Part shown: one piece after another, positions 1 to 33,803 of the stretch
Numbering within the stretch: position 1 is the first letter of the stretch
Layout of the letters: each line of letters opens with the position of its first letter
Origin: Bacteroidota bacterium
GTDB taxonomy: Bacteria; Bacteroidota; Rhodothermia; Rhodothermales; JANQRZ01
Assembly: GCA_038746285.1 (NCBI GenBank)
Contig: JBCDKT010000044.1
Span: 1-33,803 of the forward strand
Direction: 5' to 3'
Length of the DNA stretch: 33,803 bases
Translations under genes and position numbers: made by a program
Notes under the pieces: generated by a model
Database searches by the model: none
The model's input: the letters and a program-made list of their open reading frames with translations, nothing else
Told to the model about the DNA's origin: nothing

Positions 1-819
1 CCCGAGCGCCGTCGTCGCGTGGAGCGTCGCGCACCCGCCGGGGTGGCCCGTCGCCCAGGCGTCCAAGAGGTGGAGCGCCGCCTCGTCGCGGACCTCGCCC
101 ACGACGATTCGGTCGGGCGTGCAGCGGAGCGTGTGCCGGACGAGGTCGGCGAGCGACACGTCGTCGGAGGTTCGGAGCTGCAAGTGGTCGTCGGCCGCGC
201 ACTGGAGCTCGCCCGTGTCCTCCAGGACCACGATCCGCTCCTCGGGGAACAGGTCGGTCATCTCCTTCAAGAGCGCGTTGCAGAGCGTCGTCTTGCCCGA
301 TCCGGTCCCTCCGCAGACCAGGATGTTCTCGTGGGCCACGACGGCGTCGCGGAGCGCGGTCCGCTGTTTTGCCGTCATCACGGTGGGGACGTAGCTGTCG
401 AGGTCGAACACGCGCGAGGCCCGCTTGCGGATCACGAAGCACGAGGCCTCCGCCAGTGGCGATAGGAAGCCCTGGAGGCGGGCGCCCCCGAACGTGGCGT
501 CGGGGAGCTCGGCCTGGACGGTCGGCGTGCCGCCGTGGAGCGCGTCGCCGTGGAAGGCGGCCACGGCGTGCAGGAACTGCTCAACGCGGGCGGCGCGGAG
601 CTGGACGCCCGCGAGCACCTTGCCCCGTGAGTGCGTGTCGAGACGCAGCCGGCCGTCGCCGTTGACGTAGACCTCGGTTACGTCGTCGTCGGCGAAGGCC
701 TCGACGACGCGCGGGCCGAGGTACCGCTCCATGAGCTCGCGGTAGCGGCCCTCACGCCCCGCTTCGGTGCTCCCGTCGGCGCCGGCCGGGGTCTGTTGAG
801 GGCGGGAGGACGTGGGCAC
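1..819 (-). CDS. trbB: TrbB/VirB11-like conjugation ATPase (partial, C-terminus beyond window)
   Basis: Secretion-type AAA ATPase that would power DNA transfer or pilus assembly on the cytoplasmic face of a type IV secretion system. The minus-strand frame is open from a GTG at 819 to the window edge. It shows a Walker A motif (GGTGSGKTT, Lys about residue 176 from the GTG), an acidic VLEDTGEL segment, an RTSD segment, and a GEVRDEAALHLLDAWATGHP stretch typical of the VirB11/TrbB/GspE family. An alternative ATG lies at 732; the GTG adds a low-complexity N-terminus, so the start is uncertain. TraF lies 117 bp upstream on the same strand, as in RP4-like mating-pair genes. Only about 273 residues are visible; the family usually has over 300. 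The family call is firm; the symbol is by analogy. Confidence 0.85.
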   Translation of the reverse strand, partial: MPTSSRPQQTPAGADGSTEAGREGRYRELMERYLGPRVVEAFADDDVTEVYVNGDGRLRLDTHSRGKVLAGVQLRAARVEQFLHAVAAFHGDALHGGTPTVQAELPDATFGGARLQGFLSPLAEASCFVIRKRASRVFDLDSYVPTVMTAKQRTALRDAVVAHENILVCGGTGSGKTTLCNALLKEMTDLFPEERIVVLEDTGELQCAADDHLQLRTSDDVSLADLVRHTLRCTPDRIVVGEVRDEAALHLLDAWATGHPGGCATLHATTALG

Positions 820-936
820 GGACGGGGTTGGGGAAGTCGGGACCCGCCTCGGGCTACGCTCACCGGGCTGTCACCTCGTTCGGAGAGGCGGCCGGGCGGG
901 TCCGACGGGTAGAGCGCGCCCCGGCCGCGCCGAGGC

Positions 937-1515
937 TCAGTCCTCCGTCCAGAGCGGCCGGAGCCGTTCGAGGACGACGCGGACGGGGCCTGCGTAGCGG
1001 GAGTCGATCGACGTGGGCACCCGCCCCGAGTGAAGCCAGTACTCGCCAGGTCCGAGGACGCGCACCCCGAGTTCGGGCCGGACGCGCCGTCCCGCACGGT
1101 CGCGGACGAGCGGCGCGCTCGACGGCAGGAGCCTCCCCCCTACCCAGACGCCGCTGCGGTCGACGCGGACGGTGTCGCCTGGGAGGCCCGCGGCCGGCTT
1201 CGCGAGCGGGCGGACGCCGTTGGGGCGACCGGTGCCTCCGGGACACCGCCCGTTCGTCCAGTACCGGCCGAGACGTTGGATCGCTGCCGTGTCCGGGCAC
1301 GCGGCCACCAAGTCGCCCCGTGCGACCGGGCGCTCTCCCAGTGCCGAGGCGATGTAGAGCCCTCTCGGAAGGCTGGGCGTGGTGTTGACGCGGACGCCGA
1401 GCAGTGTCCCCACCGCCACGACGAGCACGGCTGTGCCGAGCGCAACGGACCACAGACGCAGGCGGCGCGCCCAACGGGCGTCCTGGCAGCGCGGTACTCC
1501 ACGTTCTTCTAGCAT
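937..1515 (-). CDS. traF: TraF-like S26 peptidase of conjugative transfer
   Basis: Membrane serine peptidase of the signal peptidase I clan; in RP4-type systems TraF matures and cyclises the pilin. The 192-aa protein has one N-terminal membrane segment (about residues 22-42). It then has NTTPSLPRGLY with the likely catalytic Ser48, PLAKPAAGLPGD with the likely general-base Lys106, and a C-terminal SIDSRYAGPV box, which is diagnostic for TraF. The length fits the family. The ATG at 1515 lies inside a cluster of CTAGNNN heptads that also occur around parA, so its transcription may answer to the partition regulator. It is transcribed toward the TrbB-like gene and is probably co-transcribed with it. 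Confidence 0.85.
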   Translation of the reverse strand: MLEERGVPRCQDARWARRLRLWSVALGTAVLVVAVGTLLGVRVNTTPSLPRGLYIASALGERPVARGDLVAACPDTAAIQRLGRYWTNGRCPGGTGRPNGVRPLAKPAAGLPGDTVRVDRSGVWVGGRLLPSSAPLVRDRAGRRVRPELGVRVLGPGEYWLHSGRVPTSIDSRYAGPVRVVLERLRPLWTED

Positions 1516-1536
1516 CTAGACCCTAGGCTCTACTCA
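1509..1536. repeat. CTAGNNN heptad array 1 (4 units, over traF start)
   Basis: CTAG occurs at 1509, 1516 and 1523, and CTAC at 1530, all exactly 7 bp apart. The units are CTAGCAT, CTAGACC, CTAGGCT and CTACTCA. The array overlaps the traF ATG (1513-1515 on the minus strand). The phase is off by 1 from array 2, so it is a separate array. Proposed role: operator bound by the ribbon-helix-helix protein encoded at 2486. Confidence 0.65.
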
Positions 1537-1593
1537 TCTCGCTCAGCGCCATTTCGGATCCCGAGGGCTCACGAGAGCCCCAGATTGTTGTAT

Positions 1594-1649
1594 CTAGTGT
1601 CTAGACTCTCGACAATAGACCCTAGCCAGTAGTATCTAGGGGCTAGGCT
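1594..1649. repeat. CTAGNNN heptad array 2 (8 units, upstream of parA)
   Basis: Eight 7-bp units in one phase: CTAG at 1594, 1601, 1622, 1636 and 1643, with variants CTCG at 1608, ATAG at 1615 and GTAG at 1629. The array ends 17 bp before the parA GTG. CTAG is otherwise scarce in this GC-rich window. Such arrays match how omega/ParG-type ribbon-helix-helix proteins bind 7-8 bp iterated sites. Likely the parA promoter operator and/or the centromere (parS/parC). Confidence 0.7.
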
Positions 1650-1666
1650 ATTTCCCCCCTCCCCCC

Positions 1667-2452
1667 GTGCGCGTCATCGCCTTCAGCAACCTCAAGGGCG
1701 GCTCGTCCAAGACGACCTCCTCGCTCGCCGTCGCGGCCGAACTGGCTCGTCGTGGCCGTCGCGTCTTGCTAGTCGATCTCGACCCGCAGGCGACGCTGAC
1801 CAAGTCGGCCGGGCTCGACCCGTCCCACGCCGCGGCGCAGTACCTCAAGGGCGAGATCGAAGCCGAGGCTGCCGTGCTCCGCCCCGCGGGGCTCTGGGAC
1901 AAGCCGCTCGCCGAGAACGGCGGCGCGCTCCACCTCGTCCCGGCCAGCCGCCAGCTCGTCCAGTTCGAGGGCCAGGCCGTCGCCCGGCTCGCCAACCGGC
2001 TCGTCGCGCTGCTCGACGCCGTCGAGGCGGACAACGACTTCGTCGTCATCGACTCGCCGCCCCAGGCGTCGGCGCTCGTCACGGCCACGCTCGCGTCCGC
2101 CGACGAGGTCTACGTGCCCGTCGCGTCGGGGCGCGGCGCGCTCGACGGGCTCGTCGACGTCGTCGAGCTCTCCAAGCGGTTCGGGACGACGCCGGTCTCA
2201 GGCGCGTTCGCGACGCGCGTCAACGTGTCGAGCCACCACGACCTCGACCTCGCCGAGTATGTCGCGCAGCAGATCACAGGCCCAGACGGGGAAGGGGGGC
2301 TCAAGACCTACATCCGGGAGACCGTCCGCGTCCGTGAGGCCGAGATGGCACGCGTCCCGCTTCCGTTCTACGACCCCTCGTCGACGGCGGCCCAGGACTA
2401 TGCCGCGCTGGCCGACGAGATCGAGGCGCGGCCGTCGCCGCGGATCGTGTAG
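1667..2452 (+). CDS. parA: ParA-family plasmid partition ATPase
   Basis: Deviant Walker A ATPase that positions plasmid copies on the nucoid. The 261-aa protein starts almost directly with the ATPase fold: KGGSSKTTSS (Walker A, signature Lys10 and Lys15), DLDPQATLT (A-prime) and VVIDSPPQ (Walker B). It lacks the N-terminal helix-turn-helix of type Ia ParA, so it is the short type Ib/delta kind, whose partner normally does the DNA binding and autoregulation. The start is GTG with a C-rich leader and no Shine-Dalgarno sequence. The partner gene follows after 33 bp, and heptad arrays flank parA on both sides. Confidence 0.92.
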   Translation: MRVIAFSNLKGGSSKTTSSLAVAAELARRGRRVLLVDLDPQATLTKSAGLDPSHAAAQYLKGEIEAEAAVLRPAGLWDKPLAENGGALHLVPASRQLVQFEGQAVARLANRLVALLDAVEADNDFVVIDSPPQASALVTATLASADEVYVPVASGRGALDGLVDVVELSKRFGTTPVSGAFATRVNVSSHHDLDLAEYVAQQITGPDGEGGLKTYIRETVRVREAEMARVPLPFYDPSSTAAQDYAALADEIEARPSPRIV

Positions 2453-2490
2453 CCCCTAGCACCTAACGTCTAGACCCTAGTACCTATGGC
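2449..2490. repeat. CTAGNNN heptad array 3 (6 units, between parA and its partner)
   Basis: Six consecutive 7-bp units: GTAGCCC, CTAGCAC, CTAACGT, CTAGACC, CTAGTAC and CTATGGC, starting at 2449, 2456, 2463, 2470, 2477 and 2484. They run from the parA stop codon through the ATG of the partner gene (2486), so the whole junction is repeat. A bound regulator could block translation or internal transcription of its own gene. This is the most regular of the three arrays. Confidence 0.7.
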
Positions 2491-2911
2491 GAAGTCTCGC
2501 AAGCCCCGCCTCAACATCGGCCCCGCCACGACGGAGGGGACCGCCTTCGACGGCGCGTTCGGCACCGCCACTGCGCCCGTCTCGAACGAGCCGGCCGCGG
2601 CCGAGTCTCACAAGAAGTCCAGGCCAAAGAAGGCACGGTCCGACAGCGCCGTAGGCCCGGCCAAGCCCGTCCAGCGGGCCGAGACGCCTGCGCCGGGCGA
2701 CGGCGAGTACGAGCGGATCGTCCAGGGCAACTGGAACGTCCCGGCCTGGATGCGCGCGAAGGTCCGGGCGGCGGCCGAGGAGGGGGGGCTAAGCCAGAAC
2801 GATGTGGTCCAGGAGGCGCTGAGGCGCCACCTGGAAGAGACCGAGCGGGGCAGGGGAGGGAAGTTCGCCCTCGAGGCCCGGCACTTCGGCGTCAGACGCG
2901 GTCGGCGCTGA
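2486..2911 (+). CDS. Ribbon-helix-helix partition partner (ParG/omega-like)
   Basis: A 141-aa basic protein with an unstructured N-terminus (about residues 1-75, rich in Lys, Pro and Ala) and a C-terminal segment reading NWNVPAWMRAKVRAAAEEGG, then LSQNDVVQEALRRHLEE. The latter fits a ribbon-helix-helix DNA-binding fold: a short strand, an amphipathic helix, then a second helix. Position directly after a short ParA, a disordered basic N-terminus (which in ParG-type proteins stimulates the ATPase) and surrounding heptad repeats together argue for the centromere-binding partner. No ParB-type HTH or CTPase motif is seen. The name is inferred from context; the fold was judged by eye. Confidence 0.75.
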   Translation: MAKSRKPRLNIGPATTEGTAFDGAFGTATAPVSNEPAAAESHKKSRPKKARSDSAVGPAKPVQRAETPAPGDGEYERIVQGNWNVPAWMRAKVRAAAEEGGLSQNDVVQEALRRHLEETERGRGGKFALEARHFGVRRGRR

Positions 2912-2931
2912 GGCGGTCGGCGCGGCGGAGG

Positions 2932-4164
2932 CTACCGTCGGCTGCGCCCGAGGGCTGCCGCCCCCACCAGCGCTGCGACCGCCCCGAGGGCGACGCCGAC
3001 GACCCACGGTTGGACCCGTGGCGTCAGTGGACCGCCCGCGTCAGTGCCCGTCACAGGGCTCCCAGGAGCGGCGTCCATAGCGAGCGCGCGGAGCTCGGCC
3101 GAGAGGTCGGCCACGGACGGCGGGCGGCGGCCCACGTCGTCGCTCATCGCGCGGGCGATGACCGGACGGAGCGGGTCCTCCGCCTCCAGGTACGGCCCGG
3201 CGAGCTCGTAGAGCAGCGCTCCAAGTGCGTACACGTCCGAGGCGCGGCTCGGCTCTCCCCCGGCCACGATCTCGGGGGCGGCGAAGCCGTACGTGAACGG
3301 CCGCCACGTCGCAGTCGTAGACCCGTCGCCCCCTGAGCGCCAGCGCGTGGCTACGCCGAAGTCGAGGAGCTTGGCAACTGGGCGGCCCTCATCGTCGTCG
3401 GCCACGAGCACGTTCTCGGGCTTCACGTCGCCGTGGACCACCCCGCGTCCGTGGGCATGGCGGACGGCCGCGCAGACCTGCCCGAAGAGCGAGAGCCGGT
3501 CGCGGAGCCGGAGCCCCCTTCGGTCGGCGTAGGTCGTCACGGGCTCGCCGTCGACGTGCTCCATCGCGAAGTAGGGCCGCCCGTCGGCCGTGAACCCCGC
3601 GTCGTAGAGCCGGGCGACGTTGGGGTGGCAAAGGCCCGCGAGGTGCCGCCGCTCCTCCAGGAATCGCTCGGCGTCGGGGTCCTCGGCCTCGCTCCGGAGG
3701 ACCGGACCCGATAGCACCTTAACGGCGGCCTGTAGACCCACGTCCGGCCGCTCGGCGAGGTAGACGACGCCCATCCCGCCGCGTCCGACCTCGCGTGCGA
3801 CGCGGTACTCGCCCACGGCGTCGCCGGGCGTCAGCGCGGGGTCGGCGACGGAGGCCGCGAACGACTCGGCGGCAGGCCGCGCCAGGAAGTCGGCCTCTGG
3901 CGCGGCGGAGAAGGCCCACGCGAGCCGCTCGGCCCGCGCGCCCAGCTCGGGTGAGAGCGATCGGGCCGTCGCGATCGCCGCGGCCTGGTCGGCCGAGTCC
4001 AAGAGTAGGTCGAGGAGCACCCCGTCCACGCGAACGTAGCGGCCCACGGGGTCTCCGCCAGACGCTTCGGCGATCCTGCGCCGGAGGGCGCCAACGGCGT
4101 GCGGCTCGTCGGCGCGGTGCTCGGCGGCGTCCCCGCCGTCCCGTTGGGCGGGGAGGGGCTTCAT
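2932..4164 (-). CDS. PknB-type Ser/Thr protein kinase with C-terminal membrane anchor
   Basis: A 410-aa Hanks-type kinase. An N-terminal region of about 115 residues precedes the kinase domain, a layout common for kinases encoded beside TIGR02999 sigma factors. Visible motifs: glycine loop GRGGMGVVYLAE, AAVKVL Lys, catalytic loop VVHGDVKPENVL (HGD in place of HRD), metal-binding LLDFGVA, and AAPE. A hydrophobic segment near the C-terminus (WVVGVALGAVAALVGAAAL) ends in Arg residues, so the kinase domain would be cytoplasmic with little outside. It overlaps the upstream sigma factor gene by ATGA, implying translational coupling. The substrate is unknown; the sigma factor is an obvious candidate. 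Confidence 0.9.
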   Translation of the reverse strand: MKPLPAQRDGGDAAEHRADEPHAVGALRRRIAEASGGDPVGRYVRVDGVLLDLLLDSADQAAAIATARSLSPELGARAERLAWAFSAAPEADFLARPAAESFAASVADPALTPGDAVGEYRVAREVGRGGMGVVYLAERPDVGLQAAVKVLSGPVLRSEAEDPDAERFLEERRHLAGLCHPNVARLYDAGFTADGRPYFAMEHVDGEPVTTYADRRGLRLRDRLSLFGQVCAAVRHAHGRGVVHGDVKPENVLVADDDEGRPVAKLLDFGVATRWRSGGDGSTTATWRPFTYGFAAPEIVAGGEPSRASDVYALGALLYELAGPYLEAEDPLRPVIARAMSDDVGRRPPSVADLSAELRALAMDAAPGSPVTGTDAGGPLTPRVQPWVVGVALGAVAALVGAAALGRSRR

Positions 4165-4811
4165 CGGGCCTTTGGGGCTTGGGCAGCCTCTGAGGTTGGC
4201 ACCCCGGAGACCGCGTCCTCAGAGACGTAGGCGTAGAGCAGCGTCCGAGCCTTCTCCCAGTCGCGTTTCACAGTCGCCGGGCTCGTCCCCGTCGCCGAGG
4301 CGATCTCTGCGATCTCGAGCCCCGCGAAGAACTTGAGCTCGACCACCCGGCGCAGCCGCTCCCCTCGGGGACCGACGCGCCGAAGCCGCTCCATCGCCAC
4401 GTCGAGGTCGACGGCGAGCGCGGCCCACCCCTCGGCTCCCATAGGGTCCGAGCCCGCCCGGACGTCGTGGTCGCTCAGCGAGAGTGCGCGCGTGCCGCCG
4501 CCGCGCTTGTCCGCCCGCCGTTTCCGGGCCGCGCTAACGAGCACGTTCCGCATCGCTCGCGCGTAAAGCCCCAGCGGCACGGCGTCGCCCCGCCCGATCG
4601 CGCTGGCCTCGCGCGTGGACTCCCGCTGGAGTGCGAGGTAGGCCTCGTGGACGAGCCCGGTCGTTCCGAGCGTGATCCCAGGGTCCTCCCGCGATCGGAG
4701 CCGCCTCGCCATCGTGCGGAGGTCGGCGTAGACGGCGCGCTCAGCGTCGGCCTCGGTGCGGATAGAGCGAGCAGGAAGCGTGTACCGGGTCGGTTGGGCC
4801 GTGCGGATCAT
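4161..4811 (-). CDS. ECF-subfamily sigma-70 factor (TIGR02999-like)
   Basis: A 216-aa ECF sigma factor. Region 2 includes LVHEAYLALQRE and the RNVLVSAARKRRADKRGGG stretch. Region 4 includes KFFAGLEIAEIASATGTSPA followed by TVKRDWEKAR, the typical -35 recognition helix. Its gene ends in an ATGA overlap with a Ser/Thr kinase and no anti-sigma factor gene is nearby. This pairing is seen widely in Planctomycetes, Acidobacteria and Rhodothermota, where kinase control of the sigma factor is suspected. A LexA-like gene lies 24 bp upstream on the same strand, so all three may be one transcript. Confidence 0.9.
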   Translation of the reverse strand: MIRTAQPTRYTLPARSIRTEADAERAVYADLRTMARRLRSREDPGITLGTTGLVHEAYLALQRESTREASAIGRGDAVPLGLYARAMRNVLVSAARKRRADKRGGGTRALSLSDHDVRAGSDPMGAEGWAALAVDLDVAMERLRRVGPRGERLRRVVELKFFAGLEIAEIASATGTSPATVKRDWEKARTLLYAYVSEDAVSGVPTSEAAQAPKAR

Positions 4812-4835
4812 CGGACGTGGCGGGGAAGGGGACAG

Positions 4836-5465
4836 TTATCGGAAGGCGCGGACCGCGAGCGCCGCTACAGCGACGCCCTGGACCCGGACGGCCCGCGCGG
4901 GCACCCGCTGCTCGGGGAACTCAGGGTTGGCCGCGACGAGGCGGACGTAGGACCCGTCGCGGACGACGCGCTTGAGCGTGTTCCCCTCGCCCTCGACGTA
5001 GACCGAGCACACGTCGGTCTCGGTCGGGGCGACGTCGGGCCGCATCACGAGCGTCATGCCGGGCGCGATGCCGGCCTCGATCATCGAGTACCCCTCGACA
5101 TCGAGGAGGTAGTCGCCCGGCCGCATCTGGGGGACGAGGTCGGGGAGCGTGGCGACGAACTCGTCGGCCTGGTACGAGACCTCCGTGATGGGGCCAGCCG
5201 GGATGGTCCCGAGCCGGGGCCAGAGACGCGCCCGCCCGCTCCGCTCGCCCTCGTCGGTCAGCTCGATCTGGAGCGGGACGCCCCGCCCGCCCGACGTGAG
5301 CCGGACGAACCCAGCCTCTTCGAGCTTGCGGAGGTGGGCGTAGACGGCCGACGTGCCCTTGAGCCCCATCCGGCGCGCGAGCTCGCGGCCGTTCGGCGCC
5401 GCGCCGCGCCTGCGGACGGCGTCCCGGATGAGGCCGAGGAGCTCGGACTGGCGGGGGTAGAGCAC
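4836..5465 (-). CDS. lexA: LexA-like autocleaving repressor (HTH + S24 peptidase)
   Basis: A 209-aa repressor. The N-terminal winged helix (residues 1-60, with NGRELARRMG then LKGTSAVYAHLRKLEEAGFV) resembles the LexA DNA-binding domain. The C-terminal half is an S24 peptidase with cleavage site PAG (Ala90-Gly91), nucleophile Ser127 in VEGYSMIEAG, and general base Lys165 in NTLKRVV. The start is GTG at 5465. A palindrome 28 bp upstream is a good autoregulatory operator. It is followed by an ECF sigma factor and kinase with only a 24-bp gap, which would place them under damage control. It could be an accessory LexA or a mobile-element repressor rather than the chromosomal SOS LexA. Confidence 0.88.
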   Translation of the reverse strand: MLYPRQSELLGLIRDAVRRRGAAPNGRELARRMGLKGTSAVYAHLRKLEEAGFVRLTSGGRGVPLQIELTDEGERSGRARLWPRLGTIPAGPITEVSYQADEFVATLPDLVPQMRPGDYLLDVEGYSMIEAGIAPGMTLVMRPDVAPTETDVCSVYVEGEGNTLKRVVRDGSYVRLVAANPEFPEQRVPARAVRVQGVAVAALAVRAFR

Positions 5466-5493
5466 GGCGGAGGTTGTGTGACGGAGCGGGTGT

Positions 5494-5519
5494 CAGTTTA
5501 CACCTCCAGGTGATAACTG
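5494..5519. promoter_or_regulatory. Putative LexA operator (26-bp palindrome)
   Basis: Two 12-nt arms, CAGTTTACACCT and AGGTGATAACTG, flank a CC centre and match at 10 of 12 positions. The site is 28 bp upstream of the lexA GTG in a locally AT-richer stretch. The position suggests autorepression. No second copy was noticed in the window. Confidence 0.55.
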
Positions 5520-5568
5520 GATCCAAAGAATCTCCTGACGTGAGCACTGGGAGGCGATGTGGTGACAT

Positions 5569-5590
5569 TGATTGAATCGCAAGTCAATCA
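5569..5590. promoter_or_regulatory. Inverted repeat TGATTGA-N8-TCAATCA
   Basis: Perfect 7-bp arms separated by 8 nt, in the AT-rich gap between the divergent lexA and methyltransferase genes, about 130 bp before the methyltransferase ATG. It looks like an operator for a dimeric regulator; which regulator is unknown. The rest of the 5520-5723 gap shows nothing further that could be named. Confidence 0.4.
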
Positions 5591-5723
5591 GAAACAGATG
5601 TGTAGGGGCTTGCAGTGTGGGCGAGCGGTTTACGCGGTGGATCCGGTCGGCGGTGCCACCGGCGCGATCCCCAGTGACGCACCGTCGGCACCGCCTACGC
5701 ATCGGACCTCCTCCACGCCTGCC

Positions 5724-6725
5724 ATGAACCACGATCTGAACCCGTCCAGCGCGACCGTAAGCCTCGCGCGATCCGTCCAGCTCTCCGTCGCCGAGTCGGC
5801 ACCGCTCTCGTCGGCCGACCTCTTCGCGCTCGCAGCCAACGCCTGCGGCGGGACGCTCGCCCAGGGCGCCTTCACGCCCCGCGACGCCTACGACGCCGCC
5901 GAGCTCGGGCTTCACCTCCACCTGCTCCGTACCGTCGGGCCGCTTCAGAAAGAGGCCTCTGGCGTCCGCGACGCGCTCGCCGAGGTCGAACGGCTCTCGG
6001 CGCTCCTGCCCAGCCAGACGCGCCGGACGGCTGCGCAGATCGACTACCAGCAGTTCTCGACGCCAGCTGCCTACGCCGGGTTGTGCGCCTGGATTGCCGG
6101 GGTGGGGGAGGGGCACCGCGTCCTGGAGCCCTCCGCCGGGACCGGCGCGCTCTGCGCGTTCGCCCTCGCGGCGGGCGCCACGGTCCACGCCAACGAGCTG
6201 TGCGGGCGCCGGGCCGACCTGCTGGCGGTGCTCCTTGCCGAGGCTGACCAGAACCCATCTCAGGCGCTCACACGCGAGAACGCCGACCACCTCGACGCCA
6301 TCCTTCCGCCAGAGGCCCGTGCCGACGTGGTGCTCATGAACCCGCCGTTCTCCCAGACCGCCGGGCGGCTCGGACGCCGCCGAATCCCGACGGTCGGGAC
6401 CGACCACGTGCTCCAGGCGCTCCGGCGCCTCGACCCGGGCGGGCGGCTGGTGGCCGTACTCAGCGCAGGCGTCCGCCGCGGCAAGCCAACGCATCGGCCG
6501 TTCTTCGAAGCCATTGAGGCCCACCCGTTCCAGCTCCGGGCCGACGTCGAGGTCGGCGGCGCCGTCTACCGCCCGTACGGGACCTCTGTGCGCACGCGCC
6601 TCCTCATCGTGGACCGAACGCCGGAACGCTCGTCCGGCGACGACGGGGACCGTGTGGAGGCCGTCGTCGAGAGCGTCGGCGACGCCGTGGCCGCTCTGGC
6701 GCCCGTCGGGCGAGCGCCCGCGTAG
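5724..6725 (+). CDS. N6-adenine DNA methyltransferase-like protein
   Basis: A 333-aa class I methyltransferase. The SAM-binding motif VLEPSAGTGALCAFA starts near residue 133, and the catalytic NPPF motif (VVLMNPPFSQ) is at about residues 206-209, the signature of amino-methylating DNA methyltransferases. The N-terminal 110 residues are helical and lack a recognised domain. The ATG at 5724 was chosen over an upstream ATG at 5559 because the intervening residues look non-coding and overlap a palindrome. No restriction endonuclease gene is adjacent. It resembles the methyltransferase part of large plasmid methyltransferase-helicase proteins, so an orphan methylase or anti-restriction role is possible. 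Confidence 0.8.
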   Translation: MNHDLNPSSATVSLARSVQLSVAESAPLSSADLFALAANACGGTLAQGAFTPRDAYDAAELGLHLHLLRTVGPLQKEASGVRDALAEVERLSALLPSQTRRTAAQIDYQQFSTPAAYAGLCAWIAGVGEGHRVLEPSAGTGALCAFALAAGATVHANELCGRRADLLAVLLAEADQNPSQALTRENADHLDAILPPEARADVVLMNPPFSQTAGRLGRRRIPTVGTDHVLQALRRLDPGGRLVAVLSAGVRRGKPTHRPFFEAIEAHPFQLRADVEVGGAVYRPYGTSVRTRLLIVDRTPERSSGDDGDRVEAVVESVGDAVAALAPVGRAPA

Positions 6726-6734
6726 CGGCGGGCG

Positions 6735-7730
6735 CTACGGGGCCACGACGTCCGCCCACCCACGCCCCGCGTCCCGCACCAACCCCAGCAGACGCCGCCG
6801 CCTCTGGCGCTGACGCTCCACCGACCGTGCGAACTCGGCTGCCTCCGCGACCGGCACCCCCCCCGCCGTCAGAGAACCGAGAGGAGGGGCCTCTGGCGCC
6901 TCGTCCGCCGCGTCCACGAACGACGCGCTGAGCGTGTCCAGGTACGCTCCCAGCACGCCCCGGAGTGGCTCCACTTCCGCCGGTGCCATCCGGGCCGAGA
7001 GTCCCACGCCGCCGGCGAGCAGGAGCAGCGCCTCGTCCAGGACGGCCAGCATGACGGGCGCCGAGGTCCGTCGCTCTTCGCTCTGGAAGAAGTGGAGAGC
7101 CGGGTACGCTTCGTGTCGCCTCCCGTGCGCCTCTACGAGCGGGACGAGGTTCGCCAGGTGGGCCGCCAGGCCGTCGAAGCCCGAGCCGGTCCAGGCGCCC
7201 GTCACGACGGCCTGGGGCGTCTCGCCCAGCGCGTGCGCCGCGCCGGCGAGCTGGCGCGCGCCCGTTACCGCCCCGACCACCTGGAGCACGTAGGTCACGA
7301 CGAGCGTCACAACCGCGAATCCGTTGAGCGCGGCGGCGCTCGCGACGACGCCCCAGCCGCCCGACCCCGGCGCCCACAGCGCGCCGAGCCCGAGCGTCCA
7401 GAGGTACGTGCCCACCACGTACGCCCGCGACCAAGCGTCAGCAGGCGCCCCCGTCTTCGGGTCTACGACCGAGGCGGGGTCGGCCGAGAAGACCAGCCAC
7501 CACCCCAGCCACAGCGCGCCGACCCACCACAAAAAAGCGGCCACGAGCGTGGTTGGCCCGACCCAGCCCGGCGCCCGGCCGGAGCCGACCGCCTTACCCA
7601 GCGTGTAGACGCCCCGCCCAATCCGGCCTGAGACCGGCCCCGCGCCCCGAGGCGCTACCGTCGTCCAGAGCGCGTCAACGAGCGCGAGCGCGACGACGGC
7701 CGCTCCCGCGAGTCCGAGGAGGGCAGGCAC
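6735..7730 (-). CDS. K+-channel-like membrane protein with altered filter
   Basis: A 331-aa protein with an N-terminal hydrophobic helix (about 2-24), a TM segment (about 57-83), a re-entrant pore-like stretch TYLWTLGLGALWAP (109-121) and a following TM helix (about 128-153). A long cytoplasmic helical C-terminus ends in basic residues. The order TM-pore-TM and the TLGLG core match bacterial two-TM potassium channels, in which the filter usually reads T-x-G-x-G-D. Here Asp is replaced by Ala117, so selectivity may differ or conduction may be lost. The gene begins 1 bp after the rhodopsin stop region on the same strand, so the two are almost certainly co-expressed. The channel call is from pattern, not a database hit. 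Confidence 0.65.
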   Translation of the reverse strand: MPALLGLAGAAVVALALVDALWTTVAPRGAGPVSGRIGRGVYTLGKAVGSGRAPGWVGPTTLVAAFLWWVGALWLGWWLVFSADPASVVDPKTGAPADAWSRAYVVGTYLWTLGLGALWAPGSGGWGVVASAAALNGFAVVTLVVTYVLQVVGAVTGARQLAGAAHALGETPQAVVTGAWTGSGFDGLAAHLANLVPLVEAHGRRHEAYPALHFFQSEERRTSAPVMLAVLDEALLLLAGGVGLSARMAPAEVEPLRGVLGAYLDTLSASFVDAADEAPEAPPLGSLTAGGVPVAEAAEFARSVERQRQRRRRLLGLVRDAGRGWADVVAP

Positions 7731-7731
7731 G

Positions 7732-8478
7732 TCAGGCGGGGTGCGTGCCGAGGGGTCGGCGTGGCACGGTAGTGCGGTGGTCGGCCTCGTCGCCCAGGAA
7801 CTCCCCGTTCTGCGCCACGGTCGCGAGCGTGTTCAGCGCCAGCAGCCCGAAGCCCACCTTCGCTACAACGTCCAGGGCCGTGAATAGCCCGGCCTCCCAC
7901 GTGTCACCGACCACGTCGAGGCCCTCGGGCGAGATCAGCCAGACAACCGGATACAGCGTCCACAGGAACACGTGGACCGTCACTAGGCGCCGGAACGCGC
8001 TGACCGACCGGGGGTGGGCCGCGACCGCGCTCCGCCGGTACGGTCCGAGGAGCATGTAGGCCACGCCGAGATAGGCCCCGCACGAGACGACATACCACGT
8101 AAGCGCCCGCGCGTCCTCGGGGAGCAGTGTCGCGATGAACCCGGTCCCGATCATGAACGTATTGGCCCCGATGAGCTGGGCCGCCAGCACGTTCCGGCTC
8201 GACGCGATGAGCGTGAGGTCGAGGAGCAGGAGCGGCGTCGTGAGCCCCCACGTGGCGTAGCGGACCCACGTCGTCTTCGTCCCGTCGGCCGAGACGAACG
8301 CCCCGAACCCCATCGCCATCGTGAGGTAGAGCGCGAACGCGACGAGGCAGATGAAGAAGTTCAGCGTGTAGAGGATCTCGCGCGGGCGGTGCTCAGCCCT
8401 CGCCGCGCCGAGCCCGAACACGACCGAGCCGAGCGCCATCGCCGCTGTGCCGATCCAGTACCACGTCGTCGCTGTCAT
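7732..8478 (-). CDS. Microbial (type 1) rhodopsin with T-T-D motif
   Basis: A 248-aa seven-helix retinal protein. Helix C reads WVRYATWGLTTPLLLLDL, giving Arg73, Thr76, Thr80 and Asp87 at the bacteriorhodopsin positions R82, D85, T89 and D96. Helix G reads LDVVAKVGFG with Asp203 (D212) and Schiff-base Lys207 (K216). LWTLYPVVWL of helix F is canonical. Glu residues near the extracellular release group (SPEG and TWEAGLF) are kept, while the D115 position is Asn106. The primary proton acceptor is thus Thr, as in halorhodopsins, but the cytoplasmic donor Asp is kept. An inward anion pump is the most likely function. It probably forms an operon with the channel-like gene; no carotenoid or retinal synthesis gene is in view. 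Confidence 0.93.
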   Translation of the reverse strand: MTATTWYWIGTAAMALGSVVFGLGAARAEHRPREILYTLNFFICLVAFALYLTMAMGFGAFVSADGTKTTWVRYATWGLTTPLLLLDLTLIASSRNVLAAQLIGANTFMIGTGFIATLLPEDARALTWYVVSCGAYLGVAYMLLGPYRRSAVAAHPRSVSAFRRLVTVHVFLWTLYPVVWLISPEGLDVVGDTWEAGLFTALDVVAKVGFGLLALNTLATVAQNGEFLGDEADHRTTVPRRPLGTHPA

Positions 8479-8539
8479 TTCGGATGAGGTGAAGGAGAGG
8501 GGTTGACTACCGACCTTACCGTGCCTGGTCCCGGTCTCA

Positions 8540-8559
8540 ACCTGAAAAGCCGCTCAGGT
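8540..8559. promoter_or_regulatory. 20-bp palindromic element A (rhodopsin / nucleotide-domain intergenic)
   Basis: ACCTGAAAAGCCGCTCAGGT, with perfect 6-bp arms and an 8-nt centre. It lies 61 bp before the rhodopsin ATG and 48 bp before the gene at 8608. It shares the ACCTGA-N8-TMAGGT pattern of the copper-island elements, being closest to the element upstream of the response regulator gene. Confidence 0.5.
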
Positions 8560-8607
8560 CGGCTTCCAGTCCTGCCGTTCGCCTCCTGATCCTACCCGTC
8601 CAGCCCC

Positions 8608-10383
8608 ATGCCGAACACGATCCGCCTCTTCATGTGGGGCTACCAGCGTGACTTCCAGATCTCGGCGAAAGTCTCTGCCGAGTCGCTGTTCGGCGCTCTG
8701 GACCCTGCCCTGGACCCCGAGGTCGTCCTCGTCGGTGGCCGACTCGGCTCCGAGAGCAACCGCCACCCCCTGTGCGTGGACCCCGAGGACGGCGACATCC
8801 CACTCGACCAGCTTGACGGCCTCGCCGAGCAGGTCGAACAGGCACAGCGGGACGACCCCGAGAACGAGATAATTCATTCGCACCCCGTCGCTGAGCAAAA
8901 CTGCAAGCGACGGGTCCGTTGGCGCGCGTTCTCCGAAGGCGTCGCGCGGACGCTGGCCCTGCACCGGCCCGACCGAGCCTTCTTCGCCTCGTTTCCCCAA
9001 CCCGTCGAACACCACCTCGTCACGTGCGTGCTCCACCTTGACCGGGGCGCTCTGGAGGCTCACCCTCGGCTCCACCAGGCCGACTACCTCCACCGGTTTG
9101 TCGTGCCGACCTCACTGGTCGAGGCCACAATCCAAACGTTCCTCGACAAATGCACCGACGAGCTCAGTCGGTCCGAGCCTGGCATGTGGCTCTCCGGACG
9201 GGGACCCGCCGATCTCCTGCGGAACGCGGGGCGCCGCCTCATGACCAACCCAGGTCGGCGCCTCGCCTGGGGCGGGCAGAACGACGACCTCTACGACCAA
9301 GTCGACGCGGTCTCAGCGCTTCGCTACGAGGGGGCCGAGGGGAAAGGGCGGCTCCTACTCACCGACAAGGACGGGACCGGGGTCCGGCGCACGCTGACGC
9401 TCGAGTCGCCGGTCCCGTTGAAGGCGGGCCGGGCGGCCCGCAAGCTCGTCGAGATGGCGACCTCCCAACTCGACCTCCTCGCCACGCCAGTAGCGGGGAT
9501 CTACGGGCTCGGCACGGCCGACCCGGACGATGACCCATCCGAGGAGCGCGTCTTCGAGGTCGTCTTTCTCAAAGGAAACGCCTGGGAGCTCCGCCACGCC
9601 GGGGTCCCGCTCATGCGCGTCGCCGGCGGCATCCCCGAGCTCCCACGCGACCCCATCCAGCGCGCCGACTTCGACACCTTGGTCAAACGGGTTCTCGGGT
9701 CGCCCGGTGACCTCGACCCAGACGCCCTGTGGACCGCCGTCGAGGCCGCGCGCCGCCAACGCCACGGGACTCTCCTCGTTGTCTCCACCGGGGCCGCGTC
9801 CGAGGCTGCCCGGCTCGCCGCCCAGAGCACGCCGGTCGAGCCGGTCACCCTCACGCCCGCTCTCGTCCACGCCGTCTCGGCCATCGACGGGGCGGTCCTC
9901 GTGGACGCCGCCGGGACCTGCCACGCCGTTGGTGCCATCCTGGACGGCATGGCGGCGGACGGCGGCGATCCCGGCCGAGGCGCCCGCTACAACTCGGCTC
10001 ACCGGTACGTCGAGACCGCCGCGCGCGACCTCGGCCACCGCACGCTAGCCGTCGTCGTCTCCGAGGACGGGATGGTCGATGCCCTCCCCGCACTGCGTCC
10101 CCAACTCGATCTCGCCGAGATCGAGACGCGGCTCGCAGACCTCCGCCACCACCGCGAGAACCCCCACGAGAGCCGGACGCTATTCTGTCGCACCGAGGCC
10201 TGGCTTCGCAAGCACGCCTTCTACCTCGACGCCGAGCAGTGCGAGGAGGTCAACGAGGCCGTCCGGAGTGTCCGCCAAGCGTGGCATGAGGCCGAGCCCA
10301 CAGCCATCCGGGTCGTGGACCGCCCGCTGGCACCCCACCCCGACTTCGATCAATCCTACCTCACGGAGACGGAAGAACCCTAG
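8608..10383 (+). CDS. Large protein with DisA_N-like (diadenylate-cyclase-related) nucleotide domain
   Basis: A 591-aa protein. The C-terminal part shows the layout of the DAC/DisA_N superfamily: IDGAVLVDAAGTCHAVGAIL with the DGA motif near residues 427-429, RGARYNSAHRY near 457-467, and VVVSEDGMVDALP near 481-492. In true diadenylate cyclases the second motif carries RHR; here it reads RYN, so it may bind or sense a nucleotide rather than make c-di-AMP. This resembles the divergent DACN-type sensor domains predicted for nucleotide-based conflict systems. The N-terminal 350 residues match nothing I recognise. A small reading frame follows at 10412. Function unknown. Confidence 0.7.
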   Translation: MPNTIRLFMWGYQRDFQISAKVSAESLFGALDPALDPEVVLVGGRLGSESNRHPLCVDPEDGDIPLDQLDGLAEQVEQAQRDDPENEIIHSHPVAEQNCKRRVRWRAFSEGVARTLALHRPDRAFFASFPQPVEHHLVTCVLHLDRGALEAHPRLHQADYLHRFVVPTSLVEATIQTFLDKCTDELSRSEPGMWLSGRGPADLLRNAGRRLMTNPGRRLAWGGQNDDLYDQVDAVSALRYEGAEGKGRLLLTDKDGTGVRRTLTLESPVPLKAGRAARKLVEMATSQLDLLATPVAGIYGLGTADPDDDPSEERVFEVVFLKGNAWELRHAGVPLMRVAGGIPELPRDPIQRADFDTLVKRVLGSPGDLDPDALWTAVEAARRQRHGTLLVVSTGAASEAARLAAQSTPVEPVTLTPALVHAVSAIDGAVLVDAAGTCHAVGAILDGMAADGGDPGRGARYNSAHRYVETAARDLGHRTLAVVVSEDGMVDALPALRPQLDLAEIETRLADLRHHRENPHESRTLFCRTEAWLRKHAFYLDAEQCEEVNEAVRSVRQAWHEAEPTAIRVVDRPLAPHPDFDQSYLTETEEP

Positions 10384-10411
10384 CGCATCGCTTCAACCTC
10401 CGGGTCCTGCG

Positions 10412-10723
10412 TTGTACGGTTGCAAGTGGCCCTCCGCGCCCCCGTTCTTCGAACGTCGCCAGTTCCTCGCTCGGTTCGCTGGCACCGACGGCCCCACCGG
10501 TCCCGTCCAGATCGCCCTCGGCTATCCGTTCCTCACACCCGGAGACATCGTCGTCCACGGCGACGGGGCGGTCTCCGCCGCCGACGAGTTCTTCTGTGAG
10601 GCGCAGCGCCTAGAGACCCTACCCGACCGCGTACTCCTCCGCGCGCTCGGGTGGGCCGACGTCTCAGGCGCCCGGTCTGAGCGGGACCTCGACTGGGTTC
10701 GTCGTCCGAGCGCCGGACCTTAG
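10412..10723 (+). CDS. Possible small hypothetical protein after the nucleotide-domain gene
   Basis: An open frame of about 103 codons from a TTG at 10412 to TAG at 10721. The segment from RRQFLARFAG to LRALGWADVSGARSERD has coding-like composition with balanced acidic and hydrophobic residues, unlike antisense frames nearby. It begins 28 bp after the preceding stop and converges on the histidine kinase gene, overlapping its last bases. No ATG or GTG is available near the start, so the true start is uncertain. No family recognised; it could act with the upstream protein. Confidence 0.4.
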   Translation: MYGCKWPSAPPFFERRQFLARFAGTDGPTGPVQIALGYPFLTPGDIVVHGDGAVSAADEFFCEAQRLETLPDRVLLRALGWADVSGARSERDLDWVRRPSAGP

Positions 10724-12183
10724 GCGGTATCCAGGCAAGGCAGCGCCGCCCAGAACGTGGCCCCCTGCCCCGGCCCACCACTCTCGCACCCCACCTCGCC
10801 ACCGTACCCCTCGACGATGGCTTTGACGATCGCGAGCCCGAGCCCGCTCCCTGACTCGGCCTGGACCTCCGGCGTGTCGGCCCGGAAGAACCGGTCGAAC
10901 AGCCGCTCGCACGTGGCGTCGTCGAACCCCGGGCCGGAGTCCGTCACCTCGAGCCGGGCCGCGTCCAGGTGCCGCCCGTCCAGGTCCCGGTGACGCAGCG
11001 TGACGTGGACCCGGCCACCGGTCGGCGTGTACTTGACCGCGTTCGAGACCAGATTGTCGACGACCTGTGCGAGGGGGGCGGTCTCCGCCGCGATCCGGAC
11101 GTCGTCGTCGGCGTCGACCGTGAGGGACAAACCCTTGGCGTCGGCGTCGCTCCGCACCCGCTCGACGCGCTGGCGGACGAGCGCGCCGAGGTCGACGCGG
11201 GCGTCGGGCGTCCGGACGAGCGACTCGGCGCGGGCGAGCTCGAGGAGGCCCTGAACCGTCCCCGTCATCTCGGCTACGTCCTCGACGACCCGGCCCAGCG
11301 TCTCGCGGTAGGCCTCCGGCTCGCGCTCGCGGCGGAGCGCGACCTCGGCCTCGCTCCGGAGCGTCGCCAGCGGCGTCATCAGCTCGTGGGCGGCGTTCGC
11401 CGTGAACCGCCGCTCGCGCGCGACCGACGCCTCCAGCCGGGCGAGGAGCCCGTTGAACGTCTCGGCCAGGTCCGTCAGCTCGTCGCGCGTCTCGAACTAC
11501 GACGGCAGCCGGCCGCCCAGCCGCGCCCCGTCGCCGGCCATCCGGTCGGCCGCCTCGGTCAGCACGGCCACGGGCCGGAGCGCGCGGCGCGCGAGCCACC
11601 ACCCTGCCCCGAGCGCGAATAGCACGCTCAGCGCCACGCCGAGCGCGAGCATCCGCCCCAAGTCGCGGAGCTCGCGGTGGCGGCTCCACTCGATCCCCGT
11701 GACCTCGACGTACCCCGCCACGTCCCCGCCCGGACCCCGGACCGGCGCGACGAGCGACCGCGCGGGCTCGTCGTCCCAGGTCCGGCTCAGGCGCAGGACG
11801 CCGCCCTCGGGGAGCGCGACGCCCAGCGCCGGGTGCCGCCCGACGTTCTCCGATTGGTAGGTCACCCGGCCCTCGGGCGAGAGCACGCGGACGTACGTCC
11901 CGCTCGGTCCGTCGAGCCGGGTCGCCACGGCCTCCGTTTCCTCTAGCGCCCCGGCGTCCACGCCGTCCGGCCCGACCGTGAGGAGCGGCTCGATCACGCC
12001 CCACTCGTGGTCGAGGTGGCGGTCGAACGAGCGGTGCGCGGCGGCGTGGAACCCGACGTAGCAGAACACGGCGAACGCGCTCAGGAGCAGGAGCAGCGTC
12101 AGCGCGTACCACAGCGCAAGCCGGGCCGAGATGGGGAGGGTGCGGAGGCGGGCCATGCCGGAAGAACGCGACGCGGCGCTCAC
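10720..12183 (-). pseudogene. cusS: CusS-like sensor histidine kinase interrupted by in-frame TAG
   Basis: Membrane sensor kinase: TM1, a periplasmic domain of about 110 residues, TM2, HAMP, DHp and HATPase. The frame is open across the full length except for a single TAG at 11497-11499, inside the HAMP region between GGRLPS and FETRDELTDLAE. Downstream the frame resumes unchanged: phospho-acceptor His in NAAHELMTPLATL (His266; Met replaces the usual Arg of HELRTPL), N-box DNLVSNAVKYT, and G boxes DSGPGFDD and GSGLGLAIVKA. The intact product would be about 487 aa. It starts with GTG overlapping the TGA of the response regulator (an ATG at 12156 is an alternative). A nonsense mutation, readthrough, two separate polypeptides or a base error could each explain it. 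Confidence 0.85.
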
Positions 12184-12938
12184 GTCGCGCCACTGGCGGT
12201 CTTACCAGGCACCATCCGGTAGCCGACGCCCCGGATCGTCTCGACGCGCGGGGCGTCGGCCGCGCCGGACGCCTTGACCGCGTCGTCGAGCCGCTGGCGG
12301 AGCCCGCTCACGGTCACGTCGAGGGCGTTGTCGGTGACGTAGAGCGCGTCGCCCCAGACCCGCTCGGCGAGCACCGTCCGCGAGAGGGCCGCGTCGGCGC
12401 TCCGCATGAACACCTCCAGCATCGCGTACTCCTTCGGGCGGAGGTTCAGGACGGCCTCGCCGGCTGTTCCGATCATCGTCGCCCGTCGGCGCTCGCCGTC
12501 GAGCGCGAGGGGGCCGACGCGGACGACCCGCTCCACGTCCGAGAGCGGGGGGCGGCGCAGGAGCGCCCGGAGCCGGGCCACGAGCTCCTCGAACGCGAAT
12601 GGCTTCGGTAGGTAGTCGTCGGCGCCGGCGTCGAGCCCCGCGACCCGGTGCTCGACGTCCGAGAGCGCCGTCAGCATCAGGACGGGCTGGTCTTTCCCCG
12701 CGGCGCGGACGCGCTCGACGAGGGTCTTCCCGTCGCCCCTCGGCAACCGCCAGTCGACGACGAAGGCGTCGTAGCCGTTCGCGAGCGCGAGCCGCTCGCC
12801 CTCCTCGGCGTCGCCCGCCACGTCGACGCGGTACCCCTCCTCCTCCAACCCGCGGCGGACGGAGTCGGCGAGTCGGGCCTCGTCTTCGATGAGCAGGACC
12901 CACATCGGGGCGTCGGGGGAGGGGAACGGGTCGGACAT
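12180..12938 (-). CDS. cusR: OmpR-family response regulator (CusR/CopR-like)
   Basis: A 252-aa two-component regulator. The receiver domain has acidic pocket IEDEA, phospho-acceptor Asp62 in FVVDWRLPRGDG, Thr90 in LMLTALSD and Lys112 in LPKPFAFEEL. A winged-helix output domain follows (LRPKEYAMLEVFMR, then VSGLRQRLDD and IRGVGYRM). The ATG at 12938 was preferred to one at 12971, because the latter would overlap a 20-bp palindromic element (12970-12989). With 12938 the element sits about 31 bp upstream, fitting autoregulation. Its gene is followed by the interrupted sensor kinase and is divergent from the copper genes. Copper/silver sensing is inferred from context. Confidence 0.88.
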   Translation of the reverse strand: MSDPFPSPDAPMWVLLIEDEARLADSVRRGLEEEGYRVDVAGDAEEGERLALANGYDAFVVDWRLPRGDGKTLVERVRAAGKDQPVLMLTALSDVEHRVAGLDAGADDYLPKPFAFEELVARLRALLRRPPLSDVERVVRVGPLALDGERRRATMIGTAGEAVLNLRPKEYAMLEVFMRSADAALSRTVLAERVWGDALYVTDNALDVTVSGLRQRLDDAVKASGAADAPRVETIRGVGYRMVPGKTASGAT

Positions 12939-12969
12939 GCAATACCCACGTGGAGCGGACGGGACCGGC

Positions 12970-12989
12970 ACCTTAACGCCTTTTCAGGT
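12970..12989. promoter_or_regulatory. 20-bp palindromic element B (cusR / DUF2231 divergent promoter)
   Basis: Read on the minus strand it is ACCTGAAAAGGCGTTAAGGT. It lies about 31 bp before the response regulator ATG and 59 bp before a small plus-strand frame at 13049. It fits the ACCTGA-N8-TMAGGT consensus of seven sites in the window and could serve both divergent units. Confidence 0.65.
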
Positions 12990-13048
12990 GCCGGACAGCC
13001 CCATCACAGGCCGCCTCTCGTTCCATCCGCTCGCACGCCCCCACGCCC

Positions 13049-13174
13049 GTGACCGCCCTCGTCGTCCTCTGGTTCGCCGCCCTCGCCGCCGCCACCGTCG
13101 CCGTCGGGCGCTCGTTGGCCCCGCCGCGCGTCCGCCACCTCGGCCGGTCGCTCCGCCTCGGTCGCCTCATCTAG
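13049..13174 (+). CDS. Possible 41-aa single-span membrane peptide
   Basis: GTG at 13049 to TAG at 13172 encodes a short peptide with a hydrophobic helix (ALVVLWFAALAAATVAVG) followed by a basic tail (RVRHLGRSLRLGRLI). It sits between palindromic element B and the DUF2231 gene, 17 bp before the latter. The layout resembles small membrane peptides found in metal-resistance operons, but no family is recognised. It may be chance in high-GC DNA. Confidence 0.4.
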   Translation: MTALVVLWFAALAAATVAVGRSLAPPRVRHLGRSLRLGRLI

Positions 13175-13191
13175 CCGCTCGCAACCAGCCC

Positions 13192-14169
13192 GTGCTCCCC
13201 GACTGGACCCCCAACGTCCATCCGCTCGTCGTCCACTTCCCCGTCGCGCTCCTCGTCGTGGCCGCGCTCGTGGACGCCGTCGCGCTCGCCGTTCGCAGGA
13301 CGTACCCGTGGGTCCGCGCCTCGGCCGTCGGACTCTACGCGCTCGGTGCCGCTGGCGTGGTCGCCGCCTTCTTCACCGGCCGCGACGCCTCGGAGTCGGT
13401 CGACCTCCCGGTCGCCTCGCTCACGACCCTGGGTGCCCACGCCGACTCGGCGCTGTGGCTCTTGTGGTTCTCATCGCTCTACGCCGCCGCCCGCGTCGCC
13501 GCGCTCTGGCTCGACGGGCGGGGCCGGGAGCCGGGGCGCCTCGCCGTCCACGGGCCGCTGGCGGCGCTCGGGCTCGTGGGGCTGTTCCTCGTGGCCCGGA
13601 CCGCCGAGCGGGGCGGCGAGCTCGTCTACCGCCACGGCGTCGCCGTCGCCGCGGCCTCCGCGGTCCCGGCGCCGGAGGCCCCGCCTGACACGGCCCTCGC
13701 CGCCCGCCTCGACGTGCTCTCTGGTGCCCCCGCCGAGGGCTCCGCCTTCGTGGTCGCGCCCGGCCGGCCCACGCTCGCCGTCCTCCCCGACACGCTCGGC
13801 GACCTCGAGGTACGCGCAACGCTCGACCTCTCGGGCTTCACGGGCACCGCGTCGCTCGTCCACCACGTTCGGGGTCCGGCCGACTACGACTTCCTCGCGC
13901 TCGACACGTCGGCCTCCGGCGACGCCACGCTCCGTCAGGGCCGCGTCGAGGGCGAACGGGAGACGACGATGGACCGGGGGACGGCCCCGCTCGACGGGCT
14001 GGCCGAGCTCAAGGCCTACGCCGTGGGGACCCACTTTCGCGGCTACCTCGACGGCGAGCAGCTCACGCACCCCCACGGCCCTGCCGCGCCGCCCGGCCGC
14101 GTCGGGCTCCGCCTCGAGGGCGAGGGGACCGTCCGCGTCCTCGCGCTCGCGGCTACGCCCGTCGAGTAG
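13192..14169 (+). CDS. DUF2231-family membrane protein with C-terminal extracytoplasmic domain
   Basis: A 325-aa protein from GTG at 13192. It opens with NVHPLVVHFPVALLVVAALV, the hallmark of DUF2231 (conserved His in HPLVVHFP), and has about four membrane segments up to residue 140. It then continues into a soluble domain of about 170 residues ending near LEGEGTVRVLALA. The C-terminal part reads like a beta-rich carbohydrate- or concanavalin-like sandwich (VRATLDLSGFTGTASLVHHV, YLDGEQ), which is a guess. DUF2231 proteins are linked to metal or haem redox at the membrane. It is the first large gene of the plus-strand copper run. The frame stays open further upstream, but residues before 13192 do not look like protein. 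Confidence 0.75.
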   Translation: MLPDWTPNVHPLVVHFPVALLVVAALVDAVALAVRRTYPWVRASAVGLYALGAAGVVAAFFTGRDASESVDLPVASLTTLGAHADSALWLLWFSSLYAAARVAALWLDGRGREPGRLAVHGPLAALGLVGLFLVARTAERGGELVYRHGVAVAAASAVPAPEAPPDTALAARLDVLSGAPAEGSAFVVAPGRPTLAVLPDTLGDLEVRATLDLSGFTGTASLVHHVRGPADYDFLALDTSASGDATLRQGRVEGERETTMDRGTAPLDGLAELKAYAVGTHFRGYLDGEQLTHPHGPAAPPGRVGLRLEGEGTVRVLALAATPVE

Positions 14170-14228
14170 GAGGAGAGGGGCTGAGCGCGGCTCCGGGTCG
14201 CGTCCGGTTCACGGGCTCTTCGGGCTCT

Positions 14229-14248
14229 ACCTGAGCGCCTTTTAAGGC
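14229..14248 (+). promoter_or_regulatory. 20-bp palindromic element C (before multicopper oxidase)
   Basis: ACCTGAGCGCCTTTTAAGGC, 58 bp before the multicopper oxidase ATG at 14307. The last base differs from consensus (C for T). Same orientation relative to the gene as elements D, E and G. Confidence 0.65.
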
Positions 14249-14306
14249 CCAGGGACGCACATCCGTGCGCCCCGCGCGTACACCCCGAGCACCCGCCACC
14301 CCTCCG

Positions 14307-16241
14307 ATGGACCGCCGCCACTTTATCCGCAACGCCTCCGCCTTCGGCGCGCTCGCGGGCCTGAGCGCTCTCACGCCCGCCTGGGCACGCACCGGGCTCG
14401 CGCACGGTCCGCTCCGCCAGCCCGGCCTCGTGCCGACCGTCAAGCGGGACGGCCTGGTCGAGTATGACATCACGATCGACCGGACGCGGCTCGCGTTCGG
14501 GGGCCGGACCGGCACGGCCGTCACCATGAACGGGACGGTCCCCGGCCCGCTCCTCCGGTTCACCGAGGGCGACGAGGCCGTCATCCGCGTCCACAACCGG
14601 CTCGACGAGATGACGTCGGTCCACTGGCACGGGCTCATCTTGCCCAACGACCAGGACGGCGTGCCCCACGTCAACTTCCCCGGGATCGCGGCGCGGTCGA
14701 CGTTCGAGTACCGCTACCCGATCCGCCAGTTCGGGACCTACTGGTGCCACTCGCACTCGGCGTTCCAGGAGCAGCTCGGCCACTACGCCGCGCTCGTCAT
14801 CGACCCGGCCGGGCCGGAGCCCTACGCCTTCGACCGTGAGTACGTCGTCGTCCTCTCGGACTGGACGTTCGAGGACCCCCACGACGTGCTCGCCCACCTC
14901 AAGAAGCGGGCGAACTACTACAACTACCAGCGCCAGACCGTCGCCGGGCTCCTCTTGGGCGAGGGCATGAGCCTCGGCCAGCGACTCGACTGGGACCGGA
15001 TGCGGATGGACCCGACCGACATCGCCGACATCACGGGCGCCACCTACACGTTCCTCATGAACGGGCAGGCCCCCGACCCCGGGTGGTCCGGCCTGTTCCG
15101 GCCCGGCGAGCGCGTCCGGCTCCGGTTCGTGAACGCGAGCGCGCTCACGTTCTACGACGTCCGGCTCCCCGGCCTCCCGATGACCGTCGTCCAGGTCAAC
15201 GGCCAGCACGTCCAGCCGGTCGAGACCGACGAGTTCCGGATCGGGATCGCCGAGACCTACGACGTCGTCGTCGAGCCGGGCGACCGGGCCTACACCGTCT
15301 TCGCCGAGCCCATGGACCGCTCGGGCTACGCGAGGGGGACGCTCGCCCCGCGCGCGGGCATGACGGCGCCCGTCCCGGAGCGCCGCGAGCGCCCGTCGCT
15401 CACCATGATGGACATGGGGATGGACCACGGCGAGATGGGCCACGAGGGCATGGACATGTCGGGCGCGGCCCCCGGTGCCGCGGCGGGCGGCATGGCCGGA
15501 ATGGACCACGGCATAGATCACGCCCAGACGGAGGGCATGGACCACTCCGGCATGACGATGGCCGCGGCAGGAGGGGAGATGGCGATGCCTGGCCAGGACC
15601 GGTCCGGCCTCCGCCCGCCTGGCACGCTCCCCGAGGTCACGATGCACGGCCCCGACGACCACGGGATCGCCAACGCGATGGCCCCCATGCAGACCCGCTC
15701 CCGGCTCCACGAGCCCGGCGTCGGGCTGGGGAATGACGGCCGCCGCGTCCTCGTCTACACCGACCTCCGGTCGCTCCACCCCGAGCCCCGCCGGGCGCCC
15801 GACCGCGAGGTCGAGCTCCACCTCACCGGCAACATGGAGCGGTACATGTGGGGGATCGACGGGAAGACCTATACCGAGGACCCGCTCATCCCCCTCGTCT
15901 ACGGCGAGCGGCTCCGGCTCACCATGGTCAACGACACCATGATGAACCACCCGATGCACCTCCACGGCATGTGGATGGAGCTCGAGAACGGCCAGGGCGA
16001 CCACATCCCCCGCGTCCACACCGTCGTCGTCAAGCCGGCCGAGCGGCTCTCGCTCCTGGTCGAGGTCGACGCGCTCGGCCCGTGGGCCTTCCACTGCCAC
16101 GTCCTCTACCACATGGACCTCGGCATGTTCAGGGTGGCTATGGTCCAGCGGCCCGACGACTGGGACGCCGAGCGGCTGGCCGAGATGTACCCGCAGGGCC
16201 TCCCGCCCGGCTTCGGGCGTCCCGACCTCGCCCGAGGCTAG
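14307..16241 (+). CDS. copA/pcoA: CopA/PcoA-type periplasmic multicopper oxidase
   Basis: Periplasmic enzyme that oxidises Cu(I) and sequesters copper. The 644-aa protein has a twin-arginine-like leader (DRRHFIRNASAF, then a hydrophobic stretch to PAWA). All four copper-ligand motifs are visible: HWHGL (106-110), WCHSHS (146-151), HPMHLHGMW (548-556) and HCHVLYHMDLGMF (from 596), with type 1 Cys597 and axial Met. Between domains is a long Met/His-rich loop with repeats such as GMDHGEMGHEGMDM and GMDHSGMTM, as in the CopA resistance family. An in-frame start at 14265 exists; 14307 gives the proper leader. It heads a run with copB and a Met-rich protein. Confidence 0.94.
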   Translation: MDRRHFIRNASAFGALAGLSALTPAWARTGLAHGPLRQPGLVPTVKRDGLVEYDITIDRTRLAFGGRTGTAVTMNGTVPGPLLRFTEGDEAVIRVHNRLDEMTSVHWHGLILPNDQDGVPHVNFPGIAARSTFEYRYPIRQFGTYWCHSHSAFQEQLGHYAALVIDPAGPEPYAFDREYVVVLSDWTFEDPHDVLAHLKKRANYYNYQRQTVAGLLLGEGMSLGQRLDWDRMRMDPTDIADITGATYTFLMNGQAPDPGWSGLFRPGERVRLRFVNASALTFYDVRLPGLPMTVVQVNGQHVQPVETDEFRIGIAETYDVVVEPGDRAYTVFAEPMDRSGYARGTLAPRAGMTAPVPERRERPSLTMMDMGMDHGEMGHEGMDMSGAAPGAAAGGMAGMDHGIDHAQTEGMDHSGMTMAAAGGEMAMPGQDRSGLRPPGTLPEVTMHGPDDHGIANAMAPMQTRSRLHEPGVGLGNDGRRVLVYTDLRSLHPEPRRAPDREVELHLTGNMERYMWGIDGKTYTEDPLIPLVYGERLRLTMVNDTMMNHPMHLHGMWMELENGQGDHIPRVHTVVVKPAERLSLLVEVDALGPWAFHCHVLYHMDLGMFRVAMVQRPDDWDAERLAEMYPQGLPPGFGRPDLARG

Positions 16242-16276
16242 CCAACCCCGGGCGGCCCTCTCCCGCCGCCCGGCCC

Positions 16277-16315
16277 GCCCCGCCGCCCCCGTTCCGCACC
16301 TCGGGGCGGCGGGGC
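16277..16315 (+). terminator. Strong GC hairpin between multicopper oxidase and copB
   Basis: Perfect 13-bp arms (GCCCCGCCGCCCC and GGGGCGGCGGGGC) with a 13-nt loop, followed by a short pyrimidine run (TCCTTCC) and then the copB ATG at 16338. Being inside an apparent operon it is more likely an attenuator or mRNA-stability hairpin than a full stop. Confidence 0.55.
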
Positions 16316-16337
16316 TCCTTCCTGACTCCGACGACCC

Positions 16338-17108
16338 ATGCTCCGCTCCCTCGCTCTCGCCCTGCTGGCGCTTGCCGCCAGCGCGCCCGTAACCGCCCAG
16401 GACGATCCGCCCCCGTTCCCCGAGTACCCCGACTTCCGGCCCGGCGCGGTCGCCGCGGCCGACCGGGACCTCTACTCGCTCGCGCTCTTGGACATCTTCG
16501 AGGTGGCCCCGGCCGCGTCCGGCGTCCCCGCTCGGCTGGAGGGGTTCTACCGGATCGGGACCGACTACAACCGGCTCTTCGTCCGGGCTGAGGGCGAGGG
16601 GCTGATCTCGGAGGCCGAAGGCGAGGCCGAGGTCCAAGCCCTTTACAGCCGCCTCGTCACCGAGTACTTCGAGGCTCAGGCGGGCGTCCGCCTCGACACC
16701 GAGTTCGGCGAGGGCGGCCTGCGCGCCCGGCCCCAGCTCGCCGTCGGGCTCGAAGGGCTCGCGCCCTACTTCTTCGAGGTCGAGCCCTTCCTGTTCCTGT
16801 CCTACAAGGGCGACCTCTCGGCCCGGTTCGAGGGGTCCTACGACCTCCTCATCACGCAGCGCCTCGTGCTCCAGCCCGAGGCCGAAGTGACCGTCGCGCT
16901 CCAGGAGGTCGAGGACTGGGGCGTCGGGACGGGCCTCAACGCTGTCGAGGCGGGCCTCCGGCTCCGCTACGAGGTCGAGCGCGAGGTGGCCCCCTACGTT
17001 GGGTTCAGCGTCCTCCAGCGGTTCGGCGGCGCGGCCGACTTCGCCCGCGCGGAGGGCGAGCCGACGTCGGAGGGCCTCTTCGTCGTCGGCGTCCGCCTCT
17101 GGCGCTGA
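16338..17108 (+). CDS. copB/pcoB: CopB/PcoB copper-resistance outer-membrane protein
   Basis: A 256-aa protein with a signal peptide (residues 1-20, ending in VTAQ) and a predicted beta-barrel of alternating strands: LEGFYRIGTDYNRLFVRAEG, YFEAQAGVRLDT, YFFEVEPFLFLSYKGDLSAR, SYDLLITQRLVLQPEAEV, VEAGLRLRYEVEREVAPYVG. It ends in an aromatic-Arg terminus (VRLWR). Spacing, strand pattern and the place after CopA match the CopB family of the cop/pco system. The usual Met/His-rich N-terminal segment of CopB is absent here; such residues are instead concentrated in the next gene's product. Confidence 0.88.
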   Translation: MLRSLALALLALAASAPVTAQDDPPPFPEYPDFRPGAVAAADRDLYSLALLDIFEVAPAASGVPARLEGFYRIGTDYNRLFVRAEGEGLISEAEGEAEVQALYSRLVTEYFEAQAGVRLDTEFGEGGLRARPQLAVGLEGLAPYFFEVEPFLFLSYKGDLSARFEGSYDLLITQRLVLQPEAEVTVALQEVEDWGVGTGLNAVEAGLRLRYEVEREVAPYVGFSVLQRFGGAADFARAEGEPTSEGLFVVGVRLWR

Positions 17109-17144
17109 CCCCTACCTGCACCCTCTCCCAAGACCCCGACTCCG

Positions 17145-18179
17145 ATGACCCGCTCTCTCTTCCTCGTCGCCGCGCTCGTCGCCGCCCCCGCCGCAGTCGC
17201 CCAGCAGCACGGCGAGCACTCCCAGGTGGACCACGGCCAGATGGACCACTCCCAGATGCAGGGCATGGACCACGCCGGCATGGACCACGACGCCCTCATG
17301 GCCCTCCACATGCGCATGATGGCCGACCCCGAGATCCACGCCGCCATGCGCGCCGACGCCGAGATGCGGGCGCTCATGGCCGACGTGATGCCCGACATGG
17401 ACCACGGCGCGATGGGCCACGAGGGGGTGGACCACGAGGGCATGAGCCACGGCCAGATGAACCCCGAGTCCATGATGACTCAGATGCGTGAGCGCATGGG
17501 CGCGATGACCGAGGCCGAAGACGCCGCGTTCATAGCCCGCTTCGAGTCCGTCCACCGCCGGCTCCTCGCCACACCGCCGGTCCACACGCGCGCGATGGCC
17601 GACCCCGAGCTCCGCCGGATGATGGAGGCCATGCCCGGAGGGATGCCCGGGATGGACGGCATGGACCACTCCGGCATGGACCGCGGCCAGATAAATCACT
17701 CCCAGATGCGGGGGATGGACCACGGCGCGATGGACCACTCCGGCGCCGACCACGCCGCGGGCGTCGCCCTCCAACGCCGCAACGCGGGCGCGACCCTCGG
17801 CGACGAGCGCCCGGCCACGCCCACCGTTGGGCAGGCCGAGTTCGACGCCTCCGAGACCGCCGACCGGTTCCACGCCGCCCTCGCCGCGGGCGACCGCCAG
17901 AGCGTCGAGTCCCTCCTCACGCCCGACGCCGTGGTCCTGGAGGGCGGGCGCGCCGAGGCCCGAAACGAGTACCTCGGGGGCCACTTCGCCCGCGACGTCG
18001 CCTTCCTCGCCGATGCCCAGCCGGAGCCGATCTTCCGCCGCACGACCGTTGCGGGCGACGCCGCGTGGGTCGCCTCGACGCAGCGGATCGGTGACGCCAC
18101 GATGGCCGAGCTCCTGGTGATGGAGCGGACCGACGGGGGCTGGCGGGTCTCCGCCGTCCACTGGTCGTCGGCGCGGTAA
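17145..18179 (+). CDS. Secreted Met/His-rich protein with C-terminal NTF2-like (DUF4440-type) domain
   Basis: A 344-aa protein with a signal peptide (about 1-20, ending AAVAQ). A long N-terminal half is packed with MDH, HxxM and MxxM motifs (DHGQMDHSQM, GMDHAGMDHD, AMGHEGVDHEGM, GMDHSGMDRGQ), suited to binding Cu(I)/Ag(I). The last 115 residues (ASETADRFHAALAAGDRQSV to WRVSAVHWSS) read like a SnoaL/DUF4440 NTF2-like domain. It sits 36 bp after copB and 3 bp before the next gene, inside the periplasmic copper operon. It may be a periplasmic copper sponge or chaperone. The combination of a metal-binding region and an NTF2-like fold is unusual; the fold call is by eye. Confidence 0.75.
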   Translation: MTRSLFLVAALVAAPAAVAQQHGEHSQVDHGQMDHSQMQGMDHAGMDHDALMALHMRMMADPEIHAAMRADAEMRALMADVMPDMDHGAMGHEGVDHEGMSHGQMNPESMMTQMRERMGAMTEAEDAAFIARFESVHRRLLATPPVHTRAMADPELRRMMEAMPGGMPGMDGMDHSGMDRGQINHSQMRGMDHGAMDHSGADHAAGVALQRRNAGATLGDERPATPTVGQAEFDASETADRFHAALAAGDRQSVESLLTPDAVVLEGGRAEARNEYLGGHFARDVAFLADAQPEPIFRRTTVAGDAAWVASTQRIGDATMAELLVMERTDGGWRVSAVHWSSAR

Positions 18180-18182
18180 GGC

Positions 18183-18632
18183 GTGGACCCCGTCCCCTTC
18201 ACGGCTGGTATCGTCGTAGCCCTGGCGACCATCGCGGCGGGCCGGGTCTCCGGCTTCGACCGCGACCGCTCGTTCTACCCCACGGTCCTCGCCGTCATCG
18301 CGCTCCTCTACGTCCTGTTCGGCGTCGAGAGCGGAGCCCCGGCCGTCGTCTCAGCCGAGTCGGTCGTCGCGTTCGCCTTCGTGGCCGTCGCGGTGCTTGC
18401 GGTCCGACGCCGCTCGGCTCTCCTCCTCGCTGCTGGACTCGCTCTCCACGGTCTCTGGGACCTAGCGCACCCCGCACTTTTGCCCGCTAGCGACGCTGTT
18501 CCTGGTTGGTGGCCCGCCTTCTGCTTCGGCGTCGACCTCCCCCTCGCGGCCTGGGCCTACGCGCGCTGGCCGCCCCGCTCCCACGTCGAGGACCCCGCAC
18601 CCTCGCGTGGCGTCGGACCCGCCGCCCCGTAA
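18183..18632 (+). CDS. Small integral membrane protein of the copper operon
   Basis: A 149-aa protein from GTG at 18183 with about four or five hydrophobic segments and a conserved-looking motif LHGLWDLAHP followed by WWPAFCFGVDLPLAAWAYARW. It starts 3 bp after the previous stop, so it is co-translated with the Met/His-rich protein. The His, Asp and Cys in or near membrane segments could bind metal, but no family name is certain. Confidence 0.7.
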   Translation: MDPVPFTAGIVVALATIAAGRVSGFDRDRSFYPTVLAVIALLYVLFGVESGAPAVVSAESVVAFAFVAVAVLAVRRRSALLLAAGLALHGLWDLAHPALLPASDAVPGWWPAFCFGVDLPLAAWAYARWPPRSHVEDPAPSRGVGPAAP

Positions 18633-18646
18633 GGCGGCGTGGTCCG
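18614..18646. terminator. Bidirectional hairpin between convergent genes
   Basis: Arms CGGACCCGCCGCC and GGCGGCGTGGTCCG pair with one bulged T around a CCGTAA loop that contains the preceding stop codon. It lies between the plus-strand copper operon and the minus-strand gene ending at 18654. No T-tract is seen. Confidence 0.5.
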
Positions 18647-18653
18647 GCATCTC

Positions 18654-20303
18654 TTAGGCCGCTTTGGTCCTCGCACGACGCGCGACATTGCCAGCGTGGT
18701 CCGCCAGAGCGTCAAGTGCGCTCCGGCCCTCCGTTAGAAGGTCGTGCATCACCGCAGCACGGCCCAGCGCTTCGAGATCGAAGTGCTCGGCCGCCTTCGC
18801 GTACGTTGATCCCTTCCGGTGGGCCGAGCCCGAGGACCGCAGCCACTGGACGTCCTTCATCCAGTCCGTCGGCGAGCGGTCGAGCCCGTGCGCGCTGACG
18901 TCGAATCCTGTCACGTCGAGGTAGGCCACCAGCTTTGCGATTCCAGCCTCGCCCCCCTCGTACTCGTGACCCACCGCGATCGCGGCCTTGCGGACCCTCT
19001 TCTCGTTCAACGAGTCGACCGCCGCTTTCGCGAGCGCCTGTACCTGCCCGTCGAACTCGGCCGCGCCGTCGTTGAGCGGCACGCGCAGCCCGTCAAGGTT
19101 GTGCTGGTCGTCGGCCGCGAGGGGTAGGTACAGCGGCCATCCCAGCGCGGATTCCCACGCCCGGTTCGCCCGCTCGTGCGCCTGACGGAAGGCGAGCCCG
19201 GGCTCGGTGGGGTCGGCGAACTCGGCCATCACGTCCCGGCGAAACGCCGTCTCGCTGATCCCGCCGTCAGGCTCGACGTTGAACGCCCGCCAGTAAAGCT
19301 GCTCGTCGGCTGGGAGGCGGCCGAGGTCTCCGAGGTAGGCGACCACCTTCCCGTCGTGGTCGTTGTCGATGGGGAGCCCCCACAGTGCCCCGCAGTGGAC
19401 CCGGCCGTCGTCCACCCGGTACCGTGTCGAATCGGCGTAGTACTTGGTGAGGACCTCACGGCGGAAGTGAACCAGATCGAGGAAGTGGGCCGGGTCGTCC
19501 GGGTCGGCCCGGCGCTCGACCGGACGGCCGTCGCCGTCGACCCCCACGACGAACGTCGTAGACTCGTCCTCGTCCTCGTACGGCCAGACCCCGCAGGCCT
19601 CGATGGGGAGCGGGGACACCAGCCTCTTGCCGACCAGCCGAGAGAAGGTGCCGGTCCTATGGGCCAGCCCCTCCGTCGCATCGCGGACGTTGAGCTCGTA
19701 CGTCAGGTCGTCCCGCTCTATACGCACGTCATGTGCGCCGTCGGGCACATCGCCGATGTCAAGGCCTGGCTCGTGCTGGCGGCGGTCGAAGAACAGCGCG
19801 AGGTGCATCCCCTTGACGGCAAGGAACTGCCGGAGCCGCTTCCGCTTCACCTCCATCCGCCCGTCTCGCCAGCGCGCGACGGGCTTGGGCGTTCCCGTCG
19901 AGACGTCGAGGTAAACCTCGTCGCGTGGCACGTACGCCAGATTGAACAGCAACCGGAACTCCTCGACAAGCTCTACCAGCTGCGCCCCCGGAACGTCGGC
20001 GTGGAACTCTCGGACGATCACGAACGGCTCGACCCCGCCGGACGGAAGCCACCGGTGGTACGTCGGCTCGTCGCCCGCTTGGTTAAACCCGATCAGCCCA
20101 GTACCTGTGTCGAGGTCCCAACCCGGACGACGCAACACACCTTCGATCCGGTCTGAGGGGACCAGCGCCGAGAACAGGCCGTCGCTGAGAGGGCCGTGCG
20201 CCCGGCCGTACACAGTGAGCCAGTCCTCGCTGCCGAGCGCGTCCTCGACGTAGGCGCGCGCGGCCGTTTGCATGAGTCGGTCGAGGGGGGAAAGCTTTGG
20301 CAT
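18654..20303 (-). CDS. Large uncharacterised protein with possible C-terminal HEPN-like motif
   Basis: A 549-aa cytoplasmic protein from ATG at 20303 (a TTG at 20330 is an alternative). The N-terminal 380 residues are mixed alpha/beta with no recognised motif. The last 150 residues are helical and include WLRSSGSAHRKGSTYAKAAE, where Arg and His spaced by five residues resemble the R-x(4-6)-H active site of HEPN ribonucleases found in abortive-infection systems. A 55-aa acidic protein is encoded 54 bp upstream on the same strand, with a palindrome before it. The gene interrupts the copper island and runs against it, suggesting a separately acquired defence or toxin-antitoxin-like cassette. Function is inferred only from this. 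Confidence 0.6.
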   Translation of the reverse strand: MPKLSPLDRLMQTAARAYVEDALGSEDWLTVYGRAHGPLSDGLFSALVPSDRIEGVLRRPGWDLDTGTGLIGFNQAGDEPTYHRWLPSGGVEPFVIVREFHADVPGAQLVELVEEFRLLFNLAYVPRDEVYLDVSTGTPKPVARWRDGRMEVKRKRLRQFLAVKGMHLALFFDRRQHEPGLDIGDVPDGAHDVRIERDDLTYELNVRDATEGLAHRTGTFSRLVGKRLVSPLPIEACGVWPYEDEDESTTFVVGVDGDGRPVERRADPDDPAHFLDLVHFRREVLTKYYADSTRYRVDDGRVHCGALWGLPIDNDHDGKVVAYLGDLGRLPADEQLYWRAFNVEPDGGISETAFRRDVMAEFADPTEPGLAFRQAHERANRAWESALGWPLYLPLAADDQHNLDGLRVPLNDGAAEFDGQVQALAKAAVDSLNEKRVRKAAIAVGHEYEGGEAGIAKLVAYLDVTGFDVSAHGLDRSPTDWMKDVQWLRSSGSAHRKGSTYAKAAEHFDLEALGRAAVMHDLLTEGRSALDALADHAGNVARRARTKAA

Positions 20304-20357
20304 GACGGTCGGGAGGTCGTAACGGCCCAAGTTCGCACGCGAGGGTGACAGCTCGTG

Positions 20358-20525
20358 TCAGTCTCCGTCTGCGGGGTCATCGGCCTCAGGCTCGGCGTCC
20401 TCCTCCGCCGCGCGCCGCGCCGCATCCGCGAGGTCGTTCAGGCCGTCCCGCTCCAGCTCGTCGGCCAGCTCGCGGAGCCGGCCCGGACTCCACCGGAACA
20501 TCGGGTTCTCTTCAAAGCTGGACAT
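20358..20525 (-). CDS. Small acidic 55-aa protein, possible partner of the HEPN-like gene
   Basis: ATG at 20525 to TGA at 20358. The protein has a helical centre (SPGRLRELADELERDGLNDL) and a strongly acidic tail (EEDAEPEADDPADGD). It lies 54 bp before the large gene at 20303 on the same strand, and a perfect 20-bp inverted repeat sits 26 bp upstream of its ATG. Small size, acidity and position fit an antitoxin or regulatory partner. No family recognised. Confidence 0.6.
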   Translation of the reverse strand: MSSFEENPMFRWSPGRLRELADELERDGLNDLADAARRAAEEDAEPEADDPADGD

Positions 20526-20550
20526 GTGCGGAAATCAGACACAGAACGAT

Positions 20551-20570
20551 CGATGCGCAAGGACGCATCG
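20551..20570. promoter_or_regulatory. Inverted repeat CGATGCG-N6-CGCATCG
   Basis: Perfect 7-bp arms around CAAGGA, 26 bp upstream of the 55-aa gene's ATG. It could be an operator for autoregulation of the two-gene unit, or a hairpin in its leader. Confidence 0.45.
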
Positions 20571-20589
20571 CACGGACGCTTAACGCGGT

Positions 20590-20609
20590 ACCTGATCAGC
20601 TTTTAAGGT
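20590..20609 (+). promoter_or_regulatory. 20-bp palindromic element D (before CPH-type copper ATPase)
   Basis: ACCTGATCAGCTTTTAAGGT, 60 bp before the ATPase ATG at 20670. Both conserved ends are intact. Confidence 0.68.
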
Positions 20610-20669
20610 GTCGCGCCGGCCCCGCACGCTTGCGAGCGCGTAGCACGCGGACGACACGCTTGACGCCTC

Positions 20670-22859
<2,190 letters not shown>

Positions 22860-22935
22860 CCGCTCGGGCGGGGCGGGGACGGGGGGAATCCCTGAGACCG
22901 GACCGCGAAGGGCGGCTCAGCGAATCGGAAGCGGT

Positions 22936-22955
22936 ACCTGAGGGGCATTTAAGGT
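22936..22955 (+). promoter_or_regulatory. 20-bp palindromic element E (before copper-storage gene)
   Basis: ACCTGAGGGGCATTTAAGGT, 84 bp before the ATG at 23040. Confidence 0.65.
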
Positions 22956-23039
22956 CGCGAGGCCGAACGGGACGGGGGCTCGCCCGTCACTACCCGGCCC
23001 CCGTGGCACACGTCTAACACACCCCTCCCCTACACCGCC

Positions 23040-23453
23040 ATGCGTACTCAGGACATGCTCTCGAAGCACCCCAACCCCTCCGAGCACCTCGACAAGATCG
23101 TCGCGCTCGTCAACAGCGCGTTCGCCTGCGAGCAGTGCTGTACGAGCTGCGCCGACGCCTGCCTCGACGAGGATGGCGACATGGACCTCCGGTACTGCAT
23201 CCGGACCAACCTCGACTGCGCCGACATCTGTGCCACGACGGGCCGCGCGCTCTCGCGCCAGACGCAGCCGAACGCCAAGGTCCTCCGCGCCCAGCTCGAG
23301 GCCTGCGTCGCCGCCTGCGACGCCTGCGCCGACGAGTGCTCGAAGCACGCCGATATGCACGACCACTGCCGCGTGTGCATGGAGTGCTGCCGCGAGTGCT
23401 CCAAGGCCTGCCAGGCCCTCCTCGACGCCATGTCCCAGGGCGCGGCGGCCTAG
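23040..23453 (+). CDS. csp: Cys-rich four-helix-bundle copper-storage protein (Csp/DUF326-like)
   Basis: A 137-aa protein with 18 Cys residues spaced along predicted helices: FACEQCCTSCADAC, DCADIC, EACVAACDACADEC, and HCRVCMECCRECSKAC. This is the pattern of copper storage proteins, which bind many Cu(I) ions inside a four-helix bundle. No signal peptide is seen, so it fits the cytosolic Csp3 type. It is preceded by palindromic element E and followed by a hairpin terminator, so it is likely made at high level on its own when copper is present. Confidence 0.9.
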   Translation: MRTQDMLSKHPNPSEHLDKIVALVNSAFACEQCCTSCADACLDEDGDMDLRYCIRTNLDCADICATTGRALSRQTQPNAKVLRAQLEACVAACDACADECSKHADMHDHCRVCMECCRECSKACQALLDAMSQGAAA

Positions 23454-23471
23454 CCCCGCTCGCCTTCCCAG

Positions 23472-23503
23472 CGGCGCGGCCTCGACGCGGGGCCGCGCCG
23501 TTT
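23472..23503 (+). terminator. Rho-independent-like terminator after the Csp gene
   Basis: Perfect 10-bp GC arms CGGCGCGGCC and GGCCGCGCCG, 9-nt loop, followed by TTT. It lies 19 bp after the Csp stop and 18 bp before the next ATG, so downstream expression would depend on readthrough. Confidence 0.55.
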
Positions 23504-23520
23504 CTCGTCCGACCGTCCCC

Positions 23521-24435
23521 ATGACCGACCAGGCCCTCCTCGCCGCGTGGGGCGCAACCACGACCGCCGGGTACCTCGCCACGCACGCGATGGGCACGGC
23601 TGGGACCGAGCTGTTCGGGCTGAGCGTGCACGGGTCCATCGTCGCCGTCTGGGCGCTCCTGGCGCTCGTCCCCGTCGGGATGACCGTGGCGAAGGCGGCC
23701 CGGCGCTCGGCCGGCGCGCACCACTGGGTGTGGGTCGGGCTCGTCGCTGCGGCCATGGCGGCGAACGTCGGCGTGGCGGCCTCCGGGATCAGCCACGGCC
23801 ACGACGGGCCCGGGCACGGCGGGTCCACGGGCGCGTCAGCCCACGGGGAGCCGGGGCACCACGGCGGCTCGTCCGGCTCGGAGAGCGAGACGACCAACAC
23901 TGCGAGCGGCGACGCCGCCGGTGCACAGGAGCCGGACGACGGGCACGCCCACCCCAACGGAGGCCACGGCGACGACACGAGCACCGCGGGAGCAGGCGGG
24001 GGCGACCCCGGCGAGGGTGCCCCCGACGGCCACGCCCACCCGGACGGCGGGCACGGCGGTGACACGGGCCCAGCGGCCTCGGGGACGCCCGGCTCCCCGT
24101 CCGCCAGCGCCACGTCGCCCGAGGGCGGCGGGGCCGAGCACGGCGGGAATGGGTCTGGCGGGTTCGTGGACACCGCTGAGCTCCAGCACGCCGCCTTCTT
24201 CCACCTCTGGTTCCTGGTCGGCGCGCTCGGGTTCGCGTTCAGCGCCGCCGCCGCGGAGGGCGGCGTCCGGCGGGCGCTCTACGGGCTCGCCGCCGTCCTC
24301 AACGCGCTCATGGTCCTCGCCCTCGTTGCCGCTCCCGGCACTCGGGACGCCGCGTTCCTCATCGCCGCGGCCGTCCAGGGGCTCCCGATGCTCCTCGACC
24401 TCCCGCTCCGCGCCGGCCAGCACGTGGCGGCCTAG
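23521..24435 (+). CDS. Membrane protein with long His/Gly-rich loop
   Basis: A 304-aa protein with about three N-terminal membrane segments (within residues 5-92), a hydrophilic loop of about 125 residues, and about three C-terminal membrane segments (about 225-297). The loop is low complexity, rich in Gly, His, Asp and Ser, with a repeated unit (DDGHAHPNGGHGDDT and PDGHAHPDGGHGGDT) and other His clusters (SHGHDGPGHGG, HGEPGHHGG). Such loops bind divalent metals in efflux and resistance proteins. It starts 68 bp after the Csp gene and its stop overlaps the convergent DUF305 gene. No transporter family is recognised; a copper- or zinc-buffering membrane protein is a guess. Confidence 0.7.
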   Translation: MTDQALLAAWGATTTAGYLATHAMGTAGTELFGLSVHGSIVAVWALLALVPVGMTVAKAARRSAGAHHWVWVGLVAAAMAANVGVAASGISHGHDGPGHGGSTGASAHGEPGHHGGSSGSESETTNTASGDAAGAQEPDDGHAHPNGGHGDDTSTAGAGGGDPGEGAPDGHAHPDGGHGGDTGPAASGTPGSPSASATSPEGGGAEHGGNGSGGFVDTAELQHAAFFHLWFLVGALGFAFSAAAAEGGVRRALYGLAAVLNALMVLALVAAPGTRDAAFLIAAAVQGLPMLLDLPLRAGQHVAA

Positions 24436-25298
24436 CGGACGGCGACGGCGGCCGTGACCGGCTGGCCCCCGCGCGTGACCGGCTGGTCGGGCGAGCCGGC
24501 GCCGGAGAACTCGAACCGGCCGATCTCGCCGGAGTCGTCGTGGAGCATGACGTGGACCGTCCCCGACGGCGTCGCGTCGAGGTCGATGGGCACCCGCTCC
24601 GACGTCCCGTGCATCACGAACGACCGCCCCACGACGCGCGAGGCGTCGGGGCCGCCCCCGTCCGCCTCGGGGTGGACGACGAGCCACGAGTCGGACTCGA
24701 CCTTGACCGAGTCCACGACGATCACGTCGCCGCGGACCGGGTCGGCGCCGACGAACAGGGCCGGCGAGCCCGGCACCGGGCCGGTCCGCGCGTCTGAGCC
24801 GCCGGTCACCTCCTGGTCTGCGGGCGCCAGCGGCTCGAACTCGTAGTCGGAGCGTTCCAGGTCGTTGATAAGTGCCTCCATCTCGACGATCTCGCGCTTC
24901 TGGGCGATGATGATCTCGTCGGCTAGGCGGCGCACGCGGGGGTCCGAGATCGTCGCCCGCTCCGAAGTCAGGATGGCGAGGGAGTGGTGGGGGATCATGG
25001 CCTCCATCCAGTCCACGTCGTCGACCGACGTCTGGGAGCGGAGCAGCCAGAACCCGAACGCGAACAGCACGGCGCTCCCAGCGAAGATGGCGACGTTTTT
25101 CGTCCTGTCCTTGTACATGTGGAGCATGAACGCCAGCATGACGACGGCCATCGCGGCGCCCATGTAGAGCGCCATGAACGACTTCGTCGCGCTCCACCAG
25201 AGGTGGTCGGTCTCGTAGACCGTCGTGTACATCAGGACGAGCATGACGACCGTTGACGTGACGATCATCGCGAAGAAGCGGGCGTAGGAGGCCTTCAT
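24432..25298 (-). CDS. DUF305 membrane protein fused to a DUF7282-like domain
   Basis: A 288-aa protein with about three N-terminal membrane helices (residues 8-90). A DUF305 segment follows (VDWMEAMIPHHSLAILTSER, then EIIIAQKREIVEMEALI), whose paired His residues are thought to bind copper. The last 110 residues (VIVVDSVKVESDSWLVVHPE, FVMHGTSERVPIDLD, VHVMLHDDSGEIGRFEF) resemble DUF7282, a small beta domain more often seen alone. The ATG at 25298 was chosen; an ATG at 25370 would add a Pro-rich stretch. Palindromic element F lies 81 bp upstream. DUF305 proteins commonly occur in copper-resistance loci. Confidence 0.82.
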   Translation of the reverse strand: MKASYARFFAMIVTSTVVMLVLMYTTVYETDHLWWSATKSFMALYMGAAMAVVMLAFMLHMYKDRTKNVAIFAGSAVLFAFGFWLLRSQTSVDDVDWMEAMIPHHSLAILTSERATISDPRVRRLADEIIIAQKREIVEMEALINDLERSDYEFEPLAPADQEVTGGSDARTGPVPGSPALFVGADPVRGDVIVVDSVKVESDSWLVVHPEADGGGPDASRVVGRSFVMHGTSERVPIDLDATPSGTVHVMLHDDSGEIGRFEFSGAGSPDQPVTRGGQPVTAAVAVR

Positions 25299-25379
25299 GG
25301 GCGAGGGGACAGGGCGAGACGGCGCGGAAAGGAGTGGGTCCAACACGGGTGCGGGCGTGCGGATCGCCATTTGCAGTCC

Positions 25380-25399
25380 ACCTGAGCACCTTTTAAGGT
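25380..25399. promoter_or_regulatory. 20-bp palindromic element F (before DUF305 gene)
   Basis: ACCTGAGCACCTTTTAAGGT, identical to element G. It lies 81 bp upstream of the minus-strand DUF305 ATG, in inverted orientation compared with the other gene/element pairs, which suggests a symmetric binding site rather than a directional promoter. Confidence 0.65.
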
Positions 25400-25404
25400 C
25401 CGCA

Positions 25405-25431
25405 GGCTCTGGGCGCGGCCTTTTCAGAGCC
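25405..25431. terminator. Inverted repeat downstream of the sigma-HMA gene
   Basis: Perfect 7-bp arms GGCTCTG and CAGAGCC with a 13-nt loop, about 30 bp after the sigma-HMA stop on the minus strand. There is no T-tract after the stem, so termination is uncertain. Confidence 0.35.
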
Positions 25432-25459
25432 GCCCGGCGCCCGCGATGGAGGACGACCC

Positions 25460-26260
25460 TCAGGCCGCGTCGAAGACGGGCCGGAAGCCCGCGCCCTCCA
25501 CGGCGGCGCGCACGGCCTCGCGGTCGGCGCCGCCCGAGAGCCGGACGACGGCCGGGCCATCGAGCGTGAGCCGCTCGACGGTCACGCCGGGCGTCCGGTC
25601 GAGCGCGCGCGTGGCCCCGGCGACGCAGCCGCCGCAGGTCATGCCCTTGATGTTGAAGGTGAGGGCGTCGTCGGTGTTCGGGTTGTCGGTGTGCATGGGA
25701 GTAGGGGAGAGTGAAACAGGGGGGTTGGGTAGGGCGGCGCAGGTGCAGTCGAGGCACCCAGCGCACGCCCGGCAGACGTCTTCGAGCCGTTCGCGGAGCG
25801 CCGCGCGGGCGCGGTGCCGACGGACGCGGAGCGTGCCGGCCGACACGCCGAGCCGGTCCGCCACCTCGGCCGCAGGCTCGCCGTCGAGGTCGGCGCGGAG
25901 GACCTCGGCGGCCTCTGGCGCGAGGTCGTTCAGGAGCGGTTGGTAGCACGCGCAGAGCCGGGGCGCCTCCTCGGTCGGCATCACGGCGTCGGGCTGCTCG
26001 TCTGCCCACGCCGTCTCGCGGCGGCCCGCGGCCTCCCGTCGGCGGTGGGCGTCGACGGTCGCGTTCCGGACGACGCGCCACAACCAGCGCGTGAGGTCGG
26101 CCTCGCCGTCCATCGGCGGCGCGGCCTCGACCGCCTTCAAGAGCGCGTCCTGGACTACGTCTTCGGCCACGCCAGGGCCGAGCCGCTGGCGGACGTAGGC
26201 GACGAGCGGCTCGGCCTGTGCGGCGAGCGTGGCGTCGAGCAGGGTGGGGGAGAGAGGCAT
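25460..26260 (-). CDS. CorE-like metal-sensing ECF sigma factor fused to CopZ-like HMA domain
   Basis: A 266-aa protein in one uninterrupted frame. Residues 1-160 are an ECF sigma factor: region 2 VVQDALLKAVE and WLWRVVRNATVDAHRRR; region 4 EPAAEVADRLGVSAGTLRVR. Cys103-Ala-Cys105 lies in the linker and a Cys cluster (Cys163, 166, 169, 172, 174) follows region 4. A CxC linker plus C-terminal Cys-rich domain is the signature of CorE-like (ECF44) factors, which sense copper or other metals directly without an anti-sigma factor. After a Pro/Ser linker, residues 198-264 form a heavy-metal-associated domain with NIKGMTCGGC (Cys209, Cys212) and GFRPVF. The ATG at 26260 was preferred to a GTG at 26284, which falls in the promoter -10. 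It lies 46 bp downstream of copA on the same strand. Confidence 0.88.
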   Translation of the reverse strand: MPLSPTLLDATLAAQAEPLVAYVRQRLGPGVAEDVVQDALLKAVEAAPPMDGEADLTRWLWRVVRNATVDAHRRREAAGRRETAWADEQPDAVMPTEEAPRLCACYQPLLNDLAPEAAEVLRADLDGEPAAEVADRLGVSAGTLRVRRHRARAALRERLEDVCRACAGCLDCTCAALPNPPVSLSPTPMHTDNPNTDDALTFNIKGMTCGGCVAGATRALDRTPGVTVERLTLDGPAVVRLSGGADREAVRAAVEGAGFRPVFDAA

Positions 26261-26281
26261 GATATGGGGGGCGTTCACCGG

Positions 26282-26314
26282 CACAAACGCGGCGGCCCGT
26301 CGAACGTTACCGAG
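26282..26314 (-). promoter_or_regulatory. ECF-type promoter of the sigma-HMA gene
   Basis: On the minus strand: CTCGGTAACG, 14 nt, then GCGTTTGT. GGTAAC to CGTTTG spacing is 16 bp, normal for ECF sigma factors. It ends 21 bp before the ATG at 26260. The same flanks recur before copA with a diverged spacer. The -35 overlaps the copA stop codon. Autoregulation by the sigma factor is inferred. Confidence 0.65.
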
Positions 26315-28919
26315 CGGCCACCGCGGCGGAGCCGACTGTTGGTGGTATGAAGCGCCGCAGGCGGAGCGCGTTCGTCAGCACGAACACCGACGACAGGCCC
26401 ATCGCCGCCGCGCCGAGCACGGGCGAGAGCAGCACGCCGAGCGCCGGGTACAGCACGCCCGCCGCGACCGGGATCAGCACGACGTTGTAGGCAAAGGCCC
26501 AGAACAGGTTTTGCTTGACGTTGCGGAGCGTGGCCGCCGAGAGCGCCTGGGCCTCGACGAGCGCCGTGAGGTCGCCGCGCATGAGCACCACGTCGGCGGC
26601 CTCGATGGCGACGTCGGTCCCGGTCCCAATCGCGACGCCGACGTCGGCCTGGGCGAGCGCGGGGGCGTCGTTGATTCCGTCGCCGACGAACGCCACGTGC
26701 AACGGGCGTCCGCCGCGTCCGCCCTCGCCTTGGAGATCGCGCACGGCCTGGGCCTTGTCGGCGGGGAGCACCTCGGCGAGCACCTCGTCGATGCCGAGGC
26801 GCCGCGCGATGGCCTCGGCCGTGGCCCGGTTGTCGCCGGTGACCATGGCGACGCGGAGCCCGGCGTCGTGGAGCGCGTCGATGGCCGCGGGCGTCGTCGC
26901 CTTGACCGGGTCGGAGACGGCGAGGGCCGCAACGAGCACGCCGTCGACGGCCGCGTAGAGCGGCGTCTTGCCCTCACCCGCGAGGGCGCCAGAGGCCGCG
27001 GCGAGAGGCGCCACGTCGAGCCCGACCCGGGCCATGAACCGGTCGGCTCCGACCTCGACGCGGCGGCCCTCGACCGTCCCGCGCACGCCGAAGCCGGGCA
27101 CGGCCACGAAGTCGGACGCCGCCGGCAGGTCGATACCGCGCTCGTCCGCCGCGCGCACGATGGCCGCCGCGACCGGGTGCTCGCTCGGCACCTCGACCGC
27201 GGCTACAAGCCGGAGCAGTTCCGTTTCGTCCAGCCCGGCCTCTGGCGCTAGCGCCACGTCGGTCAGCGTCGGGCGGCCCTCGGTGAGCGTCCCCGTCTTG
27301 TCGAGCGCGACCACGTCAGCCTCGGACAGCGTCTGCAACGCCTCGCCCTTGCGGAAGAGCACGCCCAGCTCGGCCGCCTTCCCGGTCCCCACCATCACCG
27401 AGACGGGCGTCGCGAGCCCCATCGCGCACGGGCACGCGATGATGAGCACCGAGACCGCGGCCACGAGCGCGTAGGTCAGCGCCGGGCTCGGCCCGACGGC
27501 GAGCCAGACGCCGAACACGAGCGCGGCGATCACGAGCACGATGGGCACGAACACGGCGACCACGCGGTCCGCCAGCGCCTGGATCGCGGGCCGCGACGCC
27601 TGGGCGTCCTCGACGAGCCGGACGATCTGGGCGAGCACGGTGTCGGCCCCGACGCGCGTCGTCCGCATGAGCAGCGCCCCGGCCTGGTTGACGGTCCCGC
27701 CGACGACCTCCGCGTCCGCGCCCTTCTCGACCGGGACGGGCTCGCCGGTCACCATCGACTCGTCGACGTAGCTCGTGCCCTCGGTGACCACGCCGTCCAC
27801 CGGCACCTTCTCGCCCGGCCGCACGCGGACGACGTCGCCCACGGCTACGTCCTCGATGGGGACCTCGGCCTCGACTGGGCCGGTGCCCGGTCCACCGTCG
27901 CGGACCACGCGGGCCGTCTTTGCCCTCAGCCCGAGGAGCGCGCGGACGGCGTCCGACGTCTGGCCCTTGGCGCGGGCCTCGAACCACTTGCCGAGCAGGA
28001 TGAGCGTGATGATCGTCGCCGACGCCTCGTAGTACACGTGGACCGCGCCCTCGGGGAGCACGCCCGGCAGGAACGTCGCGACGACGGAGTACCCGTAGGC
28101 CGCCGACGTGCCGAGGGCGACGAGCGTGTTCATGTCGGGCGAGCCGTGGCGGGCCGCCGCCCACCCGGCGCGGTAGAATCGGAGGCCTGGTCCAAACTGG
28201 ACCGCTGTCGCCAGCGCGAACGCCACGAGCCAGCGCGTCTGCATCGGGACGAGCCCGTCGATCCAGGCCATCCCACCGGGGACCGCCATCGGCACCATCT
28301 CCATGAGGAACAGCGGGAGCGTGAGCCCGGCGGCCCACAGGAGTCGACGCCGCAGCCGCTGGCGGTCGAGCTCTCGCGCCTGGCGCTCAGCGTCCTCCGT
28401 CGTCGTCCCGCCCACGGCCTCGACGACGTCGTAACCCGTCTTCCGGACGGCCTCGTAGAGCGCCTCGACGTCGGTCCCGGCGGCGTAGCGGACGCGGGCG
28501 CGCTCGGTCGCCAGGTTCACTGACGCCTCGACCACGCCGTCGGCGCCTTGCAGCGCACGCTCGACGCGCCCGACGCACGCCGCGCACGTCATCCCACCCA
28601 CGGCGAAGCTCACCTCCTCGGTCCGCACGTCGTAGCCCGCTCGCTGGACGGCCTCGGCGAGCGCCAGAGGCGTCGTCTCGGCCGCGTCGAACTGGACGGT
28701 CGCCCGCTCGGTCGCGAGGTTGACCGTCGCCTCGTGGACGCCGGGGACCTTCGACAGCGCCTTCTCGACACGGCCCGAGCACGCGGCGCACGTCATGCCC
28801 TCGACGCCCAGCGTCGCGTGCGAGAGCGGCCGGGGCGGGCCGACTACGGCACCGTCGCCGGACGGGCTGGCGTCGGCGGCAGGCGGGTCGGAGGGCAGGG
28901 CAGGGGAGGGGTGGGGCAT
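26307..28919 (-). CDS. copA: P1B-1-type Cu(I)-exporting ATPase CopA (CPC motif, two HMA domains)
   Basis: An 870-aa copper pump of the inner membrane. Two N-terminal HMA domains carry GMTCAAC (Cys44/47 and Cys112/115). Eight transmembrane helices follow, with the Cu(I) motif CPC at 496-498 ([13 protein letters not shown]), actuator [12 protein letters not shown], phosphorylation Asp540 in [14 protein letters not shown], and hinge [12 protein letters not shown]-terminal YN (FAYNVVLIP) and MxxSS (MGLSSV) motifs fit P1B-1 pumps. The first about 35 residues are Pro/Ala-rich. Transcription probably starts at the ECF-type promoter 21 bp upstream, and the sigma-HMA gene follows, so pump and copper sensor form one unit. 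Confidence 0.96.
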
Positions 28920-28939
28920 CTCAGGTCGGGCGTTTCCTC

Positions 28940-28972
28940 GACAAACGCAGCGGCTGTCGTCCCGTTACCGAG
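28940..28972 (-). promoter_or_regulatory. ECF-type promoter of copA
   Basis: CTCGGTAACG, 14 nt, then GCGTTTGT on the minus strand, ending about 21 bp before the copA ATG at 28919. The flanks (10 and 8 bp) are identical to the promoter at 26282-26314 while only 5 of 14 spacer bases match, which is what a promoter under selection should look like. Confidence 0.65.
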
Positions 28973-29043
28973 ACTGGCGGTCGCCGCGTTTCTGGAACGT
29001 GCCCAACGCCGCGAGCCCGTGAACGGACGGCTGATCCGACGCG

Positions 29044-29063
29044 ACCTGAGCACCTTTTAAGGT
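29044..29063 (+). promoter_or_regulatory. 20-bp palindromic element G (before the cus operon)
   Basis: ACCTGAGCACCTTTTAAGGT, 26 bp before the GTG at 29090, in the divergent region between copA and the cus genes. It contains a 12-bp inner palindrome (ACCTTTTAAGGT). Confidence 0.68.
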
Positions 29064-29089
29064 GGGGCAGGGCAGAACCTGCCGATCCT

Positions 29090-29473
29090 GTGCGTACTCA
29101 ACCCGTGATCCGCCCCTCGCCCCTGCTCCCCCGGCTTGCTGCCCTCTTGGCGCTCGCCCTCGTCGCGCTGGCCGCCGGTCCGTCCGCGGCGGCCGTAGCC
29201 GACGCGCTCGGGCCGGACTGCTGCTCCGAGCACTGTCCGATGGCGCCCCCCGCCAACGGACCCGCAGAGGCTCCGGTCTGCTGCGCGCAGCCCCCGGCCG
29301 TCGCGCACGATGCGGCGACGGTCCCCCCCGCTCCGACGGACACGGAGGCGCCCGTTGCGCACGAGACGCTCGCCGAGCCTCTGGCGCCGCCGCCTCGCGA
29401 GGCCCCTCCTACGACGACGGGGGCACCGCCCGGCCCCCGCCGACACCTCACGCTCTCGGTCCTGCTGGTCTGA
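29090..29473 (+). CDS. Small secreted or membrane-anchored Cys-containing protein
   Basis: A 127-aa protein from GTG at 29090 (a second GTG at 29105 is possible). It has a hydrophobic leader (LLPRLAALLALALVALAAG), two paired-Cys motifs (DCCSEHCP and VCCAQP), and a Pro/Ala/Thr-rich tail ending PRRHLTLSVLLV. It is the first gene after palindromic element G and precedes the cusC-like gene by 95 bp. Small hydrophobic proteins of unknown role often lead cus/czc operons. Cys pairs and a His suggest periplasmic Cu(I) binding. No family is certain. Confidence 0.6.
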   Translation: MRTQPVIRPSPLLPRLAALLALALVALAAGPSAAAVADALGPDCCSEHCPMAPPANGPAEAPVCCAQPPAVAHDAATVPPAPTDTEAPVAHETLAEPLAPPPREAPPTTTGAPPGPRRHLTLSVLLV

Positions 29474-29568
29474 GCCGACAGCCCGCGCCTCTGGCGCAGC
29501 GCTTCCGCGCCCGACGCCCCGCCCTATGGCGTTGCGTCCCTACCGCTGTCCGTCGCCCGTCTCAGACC

Positions 29569-30852
29569 ATGTCCCCCCTCGCCTCAGCGCGTTCGGCGCT
29601 GCTCGCCCTCCTGGCCCTCGTCGGTGCTCAGGCGCACGCCCAGGCACCCGACACCCTCCGCCTGGGCGCCGTCCTCGACGCGCTCTACGCTGAGAACCCC
29701 GTGCTCGCCGCCGAACGCCTGGACGCCCGCGCCCTCGCGCGCCGCGGCGACCAGGTCGCCACGCTCCCTGACCCCGTGGCGTCCGTCATGTTCGCGCCGT
29801 ACCCGGTCCTGACCGCCCGAGGCACGCAGCGGTCGCAGTGGCGCGTGGAGCAGATGCTGCCGTGGCCGGGCACGCTCGGCCTCCGCCGCGACGCCGCCGA
29901 TGCCCAGGCCGAGGTTGCCCGCTTGGGCGCCGACGCCACGGCCCTCGACCTCGCCCGCCGCGCGACGCGCGCCTACGCCGACCTCGTGCGGACGCAGGAG
30001 GCCGCGGCCGTCGTCCGCGCGTTCCAGGCCCGGCTCGACGCCTTCGCCGAGGCCGCCGCCGTTCGCTACGAGGTCGGCCGCGGGCCGCAGGGCGCCATCC
30101 TCCAGGTCCAGCTCGAGCGCCAGCGGCTCGGCGAGCGGCTCATCACGCTCGACCGTGAGCGCGACGCCGCCGTCCAGACGCTCGCCCGCGTCCTCGACCG
30201 GCCGGGCCTGACGGTCGAGGACCGCGTCGTCGCCGTCGTCCCGGCGCTCCCCGAGGCGGACGACATCGCCGCGCTGGCGGTGGCGACGCGCCCCGAAGTT
30301 TCGCGGGCTCAGGCGCAGATCGAGGCTGCCGAGGCCCAGGTCGCGCTCGCTGAGAAGGCGTTCTACCCCGCCATCGGATTCGGCGTCGTCTACACGGACG
30401 TCGCCCCAGCCGACGCGCCCCCCACGGCCACCGGCCGAGACGCCCTCGGCCTCATGGCCTCGGTCCGGATCCCGCTCGACCGGGCCTCCCGCCGCGCCGG
30501 GCTCGACGAAGCCCGCCTCCGCGAGGAGGCCGCCCGCGCCCGACTGGCGGCGACCGAGACGGCCGTCCAGACCGACGTCGCCGACGCCCTTTCCGACGCC
30601 CGCCGCGCGGCCGAAGCCGTCGCCCTCTACCGCGAGACGCTCGTGCCTCAGGCCGAGACGACCGTCGAGAGCGCGCTCGCGGGCTACACGACGGGCGCCC
30701 TCGACTTCCTCGCCTTCCTCGACGCCGAGCGCGCCCGGTTCTCCGTCGCCCTCGGCCTCGTCGACGCCCGCGCCCGGCTCCTCGACGCCGCCGCCGACCT
30801 CGCCCGCGCGCTCGGCACCACCGACCCGCTCCTCGGCCCCCCAGCCCGATGA
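29569..30852 (+). CDS. cusC: CusC-like outer-membrane efflux protein (TolC family)
   Basis: A 427-aa protein with a signal peptide (about 1-25, ending AQAHAQ), then two long alpha-helical coiled-coil repeats rich in Ala, Arg, Glu and Gln (for example LERQRLGERLITLDRERDAA and RAQAQIEAAEAQVALAEKAF). These are separated by strand regions, as in OEP/TolC proteins. No lipobox Cys is obvious after the leader. The stop overlaps the cusB start (ATGA), so the two are coupled. The ATG at 29569 was chosen because it begins the signal peptide; the frame is open upstream but encodes implausible Arg-rich sequence. It forms the outer channel of the tripartite Cu/Ag efflux pump. Confidence 0.9.
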   Translation: MSPLASARSALLALLALVGAQAHAQAPDTLRLGAVLDALYAENPVLAAERLDARALARRGDQVATLPDPVASVMFAPYPVLTARGTQRSQWRVEQMLPWPGTLGLRRDAADAQAEVARLGADATALDLARRATRAYADLVRTQEAAAVVRAFQARLDAFAEAAAVRYEVGRGPQGAILQVQLERQRLGERLITLDRERDAAVQTLARVLDRPGLTVEDRVVAVVPALPEADDIAALAVATRPEVSRAQAQIEAAEAQVALAEKAFYPAIGFGVVYTDVAPADAPPTATGRDALGLMASVRIPLDRASRRAGLDEARLREEAARARLAATETAVQTDVADALSDARRAAEAVALYRETLVPQAETTVESALAGYTTGALDFLAFLDAERARFSVALGLVDARARLLDAAADLARALGTTDPLLGPPAR

Positions 30853-32306
30853 CGACCGAGACCCCCGACCCACGTACTCACGACGCGCCGCCGCCCCTCT
30901 CGCCAGAGGCCTTCGGCGAGGGCGGCGACCCGGCCGACGTCTACGCCGACGCGCCGCCGAGCCCCGAGCGACGCCGCCGTGCCCTCTGGGTCGGACTCGC
31001 CCTTCTGGCGTTCGTCGCCACCGTCGGCGTGACGTGGACCCTCGCGCGCGGGGGCAACGGCGACGCGGTCGCCGAGGCCCCGCCCGCAACAGCGCCTGCC
31101 GACGGCGGCACGGCGGACGGCGACGGCCCCGAGGGCGGCCTCGCGCAGTTCGACCTCAACGGCGACGGCGTCGTCTATCAGTCGGGGATGCACCCATGGG
31201 TGGTCCAGGACGAGCCGGGGCAGTGCCCCGTGTGCGGGATGGACCTCGAGCCCGTGCCCGTCTCCGGCGCCCCGGCCGGGACGGTCGAGATCGACCCGGT
31301 CACGCTCCAGAACATCGGCGTCCGCACGGCCGTCGTCCAGGAGCGCCAGCTTGAGCGGACCCTCCGCACGACGGGCACCTTCGAGGCGCAGGACGCCGGG
31401 CGCGAGACGGTCGCGCTCCGCGTCGGCGGGTTCGTGGAAAGACTCTACGTCGACACCGAAGGCCAGCAGGTCCGCCAGGGCCAACCGCTCCTGGAGATCT
31501 ACAGCCCCGAGCTGGTCTCGACCCAGCAGGAGCTGCTCCTCGCCGTCCGCAACCGCGAGCTCTTGGGCGGCGGGGCCGGGGCCGACCGGCTCGTCGAGGC
31601 CGCTCGGACGCGGCTCCGTCTGTTCGGGCTGGGGGCAGGGCAGATCGCGGCCGTCGAGCGCTCGGGCACCATCGAGGAGCGGATCACGCTCTTCGCGCCC
31701 GCCTCCGGGACGGTCCAGAACAAGCGGATCGTCGAGGGGATGCAGGCGACGCCGGGGATGCCGCTCATGGACATCGTCGACTTCGGCGCGCTCTACCTCC
31801 AGGTCGACGTGCCCGAGCGCGACCTCGGGTGGGTGACGCGCGGCACGCGCGGCGTCGTGACGCTCGCGGCGTTCCCCGGCGAGGAGCTCCGGGGCCGCGT
31901 GGACTACGTCTATGACACGCTCGACTCCGCCACGCGGACGGGCACGGCGCGGATCACGCTCGCCAACGCGGCTGGCCTGCTCCGGCCGGGGATGTTCGCC
32001 ACGGCGACCCTCTACGGCGACCTCGCGGAGGTCGGCCCGGTCGTACCGAGCGAGGCCGTCGTCCGCGACGGCGACGGGGCCGCCGTCATCCTCGCCCTCG
32101 GCGAGGGCCGCTTCCGGCCCCAGCCGGTCACGCTCGGCGGAGAGTCCGACGGGCTCGTCCGCGTCCTCGAGGGCGTGTCCGTCGGCGACCGCGTCGTCAC
32201 GAGCGCCCAGTTCCTCATCGACTCCGAGGCCCGCCTGGCGGCCTCGCTCTGCGCGATGACCGGCGGTATGGGGACGGCGGACGCCGACGACTTCCCCACC
32301 GAGTGA
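30849..32306 (+). CDS. cusB: CusB-like periplasmic adaptor with heavy-metal-binding domain
   Basis: A 485-aa membrane-fusion protein. A cytoplasmic Pro/Asp-rich N-terminus is followed by one membrane anchor (about 46-65), then a heavy-metal-binding domain with [11 protein letters not shown] and [10 protein letters not shown] (Met114, His115, Cys126, Cys129, Met131). Barrel-sandwich and beta-barrel domains follow ([38 protein letters not shown]-type strands, [10 protein letters not shown]). A long Asp/Gly-rich linker (about 70-105) precedes the metal domain. The C-terminus has CAMTGGMG, which may add Met ligands. It overlaps both neighbours by ATGA, indicating a coupled cusCBA operon. Confidence 0.93.
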
Positions 32307-33803
32307 TGCGCGACTCCAGACCCCAGGACGGCGTCCTCGAACGCCTGATCGAGTGGAGCGCTGAGAACCGGCTGCTCGTCGGGCTGGTCACGCTCATGGT
32401 CGCCGGGCTCGGCGCGTGGGCCACGCTCACCACGCCCGTCGACGCGATCCCGGACCTCTCCGACGTCCAGGTTATCGTCCGGACGGAGTACGCCGGGCAG
32501 GGGCCGCAGATCGTCGAGGAGCAGGTGACGTACCCGCTGACCTCGGCCATGCTGTCCGTCCCCGGCGCGCAGACCGTCCGGGGGTACTCCATGTTCGGGA
32601 CGAGCTTCGTCTACGTCATCTTCGAGGACGGGACCGACCTCTACTGGGCGCGCTCGCGCGTGCTCGAGTACCTCTCCCAGGTCCAGGACCGGCTGCCCGA
32701 CGGCGCGAGCCCCGCGCTCGGCCCCGACGCGACGGGCGTGGGATGGGTGTATCAGTACTCGCTCCGCGACACGACGGGGACGTACGACCTCGCCCAGCTC
32801 CGGAGCGTCCAGGACTTCTACCTCCGCTACGAGCTCCAGGCTGTCGAGGGCGTGGCCGAGGTGGCGACCGTCGGCGGGTTCGAGAAGCAGTATCAGGTCG
32901 TCGTCGATCCCCAGCGGCTGGCGGCCTACGGCGTCCCCATCGGCCACGTCGGGATGGCGCTCCAGCGGAGCAACCGCGACGTGGGCGGGCGGCTTCTGGA
33001 GCTCGGCGAGCGCGAGTTCATCGTCCGCGGGAAGGGCTACCTCCGCGGTCTCGACGACATCCGCCAGGTCGTCATTCGGGCCGAGGGCGGCACGCCCGTC
33101 ACTGTCGGGCAGGTCGCCGAGGTCCGGGTCGGCCCGGAGATCCGGCGCGGCATCGCCGACGTCAACGGCGAGGGCGAGGTGGTCGGCGGCATCGTCGTCA
33201 TGCGCTCGGGCGAGAACGCCCAGGCGACGATCGACGCCGTGAAGGAGCGGATCGCCGAGGTCTCGTCGGGCCTCCCGCCCGGCGTCGAGGTCGTGACCGA
33301 GTACGACCGGTCCGAGCTCATCGCGAGCGCGGTCTCGGCGCTCTCGACGACGATCTGGGAGGAGATGCTCGTCGTGGCCCTCGTGGTCATGGTGTTCCTG
33401 CTCCACGTCCGGAGCGCGTTCGTGGCGCTCGTGACGGTCCCCGTCGGCATCCTGATCGCGCTCGGGGTGATGCGGCTCTTGGGCATCAACGCCAACATCA
33501 TGAGCCTGGGCGGGATCGCGATCGCCATCGGCGTGATGGTCGACGCGAGCCTCGTGATGGTCGAGAACGCCCACAAGCACATCGAGCGCGCGCGCCAGGC
33601 GAAGATCGAGGCGCGCGGTGGCCAGGCCCCTCCCGTGCCGACCGTAGACCCGGGCCTGCTGCGCGTCTCGCCCTCCGGGGACGGCGGCGGGGACGCACCC
33701 AGCCTCGGCACCCGCATCCGCCGCACCTTCGACCGCGCCCAGCGGCGGATCGACGGGGTGGGAGGGGGGACCCCGGACCTCACGAACGCCGAGCGCATGG
33801 AGG
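32306..33803 (+). CDS. cusA: CusA-like RND Cu(I)/Ag(I) efflux pump (partial, 3' end beyond window)
   Basis: Heavy-metal-efflux RND transporter. About 499 codons are visible from ATG at 32306. The first TM helix, [54 protein letters not shown] and [15 protein letters not shown] follow CusA closely, supporting Cu/Ag rather than Zn/Co. TM2-TM4 are seen ([53 protein letters not shown]). After [20 protein letters not shown] the cytoplasmic loop carries an unusual Pro/Gly/Asp-rich insertion of about 55 residues. The periplasmic Met triad lies beyond the window. Confidence 0.95.

Follow-up and report, generated by a model that had tools for sequence, protein, structure and literature searches.

The window, which is the whole stretch of DNA analyzed here (33,803 nucleotides from a bacterium of the order Rhodothermales; contig JBCDKT010000044.1, assembly GCA_038746285.1), contains a gene for a light-driven pump rhodopsin immediately followed by a gene for a K+-channel-like protein. 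The question raised by this locus is whether the two genes form a dedicated system for light-coupled ion movement, or whether they are neighbors for some other reason.

The rhodopsin and channel-like genes

The pair and the filter segment of the channel-like protein are located as follows.

7732..8478, minus strand: light-driven anion-pump rhodopsin of the BacHR/MrHR-SyHR-RmHR clade with a TTD motif, orthologue of R28HR2 (assigned by PF01036, PDB matches and motif)
6735..7730, minus strand: K+-channel-like protein with the order TM, TM-pore(TLGLG)-TM, cytoplasmic C-terminal domain (hydropathy and alignment of relatives)
7380..7397, minus strand: TLGLGA codons, i.e., an intact TLGLG followed by Ala at the position equivalent to KcsA Asp80 (alignment)

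The original prediction gave a spacing of about 1 bp, and this was correct: both genes lie on the minus strand, with a one-base gap in the junction sequence GCC TGA C GTG CCT. The two genes are likely co-transcribed in the window strain. A scan for promoters and terminators, for which the sigma-70 consensus covers this phylum poorly, found nothing between the genes or upstream of the pair. Third-position G+C was coding-like in both the rhodopsin gene (0.92) and the channel-like gene (0.88).

The rhodopsin ORF (8478-7732, 248 aa) matched PF01036 (Bac_rhodopsin) with an E-value of 1.9e-49 and contains the Schiff-base, retinal-binding Lys (Lys207) in the conserved KVGF context. Its motif is TTD, with a non-acidic residue, Thr, at the position of BR Asp85, and its top PDB matches were the cyanobacterial chloride pumps MrHR (53% identity) and SyHR. 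A Rubrivirga MAG, SW42617_bin_3, encodes a rhodopsin that is 85% identical to the window protein. It has been reported that R28HR2 of R. marina is also a TTD rhodopsin, and its helix-C segment, TWxLTTPLLLLD, is nearly that of the window rhodopsin (Table 1, PMC5877348). Published accounts of its activity disagree: no activity was observed in E. coli (PMC5877348), whereas the R. marina TTD BacHR was later shown to be a light-driven Cl- pump (577 nm) with photocurrents in mammalian cells (PMC7979833). Judged from its sequence, the window rhodopsin is the orthologue of R28HR2, a known kind of TTD light-driven Cl- pump; by analogy with this orthologue, it would pump Cl- inward in the light. The host genome also encodes a blh-type retinal-forming enzyme, and a second rhodopsin with the NDQ motif found in known Na+ pumps (L005; G000:C6:95704-96471).

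A K+-channel-like family with an intact filter

The channel-like ORF (7730-6735, 331 aa) has GTG at 7730 as its first in-frame start codon. Hydropathy placed TM segments at residues ~1-20, ~60-82 and ~126-157, with the TLGLGA pore loop at 112-117. Relatives were collected from the phylum, the order and plasmids of haloarchaea, Alphaproteobacteria, Bacillota and Bacteroidota, and aligned over their full length. Both hydropathy and this alignment bear out the proposed TM-pore-TM order, and the description of the locus as a light-driven anion pump adjoining such a protein was right. Three filter residues (T112, G114 and G116) were invariant in 20/20 aligned sequences, as were H206, P210, H213 and W325 in the C-terminal domain. 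It is speculative that this domain, with its two invariant histidines, acts as a sensor of metal or another ligand.

The window protein itself had no match to any Pfam or NCBIfam model, and its membership in the channel family was assigned because its relatives match, although it does not match alone. The PF07885 (Ion_trans_2) cutoff was passed by relatives L011, L020, L022, L023 and L059; among the scanned relatives outside the window subfamily, 5 of 8 were above the cutoff and two more were just short of it. For the nearest relatives, L053 gave an E-value of 0.96 and L054 no match. Family members are annotated in their records as "potassium channel family protein" or "ion channel". When the family profile was searched against PDB, TREK, TWIK and TOK pores scored ~1e-5, a level equalled by low-complexity TAL-effector repeats; because of this contamination, only the pore region was interpreted. 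An AlphaFold single-sequence model was too poor for use (pLDDT 52.8, pTM 0.34). A scan of viral contigs found no relatives.

The original prediction located Ala within the filter and read it as a clear departure from selective K+ channels. We found that TLGLG lies intact between two TM segments and that Ala is one position beyond it, at the KcsA Asp80 equivalent, so the altered residue is outside the filter. At this position the family has Asp in most members, Gln in two and Ala in the window subfamily; since Ala replaces the residue that follows TLGLG, the filter is not lesioned. Ala and a one-residue insertion (GALWAP) are common to the subfamily, which consists of the window protein and its counterparts in genomes G421, G423 and G424. 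A GLG filter is not unusual either, as yeast TOK1 has TVGLGD in its first pore. The idea that Ala makes the filter non-selective was rejected on these grounds. Most likely, the window protein would form a tetrameric K+-permeable pore.

A variable slot between kinase and channel

A check suggested along with the original prediction was a survey of rhodopsin neighborhoods in relatives, and this survey found no conserved linkage to the channel. What is conserved is the order response regulator, histidine kinase, slot, channel and convergent methylase, which was found in G421 and G424 and partly, across contigs, in G423 (apparently the same MAG as L024), with different contents in the slot. G424 has response regulator, kinase, channel and convergent methylase in succession, with the channel, 84% identical to that of the window, in the same place; neither a rhodopsin nor blh was found when both were searched in this 93%-complete genome. 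In G421 the regulator and kinase are followed by the rhodopsin, an unassigned ORF, gluconate dehydrogenase subunit 3, a GMC oxidoreductase, a CMAS-type methyltransferase, the channel and the methylase. Rhodopsin and channel are therefore four genes (~4.7 kb) apart in this genome, within a co-directional string in which the start codon of the channel and the stop codon of the methyltransferase share the bases GTGA. The intervening genes (L099 9360-14048), including the gluconate dehydrogenase subunit with its TAT signal, are not present between the window pair. G423 has the two ends of the G421 arrangement on different contigs. The window kinase and rhodopsin are separated by an oppositely oriented DAC-type gene, and the channel gene directly follows the rhodopsin gene. 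These differing contents in G424, G421 and the window indicate a variable slot, and tight rhodopsin-channel pairing was found in the window genome only.

Other rhodopsin loci gave a similar picture. A family channel was found near none of 26 cyanobacterial halorhodopsins (flanks up to 10 kb), and it was likewise missing from the other halorhodopsin-like loci examined in Rubrivirga- and Rubricoccus-type genomes, among them the G231 TSA halorhodopsin locus (Rubricoccus-type) and a second such locus in G421. These neighborhood surveys led us to reject a general rhodopsin-channel operon. Within the order, 6 of 10 channel-positive genomes carry a rhodopsin, which is slightly above expectation (P=0.06) and represents a weak co-occurrence at the genome level. 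Taken together, the co-directional string in G421 and the adjacency in the window make a selected rhodopsin-channel association possible.

Association of the channel family with copper resistance genes

Beyond the phylum, the channel survey rests on plasmids. Of 15 annotated plasmid neighborhoods from Bacteria and haloarchaea, 13 had copper or heavy-metal genes (metal P-type ATPase, multicopper oxidase, four-helix copper-binding protein, plastocyanin/azurin or HMA protein) no more than 5 kb from the channel, versus 1 of 12 control stretches taken from other parts of these plasmids (Fisher p ~1e-5 to 7e-5; several plasmids are related and not independent, so the true strength of the association is below this value). 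For example, in four haloarchaeal plasmids (Natrinema pellirubrum, Halomontanus, Haloterrigena and Natronosalvus) the channel gene begins 20-55 bp after a metal P-type ATPase gene. Chromosomal relatives in G286 and G108 adjoin ORFs that by eye are of the DUF305 kind, and in G414, DUF326 and DUF305 genes are found between a homologous two-component system and a channel-family member. No annotated rhodopsin was present at the plasmid channel loci examined. This strong, repeated association shows that the channel family belongs with copper resistance genes rather than with rhodopsins.

Besides, the G421 island contains a second channel-family member (L100 9613-10638; G421:C5:130561-131526), which lies between a metal P-type ATPase and a homologue of the small Cys-rich protein of the window and has no counterpart at the corresponding place in the window. 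Titles and abstracts in a limited search of the open-access literature offered nothing relevant on K+ channels of copper islands or on rhodopsin-channel clusters, and no role for K+ flux in copper islands.

The island carried by the window

The remaining genes place the pair in a copper resistance island beside conjugation and partition genes.

1-819, minus strand: VirB11-like secretion ATPase
937-1515, minus strand: S26 peptidase of the TraF kind
1667-2452, plus strand: ParA
5559..6725, plus strand: N6-methylase-like protein (MTS domain), the convergent channel neighbor kept in G421, G423 and G424
8608..10383, plus strand: DACNG-DACNH-DAC sensor/nucleotide-cyclase-type protein, between kinase and rhodopsin in the window genome only
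10720..12201, minus strand: island sensor histidine kinase, split by an in-frame TAG at 11497-11499
12180..12971, minus strand: OmpR-type response regulator, which looks intact
14265..18179, plus strand: copper resistance block, with the next three genes
14265-16241, plus strand: multicopper oxidase
16338-17108, plus strand: CopB
17145-18179, plus strand: DUF4440/SnoaL-like protein
20670-22859, plus strand: metal P1B-type ATPase
23040-23453, plus strand: small Cys-rich protein, homologous to the DUF326 copper-binding protein of G414
26307..28919, minus strand: second metal P-type ATPase, with two HMA domains
30849-32306, plus strand: CusB-type adaptor
32303 on, to 33803, plus strand: start of a CusA-like RND pump (RND assignment by eye)

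A LexA gene is also found among the VirB11-like, TraF-like and ParA genes. The best NCBIfam match of the DAC-type protein was DS2_3_antiphage, at 563 bits just below the cutoff of 630. The kinase is one continuous frame in relatives L098, L099 and L024, and the TAG in the window is either a recent pseudogene mutation or an assembly error. An ECF-type sigma factor fused to a C-terminal HMA domain, possibly a metal-sensing sigma factor, is encoded at 25460-26284 on the minus strand.

Horizontal transfer was judged by comparison with RecA, GyrB and ParE. Compared with their counterparts in Rubrivirga-type genomes, which belong to another family, the rhodopsin, channel, kinase and regulator show ~79-92% identity, and the same genomes are less alike in RecA (72-73%), GyrB (78%) and ParE (73-75%). 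This difference supports horizontal transfer of the island proteins.

Explanations for the pair

The explanation we favor, with a probability of roughly 0.7, is that rhodopsin and channel are separable neighboring cargo of a mobile copper island, that the channel is a K+ pore aiding copper export, and that the tight pairing came from rearrangement of the slot. The rhodopsin would move Cl- into the cell in the light, as shown for R28HR2, and K+ flux through the channel may balance charge or set the membrane potential while electrogenic copper exporters work. The one-base spacing would have arisen by rearrangement of the slot that separates the channel gene from the conserved histidine kinase gene; this slot is empty in G424, holds the rhodopsin and four further genes in G421, and holds the DAC anti-phage-type gene and the rhodopsin in the window. 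Any light-driven KCl uptake would then be the additive effect of two independent proteins, with no dedicated complex. In the window strain, co-expression could match light-driven Cl- uptake with K+ entry, although this is unsupported by conservation. As a tentative and rather unlikely extension, the His-x3-Pro-x2-His channel family could be an unrecognized standard part of copper islands in Bacteria and Archaea, copper-gated or copper-induced, with one lineage joined to a light-driven Cl- pump such that light contributes to the control of membrane potential or KCl content under copper stress.

A second explanation is dedicated light-driven salt uptake, in which Cl- is pumped in, the membrane hyperpolarizes and K+ follows passively by way of the co-expressed channel, providing KCl for turgor or osmotic adjustment. 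The one-base spacing on the same strand, the published Cl- pump orthologue, the blh gene for retinal in the host and the intact TLGLG filter all agree with such a module. However, the slot exists without a rhodopsin in G424, four genes separate the pair in G421, RmHR-type and cyanobacterial halorhodopsin loci are without such a channel, and the channel family tracks copper genes, all of which make it unlikely. As a dedicated system, the light-coupled ion movement or light-controlled channel complex of the original prediction thus finds no backing in the relatives, where the linkage is missing or interrupted.

It is also doubtful that the TLGLGALWAP subfamily is a degenerate relative of K+ channels, non-conducting or non-selective, that serves as a sensor or scaffold. 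Such degeneration would be consistent with the Asp-to-Ala change, the inserted residue after the filter and the window protein's lack of a Pfam match of its own, but TLGLG and its flanking TM segments are 79-85% identical over four genomes, and the T, G and G of the filter are invariant. Finally, a physical complex or light-gated channel, resembling a bestrhodopsin made of two chains, is suggested by adjacency only and is very improbable, given that the channel is 84% conserved in G424 where no rhodopsin was found, that neither fusion nor conserved pairing was seen, and that the rhodopsin orthologue works alone.

With separable cargo of a copper island as the preferred reading, the question raised by the locus shifts from light-gated channels to copper resistance. 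In most cases examined (Alphaproteobacteria, Bacteroidota, Rhodothermales and haloarchaea), this K+-channel-like family is located in copper islands, often directly behind a copper P-type ATPase. In addition, a published optogenetic candidate Cl- pump rides on an apparently mobile metal resistance island, and such an island would be a tangible means of moving rhodopsins from one family to another.

Comparison with known systems

The closest known system is R28HR2 of Rubrivirga marina, which shares with the window rhodopsin the TTD motif, a near-identical helix-C segment, ~85% identity in Rubrivirga-type genomes, and an island in common that includes kinase, response regulator and methylase. 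The difference is that four genes separate rhodopsin and channel in the Rubrivirga-type genome G421, whereas the window pair is adjacent with a DAC-type gene upstream. MrHR and SyHR are of the same clade, with Thr at BR-85 and Asp at BR-96 and, for MrHR, 53% identity, but have TSD instead of TTD and are without a family channel in the flanks read. Bestrhodopsins, which are rhodopsin-bestrophin fusions, share the concept of linking a rhodopsin with an ion channel, whereas the window has separate genes, another channel family and no conserved pairing. The window protein differs from Ion_trans_2 (PF07885) K+ channels such as NaK, TREK/TWIK and TOK1 in being undetected by the Pfam model and in the Ala after its filter, and its family has an extra N-terminal TM segment and its own C-terminal domain with invariant H206, P210 and H213. 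It nevertheless has in common with these channels the TM-pore-TM order with TxGxG, and several family members score above the Pfam cutoff while the family profile matches the pores of TREK, TWIK and TOK.

Follow-up and report, generated by a model that had tools for sequence, protein, structure and literature searches.

A CorE-type sigma factor joined in frame to an HMA domain in a bacterial copper island

Gene content and setting of the locus

The window analysed here (the whole stretch of 33,803 nucleotides, positions 1-33803 of G000:C44) is a copper island that includes genes for a two-component regulator and kinase, a multicopper oxidase, CopB, two P-type ATPases, and Cus-type efflux, including CusB and RND genes. 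A gene on the reverse strand (25460..26260 (-)), referred to here as sigma-HMA, reads from ATG to TGA without interruption and is translated into 266 residues. Directly upstream of it lies copA (26307..28919 (-)), which encodes a P-type Cu ATPase with two N-terminal HMA domains and has 86-90% identity in relatives; downstream is a gene for a DUF305/DUF7282 protein (24432..25298 (-)). The nearest relatives of the window, flank included, are in family f11 though the genome is assigned to f1, suggesting plasmid transfer or misbinning. The f11 relatives of the contig are often located on contigs of 113-170 kb (G047, G048, and G050).

Domain architecture of sigma-HMA

The N-terminal part of the protein contains Sigma70 region 2 (Pfam PF04542, Sigma70_r2, 7.8e-10; residues 19-76, 26033..26206 (-)) and Sigma70 region 4 (PF08281, Sigma70_r4_2, 5.5e-09; residues 109-155, 25796..25936 (-)), and the C-terminal part contains an HMA domain (PF00403, 1.7e-07; residues 201-259, 25484..25660 (-)). 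All three exceed the Pfam gathering cut-offs, with the HMA domain at 32.0-35.2 bits against a cut-off of 24.8, and the CxxC motif of the latter is present as GMTCGGC. The alignment places a CxC motif (C103 and C105, 25946..25954 (-)), a hallmark of CorE-like sigma factors (PMC8999054), in the sigma2-sigma4 linker. It is followed by a Cys-rich domain, CRACAGCLDCTC (residues 163-174, 25739..25774 (-)), with the pattern CxxCxxCxxCxC, in which C163, C166, C169, C172, and C174 are the equivalents of CorE C181, C184, C189, C192, and C194. When three fused relatives and a CorE-like sigma factor from Verrucomicrobia are aligned with the protein, these five cysteines and the CxC pair do not vary.

Between the Cys-rich and HMA parts is a C-rich linker of 14 codons (25697..25738 (-)), the position of which matches the stop-plus-leader region between two separate genes in the distant relative G002. 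The junction reads ALPNPPVSLSPTP-MHTD. A sequence-only reading of the window had proposed one uninterrupted frame linking a CorE-type ECF sigma factor, with CxC at 103-105 and five cysteines at 163-174, to a complete HMA domain with MTCGGC through a junction containing a Met, and had recommended the Pfam search for the three domains; the frame, the positions, and the domains all proved to be as described. Membership in two curated models was not recovered: the SigZ model (TIGR02959) gave 77.7 bits against a cut-off of 168.65, and the model for CopZ-type chaperones (NF047957) gave 46.7 bits for the free HMA form against a cut-off of 85. An AlphaFold2 model built from a five-sequence alignment (mean pLDDT 72, pTM 0.36) has a good HMA fold (beta-alpha-beta-beta-alpha-beta), disorder across the linker (164-196), and no fixed orientation or contact between the HMA domain and the sigma factor.

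Distribution and origin of the fusion

Seven gene copies, distributed over six genomes, carry the fused frame without interruption: the window, G046, G047 (a near-complete assembly, with two loci), G048, G049, and G050. The 5' end of the G046 copy sits on another contig. The fused relatives share 74-83% identity and all belong to the same order (Rubrivirga and relatives). Since G046 and G048, as well as G049 and one of the G047 loci, form near-identical pairs, the copies represent five distinct fused sequences. No fusion was found beyond the six genomes among 114 genomes of the order, and none was added by 395 sampled genomes of the phylum or by the plasmids and viral contigs searched. In a scan of ~85,000 species, only members of this lineage carry sigma-HMA among the matches listed. 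Sequencing or assembly error was rejected as the cause of the fusion, as the same open frame is found in all seven copies. The sequence-only reading had asked whether the fusion is conserved, and within this one lineage it is. A stop between the two parts in relatives, which that reading had considered evidence against the fusion, is absent from every close relative and present in the distant G002. Its statement that no sigma-HMA fusion has been described agrees with the literature searched, in which we found none. Sigma-HMA is thus a real, conserved, and so far undescribed variant of the CorE-type sigma factors.

The arrangement in G002 (46% identity) is informative about how the fusion may have arisen. 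Its CorE-like sigma factor has an ending, CRACAEHGCLDCTC, that resembles the sigma ending in the fusions and terminates in ...CTTLS-TGA; after 17 nt comes the ATG of an HMA gene, and then copA. The HMA part opens with MNTNTQ in both G002 and G049, and that of the fusions begins at the corresponding place. G002 therefore has the same parts as neighbouring genes with a TGA between them, suggesting that the fusion probably came from loss of a stop. Judged by these sequences, a lost stop and a retained start would be the simplest account, and it is possible that the change went in the other direction, with an older fusion split into the two-gene state of G002.

A third state is present on contig G048:C3, where copA is followed by a free HMA gene (L095 4583-4810) without a neighbouring sigma gene. 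This HMA gene is intact, with pN/pS of 0.38-0.62 against the fused copies. Its leader, CTCACACGCCTCCC, resembles part of the G049 linker, TTTCACACGCTTCCC, which suggests that a sigma gene was deleted there. The same genomes contain a second CorE-like sigma factor without HMA (L096, L108, L109, and L110; 42-46% identity), and no HMA domain directly follows the other CorE-like sigma factors of the order that were examined. In Myxococcus xanthus, CorE (MXAN_3426) controls the HMA gene MXAN_3427. A Manganitrophus plasmid has a gene annotated as a "cation transporter" directly upstream of a CorE-like sigma gene, and an annotated HMA gene before copA nearby; we take "cation transporter" to be the usual annotation name of HMA proteins. 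Together with G002, these neighbourhoods indicate that CorE-like sigma and HMA genes have repeatedly been neighbours.

Promoter-like elements and the probable regulon

In the fused islands, copA and sigma-HMA are each preceded by the element GTAAC-N16-CGTTTG or a one-base variant. In the window, the putative sigma-dependent promoters of sigma-HMA (26284..26310 (-)) and of copA (28942..28968 (-)) both have the exact form; like the others described here, they are sequence matches rather than mapped start sites. The element is 18-23 nt 5' of the sigma-HMA start and just upstream of copA, and its spacer is always 16 nt while the intervening bases vary. In G050 the element at sigma-HMA differs by one base (CGTTTA), as does that at copA in G046 and G048 (CGTCTG). 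Genome-wide, the exact pattern matches twice in the window's genome and four times in G047, in every case at copA or sigma-HMA; elsewhere in the order there are 0-3 chance matches per genome. A looser pattern gives one match in 400 kb of G047. In G002, the form GTAAC-N16-CGTCTT has three matches in the genome, two of which are at the sigma gene and copA.

By sequence, GTAAC-N16-CGTTTG conforms to the published rule for CorE sites, which places AAC at -35 and a G 16-18 residues on. Upstream of the G048:C3 copA, which lacks the sigma gene, GTAAT...CGTCCG reads as if it were a decayed sigma promoter. Within the window's genome, the element is present only at copA and sigma-HMA, so the probable regulon would be copA plus sigma-HMA itself.

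A probable second start within the fusion gene

The ATG at 25694..25696 (-) is a probable second start that would give a free HMA protein of 78 aa. This Met is fixed in all fusions amid variable linker neighbours, and it matches the start codons of the separate HMA gene in G002 and the free one in G048:C3. Start contexts were scored with a position model built from 115 starts and 1,230 internal ATGs (cross-validated AUC 0.90), the training starts being called by rule in a single genome, G047. The HMA Met scores 17.3 in the window and 11.6-17.3 in the six fusions tested, above all 1,230 internal ATGs, with the caveat that richness in C is expected of any Pro/Ser-rich linker; the other Mets of the same genes score between -6.4 and 3.2. 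Starts in G047 lack a Shine-Dalgarno signal (11% vs 14% in a control stretch) and are typically preceded by C-rich leaders. A conserved Met within a variable linker and a start context above that of internal ATGs suggest that a free chaperone is likely made besides the fusion protein, which lends plausibility to the earlier proposal of an internal start yielding a free CopZ. One further small free HMA frame (G000:C33, 84 aa) is present in the window's genome, so the internal start is not the sole possible source of a chaperone.

Proposed mechanism and alternatives

From the fusion and its conservation, the two-gene state of G002, the shared promoter-like elements, and the leader-like context of the internal ATG, we infer a model in which copper sensing, promoter use, internal initiation, and metal transfer between domains would be connected as follows. 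A CorE-type sigma factor would have acquired a CopZ-like HMA domain at its C-terminus when the stop of a sigma gene beside an HMA gene was lost. Metal bound to the Cys-rich domain and the CxC motif would let the sigma factor direct RNA polymerase to the GTAAC-N16-CGTTTG promoters of copA and sigma-HMA, forming an autoregulated copper switch. The transcript would probably be translated into both full-length sigma-HMA and a free 78-residue HMA protein that starts at the retained internal ATG and would carry Cu(I) to CopA. We hold stop loss, an autoregulated switch, and probably two products to be the probable reading, with somewhat better than even confidence. In the long form, the HMA domain on its flexible tether could give Cu(I) to the Cys-rich domain or take it from there, an exchange that would speed shut-off as CopA lowers copper. 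If this happened while the internal-start chaperone fed CopA, one message would set sensing, pump transcription, and delivery; we regard this fuller scheme as tentative, and the main role of the HMA domain may be that of a free chaperone, produced from the internal start and serving CopA.

It is rather unlikely, in our estimate, that the fusion is incidental, i.e., that the sigma stop was lost by drift, the tethered HMA domain is a tolerated passenger, and HMA functions solely as a free chaperone initiated at the internal ATG. The internal ATG having the strongest start context tested agrees with this, as does the survival of an intact, constrained HMA gene without a sigma gene in G048:C3. So does the weak constraint on the linker (dN/dS of 0.66, compared with 0.37 for the sigma part and 0.34 for HMA), which is also predicted to be disordered. 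The lack of stops in the linker was rejected as proof of selection, since all five frames stay free of stops in 47-72% of neutral simulations, a nonsignificant result that is in keeping with a C-rich linker staying stop-free by chance. On the other hand, the five distinct linkers (14, 15, 19, 15, and 16 codons) imply about three indels, each of which preserved the frame (crude chance 0.04), whereas differences of 1 and 5 nt are seen in the nearby non-coding leader, and the frame has been kept in seven copies. These comparisons of sequence hint, if weakly, at selection for the joined protein itself.

The opposite view, that only the full-length protein is made and the conserved Met merely opens the HMA segment, fits the uninterrupted frame, the natural C-richness of Pro/Ser-rich linkers, and the flexible tether in the AlphaFold2 model. 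It appears improbable given that the Met is invariant among variable neighbours, corresponds to a start codon in G002 and G048:C3, and has a context score exceeding that of every internal ATG. We consider it slightly more doubtful still that the sigma factor senses another thiophilic metal, such as Zn or Cd, and that its HMA domain is not a copper chaperone. M. xanthus CorE2, which has the same motifs, responds to Cd and Zn (reviewed in PMC8999054), and the HMA score falls short of the CopZ model, yet the gene is located within a copper island with copA, multicopper oxidase, CopB, CusB, and RND genes, and the putative promoters are at copA and sigma-HMA itself.

Comparison with known systems

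Sigma-HMA most resembles CorE of M. xanthus and the CorE-like ECF sigma factors (formerly ECF44, now in ECF238), with which it shares sigma2 and sigma4, the CxC linker motif, and a copper gene neighbourhood. The four invariant cysteines of CorE (181, 184, 192, and 194) correspond to C163, C166, C172, and C174, and Cys189 to C169; mutation of the CorE residues matching these cysteines changes the copper response. Further shared traits are AAC at -35, control of copA- or HMA-type genes (putative for sigma-HMA), and the lack of an adjacent anti-sigma gene, the neighbours of sigma-HMA being copA and the DUF305 gene. However, CorE ends at the Cys-rich domain and its HMA gene is separate, while sigma-HMA carries HMA joined in frame, has two residues fewer between the second and third cysteines (C166-C169), and has no C206 equivalent that we could see. 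The corE-HMA-copA locus of G002:C8 has the same sigma type, an adjoining HMA, and the same promoter spacing at sigma and copA, but differs in the TGA between sigma and HMA and in gene order (sigma, HMA, copA rather than copA, sigma-HMA).

ECF41 and ECF56 are likewise ECF sigma factors with a fused C-terminal regulatory domain (PMC3426412, PMC7730460). Their fused domain has a SnoaL-like fold, whereas that of sigma-HMA is of the metal-binding HMA type. With CopZ-type chaperones the protein has GMTCxxC, the HMA fold, and a genetic link to copA in common; unlike them, it has its chaperone domain encoded within a sigma-factor gene and scores below the NCBIfam CopZ cut-offs. In E. coli, a programmed frameshift in copA also yields a copper chaperone. 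One gene there gives a copper chaperone besides a larger protein, as is probable for sigma-HMA, but the mechanism there is a frameshift in the pump gene, whereas the sigma gene described here probably uses an internal start. PMC9548414 refers to frameshifting in bacterial copA.

The authors of the CorE work left open how sigma factors of this type cooperate with copper trafficking in the cytoplasm and which components act upstream of these factors. A natural fusion of a sigma factor with a Cu(I)-carrier-type domain, with two-gene and sigma-less relatives for comparison (the latter in G048:C3), makes this question directly testable, and the likely regulon of copA and sigma-HMA is compact enough to be rebuilt in a laboratory strain. 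If both products are made, a single bacterial gene would encode both a transcription factor and a metal chaperone, which is rare.

Other features of the copper island

A 20-bp imperfect dyad, ACCTTAAAAGGTGCTCAGGT, is present upstream of the DUF305 gene (25380..25399 (-)), with an exact copy between copA and the divergent gene (29044..29063 (-)). Allowing up to three mismatches, the dyad ACCTTAAAAGGCGYTCAGGT occurs seven times in the contig, in both orientations and beside most copper genes (8540-8559(+), 12970-12989(-), 14229-14248(-), 20590-20609(-), 22936-22955(-), and the two sites above), and it is confined to the fused genomes plus one stray. This distribution raised the suspicion that it is a sigma promoter, which was set aside because the sites lie in both orientations relative to the adjacent copper genes and form an imperfect dyad. 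The dyad is probably the box of the island's OmpR-type response regulator (12183..12971 (-)), its most likely reader, a close homologue of which (84-88%) is present in all dyad genomes except the incomplete G049 and the stray. The gene for a DACNG-DACNH-DAC protein, a diadenylate-cyclase-like sensor (8608-10380(+)), adjoins copper genes and has a copy of the dyad ~50 nt upstream. A Cys-rich protein (23040-23450(+)) without a Pfam match at 1e-5 resembles a four-helix copper storage protein, and a microbial rhodopsin gene (7735-8478(-)) is located at the edge of the island.

Follow-up and report, generated by a model that had tools for sequence, protein, structure and literature searches.

In the stretch of Bacteroidota DNA analysed here (33,803 nucleotides, referred to as the window), a sigma factor gene lies directly downstream of the copper ATPase gene copA, and two similar bipartite sites are found, one before each gene. 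The initial annotation had read this layout as that of an autoregulated ECF sigma factor and its target pump. The question is whether the two sites are promoters of that sigma factor, and what kind of regulator it would then be. From the analysis below, both sites are very probably promoters of a CorE-like ECF sigma factor encoded directly downstream of copA.

Two matched sites before copA and the sigma factor gene

The site before copA, CTCGGTAACG-N14-GCGTTTGT, extends from 28941 to 28972 (-), with the -35 element GGTAAC at 28964-28969 and the -10 region GCGTTTGT at 28941-28948 (-). The gene itself (26307-28919 (-); Pfam, NCBIfam TIGR01511) encodes a Cu(I) P1B-type ATPase of 870 aa with two N-terminal HMA domains and a CPC motif. 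The site before the sigma factor gene, again CTCGGTAACG-N14-GCGTTTGT, extends from 26283 to 26314 (-). Both sites had been placed correctly by the initial annotation (28940-28972 and 26282-26314), except that the low ends were 1 bp too low; each site spans 32 bp and not 33. As described there, the 10-bp and 8-bp blocks are identical between the two sites, the spacers match at 5 of 14 positions, and the distance to the ATG is about 21 bp (21 bp for copA, with the ATG at 28919, and 22 bp for the sigma gene, with the ATG at 26260). The -35 element before the sigma gene indeed overlaps the copA stop, as the TAA (26307-26309) lies inside GGTAAC. The five matching spacer positions form a contiguous GCCGC adjoining the downstream block, so that the downstream match is really GCCGC[T/C]GCGTTTGT.

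When the whole genome (4,075,081 bases) was searched for the core GGTAAC-N16-CGTTTG, exact matches were obtained at these two places only, and the reversed control gave none. Occurrence of the motif at random positions had been named as evidence against the proposed layout; it was observed neither for this strict core genome-wide nor for the consensus searched in eight genomes (see below). With three mismatches allowed, 63 matches appeared in the genome against 22 in the reversed control. These were scattered, and hence only near-exact sites are meaningful; the three-mismatch set was rejected as a regulon, being mostly background. A match with two mismatches at 20344, near the second ATPase gene, was also rejected as being at chance level. 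The regulon in this genome probably comprises these two transcription units only.

Among 3000 random pairs of 150-bp segments of the window, an equally good bipartite match (18 bases in two blocks) was found in four. A test of plain 32-bp identity, ignoring the block structure, was much weaker, with 53 of 1981 random pairs being as good. These local chance estimates are modest, and the case therefore rests on conservation in relatives.

The sigma factor has CorE-like features

The gene downstream of copA (25460-26260 (-)) encodes a protein of 266 aa in which Sigma70_r2, Sigma70_r4_2 and a C-terminal HMA domain were recognized by Pfam. Sigma2 and sigma4 (PF04542, PF08281) are its only sigma domains, which is the architecture of an ECF factor. 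The linker between them contains a CXC motif (C103-A-C105; 25946-25954 (-)) that is invariant in 14 homologues. A Cys-rich domain (CRD), CRACAGCLDCTC, is located at 25739-25774 (-) and contains C163, C166, C169, C172, and C174; C163, C166, C172, and C174 are invariant in the 14 homologues.

The former ECF44 group is defined by a CXC motif in the sigma2-sigma4 linker (PMC8999054), and a CRD with the invariant residues C181, C184, C192, and C194 is a CorE-like feature (PMC3107203). By order and by the motif spacing C-x2-C...C-x-C, the four invariant cysteines here correspond to these residues, CorE being compared through its published description (PMC3107203). On the same basis, C169 is the counterpart of C189, on which the activation of CorE by copper mainly depends (PMC3107203). 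Judged by these features, the sigma factor is CorE-like (former ECF44/ECF238). This CorE-like nature, with the CXC and CRD metal ligands, had been missed by the initial annotation and is added here.

CorE-like sigma factors are one-protein metal sensors, and the papers cited here characterize them in one organism, M. xanthus (PMC3107203, PMC8999054). Like CorE of M. xanthus (former ECF44, now near ECF238), the present protein combines the CXC between sigma2 and sigma4 with a C-terminal CRD, and it has no linked anti-sigma factor (PMC3107203, PMC8999054); among its neighbours, copA and a gene for a DUF305/DUF7282 protein, no anti-sigma domain was found. CorE has no known anti-sigma factor; Cu(II) switches it on and Cu(I) switches it off (PMC3107203). 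Given the CXC of its linker and the four cysteines invariant near its C terminus, the sigma factor of the window probably senses copper itself, without an anti-sigma factor. Its second and third CRD cysteines are closer together than in CorE, by two residues, and no counterpart of CorE C206 was seen in its CRD. CorE2 of M. xanthus has the same architecture of sigma domains, CXC and CRD, but it responds to Cd and Zn (PMC8999054), whereas the present gene has a copper-gene neighbourhood and its product a counterpart of CorE C189.

An HMA domain in frame with the sigma factor

A further difference from CorE is that an HMA domain is fused to the sigma factor. This CopZ-like domain (residues 201-259; 25484-25660 (-); PF00403, E 1.7e-7) carries the metal-binding motif GMTCGGC and follows the CRD in frame, with no intervening stop, here and in all Rubrivirga-type copies. 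The HMA fold with GMTCxxC is shared with the CopZ copper chaperones, but these are free proteins, whereas here the domain is on a sigma factor (with an internal start possible). Regulation by a fused C-terminal domain is a principle known from other sigma factors (PMC8999054), in which, unlike here, the extension is a SnoaL-like or other domain and not an HMA metal-binding domain. In the AlphaFold2 model the sigma part is folded, residues 168-196 are disordered, and the HMA domain (199-262) adopts a separate ferredoxin-like fold; the pTM of 0.40 says nothing on the contact or arrangement of the domains. Order- and phylum-wide searches gave no sigma-HMA fusion outside the Rubrivirga-type genomes and this one, and neither a described sigma-HMA fusion nor this motif was found in the open-access literature.

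CorE of M. xanthus controls cuoB, copB, copA, and the HMA-domain gene MXAN_3427, which by its number is next to corE (MXAN_3426) (PMC3107203). By this analogy, the fusion joins partners that are co-regulated in M. xanthus.

It may be asked whether sigma factor and HMA domain are in fact one protein. The sites could be real CorE promoters and the two parts separate products, with the HMA protein made from an internal ATG and the open frame between them incidental. Such an arrangement exists in the more distant genome G002, where a stop separates the sigma and HMA genes, and at locus L164 an HMA gene stands free behind a copA paralogue. Every fused homologue keeps an in-frame ATG shortly before the HMA domain (Met189 here; 25694-25696 (-)), the third-position G+C drops in the linker (0.74-0.84, against 0.92-0.96 in the sigma part), and the C-rich linkers are free of stops before the ATG in other frames as well. 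Yet all intact fused copies are in one frame with no stop, although the linker up to the ATG measures anything from 42 to 57 nt, every length being divisible by three. We consider two separate proteins unlikely; a free HMA protein may be made from Met189 in addition to the fused form. This alternative concerns the protein and not the promoters, and its probability overlaps with that of the promoter reading preferred here.

Conservation of the sites in relatives

The sigma gene has homologues in Rubrivirga-type genomes and in more distant members of the order and phylum. Six further loci, in five genomes (L033/G426, L138/G046, L136 and L137 of G032, L135/G039, and L140/G053), have the pair of sites before both copA and the sigma gene. 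These genomes hold close relatives of one cassette that has probably moved horizontally, so that the loci counted are only partly independent of one another. Across these relatives GTAACG and most of GCGTTTGT stay the same and most spacer positions vary, the spacer columns showing far less conservation than the two blocks.

The consensus KGTAAC-N15-GCGTYTNT gave 12 exact matches in eight genomes (~34 Mb), about one being expected by chance from base composition. All 12 lie directly before copA or a sigma gene, and they are confined to the five genomes with the sigma-HMA gene. No match was obtained in G001 and G013, which have no close CorE-like match, or in the reversed controls. In G002, genes for the sigma factor, the separate HMA protein and CopA follow in a row, and TGTAAC-N15-GCGTCTTC precedes both the sigma gene and copA, a matched pair with its own -10 variant. 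The strict pattern missed this genome because the -10 region ends with TTC instead of TNT.

Just upstream of further CorE-like genes in the order (L142-L146) lies GTAA[C/T/G]-N15-GCGT. At the most distant CorE-like loci (L147-L151, L036), no such site was found directly upstream of the sigma gene. A plasmid of Candidatus Manganitrophus (Nitrospirota) carries a CorE-like gene near HMA and copper ATPase genes, and two tandem TGTAAC-N15-RCGTC sites (L174, 5423-5504) occur just after this gene and before a hypothetical protein gene, a possible CorE-like target in another phylum. A degenerate motif matched 15 times, some of the matches being redundant, in 100 kb of CorE-like loci against three times in 498 kb of other loci. 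The motif is absent at several other copper ATPase genes of these genomes. The L164 copA paralogue, which has no sigma gene, is accompanied by a degenerate site with a spacer longer by one base, as judged by eye.

These results support an autoregulated ECF sigma factor with its target pump: the pair has been kept while the spacer drifted, genomes that gave no close sigma homologue lack it, and the two sites of G002 share one variant. The same putative promoter stands before the sigma gene and its target and is conserved in relatives, as expected of an autoregulated ECF promoter. The sites also agree with the description of the M. xanthus CorE promoter, whose -35 includes AAC, followed at 16-18 residues by a G in the -10, and the copA target and an HMA partner are common to both systems (PMC3107203). 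At the sequence level, conservation in relatives is the decisive evidence for the promoter pair.

A second shared element in the copper island

A 20-bp element, ACCTTAAAAGGYGCTCAGGT, occurs in seven copies in the window with up to three mismatches (8540-8559, 12970-12989, 14229-14248, 20590-20609, 22936-22955, 25380-25399, and 29044-29063). At the same threshold about one copy was found elsewhere in the genome, which is chance level, and in relatives the element occurs only where the island is present. The copy at 29044-29063 (-), ACCTTAAAAGGTGCTCAGGT, lies between copA and the divergent cus genes; that at 25380-25399 (-) follows the sigma-HMA gene and precedes the gene for the DUF305 membrane protein. 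The copies are near the genes for the multicopper oxidase, the second ATPase, csp, cus/copA, the DUF305 protein and a CopR-like response regulator, and one is by the rhodopsin gene and the DAC-domain gene. Their location suggests that the element is probably the site of the CopR-like response regulator (12180-12971), to which the rest of the island (multicopper oxidase, copB, cus, csp), carrying the element, would probably belong. With a copy near it, copA may have two inputs, as has been suggested for copA of M. xanthus (PMC3107203). There, CorE accounts for only part of its own induction and of that of copA (PMC3107203), and by analogy a second regulator may dominate here too.

The two bipartite sites might themselves be operators for another DNA-binding protein, such as a copper repressor or the CopR-like response regulator that the island encodes, and the presence of an unrelated 20-bp element near copA would fit with such control. 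However, that element, with 6-7 copies in the island, is a better candidate for the response regulator. The bipartite AAC...CGT layout with its fixed 15-bp spacing is of the ECF promoter type, and it accompanies CorE-like sigma genes in different families and on the Nitrospirota plasmid. Operators of this kind are thus quite improbable. Least credible of all is that the similarity of the pair is a chance match or the remnant of a local duplication. The plain 32-bp identity, only modestly unusual, would fit with this, but the core is unique genome-wide and the blocks are conserved with diverged spacers in the six further loci.

A possible copper circuit

The analysis shows the matched pair, how conserved and specific it is, and the family features of the sigma factor. 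Taking the two sites as promoters of the CorE-like sigma factor, we infer promoter activity, copper binding and response, and the mode of HMA action. Copper would bind to the sigma factor's own cysteines (the CXC and the CRD) and render it competent, with no part played by an anti-sigma factor. The active sigma factor would then transcribe copA from a start shortly after GCGTTTGT, and, from the second promoter with the copA stop codon within its -35, also its own gene, giving a positive loop. Through this loop more of the attached HMA domain, a Cu(I)-chaperone domain, would be made as well, and this domain might buffer Cu(I), reset the sigma factor, or serve the pump.

A more specific proposal is that of a single-chain copper circuit, in which the full-length product, a CorE-type sigma factor with a two-promoter regulon, has its own Cu(I) chaperone domain, and this domain either removes or exchanges the copper of the CRD (shut-off) or passes copper to the induced pump. 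We put this forward tentatively, as something less than an even chance. The regulon here is apparently limited to copA and the sigma gene itself, in contrast to that of CorE. The CorE-HMA fusion and the apparent two-promoter regulon are the new parts, autoregulated ECF promoters being ordinary. The cassette provides the CorE type outside the phylum of M. xanthus in a compact, testable form, and its clear consensus, KGTAAC-N15-GCGTYT, accompanies the sigma gene from genome to genome. The natural fusion would unite sensing, promoter choice and copper handling, and it bears on the question of how Cu(I) inactivates CorE in the cytoplasm.

Other observations on the cassette and the window

The copA-sigma cassette (25460-28919) is 84-90% identical between different families and is absent from the same-genus relative G001. 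In G039 and G053, which are placed in different genera, CopA is 99.5% identical. This pattern suggests horizontal movement or binning errors.

Adjoining the copper island, at 7732-10383, are a microbial rhodopsin gene (-) and a divergent gene for a DisA-like DAC protein with DACNG/DACNH sensor domains. No relative of the DAC protein was found in the eight related genomes, and the gene is therefore uninformative about a transfer of the contig. Next to the response regulator gene, the gene for the histidine kinase (10720-12183 (-)) has an in-frame stop at codon 229, between the sensor and kinase halves; the gene may be broken, or the stop may be a sequence error. A small Cys-rich four-helix protein encoded at 23040-23453 (+) resembles the Csp1 copper storage proteins (TIGR04401, below cut-off).
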